From a virus, in IMG/VR virus record IMGVR_UViG_3300050821_003571, positions 1-42,742 of that record: 42,742 bases of DNA. One strand, 5' to 3'. Each line of letters starts with the position of its first letter. Position 1 is the stretch's first letter. The notes beneath the pieces were generated by a model. The model worked only from the letters and a program-made list of their open reading frames with translations. It had not been told where the DNA came from and made no database searches. Shown in pieces: positions 1 to 42,742 of this stretch. The position numbers were made by a program, and so were the translations under genes.

Positions 1-97
1 TGAGAGAGTAACCCACTTCTTATTCAACCACGTGACGCTCGACTTCGCAGCGGGAGCATCGAGCGGCCTAGCCAGCCGCGCTAGCTACGATTGCCGC
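1..97. repeat. Direct terminal repeat, left copy
   Basis: These 97 bases are identical to 42646-42742. One open frame continues across the joined ends without interruption, so the repeat marks circular closure of the assembly. An exact overlap of this length fits an assembler k-mer. The P22-like headful packaging genes also predict a circularly permuted genome rather than fixed terminal repeats. Confidence 0.95.
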
Positions 98-310
98 GCT
101 CGCAACGGCCCTGCCCCCTGCGCAATGCACTACGGCTCGCTGCGTGAGTTTGCGATAAGCGATGCGGCGCTGACAGGGACAGCGATTCTCTTGGGCGAGT
201 ATGGGCGCAAGCATGGGCTAAGAGAATGGTTCGTTCCTGCGCTCGCTGTCACGGCGAGCAACGCAGCTTTTGCCGTGAAGCAATGGAGGACCCATGCCAA
301 GAAGGATTGA
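1..310 (+). CDS. Secreted small protein, 3' portion of a gene spanning the contig ends
   Basis: This is the C-terminal part of the gene that starts at ATG 42545; base 1 is the last base of codon 34. The complete protein would be 136 residues with a Sec signal peptide (residues 1-21). The body has a TLDFAAGASSG segment, two cysteines (in YDCRARN and PAPCAMH) and two moderately hydrophobic stretches near the C-terminus. It shares a loose pattern with the protein at 39527-39832: an H-F and D-rich start, a short polar Asn/Pro region, then hydrophobic helices. The two may belong to one phage/host family of unknown function. The next small gene overlaps its stop by 17 nt. The GTG at 32 should not be taken as the start. 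Confidence 0.85.
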   Translation, partial: ERVTHFLFNHVTLDFAAGASSGLASRASYDCRARNGPAPCAMHYGSLREFAISDAALTGTAILLGEYGRKHGLREWFVPALAVTASNAAFAVKQWRTHAKKD

Positions 311-422
311 CCATCACCGCAAGCCCCGCCCCGGCTATTGGGTATCGCCCTGCAACATCTTGCCACGCCCGCCGTTCTGGTGGAGGGTGAAGAAAGCGTT
401 ACGGGAGTTGTGTTGTGCGTGA
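294..422 (+). CDS. Small basic protein, 42 aa, unknown function
   Basis: This is a short frame of 42 codons starting at ATG 294, with a good ribosome-binding site (tggagga, 284-290) just upstream. The peptide is basic and rich in Arg, Pro and Trp (starts MPRRIDHHRK, ends ALRELCCA) with no recognised domain. It overlaps the previous gene by 17 nt. Its TGA lies inside a GTGA start/stop overlap with the zinc-ribbon gene at 419, which argues for a real translationally coupled gene. Confidence 0.5.
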   Translation: MPRRIDHHRKPRPGYWVSPCNILPRPPFWWRVKKALRELCCA

Positions 423-592
423 GCCGCTGGGAGCAATTAAGGAAAGGCGCGCACTCGCATGGCTTCTGCCCCGGTTGCGGCAAGGAGATTCGCCTAGCAG
501 AAGCGCCTATAGCACCGGAGCTATTGAAATGCCGGGACTGCGGGGCGGAGTGGGTAGTGATTAAGGGACCGGGCAAAGAGGAGAAGGAATGA
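419..592 (+). CDS. Small zinc-ribbon protein
   Basis: The protein is about 57 residues, starting at GTG 419, which overlaps the TGA of the preceding mini-gene. A longer frame begins at TTG 338, but the overlap and a gggag at 403-407 favour 419. The core is two CxxC knuckles (CPGCGKEI and CRDCGAEW), a treble-clef or zinc-ribbon arrangement that should bind one Zn. No catalytic residues are evident. It ends in ATGA with the membrane gene at 589. Function is unknown; it is one of many Cys4 mini-proteins in this phage. Confidence 0.7.
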   Translation: MSRWEQLRKGAHSHGFCPGCGKEIRLAEAPIAPELLKCRDCGAEWVVIKGPGKEEKE

Positions 593-816
593 ATATAACA
601 CAAAGTAATCTATTCAGAGGTGCGATCAAGAGCTTCGTTGCCGGAGCTACGGGCGTCGTCGTCGCGCTGAACGTCGTCGATTACGAGCATTTCAACGTCA
701 CGTCCTTTGGCGGACTCAAGCATCTCGGCATGGCCGTATTGATTGCCGGACTTGTCAGCGAAGCTCGCTTCCTCAACCAGTGGGCGCATAGCGGAAATGG
801 GAACGGGGCGACGTGA
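589..816 (+). CDS. Holin-like small membrane protein
   Basis: The 75-residue protein has two hydrophobic stretches (about residues 12-30 and 42-57) separated by a short polar loop, and a Gly/Asn-rich hydrophilic tail. Size, topology and location a few genes before the endolysin fit a class II holin, which would permeabilise the inner membrane to release the endolysin. The sequence itself is not one I recognise, so holin is an inference from context. It is coupled upstream by ATGA and downstream by GTGA. Confidence 0.5.
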   Translation: MNITQSNLFRGAIKSFVAGATGVVVALNVVDYEHFNVTSFGGLKHLGMAVLIAGLVSEARFLNQWAHSGNGNGAT

Positions 817-1112
817 ACGATGCACAGGTTTACGCTATGGTCGTGGGCGCTCTTGGGCTTGGGGCCGGAGCGGTCAAGCTCGGACAGATGGCGCTGCGGC
901 GTGATAGTCATGGCGCAAAGTCCGGCCAGCTTTCTCCTGAAATCTGGGAGCGTAAGATGGCGGAGATAGGCGCTAAGAATCTCGATGAAAAAGTCATGCC
1001 CATTCTCAAGGAGCTGAAAGAGATTGCGCAGAAGCAAAACGAGATTCAGCAGCGGCAGAACGAAATCCTGGTCGAGCTAGTAACAGCGAGCCGTATCGGG
1101 AGAAGGCAATGA
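813..1112 (+). CDS. Membrane-anchored coiled-coil protein, possible inner-membrane spanin
   Basis: The 99-residue protein starts with GTG inside a GTGA overlap. Residues 6-25 form one hydrophobic segment rich in Gly and Ala. The C-terminal half (about 55-92) is heptad-like and Gln/Glu/Lys-rich (EIAQKQNEIQQRQNEIL), as expected of a coiled coil. One N-terminal membrane anchor with a coiled coil in a lysis cassette that also encodes a lipoprotein (2108-2653) is the layout of an i-spanin. A haemolysin XhlA-like role is an alternative, although XhlA has its anchor at the other end. Confidence 0.5.
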   Translation: MNDAQVYAMVVGALGLGAGAVKLGQMALRRDSHGAKSGQLSPEIWERKMAEIGAKNLDEKVMPILKELKEIAQKQNEIQQRQNEILVELVTASRIGRRQ

Positions 1113-1504
1113 GCATTGACGAATTAAAGAACATAACCCGCGAGCAGGAACTATTGTTTGAATTGACCGTTGCCGCGTTCGAGAAGATTCCCGATGCCGT
1201 GGTAGTGGCGAACGTCGACGGAGAAATCCGGCTGGTGAACGCTAAAACCGAGGAACTATTCGGCTACCACCGGTCGGAATTGACCAACAAGAAAGTAGAA
1301 ATGCTGTTGCCGGAAGGATTGCGAGAGATGCACGTCAGTCACCGTAAGGCATTCTGGCGCGACCCTAAGCCCCGCTGGATGGGCGAAGGCCGTCCGTTAA
1401 TGGCAGTGACGAAAGACAACGAAGAGTTTCAGGTTCAAATCATGCTTGCGCCGCTTATCATCGCTCAGGGGCGTTTCATGATTACCGTGCTGAGAAAGAA
1501 ATAA
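1109..1504 (+). CDS. Stand-alone PAS domain protein
   Basis: The 131-residue protein consists of an N-terminal helix (3-24) and a single PAS fold (24-130). Recognisable PAS elements are PDAVVVANVDGEIRLVNAKT, then EELFGYHRSEL, and a late TKDNEEFQVQIMLAPL segment followed by the final strand GRFMITVLRK. There is no histidine kinase, GGDEF, HTH or other output domain, and no LOV cysteine motif. PAS domains bind small ligands or cofactors or mediate dimerisation; which applies here cannot be read from sequence. The gene is ATGA-coupled to the coiled-coil gene and sits before the endolysin, so it could act on a host PAS pathway or on lysis timing. That role is speculative; the domain call is solid. 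Confidence 0.85.
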   Translation: MSIDELKNITREQELLFELTVAAFEKIPDAVVVANVDGEIRLVNAKTEELFGYHRSELTNKKVEMLLPEGLREMHVSHRKAFWRDPKPRWMGEGRPLMAVTKDNEEFQVQIMLAPLIIAQGRFMITVLRKK

Positions 1505-1550
1505 GAGCTTGCGCCGCGAAGATGGCAGAGGGGATTTGCGGAGCGAGGAA

Positions 1551-1590
1551 CAGGGCCGGGTCGATTCTTAGGGAGAGTTGCTCGGCCCTG
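1551..1590 (+). promoter_or_regulatory. Hairpin before the endolysin ribosome-binding site
   Basis: CAGGGCCG (1551-1558) and CGGCCCTG (1583-1590) are perfect complements around a 24-nt loop, ending just before aggacag (1594-1600), the likely Shine-Dalgarno of the endolysin ATG at 1605. It may influence translation or mRNA stability. There is no T-tract, so it is not an obvious terminator. Confidence 0.4.
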
Positions 1591-1604
1591 GACAGGACAG
1601 TGAC

Positions 1605-2099
1605 ATGACGCAAGGACAAATCACTTGGCTACTCGACGCCGTAAGAGCGGCGATGGATGCCCAGCACGTCTGGCCGGAAGCGGCGGCGTGTGAAGCAGGA
1701 TTAGAGTCTGGTTACGGTAGCTCCGCGCTTGCGCGTGAAGGGAACAACCTCTTCGGGATGAAGCAACACATCCATCCCGTTCATGGAACGTTATCCTTGC
1801 CAACGAAAGAATTCCTCGACGGAACGTGGGTCGTCGTCGAAGCAGATTGGGTGAAGTATGACTCATTTGCGGAGTGTTTCGAGGACCGCATGGAGACGCT
1901 TAAGCGGCTCGCTCCGCACTACCCGCACTACGCGGCGGCGCTTGCGGCGAAAGGTATCGTCACGTATGTAGATGAAGTATCCGCGACGTGGAGTACGGAC
2001 CCGCAGCGGGCGGCGAAAGTGATGGGCATTTACAACGAATTCGTGAACGTGACGAAAGGACCAGTACCACTCGGAGTCGATGAAGCAACGCAAATCTAG
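1605..2099 (+). CDS. Endolysin, glucosaminidase (FlgJ/LytG-like) family
   Basis: The 164-residue protein starts at ATG 1605, behind aggacag. A TTG 27 nt upstream is less likely because its purine tract abuts the codon. The segment EAGLESGYGSSALAREGNNL, followed by FGMK, is the signature of the glucosaminidase fold (PF01832). Glu34 in the ESGYGSS motif is the likely catalytic acid. The enzyme would cleave the glycan strand of peptidoglycan. It has no signal peptide or wall-binding repeat, so it should need a holin; a candidate lies at 589-816. The gene closes the lysis cassette together with the lipoprotein 8 nt downstream. Confidence 0.9.
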   Translation: MTQGQITWLLDAVRAAMDAQHVWPEAAACEAGLESGYGSSALAREGNNLFGMKQHIHPVHGTLSLPTKEFLDGTWVVVEADWVKYDSFAECFEDRMETLKRLAPHYPHYAAALAAKGIVTYVDEVSATWSTDPQRAAKVMGIYNEFVNVTKGPVPLGVDEATQI

Positions 2100-2107
2100 G
2101 AGGAAGC

Positions 2108-2653
2108 ATGAAGAAAAAGTCAATCGCAGTTGTTCTTGCAGTAGTAATGGTTCTCGGAGCTTGCAACGCAGCGACTATCCAAGCTTACATAAATCTCGCT
2201 GTCCAGATCGCGCTGCAAATCGCGCAGCTTGCGGGAGCGCCGCGCTCTGCTGCGGACAAAGTCAGTGCGGACCTCGCGGAAGTCAACAAGCTCATCGCCG
2301 ACTACAACGCTGCGGACGCGAACGCGAAGTCCGGACTGTACAACGAAATAGATAGGCTTCTGACTGTCGCGCAACAGGACTTGAGCGACATCTTCGTGCT
2401 GACGAGCGTGAAGGACGCGAAAACACAGCAAGTCATTCGCGCAGCGCTCGCTATCGGCGTCACGGCCATCGAGTCGATCCGCGCTATCGCGCTGAAGAAA
2501 GCAGGGCCAACAGTAGCGGGGAGAGTCACTAGGAGCGCTCAACGCACGATTACATTAGGACAAACGGGAGGGGAGAAGATACAGAGTCCGGCGCAGTTGC
2601 GGGCACTTTATAACGTTACCGTAGCGGATTACCCACAAGCGCGGTTAAACTAG
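2108..2653 (+). CDS. Phage lipoprotein, possible outer-membrane spanin subunit
   Basis: The 181-residue protein has a type II signal peptide: MKKK, a hydrophobic core and the lipobox LGAC with Cys19 as the lipidation site. The mature part is mostly helical and Ala-rich with alternating charges, and ends in a short polar tail. An aggagg ribosome-binding site precedes the ATG. A lipoprotein at the end of a lysis cassette in a Gram-negative phage is usually an o-spanin. At 181 residues this is longer than most, so another envelope role such as superinfection exclusion is also possible. It is the last gene before the terminators. Confidence 0.75.
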   Translation: MKKKSIAVVLAVVMVLGACNAATIQAYINLAVQIALQIAQLAGAPRSAADKVSADLAEVNKLIADYNAADANAKSGLYNEIDRLLTVAQQDLSDIFVLTSVKDAKTQQVIRAALAIGVTAIESIRAIALKKAGPTVAGRVTRSAQRTITLGQTGGEKIQSPAQLRALYNVTVADYPQARLN

Positions 2654-2675
2654 CTCTCTAGGACTACGTTTCTTC

Positions 2676-2693
2676 GCGCGGAAACGCGCTTTT
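2676..2693 (+). terminator. Short GAAA-loop hairpin with T4 tract
   Basis: GCGCG (2676-2680), GAAA loop and CGCGC (2685-2689) are followed by TTTT, 23 nt after the lipoprotein stop. The 5-bp GC stem with a GNRA tetraloop is compact but plausible as a first terminator of the rightward transcript. Confidence 0.5.
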
Positions 2694-2720
2694 AAGCGTA
2701 CTTAGCGAGCGGGTTTGAGT

Positions 2721-2770
2721 AAAAAGACTACCCTCCAGAGAACTTAATCAGCTATCTGGAGGGTATTTTT
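2721..2770. terminator. Bidirectional intrinsic terminator between convergent operons
   Basis: The perfect 10-bp stem TACCCTCCAG (2729-2738) / CTGGAGGGTA (2756-2765) is flanked by aaaaa upstream (2721-2725) and ttttt downstream (2766-2770). It has a U-tract in both directions and lies between the ends of the lysis operon (plus) and the early operon (minus). Confidence 0.9.
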
Positions 2771-2796
2771 ATATTAAGTCTAGTATTTTGTTACAG

Positions 2797-3069
2797 TTAG
2801 AAAGGAATATCGTTCGGTGACGGCGGCGCGGCGGGCACCTCCGCTTTCGGCAGGGGGTTTGGTTCGACGCTCGGTGCTTCAATGGGCGCTGGAGTTTTCG
2901 CGTCCGTAGCGAGCGGGATCGCGGCAACGATCTTTAGCTCCAAATGCCGAGCATCGCTGACGCTACTATACTTCAAGTCCATCGCTGCTTGGTAGAGTCC
3001 ATCCGAATCACTCTCTCCTTCGTAATCTTTGAGGAACATGAAGCGTACTACAAACTTTTTCTTTTCCAT
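2797..3069 (-). CDS. Small early protein with an SSB-like C-terminal tip
   Basis: The 90-residue protein begins MEKKKFVVRFMFLKDYEGES, has a predicted alpha/beta part up to about residue 55, then a Pro/Ala-rich linker ending NDIPF. The terminal DIPF matches the conserved tip of bacterial single-stranded DNA-binding proteins, which docks on replication and repair partners. The N-terminal part is not an OB fold I can recognise. It may be a divergent ssDNA-binding protein or a protein that mimics the SSB tail. It is the last gene of the early operon. Confidence 0.6.
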   Translation of the reverse strand: MEKKKFVVRFMFLKDYEGESDSDGLYQAAMDLKYSSVSDARHLELKIVAAIPLATDAKTPAPIEAPSVEPNPLPKAEVPAAPPSPNDIPF

Positions 3070-3070
3070 T

Positions 3071-3691
3071 TCAGTTCTCCTTTATAATTTCAATACTCGA
3101 AACGGGGTGAATCTCTCTATGCCCGTGCTGCGTATCCAGTACCGCCGCGCCCGTGATCCTAACGTGCGTTCCAACAGGCGGGAGCTTCAAGTCTTGATGC
3201 CAGTTCTTGCACGCTGCCATCGCATCGACTTGCGTAACTTTGTGCTGGCACATCGGCTCAAACACTAAGTTCCCGTCCTGCTTGAGCAGATTTCCCTGAT
3301 TCAAGTATTTACTTTGATCGACGGGCCACACGTCGAGCGTTAGCCAGCAGTGCAGATCGCCGTCCGCTTCGCTCCTGCATCCTTGCTTCCTCTTTCCGTC
3401 CGTTGCATCGACGATAACTCCTGTCACGGAAGCGCAGCGCTCGCTGATTTGGAGGCGCTGCGCGTGGTACGTGTGAGACCAAAGATTCTCATCACACCCG
3501 CCGATCACTGTCGTTGCGCCGCTCTGCTTGACGAGCTGAGCGGGATACGCCTCCGCTGGCCCAAAGAACAAACTCAGCAGGAACACCACCGCCAATACTC
3601 CCGCCGTTCCGATCACCGTCCAAACGAAGATGTCCTGCAAGCGGCGGTCGAGGTCGTCGTCGCCTCCGGGGTCGTCGTGGTAGTAGCTCAT
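3071..3691 (-). CDS. Membrane-anchored protein with a periplasmic beta domain
   Basis: The 206-residue protein starts with an acidic cytoplasmic tail (about 20 residues), then one transmembrane helix (21-43). The exported domain carries six cysteines and motifs such as CASVTGVIVDA, EADGDLHCWLTLD and, near the end, HGHREIHPVSSIEI. The DGD-H and E-I-H-P-V pattern is one I associate with a bacterial exported beta-barrel (OB-like) family of unknown function. It has an agaggag ribosome-binding site. A membrane protein in the early operon could act in superinfection exclusion; that is inference. Confidence 0.65.
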   Translation of the reverse strand: MSYYHDDPGGDDDLDRRLQDIFVWTVIGTAGVLAVVFLLSLFFGPAEAYPAQLVKQSGATTVIGGCDENLWSHTYHAQRLQISERCASVTGVIVDATDGKRKQGCRSEADGDLHCWLTLDVWPVDQSKYLNQGNLLKQDGNLVFEPMCQHKVTQVDAMAACKNWHQDLKLPPVGTHVRITGAAVLDTQHGHREIHPVSSIEIIKEN

Positions 3692-3721
3692 ATAAAGTCT
3701 CCTCTCTAATCTACGGAGCTA

Positions 3722-3752
3722 GGACGGCGCGAGTCGGGAAACCGCGCCGTCC
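3722..3752. repeat. 10-bp inverted repeat between early genes
   Basis: GGACGGCGCG (3722-3731) and CGCGCCGTCC (3743-3752) are perfect complements around an 11-nt loop. It lies between the stop at 3779 and the ribosome-binding site of the 3071-3691 gene. There is no T-tract on the minus strand, so an mRNA processing or attenuation hairpin is more likely than a terminator. Confidence 0.55.
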
Positions 3753-3778
3753 GGCCTTCCCCTTCGCTCCGACTCCTT

Positions 3779-4648
3779 TCAAAATGGTGCTGGTTCTGCT
3801 GCGTCGTTCCCCGCTTCCGGATTCAAATCCGCAACGTCGTGCCGCAAGCGTCCTTCTTTGTTCAGCTCGCTAACTGCGTTATACGCGATCTTCGCAGCTT
3901 CGTAAGTCTCGCGCGTGACGTTCCCGGCAGGTTGAATGACGGGTTCGAACCATCTCCCGACTTCGTTCTTGCGCTCGACGCTTTTGACTTCGTAGACTCC
4001 CGCGAAGATGTCGAGATTACGGATGCGAATCAAAGCGTTCCAGTCTTTTGCGACTTTGAGCGCAGAGGACTTCAGGCTGAAAACGAGCAATCCTTCTGGC
4101 GTAACGCCGCCATCGCTCCCGACGATCAGCGCTGCGTAGTTAAAGAATTGATTGCAGTTCGTTCCCTTTCCTTCTCCGTTGCGAGCCGAACCGAACTGGC
4201 TTTCCGGACACTTGATGCACGTTCCGCCGGGTTCTCCGATACCGATCAGATTGTCTTGCGACTGGCAGCGCAAGCCTCCTCCTGAGTCGAGAGGACCGAA
4301 GAGGATGCGTGTCTTGTAGAAAAGTAGCGGGACAAGCTGTACGGTCTTGCCGTAATTCTCGCGCGTGATCGTATTGAAAAACATTCCCGGCCGCAAGCCT
4401 TCGATGTACTTCGGATCGCTCTCGCTGAGTTGCGGACTGAGAGCTTGCGCTAACGCAAGACGCGGAAGCGTCATATCGCTGCGTTCGAGATTCTCCAACC
4501 CTGCTGGCGGCTCTCCCGGCGCGCGACGGAGATATTCCGGGACTTCCGCAAGTGCGCCTCCATTTGCGTGCTTCACGATCTCCCCGCTGCGTTGCGGAGC
4601 GGGAGCTGCAGGCCTAGCTTGCTGCTGTCTTATAGCTGGTTTGTTCAT
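3779..4648 (-). CDS. Conserved early phage protein with Cys cluster, possible ssDNA-binding role
   Basis: The 289-residue protein has a Pro/Ala-rich N-terminus, then a central domain with LPRLALAQALSPQLSESD, a GMFFNTITRENYGKTVQLVP stretch and a cysteine cluster (CQSQ, TCIKCPES, TNCNQFF) that could hold a metal. The C-terminus ends EPAPF. I recognise the pattern from phage early regions but cannot name the family. Its place beside the DIPF-tipped protein and in the same operon as helicase and nuclease suggests a replication or recombination helper. No enzyme motif is visible. Confidence 0.65.
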   Translation of the reverse strand: MNKPAIRQQQARPAAPAPQRSGEIVKHANGGALAEVPEYLRRAPGEPPAGLENLERSDMTLPRLALAQALSPQLSESDPKYIEGLRPGMFFNTITRENYGKTVQLVPLLFYKTRILFGPLDSGGGLRCQSQDNLIGIGEPGGTCIKCPESQFGSARNGEGKGTNCNQFFNYAALIVGSDGGVTPEGLLVFSLKSSALKVAKDWNALIRIRNLDIFAGVYEVKSVERKNEVGRWFEPVIQPAGNVTRETYEAAKIAYNAVSELNKEGRLRHDVADLNPEAGNDAAEPAPF

Positions 4649-4661
4649 TTTCGATCTCCTT

Positions 4662-5078
4662 CTAGATTTTTGAATCTACCCCACGAAAATCTTTCTTCTC
4701 CCGCGCCGATGGGCGGGGGTTACGCTTCAACAGTGCAATAACGTCCTCCAACCCAATCAACTGCTGACCATGGTCTTTAACGTTTCCGCCGTCCCAAGTA
4801 TGGTATGGATAACGCGGTAGTTTTTGTATTGCTTGGATTATTGCTTTGGTGCTCATTTCATCTCCCGGCGAGGCGACGAGGGCTTCGCGTATCAACGCAA
4901 TCGCTTTTGGAATGACACACTTCGGGCAATACGGGTCAAATCGCAATTCATTTTGCTTTGAGTCCGTGTGGTGAACCAAAGCCCCGCTGAAATCAAAATG
5001 CGATGGCGCACACTTCTCCAGTAGTTCCAACGCTTCTCTCACCTTGTCCATCGTCTCTCTCTTGCGCTTCTTAGCCAT
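4662..5078 (-). CDS. Hypothetical early protein, 138 aa
   Basis: The frame is open further upstream, but that part overlaps the Cys-rich gene at 5071-5340. ATG 5078 (MAKKRKRETMDKV) overlaps the upstream stop by 8 nt and is the better start. The protein has a helical N-terminus (VREALELLEKC), a CPKC knuckle, a middle helix (PKAIALIREAL) and a basic C-terminus. No domain recognised. Confidence 0.65.
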   Translation of the reverse strand: MAKKRKRETMDKVREALELLEKCAPSHFDFSGALVHHTDSKQNELRFDPYCPKCVIPKAIALIREALVASPGDEMSTKAIIQAIQKLPRYPYHTWDGGNVKDHGQQLIGLEDVIALLKRNPRPSAREKKDFRGVDSKI

Positions 5079-5340
5079 GCTCGCGCTCCCTCCTTGCTTT
5101 TGCCGCTCGTTCGATGAACTCCAATGCCCCGCGACACATCCGCTCGCCACGGTGCGGAATCGTTTCGCCTTCATCGTCAAACTTCGTTGTCTTGTGACAG
5201 GGGAAATATCCGCCTAGCCAGACCGACTGGCAAATCTCATTGAAGCGCCCTCGGCGCAACGAGGTACGCATATGCCGCTGCTTCGGAGCACTCCCGAATG
5301 GGCAACTCTCACACATCTCTTTCATCGGCTCGCTAAACAT
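5071..5340 (-). CDS. Cys-rich early protein with CxxCPF motif
   Basis: The 89-residue protein has cysteines at about residues 10, 13, 37, 48 and 69 and a histidine next to Cys48: MCESCPFGS, EICQSVWLGGYFPCHKTT and ERMCRGALEF. The CxxCPF...C...FPCH...C pattern recurs in small phage proteins and probably binds Zn or an iron-sulphur cluster. Its role is unknown. It ends in an Arg/Glu-rich helix and overlaps the next gene by 8 nt. Confidence 0.7.
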   Translation of the reverse strand: MFSEPMKEMCESCPFGSAPKQRHMRTSLRRGRFNEICQSVWLGGYFPCHKTTKFDDEGETIPHRGERMCRGALEFIERAAKARREREHG

Positions 5341-5368
5341 TAGCCATGCTCCTCCTTGCGCTCGCGTC

Positions 5369-5557
5369 TCATCCTAAACCTTCCTGCGAGGATTCCAAGA
5401 ATTGCCGCAATACTTTCAACATTTCCTCGGTCGTCATTACTGGTGCCCTGTCGCCGTTCGTAGCGATAAGAACGTGATTGCGCTCTCGGTTCCGGCGCTG
5501 AATTTCACTGACAGCGGCACGCAAGCCCGTTTCAATCCAAGGTTCCAATGCCTTCAT
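5369..5557 (-). CDS. Hypothetical small early protein, 62 aa
   Basis: The 62-residue protein is mostly helical, beginning MKALEPWIETGLRAAVSEIQ and ending in an amphipathic helix (EEMLKVLRQFLESSQ). It shares the minus-strand operon with neighbours 28 nt and 16 nt away. No family recognised. Confidence 0.5.
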   Translation of the reverse strand: MKALEPWIETGLRAAVSEIQRRNRERNHVLIATNGDRAPVMTTEEMLKVLRQFLESSQEGLG

Positions 5558-5573
5558 TCTCTCTCTTTCCCTG

Positions 5574-5804
5574 CTAGGGACGGTCAGGCGCAGCTTCGCG
5601 TTGTCGCTGCTCTTGCCAAAACATCGCTCGCAAAAGAACTTTTAGCTGGTCGACATTGCAGCCCGATACGTGCGCGTGAATATTCAAAGATTCTGGCCGC
5701 GCCCCGCAAGGACAATGCATCTCGATTTCATCAATCAACTCAAGCATGCGCTTCGGCGCAAATTCGGATACTTCTAAGCATCTAATTTGATTCCCGCTGC
5801 TCAT
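5574..5804 (-). CDS. Hypothetical small Cys-containing protein, 76 aa
   Basis: The 76-residue protein has an N-terminal helix (APKRMLELIDEIE), then MHCPCGARPES and a later HAHVSGCNVDQ, giving three Cys and two His that could bind one metal. The C-terminal helix is Gln/Arg-rich. It fits the tight early operon; function unknown. Confidence 0.55.
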   Translation of the reverse strand: MSSGNQIRCLEVSEFAPKRMLELIDEIEMHCPCGARPESLNIHAHVSGCNVDQLKVLLRAMFWQEQRQREAAPDRP

Positions 5805-5810
5805 CGCTCA

Positions 5811-6005
5811 CTATCCCTCAAATTCTGGCAATGCTTCCAGTTCACTTTCGCTCATTTGCACGATTTCAATTTGAATCTTGTCGCCCAACTCCATGCCGTC
5901 AAACTCTGAGTCCCTAATCGTCTCCCAATCGCGGCTCACCCATGAGCCCATACCCTCGCGCGATACCTTGAAAAACTTTTTCTTGGGCTCATTCTCTCCG
6001 CACAT
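5811..6005 (-). CDS. Hypothetical small acidic protein, 64 aa
   Basis: The 64-residue protein begins MCGENEPKKKFFKVSREG, with alternating hydrophobic strands (GMELGDKIQIEIVQM) and an acidic end (SELEALPEFEG). It overlaps the upstream gene by 17 nt. The strand-rich, acidic character is compatible with a nucleic-acid mimic or small barrel, but nothing specific can be assigned. Confidence 0.55.
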   Translation of the reverse strand: MCGENEPKKKFFKVSREGMGSWVSRDWETIRDSEFDGMELGDKIQIEIVQMSESELEALPEFEG

Positions 6006-6192
6006 TCCCCCACCCCTTTCCTGTAGGCGCTGCCCCTCTTGCTAACTCTTTCACCCGCAGCCCCGTGGCTTCTGCCTTTGGCACGTCGTCCAATCTGCTT
6101 AGCACTTGAGCAAGGAATCGTTTCTCGCCGTTCTCAGCGATGAACTTGTCGCCTACTTCGTTGGGCAGCCCCGTGGCTTCTGCTGCGTTCAT
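5989..6192 (-). CDS. Hypothetical small protein with an internal AEATGL repeat
   Basis: In this 67-residue protein AEATGL occurs twice (AAEATGLPNEVG and KAEATGLRVKEL). The DNA behind it is a 19-bp exact direct repeat (6057-6075 and 6165-6183) spaced by 108 bp, or 36 codons, in frame. It overlaps the upstream gene by ATGA. Function unknown; the repeat suggests an old internal duplication. Confidence 0.5.
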   Translation of the reverse strand: MNAAEATGLPNEVGDKFIAENGEKRFLAQVLSRLDDVPKAEATGLRVKELARGAAPTGKGWGNVRRE

Positions 6193-6392
6193 GGCTGCAC
6201 CGCTGCCTTCCTAAATCGAATGCATCCCGTGTTGTAATCTCGCCGTTTGGAATCGGCGCTTCGATGAAAGCAGCCCGCGCATGTTCCTTTGCCTTCATCA
6301 TGCTCATCGCGTCGATGTCCGCACTCGCAAATAACTTCAGGCTTGCGTAAGTGGCGTGCTTCTGCTGCGCTCGGGCGTTTAGGGTCGGTCAT
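6189..6392 (-). CDS. Small zinc-finger-like protein (CxCGH type)
   Basis: ATG 6392 overlaps the upstream stop (ATGA) and is preferred over an earlier start at 6470. The 67-residue protein has ICECGHRRDEHDEGKGTCAG, then CFHR and TGCIRF: the C-x-C-G-H...H...C-x2-C...C arrangement of small phage and actinobacterial metal-binding proteins. It presumably binds Zn; partner unknown. Confidence 0.65.
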   Translation of the reverse strand: MTDPKRPSAAEARHLRKPEVICECGHRRDEHDEGKGTCAGCFHRSADSKRRDYNTGCIRFRKAAVQP

Positions 6393-6601
6393 CGGTTTGC
6401 CTCCTGCTTTGTGAGTGGGCGGAATTTTGTATCGCAGAGTGGAATCTGCCAATCTAAAACTTTCCAGCAACGCCCTTCGCAGCGAAAATTTTTACACTTG
6501 CCAACTTCCCGTTCTAATCGGATGTACCTTTGTGCGTTGATATGCCATGCCACCTGCCCCGCCTTGAACTTCGTCTTACGCTTCCCCTTACCCTTCTTCA
6601 T
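6389..6601 (-). CDS. Small basic SH3/KOW-like protein, 70 aa
   Basis: The 70-residue protein begins with a Lys-rich tail (MKKGKGKRKTKFKAGQVAW) and continues with short strands to a conserved-looking end, KFRPLTKQEANR. The F-K-x-G-Q-V start and R-P-L-T end match a small beta-barrel pattern I have seen in acidobacterial and phage proteins, but I cannot name it. Three or four cysteines in the middle may bind metal. It is ATGA-coupled downstream. Confidence 0.55.
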   Translation of the reverse strand: MKKGKGKRKTKFKAGQVAWHINAQRYIRLEREVGKCKNFRCEGRCWKVLDWQIPLCDTKFRPLTKQEANR

Positions 6602-6750
6602 GAGTCCACCTCACGCTGCTCACAAATTCTCCGGGCCAGTTGAAGAGTTGCTTTACGTCTCAGCGCTTCGACAGCTTGACTCTTGACCAGCCCGGCCTAC
6701 TCGCTGGCCGGATTACGAATCCGTTGCTCCCGCGTCAGCGCCAGCGAAAC

Positions 6751-6972
6751 TCATTGCTTCGACATGGCCTCATTAACCGTATAGCTCTGCGAAGCCGTGA
6801 CTCCGGTTGTGTAGCTCATCGGAATATCTCCGGCAAAAGAGCGAATGACGTTGTTAAAAGCATCTTGCTGCGGAAGCAATGAGCGCGTTAATGCTTCCCT
6901 GCTCCGTCTCGGTTGCTCTATTGCCCCGGTCGCTTGCATTTGCGCGGCAGGGGCTAGAAAGGGCGGACGCAA
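6751..6972 (-). CDS. Hypothetical small protein, 73 aa
   Basis: The frame starts 19 nt inside the upstream gene and ends in SQSYTVNEAMSKQ. The sequence is low in recognisable features: a Gln/Arg-rich middle and a Ser/Thr-rich end. The 149 bp downstream, before the gene at 6601, stays in the same frame after the TGA but has a second stop (TAG, 6697-6699) and no usable start. The locus may be partly decayed. Confidence 0.4.
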   Translation of the reverse strand: MRPPFLAPAAQMQATGAIEQPRRSREALTRSLLPQQDAFNNVIRSFAGDIPMSYTTGVTASQSYTVNEAMSKQ

Positions 6973-7175
6973 ATCTCTAAATCGTCTAGCTTGTCAACGT
7001 GAGTGTCGGGGATGGCGCGAGCCGCAAGCATCGCCGCCTGATTCTGGTCCATCGCCAGTACTCGTTTCGGCTCAATGAGCAATTCTGACTTCGGCGTTTC
7101 GCCACGGTCGTCTTGCTCCTTCGTCGGTTTCGGATGGTACAGCACCGCGTATTCAAACAGCTTTCCTTTTGCCAC
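6954..7175 (-). CDS. Conserved small phage protein (KLFEYAVLYHP family)
   Basis: The protein is 73 residues from GTG 7175, which follows a strong ggaggaaac ribosome-binding site; the longer start at 7208 is less likely. Recognisable stretches are KLFEYAVLYHPKPTKEQ, VLAMDQNQAAMLAARAIPDT and the end LEICVRPF. This pattern (a Tyr-Ala-Val strand, then QAAMLAARAIP, ending VRPF) recurs in many lytic phages; its function is not known to me. Confidence 0.65.
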   Translation of the reverse strand: MAKGKLFEYAVLYHPKPTKEQDDRGETPKSELLIEPKRVLAMDQNQAAMLAARAIPDTHVDKLDDLEICVRPF

Positions 7176-7257
7176 GTTTCCTCCAGTTTTCGTACATTCT
7201 CCCGCCACGCCCTAAAGCGAACAGGATGAATACCGTAATGAAAAACAGCCACTTCAT
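7153..7257 (-). CDS. Membrane mini-protein, 34 aa
   Basis: A short gene read by hand: ATG 7257 to TGA 7153-7155. The peptide starts MKWLFFITVFILFALG, a single transmembrane helix, followed by a strongly basic tail (RMYENWRKRGKRKAV). An aaggagagagaga ribosome-binding site lies just upstream and the gene overlaps the next by 23 nt. Topology predicts N-out/C-in insertion in the inner membrane. Function unknown. Confidence 0.6.
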   Translation of the reverse strand: MKWLFFITVFILFALGRGGRMYENWRKRGKRKAV

Positions 7258-7322
7258 TCTCTCTCTCCTTTGCGCCGTGTCTCCCTGCGGAGCGCGGCGC
7301 GGGTCAGCGCTATCGATCCGCC

Positions 7323-7853
7323 CTACTCGTCGCTCGAAGCGCCGTTCACGCCGCGAACTGTCAGCTTCGTTTTCATAAAAAGTTTCGTGCCAGGAATCGT
7401 CGGCTTGCCGGCAATGAGCCGCTCATTTGTTATTGCTGAAAGCGTCTGATAGTTCATTGTCAACAGTTCCTGCATCTTGTTACGCTTAATCCAGCGAAAG
7501 ATTGCCGCGCGGTTGATCACGCTCGTATAGGGTGTGTCCTTGATACTGACGTAGCCGCCAGCAGCGAGATTACTTTTCTCCACGCCGTCGTTTTCCATCG
7601 CTTCGCAACCGAGCTGGCTCAAGCCTTCAAGTTCGATGTTTAGCTGGCTGATTTCCGATTCCAGTTGCTTCTTCTTTGCGTCACGCTCCGCGTATTCTCT
7701 TGCGAGCATGGCATGATTCGCGTTCTCGCCGCTTTCGGTTCCTAGAAATTCTTGCTTCCACTCGTCTACTTTCGCGTACCACGTGCGCATTCCTTCATCG
7801 GCTGAAGCTCGAAACGCTGGTAGTTTATGGCGTAGATGCGTGTATTTGCCCAT
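7323..7853 (-). CDS. Conserved phage protein with coiled coil and C-terminal domain, 176 aa
   Basis: The N-terminal half is helical with a coiled-coil stretch (EYAERDAKKKQLESEISQLN). The C-terminal half has INRAAIFRWIKRNKMQELLT, then NYQTLSAITNERLIAGKPTI and GTKLFMKTKLTVRG. The second part resembles a short winged or helical phage domain that I know only as uncharacterised. It is probably a nucleic-acid-associated early protein; no catalytic residues seen. Confidence 0.65.
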   Translation of the reverse strand: MGKYTHLRHKLPAFRASADEGMRTWYAKVDEWKQEFLGTESGENANHAMLAREYAERDAKKKQLESEISQLNIELEGLSQLGCEAMENDGVEKSNLAAGGYVSIKDTPYTSVINRAAIFRWIKRNKMQELLTMNYQTLSAITNERLIAGKPTIPGTKLFMKTKLTVRGVNGASSDE

Positions 7854-7856
7854 CGT

Positions 7857-8048
7857 TTATTCCCCTTCCGCGCAACGGCGGCACGTCTTGTAATGATGAA
7901 TTTTCATCTCCCCGCTTACTGCCCCACTCTCCCTAACCTCGTCCAGCGTCACGGCGTGCCCATCTTTCTTCAACTCGTCGTATTGCAAGATGAACGCGAT
8001 GCGCTCTTCGAGCGTCGCGGAGCGGGGGAGGATCGTTTCAGCTTGCAT
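7857..8048 (-). CDS. Hypothetical small protein, 63 aa
   Basis: The 63-residue protein has a helical N-terminus (ATLEERIAFILQYDELKKDG) and a C-terminus HHYKTCRRCAEGE carrying one CxxC. It overlaps the upstream sigma-like gene by 11 nt and lies 3 nt from the next gene. No family recognised; a Zn-linked dimer via CxxC is possible. Confidence 0.5.
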   Translation of the reverse strand: MQAETILPRSATLEERIAFILQYDELKKDGHAVTLDEVRESGAVSGEMKIHHYKTCRRCAEGE

Positions 8049-8247
8049 AGCGTCCCTCTCTCGTCACGACTCTCCGCTCCAGCAGCGCTTCCCGTATCTT
8101 CCGCAGCGCTCGCCGCTCCGTGTGACGTATAGCTTGCCGCTCCGTGTGACGTATAGCTTGCGGAGTACAACCGAAGTGGCGAGCTATCTCGGGCAGTGAC
8201 ATAGCGAATTCAGAGGGTTTCGTGCCGTGCTTGCGTCCGCGCTTCAT
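8038..8247 (-). CDS. Sigma-70 region 4-like helix-turn-helix protein
   Basis: The 69-residue protein starts at ATG 8247, ATGA-coupled to the upstream gene. After a basic start (MKRGRKHGTK) comes SLPEIARHFGCTPQAIRHTE, then RRALRKIREALLE, which matches the HTH of sigma-70 region 4.2 (the usual form is like LEEIGEEFGVTRERIRQIE, followed by ALRKLR). A 24-bp tandem duplication inserts an extra eight residues (QAIRHTER) in the recognition helix. It lacks regions 2 and 3, so it cannot be a full sigma factor; a host sigma competitor or transcription regulator is plausible. Confidence 0.65.
   Translation of the reverse strand: MKRGRKHGTKPSEFAMSLPEIARHFGCTPQAIRHTERQAIRHTERRALRKIREALLERRVVTREGRYAS
8113..8160. 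repeat. Perfect 24-bp tandem duplication
   Basis: 8113-8136 and 8137-8160 are identical 24-bp units. They encode two copies of an eight-residue segment (AIRHTERQ / AIRHTERR) in the sigma region 4-like gene. The exact identity points to a recent slip-strand event or to assembly error. Confidence 0.95.
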
Positions 8248-8657
8248 ACTGATTCCTCTATCGCTTTGACTTTCTCTTGCCAAGTGAGAAGCAAATCAAG
8301 CGCTTCGCTCCAAGACTCGACAAAATCAATTCTCGAAAGCGAGTGGAAGATGTTTTCGCGCCTCCCGACAATCAAGCACGGCATATTCAGCGCGAGCGCG
8401 TAGCCGAATTCGACGTGCTTCCCGCCCCGCTGAGAAGTTTGGTCCGTTAGGCAAACGAAATAATCCGCATCGCGCAAATCTTTCAAGTCTTGCGTCGCGC
8501 ACTTGTTTAAATGTTGCGGCGTTGGCGGAATCAAGCTATCTTCGAATCGCCAACTAGACGTACAGAGAAAACCTAGCCGCTGAAGCTCATTCGCTTTTTC
8601 GCGGACTTCTTTTTGCTGCTCGAAGCAGGCGGCGAGATAGATTTTATTACACGCCAT
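8244..8657 (-). CDS. Nucleoside 2-deoxyribosyltransferase-like enzyme
   Basis: The 137-residue protein begins KIYLAACFEQQKEVREKANE, the first Rossmann-type strand and helix of the nucleoside 2-deoxyribosyltransferase/DUF4406 fold. It continues with CATQDLKDLRDADYFVCLTD and GGKHVEFGYALALNMPCLIV. The acidic residues of the D-x-x-D region and Glu83 in KHVEFGYA are the likely nucleophile and active-site positions. Family members exchange or hydrolyse bases on deoxyribonucleosides or dNMPs; substrate cannot be read here. In a phage it could feed nucleotide metabolism or supply a modified base. Confidence 0.8.
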   Translation of the reverse strand: MACNKIYLAACFEQQKEVREKANELQRLGFLCTSSWRFEDSLIPPTPQHLNKCATQDLKDLRDADYFVCLTDQTSQRGGKHVEFGYALALNMPCLIVGRRENIFHSLSRIDFVESWSEALDLLLTWQEKVKAIEESV

Positions 8658-9003
8658 CAGCTTTCTCCTTGCACTCTCTCCGCTCGCACGTCGCGATTTT
8701 GCGTATGATGAACGACGCTTGGCGCCCGCAGAAGTGGCACGCGACAGCAGCGCCTCTCGCGTTCTTTGTTTCAGGAGCGTCGTCGAGCTTCTCGAACGCG
8801 ACGATCCAGACGTGCTGGACGCGCGATTCGTCTAACTTGACTTGCTGTGTGACAAGCTGCCAAGCGCCCCTTAATCCTTCTAGTGTTGGCGCGCAGATAG
8901 CAATTTCTTCGCTATTGTGCGTCAAGACCGCGCACCACGCCTCAAACGCTTTCTTCCCGCTCTGCGTCGTCGTGGAACGGAATTGGGTGGTGGCGGGGAG
9001 CAT
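8647..9003 (-). CDS. Early protein with C-terminal zinc ribbon, 118 aa
   Basis: The first about 75 residues form an alpha/beta part (WCAVLTHNSEEIAICAPTLE, then QHVWIVAFEKL) without a recognised family. The C-terminal part has ACHFCGRQASFIIRKIATCE, then RRECKEK, a Cys4 zinc ribbon. It overlaps the deoxyribosyltransferase-like gene by 11 nt and its start overlaps the stop of the mini-gene upstream (TAATG). Function unknown. Confidence 0.65.
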   Translation of the reverse strand: MLPATTQFRSTTTQSGKKAFEAWCAVLTHNSEEIAICAPTLEGLRGAWQLVTQQVKLDESRVQHVWIVAFEKLDDAPETKNARGAAVACHFCGRQASFIIRKIATCERRECKEKADGV

Positions 9004-9152
9004 TACTCGTACTTCCGCACTTCGAATTGAATTTCAGGATAGGCTTTTTGTAGCGCAGCCATGCTCTTCGCCGCGAGTTCTTCCGTTTTCCACGCTGCTA
9101 GCCTGTCCCAACTCGTCCATGCTTGTTCTTTAACTTGCCAGACGCCCCACAT
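9003..9152 (-). CDS. Trp-rich mini-protein, 49 aa
   Basis: Read by hand: ATG 9152, with ggaggaataaact upstream as a strong ribosome-binding site, to TAA 9003-9005. The peptide begins MWGVWQVKEQAWTSWDRLAA, continues as an amphipathic helix and ends EIQFEVRKYE. It lies directly after the SNF2 gene (3 nt) and overlaps the next start by one base. No family recognised; the five tryptophans and helical pattern suggest a protein-protein or DNA-binding role. Confidence 0.6.
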   Translation of the reverse strand: MWGVWQVKEQAWTSWDRLAAWKTEELAAKSMAALQKAYPEIQFEVRKYE

Positions 9153-9155
9153 AGT

Positions 9156-10676
9156 TTATTCCTCCAACACTCTCCGCCACTCCCGCGTCGTCATCTCCGC
9201 GATATTCTTCTTCGCGCGAAGGCAATCGAGCACGTGCGCATCGACCGTGCGCTGGCCGCGCGGCCCTGTCGCCATAACATCGACATACGTCACCACGTTC
9301 TTCTGGCCTATCCGATGGCAGCGATCTTCCGACTGGATGCGGTCCGTAAAACTAAAGCTGTTCGAAAGATATACCGCAGTGCTCGCAGCTGTAAGATTAA
9401 GGCCAAATCCTCCCGCATGGACTTGCGCGATAAGCACGCGCCGCTTCGTTGACGTTTGAAAGCTCTGGACATTGAAGCTCCTGTTCTTGTCTTGCTGGCC
9501 GCCAAAGATGCCGTAGACCTCGATCTTCGTAGCTAGAAGCTGATGCAGCCGCTCGCGCTCCCTGCGCCATCGCGTCCAAACTATGACAGCTTGCTCGTTC
9601 GATAATTCGCCATCGAGCAGCGCGGAGCAGAGCCAGTCGAGCTTTTCGCTCGAAACGTCGCGCTGCTTTTCATAGAGGCTATCTATTCCAGGTATTGATT
9701 CAAACACTTTATCCGTATCATCTATTTTATTTAATGCTGGATTAAATCCTGCTGCGAATCCTACATGCCCACTCGTAAGTTGCTGTAGCCGCAAGATACG
9801 CACCGCAGCGTTCGGCTCTGGGCGAACGTCTTCGTCGGGAAGAGCGAGAAGAGCTTCTTTGCGCAGCTCTTGATAGATGCGCCACGTTGCTTCGGTGAGC
9901 GCGATCTCCCGCACGGTGTATGATTTGGCTGGCAAGTCGAGGCATTCCGCCTTCGTTCGCCGCAAGACGTAGGGCGCAAACCTCTTCGTCAGCTCCTCTA
10001 AGTTCTGATAGCCCACGACTTGCTGAAACCGCACTTGCCCCATGTTCATCATCTTGAGGACGGCGTAGCGCGAGCGGAAATGATAGAAGTTCTTAAACTG
10101 ACTTAGTGGCCCCGGTCCTCCATTCGCCATAACAAGAGACTGCCCAAACAAATCAAGAGGGCTATTGGCCACAGGAGTACCCGTAAGCAGCCAACGATAG
10201 CGCGCCGCACGAGCGAGCGCCGCAGCGCCTTTTGTCTGCTTTGCCGTTCGGTTCTTGAGGAAAGACGATTCATCGCATACGAGTAAAGTTTTCCCATCTT
10301 CGCACCATTTCTTTAGCGCCTCGACGTGGCGCTTCTGTGGGAGGAGCGCGTAGCTGAGAACGCAGATCGGAAGCGCGTTGATATGCTCCGCAAATCCTTG
10401 TCCAACAATCTTGCAATCCTTCGGATAGTAGCGGCACCAAATCAAAAGATGCTGGCCGTCTTGACCAATTTTCTGAACTTCTTCCTGCCAGGAGTAGCGA
10501 ACTGCTGCTGGCGCTAGAACAAGAATGCGGTCTATTTTTCGTTCGCGGTATAGGCGAAACGCTGCAATGAGTGCCTGTCTGGTTTTTCCCAACCCCATCT
10601 CGTCGCACAGCATCGCGCTCTTGCGCTCCGCGAGCCAGCGCACGCCTTCGAGCTGATGGCTATATAGCTCGCTCAT
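9156..10676 (-). CDS. SNF2-family DEAD-like helicase
   Basis: The 506-residue protein starts at ATG 10676, which overlaps the VRR-NUC stop (ATGA). Helicase motifs in order: Q-like YSHQLEGVRWLAE, motif I DEMGLGKTRQA (25-35), motif II DESSFLKN (D-E-S in place of DEAH), motif III LLTGTPVANS, then the second RecA lobe with motif V GGFGLNLTAAS and motif VI RIQSEDRCHRIGQ. It should be an ATP-driven dsDNA translocase. Compact SNF2 proteins of this size are frequent in phage replication modules next to VRR-NUC nucleases, as here; a role in replication-recombination or fork processing is likely. It has no bromo/chromo or nuclease domain. Confidence 0.92.
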   Translation of the reverse strand: MSELYSHQLEGVRWLAERKSAMLCDEMGLGKTRQALIAAFRLYRERKIDRILVLAPAAVRYSWQEEVQKIGQDGQHLLIWCRYYPKDCKIVGQGFAEHINALPICVLSYALLPQKRHVEALKKWCEDGKTLLVCDESSFLKNRTAKQTKGAAALARAARYRWLLTGTPVANSPLDLFGQSLVMANGGPGPLSQFKNFYHFRSRYAVLKMMNMGQVRFQQVVGYQNLEELTKRFAPYVLRRTKAECLDLPAKSYTVREIALTEATWRIYQELRKEALLALPDEDVRPEPNAAVRILRLQQLTSGHVGFAAGFNPALNKIDDTDKVFESIPGIDSLYEKQRDVSSEKLDWLCSALLDGELSNEQAVIVWTRWRRERERLHQLLATKIEVYGIFGGQQDKNRSFNVQSFQTSTKRRVLIAQVHAGGFGLNLTAASTAVYLSNSFSFTDRIQSEDRCHRIGQKNVVTYVDVMATGPRGQRTVDAHVLDCLRAKKNIAEMTTREWRRVLEE

Positions 10677-11023
10677 TGCGCGCACCTGACGATCACGGCT
10701 CTTAGAGTTTCATGGAAATCGTTGTTCCGTAGAATGAATTGATTCCCTTTCGCGCCGCTATACATGAACGTAGCCATCCCTCTATCAAAAGTAAGAACCC
10801 ATGAACACGGAGCCATTCTTTCCAAGAAGTACGCTTGTATCTTCGTGGGAGATTCCGGCCACTTCTTCAACTCGAAAAACGTAGTCTTCCCGCGCAGCGA
10901 AATCATCACGTCTGGTAATCCTCGCGTGAACCTATCGTTTAATTTCACGATCACCGCATCCTTCATCGCCGGATGCGCGCGGAGAGCGCGAAGCAATTTT
11001 GCTTGAAACTGGCTCTCGGTCAC
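10673..11023 (-). CDS. VRR-NUC (PD-(D/E)XK) nuclease
   Basis: The 116-residue protein starts at GTG 11023 within a GTGA overlap; the frame is open to 11173 but that part lies inside the upstream gene. Motifs: TESQFQAKLLRALRAH, then FTRGLPDVMISLRGKTTFFE with Asp38, and FFELKKWPES with Glu51-x-Lys53. These are the G-x-P-D and E-x-K signature of the VRR-NUC fold (PF08774), a structure-specific or junction-type nuclease. It is immediately upstream of the SNF2 helicase and coupled to it, the usual phage pairing, pointing to joint DNA processing. Confidence 0.9.
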   Translation of the reverse strand: MTESQFQAKLLRALRAHPAMKDAVIVKLNDRFTRGLPDVMISLRGKTTFFELKKWPESPTKIQAYFLERMAPCSWVLTFDRGMATFMYSGAKGNQFILRNNDFHETLRAVIVRCAQ

Positions 11024-11418
11024 GCTCTCCGCTCCTTCTGCAACCCGTAGAACCAGCGCGACGCTTCCAGATCGTGCTGTCTGACAAGTGGCTCGCACGT
11101 TACGGTCGTCACGACGCGACCACCGTACAGCCCGTGGCGGATTTCGTATGTTGTACCGGACCAATCGGCCCACCAGCTCAAGAACAATGAAGTGCCTATC
11201 TCTTCCGCTTCGAAGCTCTTACACCCACACGGCCCGCTTGCTACCAGCGCATCGTTATTCACGCCGGATACCCATACGTCCGGTCCTTCTATTTCACACC
11301 CATAGCGGTCCTCGTGATGCGACTTTACGTGTCCGCAGTTCTTGCAGCGAGCGTCGAAGCGCGTCTCGATGAAACCGCTGCGGGAGTGCTCTTGGCGGGC
11401 GCGTTGAAGGAGAGTCAT
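11020..11418 (-). CDS. Cys/His-rich early protein, 132 aa
   Basis: Starts at ATG 11418 in an ATGA overlap. RCKNCGHVKSHHEDRYGCE, then a later PCGCKSFEAEE, give five Cys and several His, consistent with one or two zinc sites. The C-terminal half contains a beta-rich part (GTTYEIRHGLYGGRVVTTVT) and ends in a short helix (EASRWFYGLQKERRA). No family name; it precedes the VRR-NUC gene and overlaps it by GTGA. Confidence 0.6.
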   Translation of the reverse strand: MTLLQRARQEHSRSGFIETRFDARCKNCGHVKSHHEDRYGCEIEGPDVWVSGVNNDALVASGPCGCKSFEAEEIGTSLFLSWWADWSGTTYEIRHGLYGGRVVTTVTCEPLVRQHDLEASRWFYGLQKERRA

Positions 11419-11594
11419 TCCGGCCTCACACGCCACGTTCCGGGGCGCTTCAATCCATTCGTTCCGTCAGTTAGTTCGTAATGCAGCCAGCCGCTAGGCT
11501 GAGGCTCGGCGCGCTTGCAGTTAATGAATGATTCGCCATCCTGAATCTGATAGCGAATCTTTTTGTCTTTCTTGTTTGGTCGCCAGCGGCTCAT
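11415..11594 (-). CDS. Small basic early protein, 59 aa
   Basis: The start is taken at ATG 11594 because the longer frame runs through the gene at 11689-12111. The peptide begins MSRWRPNKKDKKIRYQIQDG and ends LKRPGTWRVRPE, strand-rich and basic, and may be a small nucleic-acid-binding barrel. It is ATGA-coupled to the membrane mini-gene upstream and to the Cys-rich gene downstream. Confidence 0.5.
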   Translation of the reverse strand: MSRWRPNKKDKKIRYQIQDGESFINCKRAEPQPSGWLHYELTDGTNGLKRPGTWRVRPE

Positions 11595-11686
11595 CTTATC
11601 CACCCCAACACCACAAGCATCACGATCACGTCGAGAGCGCAGAAGAAAGCGATTGCTAGTGCACTGCGGAAGAGGAAGCGGAGCAT
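11591..11686 (-). CDS. Membrane mini-protein, 31 aa
   Basis: Read by hand: ATG 11686 to TGA 11591-11593. The peptide is almost entirely hydrophobic after MLRFLFRSA (ALAIAFFCALDVIVMLVVLG, ending WIR): one transmembrane helix with an Asp in the middle. It starts 3 nt after the upstream stop and overlaps the next start as ATGA, so coupling supports translation despite a weak ribosome-binding site. Function unknown. Confidence 0.5.
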   Translation of the reverse strand: MLRFLFRSALAIAFFCALDVIVMLVVLGWIR

Positions 11687-11688
11687 CG

Positions 11689-12111
11689 CTACACCAAACT
11701 ATCGAACGCGCCAGCTTGCTCTTCGGCGGTCCCGTTGAATTCTGCTTCAGCGCCGCAAGAGCAGCGTACTTTGCCGGAAATATCAGCGCCATAGAAATGA
11801 CGACGGTAGCGGCTCGGCGTTCCTGGCTTTCCATCGTAGCGGTCACTTGGCTCTGCGAATTCTTCGACTAGTTCAACTTCATGCTCGTCAGCTTCTTGGT
11901 GCGTGAGCGGAACTTCGATTTCAAAATCAGGATTCGCTTCCGCCATCTCGGTCGAGCACTCCCCGCAATTCAAAACAAGGCGAACGGTTCCGGTCACGTT
12001 CACTTCAGCAGGCTTGCCATCTTCTTCTTTTGCGAGTTCGACTTCCAGTTCGACTTCCGGGTCTGCTTGCTCGAACGAAACGAACTTGTTGCAATCTGGA
12101 CATCGTGCCAT
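11689..12111 (-). CDS. Zinc-ribbon early protein (MARCPDCNKFVS type)
   Basis: The 140-residue acidic protein has three Cys pairs: MARCPDCNKFVS, NCGECSTEMAE and RCSCGAEAEFNG. Between them are beta-strands (EVNVTGTVRLVLN) and an acidic linker. The pattern M-A-R-C-P-D-C with a later CxEC and RYRRHFYGA is one I associate with phage and acidobacterial proteins of unknown function. It probably folds as two zinc ribbons. It is a conserved core member of this early operon. Confidence 0.7.
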   Translation of the reverse strand: MARCPDCNKFVSFEQADPEVELEVELAKEEDGKPAEVNVTGTVRLVLNCGECSTEMAEANPDFEIEVPLTHQEADEHEVELVEEFAEPSDRYDGKPGTPSRYRRHFYGADISGKVRCSCGAEAEFNGTAEEQAGAFDSLV

Positions 12112-12125
12112 AAATCACCTCTCAT

Positions 12126-12248
12126 TCATTCGCGGACGGCTCTTAACCCTAGTGCATAGGACGCAAGAGCATTGTCAGTCAGCGCGCATCGGGCTTCGGC
12201 TTTCCCGTCCGGTACAACCTTTTTCGTGCGATACGCTCGCCTGCTCAT
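12126..12248 (-). CDS. Candidate mini-protein, 40 aa
   Basis: A short frame in a 415-bp stretch without long genes: ATG 12248 to TGA 12126-12128. The peptide begins MSRRAYRTKKVVPDGKAEAR and ends ALGLRAVRE, basic then helical. An agagga lies at a long distance upstream. It is 14 nt before the next gene. Evidence is context and clean frame only. Confidence 0.4.
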   Translation of the reverse strand: MSRRAYRTKKVVPDGKAEARCALTDNALASYALGLRAVRE

Positions 12249-12341
12249 CTGCGAGAGCCGTCCTCTACTGCAACCCTGCGATCTTTCTCTCTGCCCGATA
12301 CCGCCTGGAGCTTATCCCCGCTATTACATGAGCGCTGTGCT

Positions 12342-12479
12342 CTAGCGGTCGCTTACCTTGACGCCACCCTGCCATGCGTTTATTCGCGCACTTAGAAAGT
12401 TTTCAAGGCTTTCCAATTTCCTGCCGCGAAGAGGCTCGGTCGTGCACGACCTTGACGGATGTACTTCTTTCAATCGCAT
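12342..12479 (-). CDS. Candidate mini-protein, 45 aa
   Basis: A short frame from ATG 12479, preceded by gaggctgat (GAGG at a suitable distance), to TAG 12342-12344. The peptide begins MRLKEVHPSRSCTTEPLRGR and ends LSARINAWQGGVKVSDR. It lies 39 nt after the RAMA gene hairpin. In the remaining 12249-12341 I see no gene and no convincing RNA. Confidence 0.4.
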   Translation of the reverse strand: MRLKEVHPSRSCTTEPLRGRKLESLENFLSARINAWQGGVKVSDR

Positions 12480-12518
12480 ATCAGCCTCGGGCCAAGCGGG
12501 CTTTGAGTTGCAGTAGAC

Positions 12519-12542
12519 GGCGGCTCTTACGAGCCAGCCGCC
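12519..12542. repeat. Strong hairpin around the RAMA-gene stop codon
   Basis: ggcggctc (12519-12526) pairs with gagcc-a-gccgcc (12531-12542) around a ttac loop, with one bulge. The TAA of the 12527-13216 gene sits in the loop. There is no T-tract on the minus strand; it may slow or protect the transcript rather than end it. Confidence 0.5.
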
Positions 12543-13216
12543 TCCGCGCTGCTCTCCGCAGCGCTTGCTCCGTGAACGGGAGCGGGGAGTTTCGGTTTGC
12601 GAGACTTCGTGGTCCGCTTCGTGGTCCGCTTCGCTTTCGCAGCGCCGTTGGGCTTGGCACTCTTCGCCTTGCGCGGCTTCGGAGCTTCATCAGCCTTCAG
12701 CGGACTCTTCGAGCCGCGCAGGGTATCCAGCGCAACTCGTTCCCCATCCTTGTTGAACGTCCAGCTCTTCCAGCCGTCCACCTGGCGCGGCTTGCCTTTC
12801 TTGTCGTTGCCGAGGATGTAGCTTCCGGCGCTGGAGGGGCTGGTGAACTCCTTGTCGTCAACCTTGATAATGCCGGAAGTGAGCACGGTGCCTTTGTACT
12901 CCTTGCCCCCGGTCGTCATGAAGATTGTCAACGGACTGTCTACTAGGCCAGCCAAGCGAGGCGTGCGGCCCTCGCCCTTCGGCTTACGCTGCTTCTTTTC
13001 TTTTTTGCTCATGTCATCTCCTTCTGAATTTTCACTACTTTGGGAATCTGATGCAAGTCTGAACAACTCACATTTGCAATACTTGAATCTTACTTCATCC
13101 ACCAGCGCGCCGCAAGACTTTCCATGAAGATGCTGGCTGGCGGCGTGAGAGCAACGGCACAAATCGGTCGGCGAGATAACCGTGTCGCCATTGTGAAGCC
13201 AAGCGTAGGCGCTCAT
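12527..13216 (-). CDS. Cys-rich N-terminus fused to a RAMA-like domain with basic tail
   Basis: The 229-residue frame starts at ATG 13216 (ATGA-coupled). Residues 1-68 carry CRCSHAASQHLHGKSCG and KYCKCELF, a small metal-binding module. From Met69 (13012) the second part has a RAMA/DUF4357-like core: TPRLAGLVDSPLTIFMTTGG, SPSSAGSYILG and VDGWKSWTF, ending in LDTLRG. A Lys/Ala/Pro-rich histone H1-like tail follows, with a 12-bp tandem repeat in the DNA (12605-12628). An aaggagatgac ribosome-binding site precedes Met69, so a separate 161-residue product is likely too. RAMA domains accompany DNA methylases and modification-reading enzymes; a beta-class methyltransferase is two genes upstream. Confidence 0.75.
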   Translation of the reverse strand: MSAYAWLHNGDTVISPTDLCRCSHAASQHLHGKSCGALVDEVRFKYCKCELFRLASDSQSSENSEGDDMSKKEKKQRKPKGEGRTPRLAGLVDSPLTIFMTTGGKEYKGTVLTSGIIKVDDKEFTSPSSAGSYILGNDKKGKPRQVDGWKSWTFNKDGERVALDTLRGSKSPLKADEAPKPRKAKSAKPNGAAKAKRTTKRTTKSRKPKLPAPVHGASAAESSAEAAGS

Positions 13217-13404
13217 GCTGGCACCGTCTCCAGTACTTCGCGCCGCAATTTCGCGGCGGAGCGAATCCGTATCTCGCGGCCCGTTTCGAGGTTCGCCGCC
13301 AGCCAGCCGCCGTATTCACTGGCTCTCGCAAGACGCACGCGGCAGAGCTTGCCGCTGACTTTGGCGATGTAGACTTTGCCGATCTGGACGTTAGCTTTTA
13401 GCAT
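13213..13404 (-). CDS. Small SH3/Tudor-like barrel protein, 63 aa
   Basis: The start is ATG 13404 (MLKANVQIGKVYIAKVSGKL) with ggag 8 nt upstream; it overlaps the zinc-ribbon gene by 14 nt. The rest, EYGGWLAANLETGREIRIRS then AAKLRREVL, is a short, strand-rich barrel pattern (Y-x-x-K-V-S-G-K...G-G-W-x-A-x-N...R-I-R-S-A). I know it as a small acidobacterial/planctomycete-type family without a function. Binding to nucleic acid or protein is plausible. Confidence 0.6.
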   Translation of the reverse strand: MLKANVQIGKVYIAKVSGKLCRVRLARASEYGGWLAANLETGREIRIRSAAKLRREVLETVPA

Positions 13405-13570
13405 CGCGACTCCATTCGTTCCCGCAGGACCGACAGACATATTTCTTTGTCCGTATGCGGAAGTACGTCATCACACTCTTGCATTCCGGGCAGCGGGCGG
13501 TCTTGGTATCGCCGTGTGTCTGGTTATTCAAGCCGCCCGCGATGTCTAATGCTTGTTTCTTTGTTGCCAT
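13391..13570 (-). CDS. Zinc-ribbon mini-protein, 59 aa
   Basis: Read by hand: ATG 13570 to TAA 13391-13393. After a basic start (MATKKQALDIAGG) the peptide has RCPECKSVMTYFRI and KKYVCRSCGNEWSR, a Cys4 zinc ribbon of the type seen in transcription factors and small phage regulators. A TTGACA-like element lies at 13603-13608 on the minus strand with a weak TAGAAA after a 15-nt spacer; this could be an internal promoter but is not firm. It overlaps the next gene by 14 nt. Confidence 0.65.
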   Translation of the reverse strand: MATKKQALDIAGGLNNQTHGDTKTARCPECKSVMTYFRIRTKKYVCRSCGNEWSRDAKS

Positions 13571-13643
13571 GATGGTTGCAGTTTCTATCTTCTCTCTCTA
13601 TTTGTCAAGCAAATTCTGGATAATTCGTTAAATCGGTTTAATA

Positions 13644-15224
13644 CTAGCCATATATCATTTGCCGTTGCACGCCACTCAAGCGTTCTTCTGCCAGTGGCTT
13701 GTAGCCTGCGCCGCTATAGGTAATGTCCACCAGCACCGCCCGCCGATTCAACTCAATAGCGACGCGCCCGGTCGTTCCGCTGCCGCCGAACGGATCGAGA
13801 ATCACGCAAGGCTTGATTTCATCCCCGGGGCAAAGGCAGGTCTTTTGCCAGCCAGTTGTGATTTGGTCGCGTACGTGGCCCGGGGTATTGTTAGTGAAGA
13901 GCCGTCCGGCCTCAAGCGCACCGCTTGGATAGCCGCCCATTTCATCCTTGTTCTTGTCCTTCAATGCTTTGTATTCCGGCGTATCCTCGAGCTGCCGCTC
14001 GTACGGCGCTCCGCACTTTGCACAGCAACCCTTCTCGCTCGAGGCCGCTAGGATGCAGCGGCGCGGCAACTCTTCTGGGAACGTAGCAAAGTGTGCGCCG
14101 CTGTACGGCTGCGTGGCGAAGTTCCAGACGTTGCGGAGATTGCGGAGATTGCCCGTTACCATTACTGAACCTTCTTTTCCATTGCCGCTAGGCTTTACGC
14201 CCATTCCTTCTGCTTGTGCGGCGCTGCCAACTTTTCCTTTCACCTTGCGAACCGCCGGGACGGCTTCTTCGCCAACCGCGAACGAATCCCAGAAGTACTG
14301 CTCGCTTTTCGTCATCATAATTATATGCTCGTACGCATCCGTCGGCCTGTCCGTGCAGCTTTCCGGCATCGGGTTCGGCTTGGCCCAAATAATCATGCTT
14401 CGAATCCACCAGCCATCTTCCTGCGCGGCGATGGCGATGCGCTGTGGGATGAGGCACAAATCCTTGGGCTTGATACCATTGCCAAATTCTCGCCGCACGT
14501 CATTTTCAAAGTGTGCGCCGCGCACACTTTGCTGTTTTTTAGAACCGCCGCCGGAGCCGATGGTCGTGCTACCAGCGTAGGAGTCTCCAAGATTCCAGAA
14601 CAGCACTCCATCCCCGCGCAACACTCTTCGCAGCTCGCGCAGGATCTGGACGCTATGCCGGATATACATTTCCACGTTCGGCTCTAGGCCGTACGGACAC
14701 TTCTCGCCGTCCTTCCAGGTTACATCCTGCTCGCCCGCATACTTCCGCAGCGCCCAATACGGCGGCGAAGTCACGATACATTGGACGCTTGCGTTAGCCA
14801 TCGGAATCTCTGTGGCGCTGCAACCGAGCATGAGAACGTCCTTGTCGGGTATTTTGGCGTCTTCATAAACGGTTTGTATGACCAGCTCAGGTTCTCGCTC
14901 CGCCGCGCCCCTCGCCCTTTTCTTCTCTTCCTCCCTCTCCGCTTGCGCGTCGAAGGTCGGAGCGCGCGCAGCTTGCGGAGTGAAGTAGAAGGCGTCAGTC
15001 CTGTCGTCGCTTAGACAGCCCGCACTGCAATAATGAGTTAAGCCATCGTGCTCTTGCGGACGGACGCTCTTGTAGCCTCTCGCGCCGCAGCGGGGACAGG
15101 GATTATCGATCTTCGCTGCGGCGGACGGCGCGGCGGACGGCGCGGCGGAAGAGTTCTCCGGCGCTGATGGTTGCGTCTGCGGCTCGAACAGGTTCGGATG
15201 ATATACTGCTTGTTTCTTTGGCAT
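13644..15224 (-). CDS. DNA methyltransferase, beta class (SPPYW type) with zinc-ribbon elements
   Basis: The 526-residue protein carries motif IV TSPPYWALR at 152-157 and the AdoMet-binding motif I DPFGGSGTTG at 477-486, an order that makes it a beta-class amino-methyltransferase. TSPPYW is typical of N4-cytosine enzymes, but N6-adenine is not excluded. The N-terminus has an Ala/Ser/Pro linker made of a 12-bp repeat and a ribbon CPRCGARGYKS...HYCSAGC. A second Cys cluster, CCAKCGAPY...CLCPG, lies before motif I. It has no cognate restriction enzyme beside it. In a phage it likely protects DNA against host restriction. Its 5' end overlaps the preceding zinc-finger gene by 122 bp. Confidence 0.92.
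   Translation of the reverse strand: MPKKQAVYHPNLFEPQTQPSAPENSSAAPSAAPSAAAKIDNPCPRCGARGYKSVRPQEHDGLTHYCSAGCLSDDRTDAFYFTPQAARAPTFDAQAEREEEKKRARGAAEREPELVIQTVYEDAKIPDKDVLMLGCSATEIPMANASVQCIVTSPPYWALRKYAGEQDVTWKDGEKCPYGLEPNVEMYIRHSVQILRELRRVLRGDGVLFWNLGDSYAGSTTIGSGGGSKKQQSVRGAHFENDVRREFGNGIKPKDLCLIPQRIAIAAQEDGWWIRSMIIWAKPNPMPESCTDRPTDAYEHIIMMTKSEQYFWDSFAVGEEAVPAVRKVKGKVGSAAQAEGMGVKPSGNGKEGSVMVTGNLRNLRNVWNFATQPYSGAHFATFPEELPRRCILAASSEKGCCAKCGAPYERQLEDTPEYKALKDKNKDEMGGYPSGALEAGRLFTNNTPGHVRDQITTGWQKTCLCPGDEIKPCVILDPFGGSGTTGRVAIELNRRAVLVDITYSGAGYKPLAEERLSGVQRQMIYG
14507..14531. repeat. 25-bp palindrome inside the methyltransferase gene
   Basis: Twelve-bp arms, caaagtgtgcgc and gcgcacactttg, flank a single C. 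It is followed on the plus strand by ctg and tttttt (14535-14540), so the antisense strand carries a terminator-like structure. A 15-bp part of the same arm recurs at 14087-14101. It is coding on the minus strand (RGAHFE). Confidence 0.8.
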
Positions 15225-15396
15225 GTTTTGCCTCTTTCTTTAATCGTGCGTTTAACCGTTGGTCGTTCAGACAATTCTCACAAGCCGTATGTCCGCGCTT
15301 CGCTCGATTCGCGCAATGAATGCAGATTCCTTTCCGTATCCGCTTGCGAAGATATTTCTTCTTCCACGACCTATAGTTTTGTATATTACGCGGCAT
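15103..15396 (-). CDS. Basic zinc-finger protein overlapping the methyltransferase start
   Basis: The 97-residue protein has a strongly basic N-terminus (SWKKKYLRKRIRKG) and one CxxC...CxxC finger: CIHCANRAKRGHTACENCLN. The last about 40 residues overlap the methyltransferase reading frame in another frame over 122 bp, across 12-bp GC-rich repeats. The first 60 residues are the more credible part. It overlaps the upstream DpdA-like gene by 11 nt. Likely Zn- and nucleic-acid-binding; function unknown. Confidence 0.55.
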   Translation of the reverse strand: MPRNIQNYRSWKKKYLRKRIRKGICIHCANRAKRGHTACENCLNDQRLNARLKKEAKHAKETSSISSEPVRAADATISAGELFRRAVRRAVRRSEDR

Positions 15397-16015
15397 GATT
15401 CCTCGGACTTAGAAGGCTCGGCTGCTTTCGCGCAACGTCGAGCTTTCGCACGTTGACTGAGTACATTGTCGCGCTTGTGCCATCGAAAGAATCCGCTCCT
15501 GCTTCAGCGCAAAGCCTAATGCGCTCTATCGTGTTGACTCGCCCTACATGATAGTAACAATTCAGAGCGTGGGCGACACAGCCCCATTCGTACATCGTTT
15601 CGAGTTTCCAGTCTGTCGAGCCGCCAAGAAATATCCCGACGCGATACTGACGAATAAAATCTCCGACTTCATCGACTGTCATTCCATCTTGAACGGCGAG
15701 CAGTAAGCGTTTCGGCATCCCGTTCGTTTTTCTTATCCACGCTTCTGAAGTCCGCAAACTCTCTTCGCCCTTTCCTACTACGTCAGGCATGACAACGAAG
15801 TCCGCCGCGCCGCCGTGCTGCTCGACAAGAGCGTTAAAGCCGCGCATGTCGAATGGCTCTTTTTGCTGATGGCAAGACCATGCGCCGTTATCAATCGCAA
15901 AAAATAATCCCTCGCGCGGCTTCGGATTTTTCGGCGAGAGAAGAATACGCCAGCCATATTTTCGCAACTCTGCGAGATTGCGTTTCGTGCCAGTATTTGA
16001 AGCGTAAGCGATCAT
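15386..16015 (-). CDS. TGT/DpdA-like transglycosylase family protein
   Basis: The 209-residue protein has YASNTGTKRNLAELRKYGWR, FAIDNGAWSCH (39-49), ADFVVMPDVVG (71-81), LAVQDGM (106-112), GIFLGGSTDWKLETMYEW (127-144), then HVGRVNTIERIRLCAEAGAD with SFDGTS (156-181). Q-D-G-M, the G-G-S loop and a final A-G-A-D-S-F-D match the barrel architecture of queuine tRNA-ribosyltransferases and of the DNA-specific DpdA group that inserts 7-deazaguanines into phage or bacterial DNA. Asp in PDVVG and Asp in SFDGTS are candidate catalytic positions. No queuosine-pathway genes are present, so substrate would come from the host. The assignment to DpdA rather than a related uncharacterised group is an inference. 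Confidence 0.65.
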   Translation of the reverse strand: MIAYASNTGTKRNLAELRKYGWRILLSPKNPKPREGLFFAIDNGAWSCHQQKEPFDMRGFNALVEQHGGAADFVVMPDVVGKGEESLRTSEAWIRKTNGMPKRLLLAVQDGMTVDEVGDFIRQYRVGIFLGGSTDWKLETMYEWGCVAHALNCYYHVGRVNTIERIRLCAEAGADSFDGTSATMYSVNVRKLDVARKQPSLLSPRNHAA

Positions 16016-16242
16016 GCTTTATCCTCTTCACTCATCGGAAAAGTTTCGAGCAGTTCTTCTCGCGTTACCATCTTCATCGGTAGCGTTGGCGGTAAAGGCA
16101 ATTTCATCTGCGCCTCAAGCCCATGCACGCGCTTGCAGTGCATGACAATGCCGCGATACGAGCGCACGACTTTTTTGCAGTCTCCGACGCGGCAACGGAA
16201 ACCGACAAGACCTAAGTTTGACGTATAACAGGGGTCATACAT
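16012..16242 (-). CDS. C2H2-type zinc-finger protein, 76 aa
   Basis: Residues 17-40 read FRCRVGDCKKVVRSYRGIVM, then HCKRVH: Cys17, Cys22, His35 and His40 spaced C-x4-C-x12-H-x4-H, as in classical C2H2 fingers. The remainder is Pro-rich with an acidic end. One such finger often binds DNA or protein in bacterial and phage regulators. It overlaps the primase-helicase gene by 8 nt and is ATGA-coupled to the DpdA-like gene. Confidence 0.7.
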   Translation of the reverse strand: MYDPCYTSNLGLVGFRCRVGDCKKVVRSYRGIVMHCKRVHGLEAQMKLPLPPTLPMKMVTREELLETFPMSEEDKA

Positions 16243-18235
16243 CTGGCGGCCTCCGAAAGACGCGCTTACTCTTTCCGCGTTCGTCTTTCGATACGATCTG
16301 ATTCCAGCCGTTACTGCGAAGGCATTTCGAAACCGTTATTTTGTCGGAGTGCGTCCACGCATCCATCTTCTTTTGAATCGCGCTACCTAGCACGTCGGCG
16401 ACGGTAATCTCATCAGGGCAAAATTCCAGCCACTTTTCTATAATGCCGTCCCATACTCCTGCCTGGTAGCGTTGCTTTTGTTCTTCGCGCGCCAGTTCGT
16501 TCAACTCGTCCGTATCCAACCACCAATGCTCGTCGTCCTCGTAACGTTCTGTGGCTTCCGCCCATAATTGGTCCCGATGCTCTTCGAGCTTTTCAACATC
16601 TATCGCTCCGCAGCGCACTGGCCAGAATCTCCTATTTCCTGTTTCATCGGTGAACGGTGTTTCATCATTCACACTGCCAGCGAAGATATTCTGCCGAGGT
16701 ACGTCTATCGTTGTTCTTCCATATGGCGGCCGGAAATGATCGTATGTCGCAGTGAGGAACGATTTGACTTTCTCCGCGAGCGAGCGCCGGACGGCGGAAA
16801 GCTCCGCTAGTTCTACAATCCATTTACCGTGTAAGTCGATGCGCGAGTCTTTCGAATCAAGATCGCTTACGTGGTCAGTGAACCATTCCGTTCCGGCGAG
16901 CGTTCGCAGCGCAGTAGACTTTCGTATACCTTGTGGACCTTCGAGAAGCAGTGTGTAGTCCGCTTGGCAACCTGGCCGGAATACGCGCGCAACGCCTGAT
17001 ATTAGCCAGCGGCGTCCTACGGCGCGAACGAACTTCGAGTCTTTTGCACCGAGATACGTCACGAGCCATAAAGAGATGCGCTCCGTGCCGTCCCACTTGA
17101 GTCCTTTGAGATATTCTCTAACTGGATGAAACGTGTTCTTCGCTGCTACGGATTGAACTGCATTGTTCGTAACTTGTGGTGTAACGATAACTCCGCGATG
17201 TTGTAGCCATTCGCTTGTATCTATGTCATCAACGTCCGTCCACTTTTCCCCTGCCGGCTTGCCCCACGGCGTATCCTTGCGCGTGACGATGTGAAGCGAA
17301 AATTCATTTAAGCCGAGCACGCCTTCCCAACGCGTATCATTTTTTAGTGCGGCTATTGCGTTCGCTAGAATCGGCTTTATCGTTCCCTTCTCCGTCAAGA
17401 TCATGCCAGACGGAGAAGCGCGATTCAGGCCGAGCCAATCAGTAATCGTCTTGACGATTATCTTTCCATGCTCGCCAAGCATCTCGCGGAGCTTTGGAGC
17501 GCCGAACGCTTCGCCGTCGCCTTCGACGCGGCGATAACAGTTCGAGACGTTGCCTTTCACTTCCTTCAAATCCTCTTGGTCAGCGATGCGAATCACGGCG
17601 CTTACAAATTCTAGCGTTTCGGTTTCTGGCCATTCCGCGTGGGCGAGCATTCCGACGAGCGCGAGACGCGCGTCATGACGCGGTTGCCAGTAACGGACGA
17701 GCAGCGCAGCAGCGGCTATCTTGCTCGTCCATCGAAGCAGGGCGGCGTAATCCGACTTACCGAACTCGCCTTTTTCATACCATTCGTAAAGCTCACCGGA
17801 AACGTGCTGCGACGGCGGGATAATCGTCTGGCAGCCGGCTCCGCGAAGCTCTATCATCATCGGCTTTTCTTCTTTTTTCTTGCGGAACGGGTCGAGGAAT
17901 TTATTTGTTCCAGCTTCGCCAGGTAGTTCGAAGAAGTAATGCGAGCGCGGGCTGGACTTGTGGCCGGAGATACGCTTCGTTTTCGGTCCTTGTATCAGCG
18001 GTGCTACTGCGAGCGCTTCCGAGCAATCCAAGTCTACGTCCACGATAGGGCGCGGCTTGATGCCTAACAGCCAGCCGAAATTCTCGCCGTTTCCGAAATG
18101 CTCTTGAAGATCGTCCAGCTCGAAGCGCTTATCTTGCCAATCGTCGCCGCAGCATGGTTTCTTTGCGCCGATTTTCACAGGTACGGAATAAATCGAAAGA
18201 GCGAGAGAATCGCGCACCGCCGATAGGACGCTCAT
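16235..18235 (-). CDS. Primase-polymerase with VirE-type helicase
   Basis: The 666-residue, two-part protein has an N-terminal prim-pol domain (PF09250-like) with FGWLLGIKPRPIVDVDLD (about 53-70), whose D-V-D gives the metal-binding acids, and HYFFELPG (99-106). The C-terminal half is a virulence-associated E (PF05272-like) superfamily 3-type ATPase: NTFHPVREYLKGLKWDGTER, Walker A GPQGIRKST (433-441), FAGSVNDETPFTDETGNRRF and a Trp/Glu-rich end. It would prime and unwind at the phage origin. It is the second gene of the early operon, next to the repeat-rich intergenic region at 19038-19217, in keeping with an initiator role. Confidence 0.92.
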   Translation of the reverse strand: MSVLSAVRDSLALSIYSVPVKIGAKKPCCGDDWQDKRFELDDLQEHFGNGENFGWLLGIKPRPIVDVDLDCSEALAVAPLIQGPKTKRISGHKSSPRSHYFFELPGEAGTNKFLDPFRKKKEEKPMMIELRGAGCQTIIPPSQHVSGELYEWYEKGEFGKSDYAALLRWTSKIAAAALLVRYWQPRHDARLALVGMLAHAEWPETETLEFVSAVIRIADQEDLKEVKGNVSNCYRRVEGDGEAFGAPKLREMLGEHGKIIVKTITDWLGLNRASPSGMILTEKGTIKPILANAIAALKNDTRWEGVLGLNEFSLHIVTRKDTPWGKPAGEKWTDVDDIDTSEWLQHRGVIVTPQVTNNAVQSVAAKNTFHPVREYLKGLKWDGTERISLWLVTYLGAKDSKFVRAVGRRWLISGVARVFRPGCQADYTLLLEGPQGIRKSTALRTLAGTEWFTDHVSDLDSKDSRIDLHGKWIVELAELSAVRRSLAEKVKSFLTATYDHFRPPYGRTTIDVPRQNIFAGSVNDETPFTDETGNRRFWPVRCGAIDVEKLEEHRDQLWAEATERYEDDEHWWLDTDELNELAREEQKQRYQAGVWDGIIEKWLEFCPDEITVADVLGSAIQKKMDAWTHSDKITVSKCLRSNGWNQIVSKDERGKSKRVFRRPPDV

Positions 18236-18897
18236 CCGCGCCTCGCAAGGCTAAGATTCGCTTGCTTGCTTAGTATCCGCAAGCGCGCATGAATCGAATG
18301 ATAGCGCTGCCAGGAGGCGAGCTGGTCGTTGTCGGCCATCGTCTCGAACGTGCGATGGTCCGTATCGGACGAAACGCGCACGTCTTCGAAGCGTAAGCCG
18401 TTTATATCTAGCCATTCGGCTACGAGCGCTAGAAATGTCTGCGGCTTTTTGTGATCGACGTGCGGCTCTTCGATAATCTCGTTTGTGAGCGGGCAACGTG
18501 TTCTGCCTGGCAGGAAATTGTCATTCTTGAATTCGATAATTTGAGGGACAATCGCTTCGCGCATCGCTTCGAGAGCACGGCGGCGCTGCCGTTCTTCGCC
18601 TGATTCTTGCGTCGTTCTTATTCGATTGTGACTGAAAATCGCGTGCTCGCCGTCGATTCTGACGAGTACGAACTGGCGAGAATTTCTCCAATGCTCGTCT
18701 GGCTGCGTCGTAAAGTATGCGATGCCGCAACCGATTTTTTCGCTCGCGCGTGGATGAAGCTTTATGAACTCGCGCAGGAACAGGTCATCCTGTCCGAGAA
18801 TCTTTTCGCCATCTTTATATTTGGATTTGATCGAACGCGCGTGGTTGGTTATAGCTTCGTTCGTGCGAAACTCTATTCCTGCAAGAATTCTGTGCAT
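18232..18897 (-). CDS. DUF3223 (DCL-like) protein with HNH-like C-terminus
   Basis: The 221-residue protein is read from ATG 18897 (MHRILAGIEFRTNEAI), preceded by gaggggtacc; a longer start at 18951 is less likely. RSIKSKYKDGEKILGQDDLF, then LREFIKLHPRASEKIGCGIA, match the DUF3223/DCL pattern. The C-terminal part, RCPLTNEIIEEPHVDHKKPQ followed by TFLALVAEW, looks like a single-finger HNH (one C, one H-x-D-H) endonuclease remnant. First gene of the leftward operon, ATGA-coupled to the primase-helicase. Function is unclear; a nicking or DNA-binding role near the origin is possible. Confidence 0.7.
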   Translation of the reverse strand: MHRILAGIEFRTNEAITNHARSIKSKYKDGEKILGQDDLFLREFIKLHPRASEKIGCGIAYFTTQPDEHWRNSRQFVLVRIDGEHAIFSHNRIRTTQESGEERQRRRALEAMREAIVPQIIEFKNDNFLPGRTRCPLTNEIIEEPHVDHKKPQTFLALVAEWLDINGLRFEDVRVSSDTDHRTFETMADNDQLASWQRYHSIHARLRILSKQANLSLARRG

Positions 18898-19037
18898 GTC
18901 GCGGGTACCCCTCAGAGAGCTTCGTTCGAACGACGTGGCGAGCGGAGGCACCCGCGAAGATGTCGTTTCCCGCGCACGTCGCTCTACGAAGCGTTTAGCA
19001 CTCTAGCACGTAAGTCACTCAAAATAAAGAAAAATTT

Positions 19038-19217
19038 TTCTACGCTTCTACAGCTTCTACGTAGTTACACGTGTTTCCCTAAAGTCCTAGAGAATTAAAA
19101 AAATAGGGTATATTTCCCATACGTACGTAGCAATATATGTAGAATCGTAGAGATTGTAGAAAGTAGTAGCTATTTCTACGAGTTACGGCGCTACAGTTTC
19201 TCTACAGTTCTACAGTT
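19038..19217. repeat. Iteron-like cluster of TTCTAC(A/G) / CTACAG repeats
   Basis: Within 180 bp the core TTCTAC(A/G) occurs at 19038, 19046, 19055 and 19174, reverse-complement forms GTAGA(A/G) at 19139, 19147 and 19156, and CTACAGTT at 19191, 19202 and 19210. Several are spaced 8-11 bp apart, about one helical turn. They lie in AT-rich DNA next to the primase-helicase operon, the layout of a replication origin or a multi-operator. Confidence 0.75.
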
Positions 19218-19272
19218 GCGAAAATAGTTGAAAAATTCTCTTTACTTTTCGAAAAAACAAGCGCGTAAGTAT

Positions 19273-19287
19273 GCGTCAACGTGACGC
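19273..19287. repeat. Operator-like palindrome GCGTCA-acg-TGACGC
   Basis: Perfect 6-bp arms around 3 nt, downstream of the repeat cluster and 135 bp before the terminase start. It is a possible binding site for a dimeric regulator. Confidence 0.5.
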
Positions 19288-19358
19288 TTCGCACTCAACG
19301 CGTAAAGGGAAGGGGACGTTCGAGCGGCGGAGTGTCTGCCTCAGTGATGAACCCCACG

Positions 19359-19393
19359 GCGGGCGCTGTCGAACCCACTAAGATGGCGCCCGC
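19359..19393. repeat. 8-bp GC inverted repeat before the terminase genes
   Basis: GCGGGCGC (19359-19366) and GCGCCCGC (19386-19393) are exact complements around 19 nt, ending 28 nt before the TerS start. A leader hairpin or attenuator is possible; no T-tract follows. Confidence 0.5.
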
Positions 19394-19421
19394 AGTTTGC
19401 TAAAGTAGCTGAGATGTAGCG

Positions 19422-19715
19422 ATGAGAGGATCACAACCTGGTGAACGACGCGGCGGCAGACAAAAGGGAACGCCAAATAAAGCGACTACTGCGACTGCTG
19501 ATTTTTTCCGCAACGTTCTTACTGATGAACGCGAGTCCGAGCTTTGGAAGTTTTTTCTCGGGCACGCTGATCCAGAAGTCAAGTTCAAAGCCTTCCGTCT
19601 TTCTCTCGAATACAAGCGCGGCAAACCGATACAGCCGATGGAGCTTGGCGGTCCTGACGGCGGACCAATCGAGCATACGATCCGCTTCGGCGACGGGCGC
19701 GCAAATGAATCTTGA
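19422..19715 (+). CDS. Putative terminase small subunit
   Basis: The 97-residue protein begins MRGSQPGERRGGRQKGTPNK. The G-G-R-x-K-G-T-P-N-K stretch is typical of the N-terminus of many phage small terminases, where it precedes the DNA-binding helices. It continues with a helical part (TADFFRNVLTDERESELWKF) and a Gly/Pro-rich end. It overlaps the large subunit gene by 11 nt. It would recognise the packaging site and present it to TerL. Identification rests on motif and position. Confidence 0.7.
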   Translation: MRGSQPGERRGGRQKGTPNKATTATADFFRNVLTDERESELWKFFLGHADPEVKFKAFRLSLEYKRGKPIQPMELGGPDGGPIEHTIRFGDGRANES

Positions 19716-21075
19716 TGTTTGGTTTCCGCCGAAGCTGAAGTTTCTTTTCCAGCCGCATCGTTATAAAGTTCCTTATGGCGGGCGTGGCAGCGCGAAGAGC
19801 TGGTCAATTGCGCGTGCGCTTCTGCTTATCGGCAAGCAGCCCGATCTTCTATGGCCTGGTTGGAGCGAGCAGTTTGGCAACGAAGGCATTCGCGTTTTAT
19901 GCTTCCGCGAGACGATGCACTCGATTGAAGAGTCCGTGCATCAACTGCTCGAAGATCAAGTCCGCTTGCTTCAACTCGGCGGCTTTTATCGTGTCCAGCA
20001 GAAGAACATCGTTGGGAATAATGGCACGGAGTTTTTCTTTGCTGGCGTTCGCCAGTCCGCTGACAACTTGAAGTCCTATGAGCGCGTGCATATCGCGTGG
20101 GGTTCGCAAGCTGAAGCAATGTCGAAGCATTCGCTCGGAATTGTTTTTCCGACGATCCGCCAAGATATTTTAATCAAAGACAAGAAGTACGACAGCGAGA
20201 TTTGGTTTGACTTCAATCCCGAGTACGAAGACGATGAGATTTACAAGATGTTTGCTGTCGAAGCGAACCGCCCGCAGGATTCTAGCGTCGCGTTTGTCAA
20301 CTGGCATGATAATCCGTTCTTCCCAGACGTACTGCGCAAAGAGCGTGAAGATTTGCTGCGCCGCGATCCAGATGAATGCGAGCACGTTTATGAAGGAACG
20401 TGCAGAAGCACAGTCGAAGGCGCTGTCTATAAGAAAGAACTGCAAGCCGCAGAGAAGCAAGGCCGCTTAACGGGACGAGTGCCGTATGATCCAACGAAGC
20501 CAGTTGAAACATTTTGGGACATTGGCCCGGCTCATACGCGTATCTGGCTCGCGCAATCCTTTCCGATGGAATATCGAATTATTGATTACGTTGCCGGAGA
20601 ACTGGAGTCGCTTGCATTCTATGTCAAGCAGCTGCAAGAGCGAGAGTATCATTACGGAATGCATACACTGCCTTGGGACGGAGCTGCGAAAGAATTAGGC
20701 AGCGGGCGCAGCATTCAAGAGCAACTGCAAGCTATTTTCGGTAAAGATCGAGTCCGTTGCGCAAAGCAACTAAGCGTTGAAGATGGCATCGCTGCTGTCC
20801 GCGCGATATTCCCTAAGTGTTGGTTCGACGGGGATCGCTGTAACTATGTAATGCCTGGCTCGAAGCAGATTACTGGTCTTCGCGGTCTTCGCTGCTACCA
20901 ATACGAATACGACAAAGACTTGCGGACGTATTCGAGAAAGCCGCTTCATGATTGGGCTTCGCACGATGCAGATGCGTTCAGGACGCTCGCCGTAATGATT
21001 CGGGAATCTCCGAGCGGTGTTCAGAAGCAGAAAGCGCAGCCCTCGCGCGTCGCGGCGGGGATAAAGTGGGGATAA
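19705..21075 (+). CDS. Terminase large subunit (PBSX/Terminase_3-like)
   Basis: The 456-residue protein is read from ATG 19705 (MNLDVWFPPKLKFLF); the frame is open 88 codons further but that part overlaps TerS. Walker A is GGRGSAKS (25-32); after it come RVLCFRETMHSIEESVHQLL and SYERVHIAWGSQAEAMSK in the Walker B region. The nuclease part has FWDIGPAHTRIW and the SHDADAFRTLAV end of the RNase H-like domain. It powers DNA packaging and cuts concatemers. The Walker B acids usual in this family (W-x-E-E/Q-A) read G-S-Q-A here, which is odd. Order TerS-TerL-portal is standard. Confidence 0.92.
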   Translation: MNLDVWFPPKLKFLFQPHRYKVPYGGRGSAKSWSIARALLLIGKQPDLLWPGWSEQFGNEGIRVLCFRETMHSIEESVHQLLEDQVRLLQLGGFYRVQQKNIVGNNGTEFFFAGVRQSADNLKSYERVHIAWGSQAEAMSKHSLGIVFPTIRQDILIKDKKYDSEIWFDFNPEYEDDEIYKMFAVEANRPQDSSVAFVNWHDNPFFPDVLRKEREDLLRRDPDECEHVYEGTCRSTVEGAVYKKELQAAEKQGRLTGRVPYDPTKPVETFWDIGPAHTRIWLAQSFPMEYRIIDYVAGELESLAFYVKQLQEREYHYGMHTLPWDGAAKELGSGRSIQEQLQAIFGKDRVRCAKQLSVEDGIAAVRAIFPKCWFDGDRCNYVMPGSKQITGLRGLRCYQYEYDKDLRTYSRKPLHDWASHDADAFRTLAVMIRESPSGVQKQKAQPSRVAAGIKWG

Positions 21076-21079
21076 TCTC

Positions 21080-21283
21080 ATGGCGAAGCTAAGAGCCGCG
21101 CGCCGCAATAAATTGCCGTCTAGCAAGTTCGGACTTCCCGGCTCGCGAAAGTATCCGATGCCGGACCGTTCGCATGCCGCTAACGCGAAAGCCCGTGCAA
21201 CGCAGATGGTGCGTAAGGGCAAGCTCTCTGCTTCGAGTGCAGCGCGCATCAGGGCGAAAGCGAATCGAGTGTTAGGGCGATGA
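21080..21283 (+). CDS. Small conserved morphogenesis-region protein (KLPxSxFGLPxxRKYP family)
   Basis: The 67-residue basic protein reads KLPSSKFGLPGSRKYPMPDR, then SHAANAKARATQMVRKGKLS. The R-K-Y-P-x-x-D-x-x-H-A-x-x-A-x-x-R pattern recurs in many phages near terminase and portal genes, often under a DUF name. It probably packs against nucleic acid or the portal, but this is not shown. It starts 4 nt after the TerL stop and is ATGA-coupled to the next gene. Confidence 0.7.
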   Translation: MAKLRAARRNKLPSSKFGLPGSRKYPMPDRSHAANAKARATQMVRKGKLSASSAARIRAKANRVLGR

Positions 21284-21558
21284 CTCCAGAAGCTCTCAAA
21301 CTACCGGCTGTTCGTTTTATTCGTATGTACGAGCCGCGCGAGCATCGAATGTTGAATATCTGGGAGCGCGTGACGACTCAAGAGCAATTAGATGATTGTC
21401 CGCGCGCGACAGAGTTAACGATTCAAGGCCAGACAATCGAAGTAGTATTGAGTGAGATGATGCAATTTGTTCCAACTTGTATTTCTCTGGAAGCTTTCAA
21501 AAACATTTGCGAAATTGTTGATGCGCAGCCATCGCGCTACGCAGTAAGGAGTTCGTAA
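21280..21558 (+). CDS. Hypothetical protein, 92 aa
   Basis: The 92-residue protein reads LPAVRFIRMYEPREHRMLNI, then WERVTTQEQLDDCPRATELT. No recognised domain; mixed strand and helix with two or three cysteines. It is ATGA-coupled to the previous gene and its final base is the A of the next ATG. Confidence 0.55.
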   Translation: MTPEALKLPAVRFIRMYEPREHRMLNIWERVTTQEQLDDCPRATELTIQGQTIEVVLSEMMQFVPTCISLEAFKNICEIVDAQPSRYAVRSS

Positions 21559-21830
21559 TGGCATCTCATGGCGCAATGAAAGAGCAAGCAGCAGCAGAAC
21601 CGCCGCGTCACAAGACGCCACCAAAAGAACTTGAACATATTCGTCTCACGCCTGCTGAGAACGGCGGTGTTAGCGCGGAGCATCATTTCACGTCGTTTGA
21701 ACACAAGCCGGAGATGCACGTTTTTGCTGCGGGCCAGCACAAGGAGCTGATGGCGCACTTGCAGAAGCACCTTGAGATGAAGATGCCGGGCAAGGCCGAG
21801 CATGAGAATCTGGAAGCGAAAGAGGAGTAA
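21558..21830 (+). CDS. Hypothetical His/Glu-rich protein, 90 aa
   Basis: The 90-residue protein has a low-complexity N-terminus rich in Ala/Glu/Pro, then HIRLTPAENGGVSAEHHFTS and a histidine-rich helix (EMHVFAAGQHKELMAHLQKH). The A-E-N-G-G...E-H-H-F...H-V-F pattern looks like a small phage protein near the portal in other genomes. Function unknown; histidines could bind metal. Confidence 0.55.
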   Translation: MASHGAMKEQAAAEPPRHKTPPKELEHIRLTPAENGGVSAEHHFTSFEHKPEMHVFAAGQHKELMAHLQKHLEMKMPGKAEHENLEAKEE

Positions 21831-21833
21831 CGT

Positions 21834-22073
21834 GTGGCGTCATTCGGAGCTGAGAAAAAGCAATCGCGCAAGCAATCGGCTGTCAAATATCCAGCCGATC
21901 ACAAGCTTGGCATGCGCGTCCCGAAGAACGGCTCTGACTGCGCGAAGTGCGAGTACGTTGACGGAAAGAATTGCACTAATACGGTCTTCGTTAAATGGAA
22001 CGGTTCCGAAGTCATTCCTTTACCGATAGACGAGTATTGTTGCGATATGTTCGAGACGAAGGAGAAAAAGTGA
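21834..22073 (+). CDS. Small Cys-rich protein, HiPIP-like spacing
   Basis: The protein is 79 residues from GTG 21834. DHKLGMRVPKNGSDCAKCEY, then DGKNCTNTVFVKWNGS and DEYCCDMFE, give C-x2-C...C...Y-C-C-D. The spacing and the aromatic residue before the last Cys recall high-potential iron-sulphur proteins, but a structural zinc is equally possible. The K-W-N-G-S...P-x-P-x-D-E-Y-C pattern is one I have seen in other soil and aquatic phages. Role unknown. Confidence 0.6.
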   Translation: MASFGAEKKQSRKQSAVKYPADHKLGMRVPKNGSDCAKCEYVDGKNCTNTVFVKWNGSEVIPLPIDEYCCDMFETKEKK

Positions 22074-22291
22074 TGGCCGACAATTTCAAAGGCAGTTCCG
22101 AGCACGCAGCGCAGCATCAGCATGGAGTCGTACCGCGAACGGAGCCGCAAGCGCCGCAGACGGTGGAGCAGAGAGTCTCGAAACTGGAGCGGCAAGTCGC
22201 GGAATTGATCGCCGCTAATGAAGCGCGACTGGCGGCGCAGCAAGCGAACAAGTCGCAAGTTCCCGAACGCGCAAAGAAAGCCTCTGATTAG
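22073..22291 (+). CDS. Small coiled-coil protein, 72 aa
   Basis: Starts at ATG 22073 in a TGATG overlap; an earlier start lies inside the upstream gene. After a His/Gln-rich N-terminus (SSEHAAQHQHGVVP) comes a heptad-like stretch, VEQRVSKLERQVAELIAANE, then ARLAAQQANK. Probably a small oligomer; no family known. Confidence 0.55.
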   Translation: MADNFKGSSEHAAQHQHGVVPRTEPQAPQTVEQRVSKLERQVAELIAANEARLAAQQANKSQVPERAKKASD

Positions 22292-22293
22292 CA

Positions 22294-22662
22294 ATGTCTA
22301 CTCGCGCGCTAGAGCCGTCCGAGTTCCTCGCGCTGATGCAGCATCATTGGCGAGATGAGCTTCGCCGTCTGCGCGCGCAGCCGCCGCTATTCCGCTGCTT
22401 CGATTGCAAGCGTTGGATTCCGCGCGAAGAACTACCAATGCGGTGCAGTGAGTGCAGCGGACCGCCGCTTCAGGGGAAGAAAGTCGGCTACCGCTACAAG
22501 AAGATTCTTCAAGACGCGATGATTTGTAAGCACTGCGTCGATAAGCACGATCATTTGCGGAAGATGGTGCTCGAAGCGATGTTTACTGCGTATCAGCACG
22601 GGCTAGAGAAGCGGCTAACGATGAAAGCGATGCGGAAGTTTGCGGCGGGAAGGCCGGTATGA
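22294..22662 (+). CDS. Zinc-ribbon protein, 122 aa
   Basis: The 122-residue protein contains FRCFDCKRWIPREELPMRCS, then ECSGPP and ICKHCVDKH: three Cys pairs that can form one or two zinc ribbons, followed by a basic helical tail (AYQHGLEKRLTMKAMRKF). It sits between TerL and portal. Its function is not known to me; a DNA-contacting accessory is plausible. ATGA-coupled to the next gene. Confidence 0.65.
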   Translation: MSTRALEPSEFLALMQHHWRDELRRLRAQPPLFRCFDCKRWIPREELPMRCSECSGPPLQGKKVGYRYKKILQDAMICKHCVDKHDHLRKMVLEAMFTAYQHGLEKRLTMKAMRKFAAGRPV

Positions 22663-22898
22663 ATCCCGTACTGAACAAAGCCGCAATGATGCAGCGCATC
22701 GCGCGTAAAGTCGAACGTGTTGCGGAGCGCGTCGGGCCGCTTCCGGCAATCGGCACGCAAGTCGTCGTTCGTTGTGCTGGCGTCGTTTGTAAGGAGCATA
22801 CGAAGTATTACGTCGAGACAGGGCTGGTCGGCATTGAGATTCCGAAGCTTGGCGGCAAGCATCTTGCTGCGCGGCTCGCGGGATTGTGGGTGAATTGA
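22659..22898 (+). CDS. Hypothetical protein, 79 aa
   Basis: The 79-residue protein has a basic N-terminal helix (MMQRIARKVERVAERVG), then a strand-rich part (GTQVVVRCAGVVCKEHTKYY, VETGLVGIEIPKLG). Two Cys are present. No recognised family. It overlaps neighbours at both ends (ATGA upstream, TGATG downstream). Confidence 0.55.
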   Translation: MNPVLNKAAMMQRIARKVERVAERVGPLPAIGTQVVVRCAGVVCKEHTKYYVETGLVGIEIPKLGGKHLAARLAGLWVN

Positions 22899-23035
22899 TG
22901 CATCCATCGGCGCGCATACGACCTGGCTACGTAGTTCGCGTTATCGCCGGTCATAGCCATGACTTTTATCATCCATGTTTGATTTGGGTGCGTGCTGTGA
23001 TTCTGCGCGTGCACAAGGAATGCTATGCCCGTTAA
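22898..23035 (+). CDS. Mini-protein, 45 aa
   Basis: Read by hand: ATG 22898 overlaps the upstream TGA and the frame runs to TAA 23033-23035, overlapping the DUF6496-like gene by 11 nt. The peptide begins MHPSARIRPGYVVRVIAGHS and contains HPCLIWVRAVILRVHKECYA. Hydrophobic middle, two Cys, several His. Coupling at both ends supports translation; function unknown. Confidence 0.5.
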   Translation: MHPSARIRPGYVVRVIAGHSHDFYHPCLIWVRAVILRVHKECYAR

Positions 23036-23264
23036 ACTTGGCCGCTCTGGCGTGAAGCAAGAGATGCACAAGTTCAAAGAAGGAACTTTGCACAGCGGAT
23101 CGAAGAAAGGTCCGATAGTGAAGAGCAGGAAGCAAGCTATCGCAATCGCGCTCAGCGAAGCGGGACTCTCGAAGCGCAAGAAAAAGACGCGCGCGCACGG
23201 GCTGACTTCGACGAAGAGAGGCAATCAGCACATGACCTCGGAGACATTTTCTTATCATCATTAA
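23025..23264 (+). CDS. DUF6496-like basic protein
   Basis: The 79-residue protein contains MHKFKEGTLHSGSKKGPIVK, then SRKQAIAIALSEAGLSKRKK. The G-T-L-H-S-G-S-K-K-G-P...S-R-K-Q-A-I-A-I-A-L-S-E-A signature matches the DUF6496 family, widespread in phages and bacteria and of unknown function. Very basic, probably nucleic-acid-binding. It lies one base before the endonuclease VII-type gene. Confidence 0.75.
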   Translation: MPVKLGRSGVKQEMHKFKEGTLHSGSKKGPIVKSRKQAIAIALSEAGLSKRKKKTRAHGLTSTKRGNQHMTSETFSYHH

Positions 23265-23265
23265 A

Positions 23266-23736
23266 ATGAGAACTATCCAAAAAAACCGTGAACGTATTCG
23301 CGCTAGTTACAGAGAGTATACAGAAGCGCAGCGAGAGCGCTTGCGCAATAACGCGCGAAGGTATTCAAAAACATTGAAAGGCCGTCAGACTCGTGCGGCA
23401 TGGAAGAAATCGCATCCCGGCGCGATGAACGCATACAATAAAAAGTATTACGAGTCACACAAAAAGAGAGTTTCTGCGTATCGAAGAAAATGGTACGCGC
23501 AAGGATTTTCTCAATTGACTTACTTGCGTCGTCTTGAAGCAATTGCCGGAAGACCGAAACCAAGCGCTTGCGAAATATGTCACAAGAAAGCCAAGAAGAT
23601 TTGCTTTGAGCATTGCCACAAAACCGGAAAATTCCGTGGTTGGATTTGTAGTCGATGTAACTTTATTTTAGGGATAATTGAATCTCCTTCGTATCTCAAG
23701 CCGTTTGTTAAGTATCTGAAGAGAGCGAATGCTTAA
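23266..23736 (+). CDS. Endonuclease VII-type HNH endonuclease
   Basis: The 156-residue protein has a long basic helical N-terminus (RERIRASYREYTEAQRERLR), then CEICHKKAKKICFEHCHKTG, KFRGWICSRCNFILGIIES. The zinc Cys pairs (CEIC...CSRC) and the E-H-C-H-K-T-G metal-binding loop match the recombination endonuclease VII family (PF02945). The base composition is more A/T-rich than the neighbours. Such genes often behave as free-standing homing-type elements; a role in resolving branched DNA before packaging is the alternative. It overlaps the portal gene by 8 nt. Confidence 0.85.
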   Translation: MRTIQKNRERIRASYREYTEAQRERLRNNARRYSKTLKGRQTRAAWKKSHPGAMNAYNKKYYESHKKRVSAYRRKWYAQGFSQLTYLRRLEAIAGRPKPSACEICHKKAKKICFEHCHKTGKFRGWICSRCNFILGIIESPSYLKPFVKYLKRANA

Positions 23737-25963
23737 TCAAGACTCCAACTCGCCGCTGTTAAAAGAGATTCGTCAGAATTACACCGACTTCTACGAAGGC
23801 TGGCGTCCTATCCTCGAAGATGGCGACACGGACATGCGCTACGTCAGCGGCAATCCGTGGGACGAGAAAGAGCGCGAGTTCAGAGACAAGTACGACCGCC
23901 CGGTGATGACGTTCGATGAGCTTTCTCCGTACATCAATCAGCTTGTAAACGATCCGCGTCAGAATAAGCGCGCGATAAAAATCAATCCGCGCGGAGCGGG
24001 AGCGACGAGCGTCACTGCGCAGTTGCGCGAAGACAAGATGCGCGAGATTCAATACAACTCGCGCGCGCAGAGCGCGTTTACGACTGCGTTCGAGGGTGCG
24101 GCATCGAGAGGCTTTGGTTGGTATGGCGTCAATAGCAGGCTCGTAGCAAACGGCTTGACAGAAGAGCAGTACGACGAGCTAGTGAAAGAATCCCCCGAAA
24201 AACTCTTCGAGCAAGAGCTATACATCTATCGTATACCGAATCCAAACTCCGTGCTGCCGAATCCTGCTTTCAAAGAGCAAGATGCAAGTGATATGACGGA
24301 ATGCTTCGTCGAAGAGCGCATCCAACGCAGCGAGTTCAAGCGCCGCTGGAAAGGCGCGAAGTTCATCGACTGGCAGGGCGATTACGCGGAGCAAGCACCT
24401 GGCTGGCAAACGGAGAAAATCGTCCGCATCGCTGCGTACTATAAAGCAATCATCAAGCGTAAGAAACTGTATTTGCTCGATGGGCTGAAGAACAAAGAAG
24501 ATCGCGTTGCTTTATATAGCGACGAACTGCCGGAAGATGAAGAGAAATGGCTCGCACACGACGAGAACAAGAAGCGTATCCGCCGCGACAGGACGATAGA
24601 GACGCGCCGCATCAAGCAGTATTGGACGAACGGGCTGGAAATCCTTGAAGAGAGTGATGAGATTCCGATTCGCTGGATTCCGCTTGTTCTCGTCGCGGGC
24701 AAAGAAATCTGGGTCGATGACGGTAGCGGCCCGCAGCGCAAGCTGATGAGTCTGGTCCGTCTCGCGCGCGATCCGTTCATGGCGTACTGCTATATTCGCA
24801 CGCAAGAAGTCGAAGAAGCGGGAATGTCGCCGAAAGCTCCGTTTGTCGGTTATACGATGCAGTTCGAGACGGACCGTGATGCATGGGAGAACTTGAACAA
24901 AATTCCGCGAGCGTTTGTACAAGTCGATCCAGTAACGGACCCGACGGACCCGAACAAAGTGCTGCCGCTCCCGACGAGACCGCAATTCACGCCGAACTTT
25001 CAAACATACGAAGTCTTCGCGGAAGCGTGCAGGAGAGCAATACGAACGGCTTGCGGCGGAAGTGACCTACCGACAGCAGCACAGCGCATCAATGAGAAGT
25101 CCGGCGTCGCGCTGAAAGAAATCGAAGCGAACGAAGATCGCGGCACGTTTCACTTCATCGACAATTATAACTTCGCAATGGAGCACGCTGGCCGCATAGC
25201 CGACGCTTGGTTCCCGTACGTTTACGACACGAAGCGCGACATCGCAATCATGAAAGCTGATGGTGCTTTCAAAACGCTGACGATTAACGACGAAGAGTAT
25301 ACGGAGAAAGGACCGAACGGCGAAGCTGTCCAGCAGCACTATGATGCCGTGACGGGAGATCATGGCGTGACGGTATCGACGGGTAAAGACTTTGCCTCTC
25401 AGCGCGACGAAGTAAAAGATTTTATTCAGCTCGTAATTAGCGAGCTTCAAGCGCTCGCGCAAGTCTTACCTCCCGGAGCGGTTGCTAAAGTCATGGCGCT
25501 CGCTGTTCGCCTTGGCGATTATGGTCCGCTTGGCGCTGAGATTGCCGACACGATTGACCCGCCGGATGCGGACAAGCAAAAGCAGCAAGCGCTTCAGCAA
25601 GCGCAGCAAGAGGCTTTGCAGCAAAAGAAAGTCATCGTCGAGATGCAGCAGGAGCTTGAGAAGCTGAAGCTGGAGAAGGCCGGGAAAGTCATTCAAGGCG
25701 AGACGGAAAAGCAAATCGCTACGATCAACAATGACGTTAAAGTGCTCATCGCGGAAATCAGCACGAAGATGCAGCAGATGAGCGAGCGCAACGAAATGTT
25801 CATGGAGTACTGGAAAGAAACGCATGGCGCTGCTCACGAAGTAGCGATGCAGCAAGAGCAGCACGGGCACGAACACGAACTCGCTGACAAGCAAGCAGCT
25901 TTAGCGACAGCGCAGCAAGCGCAAGGAGCAAGCGATGGCAACGGAACCACTGGCGGTCAATAA
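23729..25963 (+). CDS. Portal protein, P22 gp1-like
   Basis: 744 residues, close to P22 gp1 (725). The N-terminus LLKEIRQNYTDFYEGWRPIL, then RPVMTFDELSPYINQLVNDP and RQNKRAIKINP, is typical of the P22-type portal family. The centre has PNPNSVLPNPAFKEQDASDM, and the C-terminus a long Gln/Lys-rich coiled coil (QQALQQAQQEALQQKKVIVE) like the barrel of P22 portal. It forms the dodecameric DNA channel at the head vertex. Followed with a 29-nt overlap by the scaffold gene, as in P22-like order. Confidence 0.92.
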   Translation: MLNQDSNSPLLKEIRQNYTDFYEGWRPILEDGDTDMRYVSGNPWDEKEREFRDKYDRPVMTFDELSPYINQLVNDPRQNKRAIKINPRGAGATSVTAQLREDKMREIQYNSRAQSAFTTAFEGAASRGFGWYGVNSRLVANGLTEEQYDELVKESPEKLFEQELYIYRIPNPNSVLPNPAFKEQDASDMTECFVEERIQRSEFKRRWKGAKFIDWQGDYAEQAPGWQTEKIVRIAAYYKAIIKRKKLYLLDGLKNKEDRVALYSDELPEDEEKWLAHDENKKRIRRDRTIETRRIKQYWTNGLEILEESDEIPIRWIPLVLVAGKEIWVDDGSGPQRKLMSLVRLARDPFMAYCYIRTQEVEEAGMSPKAPFVGYTMQFETDRDAWENLNKIPRAFVQVDPVTDPTDPNKVLPLPTRPQFTPNFQTYEVFAEACRRAIRTACGGSDLPTAAQRINEKSGVALKEIEANEDRGTFHFIDNYNFAMEHAGRIADAWFPYVYDTKRDIAIMKADGAFKTLTINDEEYTEKGPNGEAVQQHYDAVTGDHGVTVSTGKDFASQRDEVKDFIQLVISELQALAQVLPPGAVAKVMALAVRLGDYGPLGAEIADTIDPPDADKQKQQALQQAQQEALQQKKVIVEMQQELEKLKLEKAGKVIQGETEKQIATINNDVKVLIAEISTKMQQMSERNEMFMEYWKETHGAAHEVAMQQEQHGHEHELADKQAALATAQQAQGASDGNGTTGGQ

Positions 25964-26954
25964 ACCGCCACAGCATAAGGAAGTCGAGCATTTCAGCGAC
26001 GCGGAGCGTACGGAGTGGCTCAAGACGGGGAAGATGCCAGCACTCGAAGCTGAAGAACAAGTTCCGCCTGTAAAAACGGATGGCGAGCAGGCACCATCAA
26101 AACCTGTGAAGGAGTCGGCGGGGTCAGGGCCTGCCAAAAAAACCAACGAAGAGAAAGAGGCGGAAAAAGAACTCAACTTCAAAGCGCTGCGTGAACGTAC
26201 GGAGCGCCTCGAAGCTGAACTGGAAGAATTTCGCACCGGTAAAAAGAAAGTAGAAGAGAAAAAGCCGGAAGCCGATAAGCCGAAGCTGCTAGAATTGCCG
26301 AAGCGCCCGTCGATGGGACAATTCAAGGACGCTGCTGGCACTTTGGACTTCGAGAAGTACGAAGCGGCTTTAGACGATTACGAAAAGGCGAAAGAAGCCT
26401 ATACGAACCAGCAAGTTCAACTGCGCACAGCAGCGCAGCAGCAGGAGCAGTCGATCAATACGTGGACGACGGAGTTGAAAGCGAAGTACGGCGAGAAAGC
26501 TGCGGGCGTGAAAGTCAAGGAGACGGTCGACAAGCTGGCTGCGACAATACAGTCCGCTCCCGGCTTTTTCCTTTTCCTGAACGACTCGAAAGTTTTCACC
26601 GACCTTCTCTACGTGTTGGGCGGCTCTGAGTTCAAGCTTGACGAGCTGCTTACTGAAGCGAAAGAGCCGAAGACGGCGATGAGCGCAGTCCGCAAACTGC
26701 GCGACATTGAACGTGACATTGAGATTGAACTTGCGAAGCAATCGAAAGAACCGCCGAAGAAAGACGATAAGAAGCTGACGGGTGCTGGAAAGCCTCCCTC
26801 GGAGGCTGCTGGTGCTGCATCTTCTCCCGCCGATGATGGTTCGAGCGAAGCTGCTTTACGGCGAAAAGATTTGTCGCCCGATGAGCGCGGTGAACTCTAT
26901 CGCGAGCGCAAGAACAAGGAAGACCGCGAGAAGCGGAAAAAGAAAGTCAACTAA
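25935..26954 (+). CDS. Scaffolding protein
   Basis: The 339-residue protein is highly charged, Glu/Lys/Pro-rich and mostly helical, with KEVEHFSDAERTEWLKTGKM at the start and a Lys/Arg-rich helix-turn-helix-like end (LYRERKNKEDREKRKKKVN) as in P22 gp8, which binds coat through its basic C-terminus. It sits between portal and coat. No protease motif. P22 gp8 is 303 residues. Role: directs procapsid assembly and exits before packaging. Confidence 0.85.
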   Translation: MATEPLAVNKPPQHKEVEHFSDAERTEWLKTGKMPALEAEEQVPPVKTDGEQAPSKPVKESAGSGPAKKTNEEKEAEKELNFKALRERTERLEAELEEFRTGKKKVEEKKPEADKPKLLELPKRPSMGQFKDAAGTLDFEKYEAALDDYEKAKEAYTNQQVQLRTAAQQQEQSINTWTTELKAKYGEKAAGVKVKETVDKLAATIQSAPGFFLFLNDSKVFTDLLYVLGGSEFKLDELLTEAKEPKTAMSAVRKLRDIERDIEIELAKQSKEPPKKDDKKLTGAGKPPSEAAGAASSPADDGSSEAALRRKDLSPDERGELYRERKNKEDREKRKKKVN

Positions 26955-27003
26955 GGATTTGGCGAAGTGCAGCGGTATTGCCACCGCAGAGAGATAAACG
27001 ACA

Positions 27004-28245
27004 ATGGCAGAAGGCCAATATGTATTTCCCGATTGGGTGGCCGAGGAAGCTCTCCGCTTGCTGATCAACATGCTCGAAGTCTGTCAGTATTTCAACACGC
27101 AGGATAACAAGGAATTCGAGCGTGAGTTTCCCGTTGGAGAAGTCATCCGCAAGAAACTTCCCCAGCGCTTCCTGATCCGCGACGGTCTGGGCTATTCTCC
27201 GCAACCGATCAACCGCATTAACACGACAGTTGCTTGCAATCAGATTTTCGGCGTGGACTTCGAGTTCGACGACTTCGAGCAAGCGCTTTTAATGGAGCGC
27301 TCGAAGGAAGAAATCTCCGAGCAGTATCTGAAGCCAGCAATGGAGCAGATTGCTCAGGAGATGGACACGCGCGCGGCGCTCTTCGCGTATCAAAACGCGA
27401 ACAACAGCGTCGGCGTGCTCGCTGTCGATCCGAACTCCGCGACGACGTTCATGCAAGCGAGGCAGCGTCTCAAGAACTTGGCCGGTGCGACTCGCGGCAG
27501 TGAAAACGCGATGATCGTTCCATCGAGCGTTTACACTGCGCTTGTCCCTGTTCTTCAAGCGCTGTTGAATCCTGAAAGCGAAATCAGCGAACAGTACAAG
27601 GAAGGCTCTCTCGGTCGTCTTTGGAACTTCGACTGGTATGAATCGGAATCGCTTTTCCGCCACACTGCTGGTACGTGGGCTGGAGCTGTGACGCTCACTG
27701 TCGCTTCGGCGGGCGGAACGCAGCTTCAGATCACGAACACAGCAGCCGATACGTTCAACGTCGGCGACCAAGTCGGCATTGCGAACGTTAATCTCGTCAA
27801 CCCCATGACGCGGCGCTTCGTCTCGCAAGTTCAGAAGACGTTCGTTGTTACTGCTCCGCTCGTCGGAACAGGAAGCGGCAACGATTTGCTGAACATTTCG
27901 CCAGCTATCTTCCTGCCCGGTTCGCAATATCAGAATGTCGATTCGACGCCCGCTGCTGGCGCTGCGTTGACGCTCTTTCCCGGCACGACAGCTCCGAACG
28001 GCAAGACGAGCGCTCAAGGCTTGTGGCTCAACAAAGACGCTTTCGCGATGGTGGGATTGAAGCTCCAATCGCCGAAAGCGACGGAGTTGACTTCGCAAGC
28101 GCGGGACAGAAAGACGGGCATCCCCGTGCGCTTCGTCAGGATGTACTCGCCGACGGAGAAGAAGATGACCAACAGCTGGGATACGTTGATCGGCTTCGGC
28201 CAATACTATGCAGACAGCTGCGCGGGGAGGATTCTCTGCGGTTAG
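27004..28245 (+). CDS. Major capsid protein, P22 gp5-like
   Basis: 413 residues (P22 coat 430). The sequence FPDWVAEEALRLLINMLEVC, then FEREFPVGEVIRKKLPQRFL, resembles the HK97-fold coat of the P22 group. An inserted beta-rich part (ASAGGTQLQITNTAADTFNV, GDQVGIANV) corresponds to the I-domain-like region. The end has GIPVRFVRMYSPTEKKMTNS. It forms the capsid shell. The 49-bp upstream spacer contains an agagagat ribosome-binding site. Confidence 0.9.
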   Translation: MAEGQYVFPDWVAEEALRLLINMLEVCQYFNTQDNKEFEREFPVGEVIRKKLPQRFLIRDGLGYSPQPINRINTTVACNQIFGVDFEFDDFEQALLMERSKEEISEQYLKPAMEQIAQEMDTRAALFAYQNANNSVGVLAVDPNSATTFMQARQRLKNLAGATRGSENAMIVPSSVYTALVPVLQALLNPESEISEQYKEGSLGRLWNFDWYESESLFRHTAGTWAGAVTLTVASAGGTQLQITNTAADTFNVGDQVGIANVNLVNPMTRRFVSQVQKTFVVTAPLVGTGSGNDLLNISPAIFLPGSQYQNVDSTPAAGAALTLFPGTTAPNGKTSAQGLWLNKDAFAMVGLKLQSPKATELTSQARDRKTGIPVRFVRMYSPTEKKMTNSWDTLIGFGQYYADSCAGRILCG

Positions 28246-28284
28246 TCTTGATACGAGACTAGCGAAAAGAGAGAAAAAACGAAT

Positions 28285-29169
28285 ATGAAAAAGAACATGA
28301 AGACTTATTTCAAACTCGCAACACTCGCTCTTCTGTTCGCGCTTTGCAGCTTGCCTGCATCAGCGCAGCAGAACTTTCTGACGCAAACGACGCTCTCTGC
28401 CGCTGTTGCGGGCCAGTATCTCGGTCCCGGCTCGACGGGTAACGTTCCCGCACCGACACTGATCACCGTCGCATCGGCGACGGGCATCCTCGGAATCTCT
28501 CCGAACCTCGGCGTAACGGCTTCGCAGCCGACAGGGAATACGAATCTGTTCATTGACCGCGAGCAGATGCGTGTCACCGCCGTTAACGGCACGGCACTTA
28601 CTGTTGTTCGCGGCGTGAACGGAACAGTTGCAACTCCTCACGCCGTTGGTGCAATGGTTCTTGCCGGGCAATCGCGTTGGTTCTACGTGCAAGACCCTGG
28701 CGGGCTAGGCTCGCAAGGGCCTGGCGGTGCGCCAATTTCCAACGTGCCATGCATCCTAGCGAACGTCGTTGTTTCTCCGTGGGTCAATATCCGTACCGGC
28801 GCACAGTGGTATTGCAATCCTACGTCGCTTGTCTGGACGCCGGGATTCAATAATCCACTCCTGCCGCTTGGCGCATCGTTTTCGACAGTTGCGTCCGTTG
28901 CTGGAGCGCAACCGATTCCCGGTCCGGTATCGAAAATATCCGGTACGAACGCGATCACTTCGTTCACGTTTACCGGAAATGGAGACATCGGCTTGAACGG
29001 CGCAGCCACGGCGAACACGCAAGTAGGCGGCCAGTTTTGCATTATTCCAACTGGCGCTTATACGACTACGGCGACGAACAACATCGGCGCGGCGACGACT
29101 GCTGTCGTCGGAATCATCCAATGTTGGTATTGGAATGGTCCTGACGCAAAGTGGTATCCGACGCGCTAG
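28285..29169 (+). CDS. Structural-type protein with Sec signal peptide, candidate capsid decoration
   Basis: The 294-residue protein begins with a signal peptide: MKKNMKTYFK, a hydrophobic core and an ASA|Q cleavage site near residue 27. The next part, LFIDREQMRVTAVNGTALTV, then VRGVNGTVATPHAVGAMVL, has the E-x-M-x-V...R-G-x-x-G-T-x-x-x-x-H-x-x-G pattern of phage head decoration and structural proteins. The C-terminal half is beta-rich with cysteine pairs. It lies directly after the coat gene. A signal peptide on a protein in this place is unexpected; either export is real or the N-terminus is a mimic. Function therefore uncertain. Confidence 0.7.
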   Translation: MKKNMKTYFKLATLALLFALCSLPASAQQNFLTQTTLSAAVAGQYLGPGSTGNVPAPTLITVASATGILGISPNLGVTASQPTGNTNLFIDREQMRVTAVNGTALTVVRGVNGTVATPHAVGAMVLAGQSRWFYVQDPGGLGSQGPGGAPISNVPCILANVVVSPWVNIRTGAQWYCNPTSLVWTPGFNNPLLPLGASFSTVASVAGAQPIPGPVSKISGTNAITSFTFTGNGDIGLNGAATANTQVGGQFCIIPTGAYTTTATNNIGAATTAVVGIIQCWYWNGPDAKWYPTR

Positions 29170-29185
29170 AACAATCTAACGAGCG

Positions 29186-29211
29186 GGGGCTGTGCCTGTA
29201 CCGGCAGCCCC
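29186..29211 (+). terminator. Probable intrinsic terminator after the capsid gene cluster
   Basis: GGGGCTG (29186-29192) pairs with CAGCCCC (29205-29211), with extra CC/GG pairs inside. It is followed by tcacttttctt. The T-tract is weak, so partial termination or a processing hairpin is likely; it would set stoichiometry between capsid and downstream genes. Confidence 0.55.
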
Positions 29212-29237
29212 TCACTTTTCTTCGAGGGGAGATATAA

Positions 29238-29690
29238 ATGACTCAGATTCAGACAGTACGGAACCCGAATATTATTCAAGGGCCTCGCGGTATTGGCGCA
29301 CGTTCGGCTGGTGGCGCTTATGACGTTGGAGCGCAGGCGGATTTGAATGACACTGATCCGTTTCAAACAGCGCCAATCGAGCTTTCTGGCACGACGGACG
29401 TTCTCAATCCGCAAGTGCCGGGGAATTATATCGTCAAGACGGGGCAAGTCAATGCAATGACGCTCGCAGCGCCGCGCGTTGGTATTGACGATAATCTCGC
29501 GATTCAAGTTTGGTCCGACACTGCTTTCGCGCATACGATCACTTGCCCTGCTGCGATTATCGCTGCCGGTGTTGCGCTCAAGACAGTTATCACGTTCCCC
29601 GCATTTCGCGGCGGCGGAGTTTCGCTGCGCGCCTATAACGGCGTATGGCAGATCGTCGGGCAAGGTTTCACGGCAGTTGGACTAGCGTAG
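29238..29690 (+). CDS. Small structural protein, probable head decoration or fibre
   Basis: The 150-residue protein reads NYIVKTGQVNAMTLAAPRVG, then IDDNLAIQVWSDTAFAHTIT and GVSLRAYNGVWQIVGQGFTA. This jelly-roll-like pattern (G-x-Y-x-V-K-x-G-x-x-N-A-M-T-L-A...L-x-A-Y-N-G-x-W) occurs in small virion proteins of many phages. No signal peptide. It follows the terminator hairpin and has a good gaggggag ribosome-binding site. Confidence 0.7.
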   Translation: MTQIQTVRNPNIIQGPRGIGARSAGGAYDVGAQADLNDTDPFQTAPIELSGTTDVLNPQVPGNYIVKTGQVNAMTLAAPRVGIDDNLAIQVWSDTAFAHTITCPAAIIAAGVALKTVITFPAFRGGGVSLRAYNGVWQIVGQGFTAVGLA

Positions 29691-29718
29691 TTATTACGCA
29701 AAGAGAGGATTCGTCGAA

Positions 29719-30177
29719 ATGCTCAAGAAAAAGCGCCTCACTCTGGAGCAGTGCAAGCAGCAGTATCCCGAAGCGTGGCAGGACGCAAACGGTCGGAAAG
29801 ACACGCGCATTCACGGGAAAATCGAGCACGCGATGGTCCACATGATCAACGAAGGGGAGTCGTGGAGCGACGCGAAGCTGAAAGCGCTTTGCATCGCGCT
29901 TCCTCCTGATCATTTCGAGCAAGTCGCTCCGGGCGGCGCTTTCCCGAAGCTGCTTTATCACGAAAGCGGCACGATGAAAAGCGTCGAGGACGAGGAAGAA
30001 GAAGCGCAACTGCTGAAGCAGAAAGGCTGGTTCTCGAAGCCGCAGCAGAAGCATCTCGACAAGCTGCAACGCGGAACGACGCCGCGCGACGAGTCGATCA
30101 AACGCTTGCAGCGCGAACTCGACGCGGAGTTAAAGAAGCGGGAAGAAGAGAAAGCGGCGGAAGCAGTCGCAGCTTAG
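29719..30177 (+). CDS. Hypothetical protein, 152 aa
   Basis: The 152-residue helical, charged protein begins MLKKKRLTLEQCKQQYPEAW, with later CIALPPDHFEQVAPGGAFPK and a Lys/Glu-rich end (LDKLQRGTTPRDESIKRLQR). No domain recognised. It occurs between decoration and gp4-like genes; an agagagga ribosome-binding site precedes it. Possibly a virion-associated or assembly factor; no firm basis. Confidence 0.55.
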   Translation: MLKKKRLTLEQCKQQYPEAWQDANGRKDTRIHGKIEHAMVHMINEGESWSDAKLKALCIALPPDHFEQVAPGGAFPKLLYHESGTMKSVEDEEEEAQLLKQKGWFSKPQQKHLDKLQRGTTPRDESIKRLQRELDAELKKREEEKAAEAVAA

Positions 30178-30186
30178 GAGCGCAGC

Positions 30187-31047
30187 GTGCCTGGACCCGT
30201 ACTTCCTCCAGCAGCTCCCGGCGCTATACCCGCAGGGTCGTATCTAAATCCTGGCGGGACGGGCACGTTCAAGCTACTGGACCTTTGCAAGATGGCGATG
30301 GTGAAGATCGGCGCTATCGACCCCACGGAAATACCGGACGGGAACGAAGCTGCCGACGTTCAAGCGCAAGCGAATATCCTGATTGATTCATGGAACGCTG
30401 CGCGTGAATACGTTTGGGCGAACGTATTCTTTACGGGAGCGCTGACGCCGCAACTTCAGCCGCACTTAATAGGGCCGACAGGGACGGCGGGCTTCAATCA
30501 AGCAGCAGGAATCTTGCAGCGGCCAGTTCGGATTCTCGACGCGAATATCCTGCTTAACGCACTTGCAGGACCGCCGTGGATTGGGCAGACAACTGTCCGA
30601 CTTACAGTCCACGTCCATCAAGACAAAGGCAAGTGGTGGGCCGGAAAGAAAGCTCCCGGCGTTGCGAATACAACGCCAACGGATATGTACTATGAGCCGG
30701 ACTTTCCGAACGGGCAGATGTTCATTTGGGTCGTTCCGACAATCGCGTATCCGCTTGAATTGCTCGTTCAAACGCTGCTCGCTCAGTATCAGTTGAATGA
30801 CACGGTTTCGCTCCCGCAAGGCGGCGTGATGGCGTTTATCTATTCGCTCGCGGAGATGATTGCTCCTGACTTCGATCTTCCGTGGACAGCGGGACTTGAG
30901 CAACTGAAAAGAGCGGCGCTAAGACGATTCACGCGGCTCAATATCATGTCCCCTGAGATGGGGACGCGCGACGCGGGGATACCGGGCGGCGTTAGCGGCG
31001 GGAAGAAGAGTGATTACAACTATAGAAGTAAACAAAGTAACGACTAG
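30187..31047 (+). CDS. Head completion / tail accessory factor, P22 gp4-like
   Basis: The protein is 286 residues from GTG 30187, preceded by aggagcgcagc. TFKLLDLCKMAMVKIGAIDP, then TEIPDGNEAADVQAQANILI with DSWN, is the gp4-type start (helical, I-D-P-x-E-x-P-x-G-x-E). The rest is longer than P22 gp4 (166), with an extra beta part and basic C-terminus. It should seal the portal and hold the tail. It is followed by the gp10-like gene, as in P22. Confidence 0.8.
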   Translation: MPGPVLPPAAPGAIPAGSYLNPGGTGTFKLLDLCKMAMVKIGAIDPTEIPDGNEAADVQAQANILIDSWNAAREYVWANVFFTGALTPQLQPHLIGPTGTAGFNQAAGILQRPVRILDANILLNALAGPPWIGQTTVRLTVHVHQDKGKWWAGKKAPGVANTTPTDMYYEPDFPNGQMFIWVVPTIAYPLELLVQTLLAQYQLNDTVSLPQGGVMAFIYSLAEMIAPDFDLPWTAGLEQLKRAALRRFTRLNIMSPEMGTRDAGIPGGVSGGKKSDYNYRSKQSND

Positions 31048-31053
31048 GTAAAT

Positions 31054-32616
31054 ATGTCGAGATTTAATTTCTGTGATGGTTACAACACTCCTCAGAGCGT
31101 TTCCGCTGACGCCCAGGATATCGTGAATCTCTATCCCGAGGCTGTCGAAAGCGGACAAGGCGTCTCCGCGTTGACGCTCTACTCGACTCCCGGCCTTTCT
31201 CAGTTCAACAATCCGGGCGGCAATCAAGTTCGCGGCAACTTCACGATCACGACAGGACCGAGCGCCGGGAGGACGTTCAAAGTTGTTGATGCAACGCTCT
31301 ATGAGGAATTCGCTAACGGTACGACGAACGCGATAGGCAATGTCGGCAACGACGGCGGCCCTGTCGGTTTCGCCGCGTGTCCACAGCAATTAGCAATCGT
31401 CAGTGCAGGGAATCTCTACTCTTACCAGCTCGCGACACAAGTCTTGCCTCCTATTAATGCAGGGACGTTTACAGGACTTATTGCAGGCCCGTGGCAGCCT
31501 GCTTCCGTGACGGAAATCGCGTTCATCGATAGCGCTTTCTATTTGCTCGTCGCTTCGTCACAGACTGTTTACGCTTCGAATTCTTTCGACGCGACAGCTA
31601 CAGGCTGGAACGCGCTGCAAGTCAAAATCATCAACACGTTCGCTGACAACGTTATCGGCATGGGCGCAGATCATCGCTTCTTGTGGCTTTTCGGTGCGAA
31701 GCAGAGCGAAGTCGATTACGACGCTGGCGGGTTTCCGTTCCCACTCGCTCCGATGCCAAGCGGCTTTATCGAGCAGGGCGTTGCAGCTCCGAACGCGATT
31801 ACGGAACTCGACAATGCTTTCTTCCTTATCGGCGCGCGCAACGACATCGGTCAAGCTATCGCGTACCGCACGAACGGCTTCGCTTTCCAGCGTATCTCGA
31901 CGCACGCTGTCGAGACAGCGTGGCAATCGTACGCTAAGATTAGCGACGCTGTTTCGTTCGCGTATCAAGAGAACGGGCATACGTTTTGGATCGTGACTTT
32001 CCCGACCGCTCAAAAGACGTGGGGTTACGATGTAGCGACTGGCAAGTGGCACCGTCGCGGCTTCTGGAATCTTCGCATCGGAGACTATCAAGCAGCGCTG
32101 CCGATCTGTCACACGTTCAATTTCGGGAAGCATCTTGTTGGCGACCGTCAGAGCGGGCGGACGTATGTCATGTCGTCTCCCGTGCAAGCGGGAGGAGGAT
32201 GGAACTTCGTTACGGACAATGGAGCTCCGATTCGCCGCCTGCGCAGAGCGCCACACATTAACGTCGAGCATCAATGGCAGCGCTACAGCAACTTGGAGAT
32301 TTACGGCGAGACGGGCTTAGGGCCGGAACCTCCGCTGCTCGACGGAGCAGGCCAACCGCGCGACCCGCAGATTTTCTTGCGTATCTCGCGCGACGGCGGT
32401 CATACATGGGGACCGCAGCGCGTCGCGGGTTTCGGAAAAGCGGGAAAGTATATGCAGCGCGCGAACTTCAAGCGACTTGGCAGGGCGCGTGACTTCGTTC
32501 CTGAGATTACTTGCAGCGACCCAGTGCCATGGCGTTTCGTGGATGCCTATATCAATTCGAAGACGCAGCCTTCTCCGCGTAAGAGATTAGTCCACCAATA
32601 TGCGGAGGTCGCATAG
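31054..32616 (+). CDS. Packaged-DNA stabilisation protein, P22 gp10-like
   Basis: 520 residues (P22 gp10 472). SADAQDIVNLYPEAVESGQG at the start, a beta-propeller-like middle, and HAVETAWQSYAKISDAVSFA, then YQENGHTFWIVTFPTAQKTW and YDVATGKWHRRG, match the PF11134-type family (A-V-E-x-A-W...G-H-x-F...F-P-x-A-x-x-T-W-x-Y-D). It plugs the portal after packaging. A degenerate ribosome-binding site precedes it. Confidence 0.88.
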   Translation: MSRFNFCDGYNTPQSVSADAQDIVNLYPEAVESGQGVSALTLYSTPGLSQFNNPGGNQVRGNFTITTGPSAGRTFKVVDATLYEEFANGTTNAIGNVGNDGGPVGFAACPQQLAIVSAGNLYSYQLATQVLPPINAGTFTGLIAGPWQPASVTEIAFIDSAFYLLVASSQTVYASNSFDATATGWNALQVKIINTFADNVIGMGADHRFLWLFGAKQSEVDYDAGGFPFPLAPMPSGFIEQGVAAPNAITELDNAFFLIGARNDIGQAIAYRTNGFAFQRISTHAVETAWQSYAKISDAVSFAYQENGHTFWIVTFPTAQKTWGYDVATGKWHRRGFWNLRIGDYQAALPICHTFNFGKHLVGDRQSGRTYVMSSPVQAGGGWNFVTDNGAPIRRLRRAPHINVEHQWQRYSNLEIYGETGLGPEPPLLDGAGQPRDPQIFLRISRDGGHTWGPQRVAGFGKAGKYMQRANFKRLGRARDFVPEITCSDPVPWRFVDAYINSKTQPSPRKRLVHQYAEVA

Positions 32617-32617
32617 C

Positions 32618-32866
32618 ATGGCGCGACAACTTCCATTTCGAGCGCCTTCGGAAGTTCCGATCTCCGATAAGGACGGAAGGCTGACTCGTGATTGGAGCAT
32701 ACATCTTGAGCTGTCGGCGCAGCAGTTGAAGACGCCAGCGAATCAGACACCGCCGCCAGCTTCGAATGCTCCCGGCCAGTTCGGGCAGATAGCGCTTGAC
32801 GCAGCAGGGAATCTTTATGTTTACGTGGGCACAAAATGGATGCGAATCGCGTTGCAGAATTTCTAG
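32618..32866 (+). CDS. Small tail-region protein, 82 aa, in the place of the P22 needle gene
   Basis: Starts at ATG 32618 with ggagg upstream; an earlier start lies in gp10. It begins MARQLPFRAPSEVPISDKDG and ends GNLYVYVGTKWMRIALQNF, the W-x-R/Y-x-A-L-x-x-F end seen in small virion proteins. P22 has the tail needle gp26 (233 residues) here; this is far too short and without the long coiled coil. It overlaps the ACP-like gene by 31 nt. Confidence 0.6.
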   Translation: MARQLPFRAPSEVPISDKDGRLTRDWSIHLELSAQQLKTPANQTPPPASNAPGQFGQIALDAAGNLYVYVGTKWMRIALQNF

Positions 32867-33039
32867 CTTTGTTCGGTGATCGCGTGACGCTCGATACACG
32901 CATCGAGGATTTGGAAATGGACTCGCTCGAATTTTTGGAACTAATTCAGGAAATCAGCGCGAAGTTTGGCCCTGTTCCCGATGAAGTAGTCGCTAGAGTT
33001 TGCACGGTGAAAGAGCTATGGGATGCGATTCCAGCGTGA
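32836..33039 (+). CDS. Acyl carrier protein-like protein
   Basis: The 67-residue protein reads TLDTRIEDLEMDSLEFLELI, then QEISAKFGPVPDEVVARVCT with VKELWDAI. This aligns over its whole length with bacterial ACP: the D-S-L motif (Ser30 as phosphopantetheine site), helix II L-E-F-L-E-L-I-Q-E-I and the T-V-x-x-L-W-D-A-I final helix. It is slightly shorter than the usual 75-80 residues; the first helix is trimmed. Presumably loaded by a host AcpS-type transferase. It overlaps the GNAT gene by 17 nt, so the pair may act together in acyl transfer on a virion or host component. Confidence 0.85.
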   Translation: MDANRVAEFLALFGDRVTLDTRIEDLEMDSLEFLELIQEISAKFGPVPDEVVARVCTVKELWDAIPA

Positions 33040-33475
33040 AGAGTGGCGAACGGCGCTCGCAGAGCTTCGCCCATTATTCGCAAGGCTTTGGGATGATGTC
33101 GCAATCGACAAGGAACGCTTTATAGCAGAGTGTGATGAAGAGAAGTATGCAAAGCTCGACGAGCAGAAAATCCTTCATCTCGTCACGGCGCGAGAAGAAG
33201 CGAAGCTCGCTGGCTTCTTTCTTTGCTTCGTCTGGCCTAACGCGCATTATCTTGGTGCTGGCGATATGGCTTTCACGGACATGTACTATGTTCTTCCGGC
33301 GTATCGTAAGGCGAATGTCGGCATTCGTCTCTTTGCGTTTATGGAAGAAACGCTTCGGGAAAGAGGCGTCGTGAAGTTCTATACGTCGCACAAGCTGCAT
33401 AGGGATCGCAGCGCGATGATGAAGCTACTTGGTTTCAAGGCTACGGACATCGTGTATTCGAAAGTGATTGGATGA
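33023..33475 (+). CDS. GNAT-family acetyl/acyltransferase
   Basis: The 150-residue protein contains KLAGFFLCFVWPNAHYLGAG, then DMAFTDMYYVLPAYRKANVG and IRLFAFMEETLRERGV, which match the GNAT core: strand 4 ending in the splayed YVLPAYR and the acyl-CoA loop at 94-101. The loop reads R-K-A-N-V-G-I, a departure from the usual R/Q-x-x-G-x-G/A, so CoA binding may be unusual or the donor could be the ACP next to it. ATGA-coupled to the ejection protein gene. Target unknown. Confidence 0.85.
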   Translation: MRFQREEWRTALAELRPLFARLWDDVAIDKERFIAECDEEKYAKLDEQKILHLVTAREEAKLAGFFLCFVWPNAHYLGAGDMAFTDMYYVLPAYRKANVGIRLFAFMEETLRERGVVKFYTSHKLHRDRSAMMKLLGFKATDIVYSKVIG

Positions 33476-34518
33476 GCACTGTCGCTATCGGGACGATTGC
33501 TGCTGCGGGAATCGGCGCGGGAGCTTCGCTCGGCGCTGCTGGCATACAAGCTGGCGCGGCAAAGTCCGCTGCACAACTACAATTCGAAGAGCAGCAGCAA
33601 GCGCTCGCGTTTCAGAAGCAGGAATGGGAACAGCAGCAGCAAAATATGGCCCCGTGGATTCGAGCGGGGCAAGGCGCTGTTGGCACGCTCGGCGGTTTGC
33701 TCGGCCAGGGACTTCAAGGTCAAGGCCCGCTCGCTCCGTGGACGGGGCAGTTTCAAGCTCCGACTTTAGCGCAAGCACAGCAAGAGCCTGGCTATCAATT
33801 CGCTTTAGGGCAGGGCACGAAAGCGCTGACGAACTCCGCCGCTGCGAGCGGGAACTTGCTTACGGGGAACACGGGAGAAGCGCTCCAACAGTACGGTCAG
33901 CAGTTCGGCGAGCAGAATTATCAGAACGTCTACAACCGCGCGATGCAGCAGTACGAACTTGGCTATAATCAGTTCGAGACGAATCAATCGAATCTTTTTA
34001 ATCGCTACGCATCGCTCGCGGGACTAGGACAAACGAGCGCTGCGCAACTTGGCAATCAAGGCCAAGCTGCGGCAGGAAATGTTGCGAATATCTCACTGAC
34101 TGGTGGAGCGCAGATCGGTCAGCAATGGAACAACGCAGCAGCAGCGCAAGCGAGCGGCTATGTCGGAGCAGGAAACGCTATCGGCGGAGCGTTTGGGAAT
34201 TTGAGCCAGTATGCGATGTTGCAGCAGTTGCTAGGCCAAGGTGGAGGCGGAGGCACTGGAGGCGGAGGCACTGGAGGCGGAGGCACTGGAGGCGGAAGTT
34301 GCTGTTGGGTAGCTACTGAACTTTATGGCAGCAGAGAGGCTCCTGAAACAATAGCGATTTTCGATTGGTTGAATCGCACTCCGTATATGCGGCTGTTCTT
34401 GAATAATTATCAACTCTTTGGTCCTGTATGGGCAGAAGCTATTAAGAAAAATAGATACTTCCGCATCGAAACAAAAAAGCTTTTCGATGGATTTTTGGAG
34501 AAAGCACTGGCGAATTAA
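33472..34518 (+). CDS. Ejection protein, P22 gp7-like, with Gly linker and C-terminal module
   Basis: The 348-residue protein has an N-terminal Ala/Gly-rich hydrophobic helix (IGTIAAAGIGAGASLGAAGI), then a Gln-rich region with EPGYQFALGQGTKALTNSAA, typical of gp7-like DNA transfer proteins. A run of GGGGT repeats (DNA 34243-34296) links to a C-terminal domain, CCWVATELYGSREAPETIAI, that recurs at the end of various phage proteins. It is packaged in the head and ejected with the DNA into the envelope. Position and order (7, 20, 16) fit P22. Confidence 0.8.
   Translation: MSTVAIGTIAAAGIGAGASLGAAGIQAGAAKSAAQLQFEEQQQALAFQKQEWEQQQQNMAPWIRAGQGAVGTLGGLLGQGLQGQGPLAPWTGQFQAPTLAQAQQEPGYQFALGQGTKALTNSAAASGNLLTGNTGEALQQYGQQFGEQNYQNVYNRAMQQYELGYNQFETNQSNLFNRYASLAGLGQTSAAQLGNQGQAAAGNVANISLTGGAQIGQQWNNAAAAQASGYVGAGNAIGGAFGNLSQYAMLQQLLGQGGGGGTGGGGTGGGGTGGGSCCWVATELYGSREAPETIAIFDWLNRTPYMRLFLNNYQLFGPVWAEAIKKNRYFRIETKKLFDGFLEKALAN
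34243..34296. repeat. 15-bp tandem repeat (3.6 copies) coding a Gly linker
   Basis: ggaggcggaggcact repeats at 34243, 34258 and 34273, with a partial fourth copy. It encodes GGGGT repeats between the two halves of the ejection protein and can vary in copy number by slippage. Confidence 0.95.
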
Positions 34519-36003
34519 ATGGCAACGATCCCACTTCCCGCGCTTCACGTCAATACGGAGCAGCCTTCTCCGCTCGCGCTTTACGCGCAGTTGCAGCAGA
34601 TACGGAACGCGCAGAGTCAGAATCAGACGCAGCAACTTCAGCAGACAGCGCTCTCGCAGGAGAATCAGCAGCGCGCGTTGCAACTTCAAGATGCGCAGAC
34701 GCTGCGAAGTCTCGCACCGAATCATGTCACGAAAGACGCGGATGGCAATGTGACGGGCTTCGACACGCAAGGACTCATCAAGGAAGCAGCATCGAAAGGC
34801 GTCAATCCCGCGACGCTAAATCAGATGCAGAATCAATACGCGGAATCCGTGAAGAACCTGGCGGCGGCTTCCGAAGCGACTCGCAATAACGAGATAGCGA
34901 AGAATAAAGCAGCGTACGAAGTTCTTGAAGGCGTCAGGAGCGCCGATCCTGCGCAACGCGCGAGCGTGCTCCAGCAAGCGCTTCCGAATCTTCAAAAGTT
35001 GGGAGTCGATACGACGAAGCTAGCGCAGCCGGGACTGCCGCTCGATGATAAGTCGCTTGATTCGTTCGAAGCGGGACTTGGAATGCATCAGCAATCACTT
35101 ACGGATGCGAAGACGCAAGCGGAGACGGACAAAGCAAAGCAGGATGCGATAAAAGCGATTCAAGAAACTTCCGCGTCGAAAGCGACAGAAGAGCATACAA
35201 GGATGCTCACGGCGCAAGGTGGCCCTGTCGATCAGCGCGTGATGGCGGATTGGCTTGCGAAGAATCCCGGTAAGAGTCCGGCGGATTTTGCAAAGTGGCA
35301 CGCTTCGCTCAACCCGATGGCGCAAATCATGGCGCAGTTTGGGACTGGCGGCGCGAAAGCACCGCTATCCGATACAGTGATCGACGCGCTTGCGGCTCCT
35401 GGCGCGAAACTAAAACTTGCTGACGTAATTCCAATGCGCGCGCCGCTCGCGGTTAAGCAAGCGGCAGTAAATCAAATCTTGGAGAAATACCCGAACTACT
35501 CGACTGCAGACTACGATATCGAGAAAGGCGTGATGAAGTCTGCAACATCCGGCGCAATCGCAATGAACTTGACGAACTTCAACACAGCGATAGAGCACGC
35601 GAAGCAGTTGCAGGAAGATGCGAATGCGCTCGACAACGCGAACCTACAGACGTATAACAAGATCGGTAATCGCTTGAACGTGGAACTTGGAAAAGACGCC
35701 GTAACGAACTTCAACGTCGTGAAGAACGCTCTCGCTGGGGAAATGTCAAAAGTGTTCAAAGGCGGGCAAGCGACGGACGCGGAGATTAAGGCAGTTGAGC
35801 AGCCGTTCAATGCCGCGAATTCGCCAGAGCAGTTGAAAGGTGCTATTGCAAGCGCTATCCGATTGATGAACTCTAAGCGCGACGCGCTAAAGCAGCAAGT
35901 TGAGCAGGGGCGGCAAGGAAAAGCGAATTTCGGAAATGAAGCTCCTACTGGTAAGATTCCTTCTCCTGCTGAATGGCTGGAGCAGCAAAAGAAGAAACCC
36001 TGA
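34519..36003 (+). CDS. Ejection protein, P22 gp20-like
   Basis: 494 residues (P22 gp20 471). Gln/Ala-rich and helical with long coiled-coil stretches (QNQTQQLQQTALSQENQQRA, SVLQQALPNLQKLGVD, AIEHAKQLQEDANALDNANL). No enzyme motif. Position between the gp7-like and gp16-like genes supports a DNA-transfer role in the periplasm. Sequence alone would not identify it; order does. Confidence 0.72.
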   Translation: MATIPLPALHVNTEQPSPLALYAQLQQIRNAQSQNQTQQLQQTALSQENQQRALQLQDAQTLRSLAPNHVTKDADGNVTGFDTQGLIKEAASKGVNPATLNQMQNQYAESVKNLAAASEATRNNEIAKNKAAYEVLEGVRSADPAQRASVLQQALPNLQKLGVDTTKLAQPGLPLDDKSLDSFEAGLGMHQQSLTDAKTQAETDKAKQDAIKAIQETSASKATEEHTRMLTAQGGPVDQRVMADWLAKNPGKSPADFAKWHASLNPMAQIMAQFGTGGAKAPLSDTVIDALAAPGAKLKLADVIPMRAPLAVKQAAVNQILEKYPNYSTADYDIEKGVMKSATSGAIAMNLTNFNTAIEHAKQLQEDANALDNANLQTYNKIGNRLNVELGKDAVTNFNVVKNALAGEMSKVFKGGQATDAEIKAVEQPFNAANSPEQLKGAIASAIRLMNSKRDALKQQVEQGRQGKANFGNEAPTGKIPSPAEWLEQQKKKP

Positions 36004-38027
36004 TGGCCGACACACCACAAGTCGACTACGACGCGCTGAGCAAGGACGCGACGTTTCGCGCGATGCCGCTTCAGCGGCAGCGTGACTATTTGTCGGCGGT
36101 CGACAAAGACTTCGCGGGGATGGACCCGGAGACGCAGAAAGGTTACATCGCGCACATTACGGGAGCGAACGTTAGTAGCCCGATGGCGCAAGCGTTGACG
36201 AACGTCCCAGAAGGACAGATTCGCTTGCGTAGCGACTTGAATCTCTCTGCGACGGCTCCGCAGAGTGACGTTATCAACGATTATAACCGCGAGTCGAGTA
36301 AAGTCATAGGGACGGCGGCGGGCACGATGGCGACTGGCGGAATTCTTCCCGGTGCTGGATTATTGCGGCTCGGTGGTCGCGCCCTGGCTACGGGAGCAGG
36401 AGCGGGTACGGGCGCGTTTATCGGGGGCGCTACGCCAACAGAAGCAGTTCAAACAGGAGCGGCGGCGACTGTCTTACAGCCAGTAGCGGAAGTGACCGGG
36501 GCCGCATTGTCTGCTGCCGGTAAGAAACTCCTCGTTCCCGCCGCCGAGAAGATGGGCGGCTGGTGGGACAACGTGACAGGCTACACGCGAGCGCTCGAAG
36601 AAGCGAAGAACGCGAACTTAGCACGCTATCTTGCGAGTGAACAGAAGGGTGCTCAAGCTGTCGCGGAAGGTCAAGCGAACGTCGCTGCCGTGAAAGCCGC
36701 GCAGCCGCAAGGGCAGCTTGGTAACTGGAGCGACTTGAATCAGTCTATCGGGACGACTGCATCGAAGTCCATTCGCATCGGCAGGACTCCAGGTGAAACA
36801 ATCTCGCTTACTTCCGTAGAGCGTTATGGAAATCCCGGCGAAACTGAAGGATATTTCTTTTCGCCGAAGGGCGAGGGATTGCCAGAATATGGCTCCGTTA
36901 AAACGGAGGCGAAGCTTGACACTAGTAAATTTTACAAAGGGGTTGGTTCCCAAGAATATCTTGAATCAATTGGAAAATTTGATGATCCTATTCCTCCCCG
37001 CGTTCAGGCAGAGGCGCAAAAAGCAGTTGATGAAGCAAGGGCTGCTTGGCCGAAAGATACTGCCGATATGCCAAGAAATCCTAAGACTCTCAGGGAGCTT
37101 TCGGAGTATGAAGGATTAACAGACCCTTCGGCTATGTTTAACGCCAAGCAGTCTGTTGCTGCAAAATATCTTCAAGCAAAAGGCTTCAAAGGAGCAGAGT
37201 GGAGCTACGAAGATGATTTGTCTCCTCATCAATACCAGGCTTTTGACAAATCAGTTATAAATCCAAAGAATACTGGCGGAATTGAGAATGCTTACGGCAT
37301 TCCTGGCCGTGGTCTTGAGGCGGAAGGCTTTACGACGGAAGCGCTGCAAAAAATGACGCCGCCTGAGCAAGCCGCAGCTATCGGTCCGCGCTTCCAAGCG
37401 GCGGGGAAAGCAGTACAAGCGACGGCGGATAAGGCGACAGAGCAAGGCATAACGTTAAATGTCGGGCAATCCGTTTTCGATGTGATAAAAAACAGAGTGA
37501 AAGACCCCGGCTTGCAAGATAAGGCGATGGAAATTATTAAGAGTCATCTACAAGAACTTTCTATTGGCAGGGGCCAACTACTGAACGATACCGTTACTCC
37601 TACAGAAGCTCTCGCGCTCCGCCAAGCGCTGAAGAACGACGCGAATTTCGGACCGAACGCTTCAGTTGACTCCCTGAAGGGAGTGGGCCGCGCGATTTAT
37701 AACGCTGTTTCGAGCGATCTTCACGACGCCGTGCCCGGAATGAAAGCTGTCGACATGCATTATGGAGACTTGGCGCAAGCCGTAGACACCGTTCGCCAGC
37801 AGACGGGAAAGTATATGGCGGGGAAGTGGACGCCGCCGAAGACTGCTGTTCAAAAAGCAGAAGAAGCAGTGCCGGAATTGCCGAAGTCGTCTCCGTACAC
37901 GCCACTGCCGGAGAGCAAGCCGTTTACTTCTGATATGCTGAAGAAGTTGGGGATAGGCGGCGCAATCGTTGGCGGCGCTTTCGGCGGTTATGCAGGCGCA
38001 AAACGATTGTTAGAAGCAGCGCCCTGA
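36003..38027 (+). CDS. Ejection protein, P22 gp16-like, with inserted ADP-ribosyltransferase-like segment
   Basis: The 674-residue protein starts at ATG 36003 (TGATG overlap). The N-terminus YDALSKDATFRAMPLQRQRD is followed by a hydrophobic glycine-rich part (GTAAGTMATGGILPGAGLLR) suited to membrane insertion. Residues about 260-435 form a different module, less GC-rich in DNA: GYFFSPKGEGLPEYGSVKTE, then a later AKYLQAKGFKGAEWSYED and AFDKSVINPKNTGGIENAYG. This resembles the ART/polyvalent-protein pattern (F-F-S/T...Y-G...G-F/Y-x-G...F-x-x-x-x-I). The last part is helical with a membrane-like Gly stretch. It would be ejected into the cell; the module could modify a host target. Confidence 0.7.
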   Translation: MADTPQVDYDALSKDATFRAMPLQRQRDYLSAVDKDFAGMDPETQKGYIAHITGANVSSPMAQALTNVPEGQIRLRSDLNLSATAPQSDVINDYNRESSKVIGTAAGTMATGGILPGAGLLRLGGRALATGAGAGTGAFIGGATPTEAVQTGAAATVLQPVAEVTGAALSAAGKKLLVPAAEKMGGWWDNVTGYTRALEEAKNANLARYLASEQKGAQAVAEGQANVAAVKAAQPQGQLGNWSDLNQSIGTTASKSIRIGRTPGETISLTSVERYGNPGETEGYFFSPKGEGLPEYGSVKTEAKLDTSKFYKGVGSQEYLESIGKFDDPIPPRVQAEAQKAVDEARAAWPKDTADMPRNPKTLRELSEYEGLTDPSAMFNAKQSVAAKYLQAKGFKGAEWSYEDDLSPHQYQAFDKSVINPKNTGGIENAYGIPGRGLEAEGFTTEALQKMTPPEQAAAIGPRFQAAGKAVQATADKATEQGITLNVGQSVFDVIKNRVKDPGLQDKAMEIIKSHLQELSIGRGQLLNDTVTPTEALALRQALKNDANFGPNASVDSLKGVGRAIYNAVSSDLHDAVPGMKAVDMHYGDLAQAVDTVRQQTGKYMAGKWTPPKTAVQKAEEAVPELPKSSPYTPLPESKPFTSDMLKKLGIGGAIVGGAFGGYAGAKRLLEAAP

Positions 38028-38050
38028 GAAAGGCTTGGAGAAAGCGGACA

Positions 38051-39526
38051 ATGAAGAACAGAATGAAAATAGCGAGGACGTTGAGAGCGCTCTTCACGCT
38101 CGCTACTATAGCACTTTGCGCGTCGAGCGTGCGCGCTCAAGTCGCCGTCGCTCCTCTCCAGTTAGTCCGCCAACAGTTTCTCTCTTCTACTGGCGTCCCT
38201 CTCGCAAGCGCGTGCATCGACTTCTTCGCGACGGGCACATCGAATCGCCAAGCAATCTACGCAGACTCTGGAGGCGTGAACCAGCTTCCGAATCCTCTTA
38301 CGCTCGATGCTGCGGGAGAAGCGTCCGTTTGGATGACAAACACTGGCTACGATATTCAAGCGAATACAGGCGTGAACAACACGCTTTGCAGCGTCAGTGA
38401 AGGTTCGCAGTTGTGGAAAGAAATCAACAAGAATCCATTCAGCATCATCAACGGCGGCTCGAACTACATCGTTGCGAGCGGGACGAGCGATCCTGCTGGC
38501 ACGGCGGGAGAATTTGCTTTCCGTAGCGACTTGCCATGCCTACGCTTCTTTATCTCGACTTGGGATTGCGTTATGGAAGTCACGCTCGCGCAATCGCCGA
38601 CGAACAAGACTATCGACATCAGCGCGAACACGCTGAAAAACTCGACGAACACGGCAGGCCATTATCCGCGAAATAACGGGACGCAATATGTCGATTCGAC
38701 GATTTCCGCGAGCGACATTTCAACGAGCTTCGCTAACGCGAGCGTCACGGGAACGGTGTTAAATGAACCAGCTAAACTCACCGGCGCTCCTTCGACGGCT
38801 GTAGTCGTGGGGATTACTGATACTGCTGGAATCATTGGAATCGTGATCAGCGGGGCCGGTACGACTGGAAGTGCGCTAATTCAAACGAGCGGCATAGCGA
38901 ATTGTGTATTTGATTCTCCTGTTACGGCTGGTGATTACGTTCAAGTTAGCACTACGGTTTCCGGCAACTGTCACGATATCGGAATCGCTCCGCCAGCTTA
39001 TCCGGTTAATGTTTCTCCTCAGAACGCGCAAATCTTGGGGCGCGTCCTCGCTTCCGGCGTTGCTGGAACTTATCCCATGCAACTGTTCCCCCCAGAGGAT
39101 AAAGGTATTTCTTCCGTAACGGCTGTCACCGCCGTCAACTTGACGGCTCAAGCAGCGAACATTGGAACGACGAACATCGTCACGCCTACTGCAAACGGAT
39201 TTTACCGCATCGGTTGTTATCTCGTAGTGACTCAAGCGGCTACGACAAGTTCCACGCTGCCTAGTTGCGTATTGTTCTATACGGATGCGGACACGTCTAT
39301 CGGAGGAAGCGCTACACTGACTTCCACAAGCACGGCTAATACAGTGGGAACATCGAGCGCCACGAACGGAGCGGCTCCAAATCCAGTCAGCGCGACGACC
39401 GTGGGAAGCGCTGTATTTTTTGCGAAAACCGGAGTAGCTATCTCATACGGCACGTCGAATTACTCGTCTGTTGGCGGCACGCCGATGCAGTACGCACTTC
39501 ATCTTCGATTGGAAGGACCGTTCTAA
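38051..39526 (+). CDS. Tail fibre-type protein with Sec signal peptide
   Basis: The 491-residue protein starts with a signal peptide: MKNRMKIARTLRALF, a hydrophobic core and VRA|Q near residue 29. Next comes LVRQQFLSSTGVPLASACID, then FFATGTSNRQAIYADSGGVN, which matches the start domain of many phage tail fibre and spike proteins (G-x-P-L-A-x-G...F-x-x-G-T...Y-x-D-x-x...N-P-x-x-L-D-A-x-G). The remainder is Ser/Thr/Gly-rich and beta-structured, as in fibres. It follows the ejection genes, where P22 has its tailspike. Export signal plus tail-like domain is unusual. Confidence 0.72.
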   Translation: MKNRMKIARTLRALFTLATIALCASSVRAQVAVAPLQLVRQQFLSSTGVPLASACIDFFATGTSNRQAIYADSGGVNQLPNPLTLDAAGEASVWMTNTGYDIQANTGVNNTLCSVSEGSQLWKEINKNPFSIINGGSNYIVASGTSDPAGTAGEFAFRSDLPCLRFFISTWDCVMEVTLAQSPTNKTIDISANTLKNSTNTAGHYPRNNGTQYVDSTISASDISTSFANASVTGTVLNEPAKLTGAPSTAVVVGITDTAGIIGIVISGAGTTGSALIQTSGIANCVFDSPVTAGDYVQVSTTVSGNCHDIGIAPPAYPVNVSPQNAQILGRVLASGVAGTYPMQLFPPEDKGISSVTAVTAVNLTAQAANIGTTNIVTPTANGFYRIGCYLVVTQAATTSSTLPSCVLFYTDADTSIGGSATLTSTSTANTVGTSSATNGAAPNPVSATTVGSAVFFAKTGVAISYGTSNYSSVGGTPMQYALHLRLEGPF

Positions 39527-39832
39527 ATGAAACTTTGTCTCTTACTTTTGACTCTTTGCACGATGAAAGATGGTCATCGGCATTTCCAGCCTCTTGCGGC
39601 GGCGCACTTCGTTGCGACGAGCTTTGATTATGCGACGACGGCGCGCTGGCAGTATGAAAAGAATCCAGCGTTTCGGCCATTTGCCGGGACTCCGCCGCGC
39701 TTTAGGCGAATGATCGTATTTGGCGGATTGGAGAATATCGCGCCGGAAATACTACCGAAGAGATTCAGGAAATGGACGAGAATTTCATTGATCAGTACGC
39801 ATATCGTTGCGGGAGGTTATAACTTGCGATGA
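39527..39832 (+). CDS. Small hydrophobic protein, 101 aa, possibly related to the terminal-join protein
   Basis: The ATG follows the previous stop directly. The N-terminus MKLCLLLLTLCTMKDGHRHF is short and hydrophobic; then AHFVATSFDYATTARWQYEK, NPAFRPF and a C-terminal RKWTRISLISTHIVAGGYNL. The D-x-A-T-T...N-P...R-P-F pattern and final Y-N-L recall a bacterial membrane family of unknown function and partly match the 42545-310 protein. It may be a small envelope protein. ATGA-coupled to the next gene. Confidence 0.55.
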   Translation: MKLCLLLLTLCTMKDGHRHFQPLAAAHFVATSFDYATTARWQYEKNPAFRPFAGTPPRFRRMIVFGGLENIAPEILPKRFRKWTRISLISTHIVAGGYNLR

Positions 39833-40908
39833 AGCGATTAGCACAACTCGCTTTTCTTTTCTTGCTGTTCGCTGCGGGCGCAGGAGCGCCGCTCTACGCG
39901 CAAGGCTATCGCTTTGACAATCAAGTAGCGCAGGAGCTTCTAACCTTTCAGATCAACGGTACGACAAACGTTCTTGTTGTTCCTTCGACGCCGCAAATCG
40001 CATTCTGTAATTTCCCCGCGAACGCCGTTCCATGTACAAACAAGGCAACGACATACACATCCGTCACGCTAGGAACTCCATGCTCGACGAGCACGCAGAT
40101 TACGCTTACTGGTAGCAGCTCATGTGTCGCATCTCCAGACGCGCAAGCGAACTGGGGTGTGTGGATTCCGCAAGGACAGTATGCTTATACGATCACGACA
40201 TCATCTGCGAACTTTGGTCCGTTCGTCGTAAACTTTGGCGTTCCTAGCGGGACAGCGTTGACGCTCGGGACTATCACATCGTCGAGCGCGAATCCAGCGG
40301 CGTCCGGTTATTTTCGTTTAGCAAACACGGATTTCATAAAATGGCGAAATGCTGCTAATAATGGCGATTGCCTGCTCGCGGATAATGGCGCAGCGCAAGG
40401 CAACATACCTGCTGATTTAATCGTATCTCAGTGCGGGTATACAGCACCGTATTATGTAAGTAACAGTTCAAATGCTGTTGCTCTAAGCGGCGTTTTCAGG
40501 ATGAACAGCACCGATGCTTTATCTTGGCGCAATAACGCGAACTCCGCCGATATCACGATCTCGAAGAATGCGAGCGATCAATTCGTTTTCGGCGCTCCAT
40601 TACTGACTCCTACGCTGACTGGCGTGATAAACGGTACAGGCTTACAGCTTTTCACGGTGACGCCCGGAGCGGGGACGTGTCCGACAGTAGCATCTATCGG
40701 GGCGCTTTGCACAACGGGGAACATCACACTTCCTGTCGCTTACTCGGACACGAATTACCGACTTTCCTGTACCGTACTCTCTCCGACGAACGTCGCTATC
40801 GTCGAGACTTATACGAAGTCAAACACAACGTTCACTGTAACGATAGCGGCGCTAACGGCGGCGGCGGCGAATTTTGGTTCATTCGATTGCATGGCGGTGC
40901 ATAATTGA
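39829..40908 (+). CDS. Secreted/adsorption-type protein with signal peptide, 359 aa
   Basis: MKRLAQLAFLFLLFAAGAGA with a LYA|Q site after residue 24 is a clear signal peptide. The mature part is beta-rich, Asn/Thr/Ser-rich, with several Cys (PQIAFCNFPANAVPCTNKAT, TLGTPCSTSTQITL). The pattern WGVWIPQGQYAYTITTSSAN, then FGPFVVNFG, recurs in adsorption-type proteins of soil phages as I recall. The C-terminal part resembles a small virion head-group (SDTNYRLSCTVLSPTNVAIV). TTGA-coupled to the next gene. Confidence 0.65.
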   Translation: MKRLAQLAFLFLLFAAGAGAPLYAQGYRFDNQVAQELLTFQINGTTNVLVVPSTPQIAFCNFPANAVPCTNKATTYTSVTLGTPCSTSTQITLTGSSSCVASPDAQANWGVWIPQGQYAYTITTSSANFGPFVVNFGVPSGTALTLGTITSSSANPAASGYFRLANTDFIKWRNAANNGDCLLADNGAAQGNIPADLIVSQCGYTAPYYVSNSSNAVALSGVFRMNSTDALSWRNNANSADITISKNASDQFVFGAPLLTPTLTGVINGTGLQLFTVTPGAGTCPTVASIGALCTTGNITLPVAYSDTNYRLSCTVLSPTNVAIVETYTKSNTTFTVTIAALTAAAANFGSFDCMAVHN

Positions 40909-42542
40909 GAAAACTACTGTTCATCATCTTGCTTCTTATCCCTCGTGGGTTGTTTGCCCAAGCAACTTCCTCGAACCCTCTCGGCGGCAACTTGACGGTC
41001 CAAGACGCAGGAACGTGCTTGACGACGGGGAGCTTTTTGTGGCAGAAACTTCCGTCGAACGCAGCAACTACGACAGTTAATCTCGCAGGTACGTTCTCCG
41101 GCACGCTTACGATTCGCCTTTCGAACAATGGCGGCGGATCGTGGACGACGAACAACACAACGACGAGCGCGGGGACGACTAGTATCAGCACGAACGGCTT
41201 CACGGACATCTGCGCGGACGTGACGACGTTCACTAGCGGTTCGTTTGCAGTGACGATCACGACAGGGCTAAACACTGGCCCTGTCGGGCCTGCTGGACCT
41301 CCCGGCTCCGGCTCCGGCATCAGCTCGGTGCCTGGCAATTTGGCATTGCTCAATACCACAATAGATGCTTTCAATCGGGTTGGTGCTCTAGGAGCGAACT
41401 GGACGACTTATCTCAACGGGTTCACATTGACATCAGGCTTGGCGTCCGCTACTACGGCATCGCAATATAACCTCGCGGCTTATACGGGCGTGACAACCGT
41501 CCCCACGCAAACTGTCAAATGTGTTGTCGGAACGCTGAATGGCACTACCACCGACCCTTTCTGCGCGGTAAGAATCAGCGGCACGCCGACAACATCCGTT
41601 AATTTTTATGCCTGCGAACTAAACACGACAACTCTCACGCTCGTAAAAGTCACCGGAGCGTCGAACGCCAGCACGGGAACGACAACAGTTTTTGGAGGAG
41701 CTGGTGTTTCTGTCAGCGGGGCGGTTGGACAAGTCATCACATTAAGTATCGTAGGCAATACCCTGACATGCACTCTAAACAGCCTCACGAATTCGCTCTT
41801 GCAAGCGGAAGATACGACCAGCCCACTGACTACTGGATTTCCCGGCATCGGCTCACTTAGCAGCCCTGCGGCGCTTTCAACTTTCACCCTGATTAACCCC
41901 ACCGTTCCTGGCGGAGCAGTCCAAAACATAGTCTTTGACGGAGATTCCATCATCGCTGCGAATGGGCAAGGCTCTACCGGAACAGACCCCGCAACGAGTT
42001 ACCTCTTCCTACAAAAAACTCCGGTCTACGTGACGAACCTCGGTGAAAGCGGCAAGTGTCTCGGAATCGCCTGCAACGCTGCTACGGTTGGCACTATGCC
42101 GTCCATGCTCACAACTGGAACTAGCGTTGTTGATACTCTGTGTGTGCCGGGCATAACAAATATTGTAGTTATTTTTGGCGGGTCAAACGACTTGGCTCAA
42201 GCCTCGCCACGGACTCCTGCTCAGGTCAATGCTGATTTGACTACTTATGTTGCAGCGCGTCATGCGAATGTGGGATGCCCTTGGAAAGTTGTGAGTGTTC
42301 CAGTGTTGTCCAGAGGCTGCACAACAGCGCCCACGATTGACCCTAACATCCAAGTTTACGATGCGCTGGTGTACGCAAATTCTGCGGGAGCGGATGCGGT
42401 AGTCCAACTTCCATTTTCAGTGACTGGCGCAGCCGCATCCTGTAGTACCGCGCTTTGGAACGCAGACGTAATTCACCCATTAGAAATCACCCATATCGAC
42501 GTTCTAGCGCGAGCGTTCAGCGCTACGCTGAGTAAATTCTAA
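40905..42542 (+). CDS. Adsorption protein with signal peptide, collagen-like hinge and SGNH hydrolase domain
   Basis: The protein is 545 residues from TTG 40905, inside the upstream stop. The signal peptide MRKLLFIILLLIPRGLFAQ is cleaved near LFA|Q. A short GPVGPAGPPGSGSG hinge lies at about 125-138. Middle: a beta-sandwich-like part. The C-terminal SGNH/GDSL esterase-type domain has block I FDGDSII (about 345), block III IFGGSNDL (about 423) and the catalytic Asp-His pair DVIHP (about 521). It could deacylate surface polysaccharide at the cell. SGNH domains are known in phage tailspikes; the signal peptide is the odd element. Confidence 0.8.
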   Translation: MRKLLFIILLLIPRGLFAQATSSNPLGGNLTVQDAGTCLTTGSFLWQKLPSNAATTTVNLAGTFSGTLTIRLSNNGGGSWTTNNTTTSAGTTSISTNGFTDICADVTTFTSGSFAVTITTGLNTGPVGPAGPPGSGSGISSVPGNLALLNTTIDAFNRVGALGANWTTYLNGFTLTSGLASATTASQYNLAAYTGVTTVPTQTVKCVVGTLNGTTTDPFCAVRISGTPTTSVNFYACELNTTTLTLVKVTGASNASTGTTTVFGGAGVSVSGAVGQVITLSIVGNTLTCTLNSLTNSLLQAEDTTSPLTTGFPGIGSLSSPAALSTFTLINPTVPGGAVQNIVFDGDSIIAANGQGSTGTDPATSYLFLQKTPVYVTNLGESGKCLGIACNAATVGTMPSMLTTGTSVVDTLCVPGITNIVVIFGGSNDLAQASPRTPAQVNADLTTYVAARHANVGCPWKVVSVPVLSRGCTTAPTIDPNIQVYDALVYANSAGADAVVQLPFSVTGAAASCSTALWNADVIHPLEITHIDVLARAFSATLSKF

Positions 42543-42544
42543 CC

Positions 42545-42742
42545 ATGCCCCTCCGCCCCACACTCGCGCTGCTGGCCCTTCTCCTGCTATTAGGCTCCGC
42601 CCAAGCCTCCCCGAAGCGCGTCATGCGGGCGGTGGCGGAGCACCCTGAGAGAGTAACCCACTTCTTATTCAACCACGTGACGCTCGACTTCGCAGCGGGA
42701 GCATCGAGCGGCCTAGCCAGCCGCGCTAGCTACGATTGCCGC
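42545..42742 (+). CDS. Secreted small protein, 5' portion of the gene spanning the contig ends
   Basis: ATG 42545 is 2 nt after the SGNH gene stop. MPLRPTLALLALLLLLGSAQ is a signal peptide, with cleavage at AQA|S near residue 21. Codon 34 ends at base 1 of the window and the frame continues to 310. The join gives a 136-residue secreted protein of unknown function. It is the last member of the signal-peptide gene cluster and leads into the lysis genes. Confidence 0.85.
   Translation, partial: MPLRPTLALLALLLLLGSAQASPKRVMRAVAEHPERVTHFLFNHVTLDFAAGASSGLASRASYDCR
42646..42742. repeat. Direct terminal repeat, right copy
   Basis: Identical to bases 1-97; see the left copy. Remove one copy for a unique circular length of 42,645 bp. 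Confidence 0.95.

What the first reader, a model, noticed from the sequence alone, without database searches (positions are those of the whole stretch)
38051..42742. Cluster of Sec signal peptides on adsorption-region proteins of a P22-like phage
Four genes in this region (38051, 39829, 40905, 42545) and one after the coat gene (28285) begin with a basic n-region, hydrophobic core and cleavage site; four of the five have Gln at the +1 position. Phage virion proteins are made and assembled in the cytoplasm, so signal peptides on tail-fibre-like (38051) and SGNH-containing (40905) proteins are hard to explain. Either these are secreted effectors or host-surface proteins, or adsorption parts are exported and attached late, or the leader serves a membrane step in assembly.
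Basis: partly seen in the sequence, partly recalled or inferred. Interest (0 to 1): 0.82.

Follow-up and report, generated by a model that had tools for sequence, protein, structure and literature searches.

The report
Phage tail spikes exported before assembly
A group of soil phages related to P22 that infect Acidobacteria put a cleavable export signal directly in front of their tail-spike proteins, which suggests that the host-recognition parts are secreted and disulfide-bonded outside the cytoplasm and join the particle only when the cell breaks open, something I found no report of for tailed phages.

Summary
All five leaders are present; four belong to gene families that keep a Sec-type leader across about 20 related P22-like phages (portals down to 25% identity). 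Leader sequences diverge freely, but the small residue|Gln junction is kept.

Related prophages lie in Acidobacteria, including cultured Acidicapsa dinghuensis 4GSKX. The 38051 gene sits in the P22 tailspike slot. Its mature N-terminus is a tailspike head-binding domain (profile hits to Pam1 and Pan3 tailspikes). Relatives in proteobacterial phages start at about that residue, without a leader.

Leader and cysteines go together: all 19 leader-bearing head-binding domains have exactly two Cys, none of 9 leaderless ones has two. Long genes in the spike slot are leader-bearing in 15 of 16 genomes compared.

Best reading: tailspikes are Sec-exported, cleaved and disulfide-bonded in the periplasm, then join finished particles at lysis. 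Export is strongly supported by sequence; virion presence and lysis-time attachment are inferred. Main rival: a secreted, non-virion role. The +1 Gln is largely a host habit (common in Acidicapsa leaders; glutaminyl cyclase present). The 42545 gene is probably a separate small envelope protein.

The parts
38051..39526 (+). tailspike-slot protein, 491 aa: Sec leader 1-29, A|Q site, head-binding domain about 30-130 with one Cys pair (C55, C113), variable C-terminal part
   Evidence: leader kept in L002, L006 and further phages; profile of leader-bearing relatives hits Pan3 tail spike 3e-8 and Pam1 tailspike head-binding domain 6e-8; sits after the ejection genes
39829..40908 (+). second exported spike-like protein, 359 aa: leader 1-24, about 110-aa N-domain with four Cys, variable C-terminal part (proteins of 297-2134 aa in relatives)
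   Evidence: leader in all 23 loci found; four Cys in all aligned members; AF2 N-domain model, top structural matches Pan3 and Pam1 tailspikes, Z 6.2 and 5.6
40905..42542 (+). third exported spike-like protein, 545 aa, TTG start: leader 1-18, conserved N-domain about 19-123, SGNH/GDSL hydrolase-like C-terminal domain about 343-525
   Evidence: leader in L002 and others; Lipase_GDSL_2 2e-6, below the curated cut-off
28285..29169 (+). exported protein encoded directly after the coat gene, 294 aa: leader 1-27, phage virion-type beta domain about 28-132, Cys C156, C177, C252, C280
   Evidence: leader-bearing homologue after the coat gene in most related phages; AF2 domain matches JBD30 baseplate Z 9.9, VP1 capsid Z 9.1, GP4 portal-tail Z 8.2
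42545..42742 (+). N-terminal part of a small leader-bearing protein; the gene continues at 98-310 across the 97-bp terminal repeat, about 136 aa in all; probably a separate envelope protein near the lysis genes
35973..38027 (+). gp16-like ejection protein (by position), directly upstream of the exported spikes; no leader
   Evidence: position and conservation
33472..34518 (+). gp7-like DNA ejection protein, no leader
   Evidence: phrog_598, 1.4e-29
31054..32616 (+). gp10-like head closure protein, no leader (control family)
   Evidence: phrog_578, 2e-81; no credible leader in 11 homologues
27004..28245 (+). P22-type coat protein
   Evidence: PF11651, 3.3e-19
23729..25963 (+). P22-type portal protein
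   Evidence: PF16510, 6.8e-100
1605..2099 (+). glucosaminidase-type endolysin candidate, no leader called, so probably released through a holin
   Evidence: PF01832, 5.3e-18
1..97 (.). terminal direct repeat, identical to 42646-42742: the record is complete

Best explanation
In this lineage of P22-like phages of Acidobacteria, the tailspikes (38051, 39829, 40905) and an accessory virion protein (28285) are made with host-style Sec signal peptides. They are translocated through the inner membrane, cut by signal peptidase I to expose an N-terminal Gln (possibly cyclised to pyroglutamate), and folded with disulfide bonds in the periplasm. Heads with their short tail body are built and filled in the cytoplasm without spikes. 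When holin and endolysin open the envelope, the waiting spikes bind the tail through their N-terminal head-binding domain and complete the particle. Supported directly by sequence: leaders, their conservation, the head-binding domain, the link between leader and Cys pairs, and the lack of other spike genes in the slot. Inferred: actual export and cleavage (about 0.9 likely), presence in the virion (about 0.65), attachment at or after lysis (about 0.6).
For: (1) Leaders are kept in about 20 phages with portals down to 25% identity. (2) They evolve as signal peptides do: for 38051, 34% identity in the leader against 91% in the next 100 residues. (3) Among genes of at least 200 aa on the portal strand, 67 of 311 have a leader, against 2 of 126 in control P22-like phages, Fisher 4.6e-9. 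(4) The mature 38051 domain is a tailspike head-binding domain, and leaderless relatives in PBR31, P26218, BA3, VvAW1 and X14 start about where the mature protein starts. (5) 19 of 19 leader-bearing head-binding domains have exactly two Cys, 0 of 9 leaderless ones have two; leader-bearing 28285 homologues have 4-6 Cys after the leader, the leaderless ones of G017 and G018 none; 39829 members have four Cys. (6) Long genes in the slot after the ejection genes are leader-bearing in 15 of 16 genomes, some by eye after correcting start calls. (7) Related prophages are in Acidobacteria; Acidicapsa has VKOR, DsbA-like and glutaminyl cyclase genes. (8) P22 heads and tail parts were joined in vitro (Israel et al. 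1967, listed as reference 14 in PMC3741392).
Against: No protein-level data. SignalP was not run. Some leader-bearing genes in related phages carry HYDIN/ASH or chitobiase-type domains, so not every exported gene need be a spike. G018 keeps a leaderless 38051 homologue, and G017 and G018 leaderless 28285 homologues, so export is not obligatory. G016 has a leaderless 340-aa protein beside the coat gene that could be a fibre. The 39829 structural match is only of middling strength. Leader and Cys pair may both follow host lineage, so the compared rows are not independent.
Confidence: 0.6

Rival explanations
1. The leader-bearing proteins are secreted but not part of the particle. Derived from tailspikes, they act outside the infected cell, blocking or destroying receptors (superinfection exclusion, keeping progeny from sticking to debris), degrading exopolysaccharide, or decorating the host surface.
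For: Several extra leader-bearing genes carry Ig-like HYDIN/ASH and chitobiase-type domains; 40905 carries a hydrolase-like domain; a Porphyromonas gingivalis phage study found leader-bearing genes of unknown function and suggested surface modification (PMC10367356).
Against: The conserved part of 38051 is the head-binding domain, which has no evident use off the particle; the genes are in the late virion operon at the tailspike slot; in almost every genome no other receptor-binding candidate fills that slot.
Confidence: 0.25
2. The hydrophobic N-terminus is not cleaved. It anchors the spike in the inner membrane or in the particle and serves a membrane step in assembly or entry.
For: The leader is hydrophobic and present in several proteins of one operon.
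Against: A clear small residue|Gln cleavage site is kept while the leader sequence diverges; leaderless relatives begin at about the cleavage point; the Cys pattern lies in the mature part.
Confidence: 0.08
3. The leaders are annotation artefacts or relics: translation starts downstream, or the leaders do not work.
For: 38051 has the weakest score (137 of 2000 shuffles reach it); 40905 has a TTG start.
Against: Conserved over large divergence in four families; almost no internal start near the mature N-terminus, and about half of the leader starts have a ribosome-binding site of at least four matching bases.
Confidence: 0.03

Closest known systems
P22-like tailspike head-binding domains: Pam1 (PDB 7eeq), Pan3 (9vyg), Xanthomonas phage PBR31 (PMC10975493)
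   Same: homologous N-terminal domain by profile, position after the ejection genes, variable C-terminal receptor or enzyme part
   Different: those begin directly with the domain, without a signal peptide and (PBR31 and four others tested) without the Cys pair; tailspikes of this kind are taken to be made and attached in the cytoplasm
Sec-exported phage lysis proteins: Oenococcus phage fOg44 endolysin Lys44, SAR endolysins, T4 antiholin RI (PMC6116005)
   Same: phage late proteins using the host Sec pathway
   Different: they act on the envelope and are not virion adsorption parts
Leader-bearing genes of Porphyromonas gingivalis phages that follow the Q-rule (PMC10367356)
   Same: phage proteins with a host-adapted leader exposing N-terminal Gln
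   Different: functions unknown and not tied to tailspikes there; host is a Bacteroidota species
Filamentous phage coat proteins pIII and pVIII (from my own knowledge)
   Same: virion proteins with cleavable signal peptides, finished outside the cytoplasm
   Different: assembled at the membrane during extrusion; not a tailed, lysis-released phage

Membership tests
P22-like podophage (the phage itself) | P22-type portal | tested here: met
   PF16510, 6.8e-100
P22-like podophage (the phage itself) | P22-type coat and gp10 head closure, gene order portal-scaffold-coat-gp4-gp10-ejection-tailspike | tested here: met
   PF11651, 3.3e-19; phrog_578, 2e-81; order, compared with P22
P22-like tailspike (38051) | N-terminal head-binding domain | tested here: met
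   leader-bearing-only profile hits 9vyg 3e-8 and 7eeq_A 6.1e-8
P22-like tailspike (38051) | present in the virion as a trimer on the tail | not testable with these tools
   needs virion proteomics or cryo-EM
P22-like tailspike (39829) | N-terminal head-binding domain | tested here: inconclusive
   best PDB matches are Pan3 and Pam1 tailspikes but Z 6.2 and 5.6 with rmsd above 6; BFVD hits tail spikes at E about 1e-2; no convincing sequence hit
Sec/SPase I substrate | basic n-region, hydrophobic h-region, small residues at -3 and -1 | tested here: met
   (own scorer, not SignalP)
Sec/SPase I substrate | experimental export and cleavage | not testable with these tools
   needs reporter fusion or N-terminal proteomics
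Disulfide-bonded exported protein | conserved even numbers of Cys that go with the leader | tested here: met
   19/19 versus 0/9, Fisher 1.4e-7; bond formation itself not shown
SGNH/GDSL hydrolase (40905 C-terminal part) | Pfam gathering score | tested here: not met
   28.9 bits against a cut-off of 32.9; E 2e-6, so a resemblance only
Bacteroidetes-type Q-rule | Gln exposed at +1 in most SPase I substrates of the host | tested here: inconclusive
   Acidicapsa leaders: 13 of 45 have Q at the predicted +1, frequent but not most; glutaminyl cyclase gene present

The most novel reading that the evidence does not exclude
A whole lineage of tailed phages finishes its particles outside the cytoplasm: receptor-binding spikes are pre-exported through Sec, oxidised in the periplasm, and captured by spikeless virions during lysis, so adsorption parts and heads are built in separate compartments.
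Probability: 0.55. Interest if true: 0.92.

Novelty: new variant of a known kind. Interest (0 to 1): 0.8.

Why it matters
Assembly of tailed phages is understood to take place wholly in the cytoplasm. If spikes are exported first, virion completion becomes a two-compartment process: infected cells would hold particles that cannot adsorb, lysis would be the moment of arming, and spikes from one phage in a cell could arm heads of another (phenotypic mixing). It would also let phages use disulfide-stabilised receptor-binding proteins. A cultured lysogen, Acidicapsa dinghuensis 4GSKX, makes it directly testable. For annotation, a signal peptide should no longer be read as evidence against a virion role.

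Tried and rejected
Chance or composition: rejected by conservation and by shuffle, internal-start and core-gene controls. Start-site misannotation or dual-start products (one exported, one cytoplasmic): not supported, only 2 of 21 members of the 39829 family and none of the other three families have an internal start with a ribosome-binding site near the mature N-terminus. Bacterial source of the 39829 domain: no relative in genome contigs by one exact pattern nor in 199 genomes of the Acidicapsa phylum by profile; these searches had no positive control, so absence is weak evidence. No intramolecular chaperone or pectate-lyase family was found in the C-terminal parts of 39829 relatives. Pfam and PHROGs gave almost nothing for the four proteins. 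INPHARED phage records hold no relative of the 39829 domain. No report of Sec leaders on tailspikes turned up in the held open-access library; subscription papers were not searched. G019 and G021 carry leader-bearing 39829 relatives but gave no match to the Pfam P22 portal model (G019 a weak PHROG portal hit), so the spike module may not be strictly tied to one portal type.

Full report
What was checked. The window is a complete viral record: its first 97 bases equal its last 97. Portal (PF16510, 6.8e-100), coat (PF11651), gp10-like head closure (phrog_578) and gp7-like ejection protein (phrog_598) make it a P22-like podophage. SignalP was not available. My own scorer, calibrated on 160 core genes of related phages (one false call) and 1239 internal pseudo-starts (none), supports them; 38051 is the weakest by shuffle test. 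The 42545 gene is cut only by the record end. It continues at 98-310, encodes about 136 aa, and is probably a small envelope protein near the lysis genes.

Conservation. The nearest relative found, L002 (gp10 80% identical), has the same gene order, and its homologues of 28285, 38051, 39829 and 40905 each begin with a different leader ending in A|Q. The 39829 N-domain was found in 23 loci, all with a leader. One of its conserved stretches (NAVPCTN) was part of the search pattern, so its invariance, including one of the four Cys, is by construction; the other three Cys, the leader and the small residue-Gln junction were not. Gene calls over 26 related records show leader-bearing homologues of the four families throughout the group, although portals fall to 25% identity. 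My scorer missed several obvious leaders (G012, G014 and G006 in the 38051 family, and others), so counts are low estimates. In close relatives the leader diverges far more than the following 100 residues (38051: 34% against 91%; 40905: 37% against 88%), which is how signal peptides evolve when function but not sequence is kept.

Hosts. A scan of bacterial genomes with the portal alignment gave seven relatives, five of them in records named Acidobacteria, Acidobacteriaceae, Acidiferrales or Acidicapsa, one in Methylobacter and one in Armatimonadetes. The prophage of cultured Acidicapsa dinghuensis 4GSKX has a leader-bearing 28285 homologue after the coat gene, a leader-bearing 706-aa tailspike with the 38051 head-binding domain, and a leader-bearing 982-aa protein after the ejection genes. 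The Methylobacter prophage shows no leader on its fibre-like genes. No leader was called in the held part of the Acidiferrales prophage either, but gene calls there were poor and the stretch stops short of the tailspike slot.

Controls. Eight P22-like phages, six of Proteobacteria hosts, one from activated sludge, and P22 itself, were fetched and run through the same pipeline. Among genes of at least 200 aa on the portal strand, 67 of 311 in the acidobacterial group score as leader-bearing against 2 of 126 in the controls (Fisher 4.6e-9). Tailspikes of PBR31, P26218, BA3, VvAW1 and X14 carry the same head-binding domain but start directly at it.

What the proteins are. A profile of the mature 38051 domain built only from leader-bearing members finds the Pan3 tail spike (9vyg, 3e-8) and the chain named Tailspike head-binding domain of Pam1 (7eeq_A, 6.1e-8). 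The predicted structure of the 39829 N-domain (mean pLDDT 81) has the same two tail machines as its best PDB matches (Z 6.2 and 5.6), though with high rmsd, and predicted viral tail spikes among its best BFVD matches: suggestive, not proof. The 28285 N-domain model matches virion domains (JBD30 baseplate Z 9.9, VP1 capsid Z 9.1, GP4 portal-tail Z 8.2), and its profile hits a minor tail protein over a short stretch (8vjh, 7.9e-7). The 40905 C-terminal part resembles SGNH/GDSL hydrolases below the Pfam cut-off.

Cysteines. In the 38051 alignment every one of 19 leader-bearing head-binding domains has exactly two Cys, usually at GGC and in a small inserted loop, sometimes at other places; none of nine leaderless relatives has two (Fisher 1.4e-7). 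In the 28285 family 14 leader-bearing members have 4-6 Cys after the leader, while the leaderless G017 and G018 members have none there. The 39829 domain has four Cys in all aligned members. The rows are related and mostly split by host, so the p-value is not to be taken literally, but G017 and G018 lie within the group and lose leader and Cys together. This is hard to explain unless the domains fold in an oxidising compartment. Acidicapsa has VKOR and DsbA-like genes.

Gln at +1. In a sample of the Acidicapsa genome 13 of 45 predicted leaders have Gln at +1, and 19 of 45 have [A/G/S]Q near the site; phage leaders show 57 of 105 at +1. The genome encodes a glutaminyl cyclase (PF05096, 6e-94). 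So the Gln habit is host-style, akin to but weaker than the Bacteroidetes Q-rule (PMC5837995), and phages of P. gingivalis are known to carry Q-rule leaders on genes of unknown function (PMC10367356).

Mechanism. In P22 the order is portal, scaffold, coat, gp4, gp10, ejection proteins, then tailspike. Here the slot after the ejection genes holds leader-bearing long proteins in 15 of 16 genomes compared, some recognised by eye; in G018 the 38051 homologue is leaderless while the 39829 homologue keeps a leader. Elsewhere, G016 has a leaderless 340-aa protein next to the coat gene that could be a fibre. Unless these phages lack receptor-binding proteins at the tail, the exported ones must reach the particle. 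Since the particle is expected to be built in the cytoplasm and the endolysin here has no leader (Glucosaminidase at 1605-2099), the two would meet at lysis. P22 heads and tail parts were joined in vitro in 1967 (Israel et al., listed in PMC3741392), so late addition is plausible. Export and cleavage are inferred with high confidence; virion presence and lysis-time attachment with moderate confidence.

Limits. No protein-level data; no SignalP; literature search restricted to an open-access library; host inferred from prophage relatives, not from this phage itself.

Noticed in passing
window 32836-33475; L113 20850-21487: A small acyl-carrier-like protein (67 aa, DSLE motif) followed by a GNAT acetyltransferase sits inside the late virion operon, and the same pair lies next to the leader-bearing tailspike of the Acidicapsa prophage. 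It may acylate a virion or ejection protein; unexplained.
   Followed up: no
L119 24674-25483 and 26930-27577 (Xanthomonas phage PBR31): The gene after the leaderless tailspike, annotated as putative structural protein, has a leader-like N-terminus (MKKLIALFSLFCTSA), as does the SGNH esterase gp40 reported in PMC10975493; exported accessory proteins may exist in phages outside Acidobacteria.
   Followed up: partly
L071 6766-10689, L078 118-3384, L064 16181-18157: Extra leader-bearing long proteins in the spike region of related phages carry HYDIN/ASH Ig-like and chitobiase C-terminal-type domains, perhaps acquired from secreted host proteins.
   Followed up: partly
window 1-97 and 42646-42742: 97-bp terminal direct repeat: the record is complete and the 42545 gene spans the ends.
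   Followed up: yes
window 2108-2653: Lipoprotein-type leader (LGAC) on a 181-aa protein directly after the endolysin; possible outer-membrane spanin or lysis partner.
   Followed up: no
window 1109-1504: A stand-alone PAS-domain protein lies in the lysis region, an unusual place for a sensor domain.
   Followed up: no
window 3779-4648 and 7323-7853: Early genes match cyanophage Pam3 gp34-like and gp33-like families (PF23977, PF23984).
   Followed up: no
L003 9863-10375 and 10377-11831: The C-terminal module of 38051 recurs in leaderless proteins of a different phage contig, showing module exchange between exported and non-exported fibres.
   Followed up: partly
G016:C1:1723-2745 (L075): Leaderless 340-aa protein with a beta-helix-like YYLDPVNGLDTNNG motif beside the coat gene: a possible non-exported fibre, the main exception to the pattern.
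   Followed up: no
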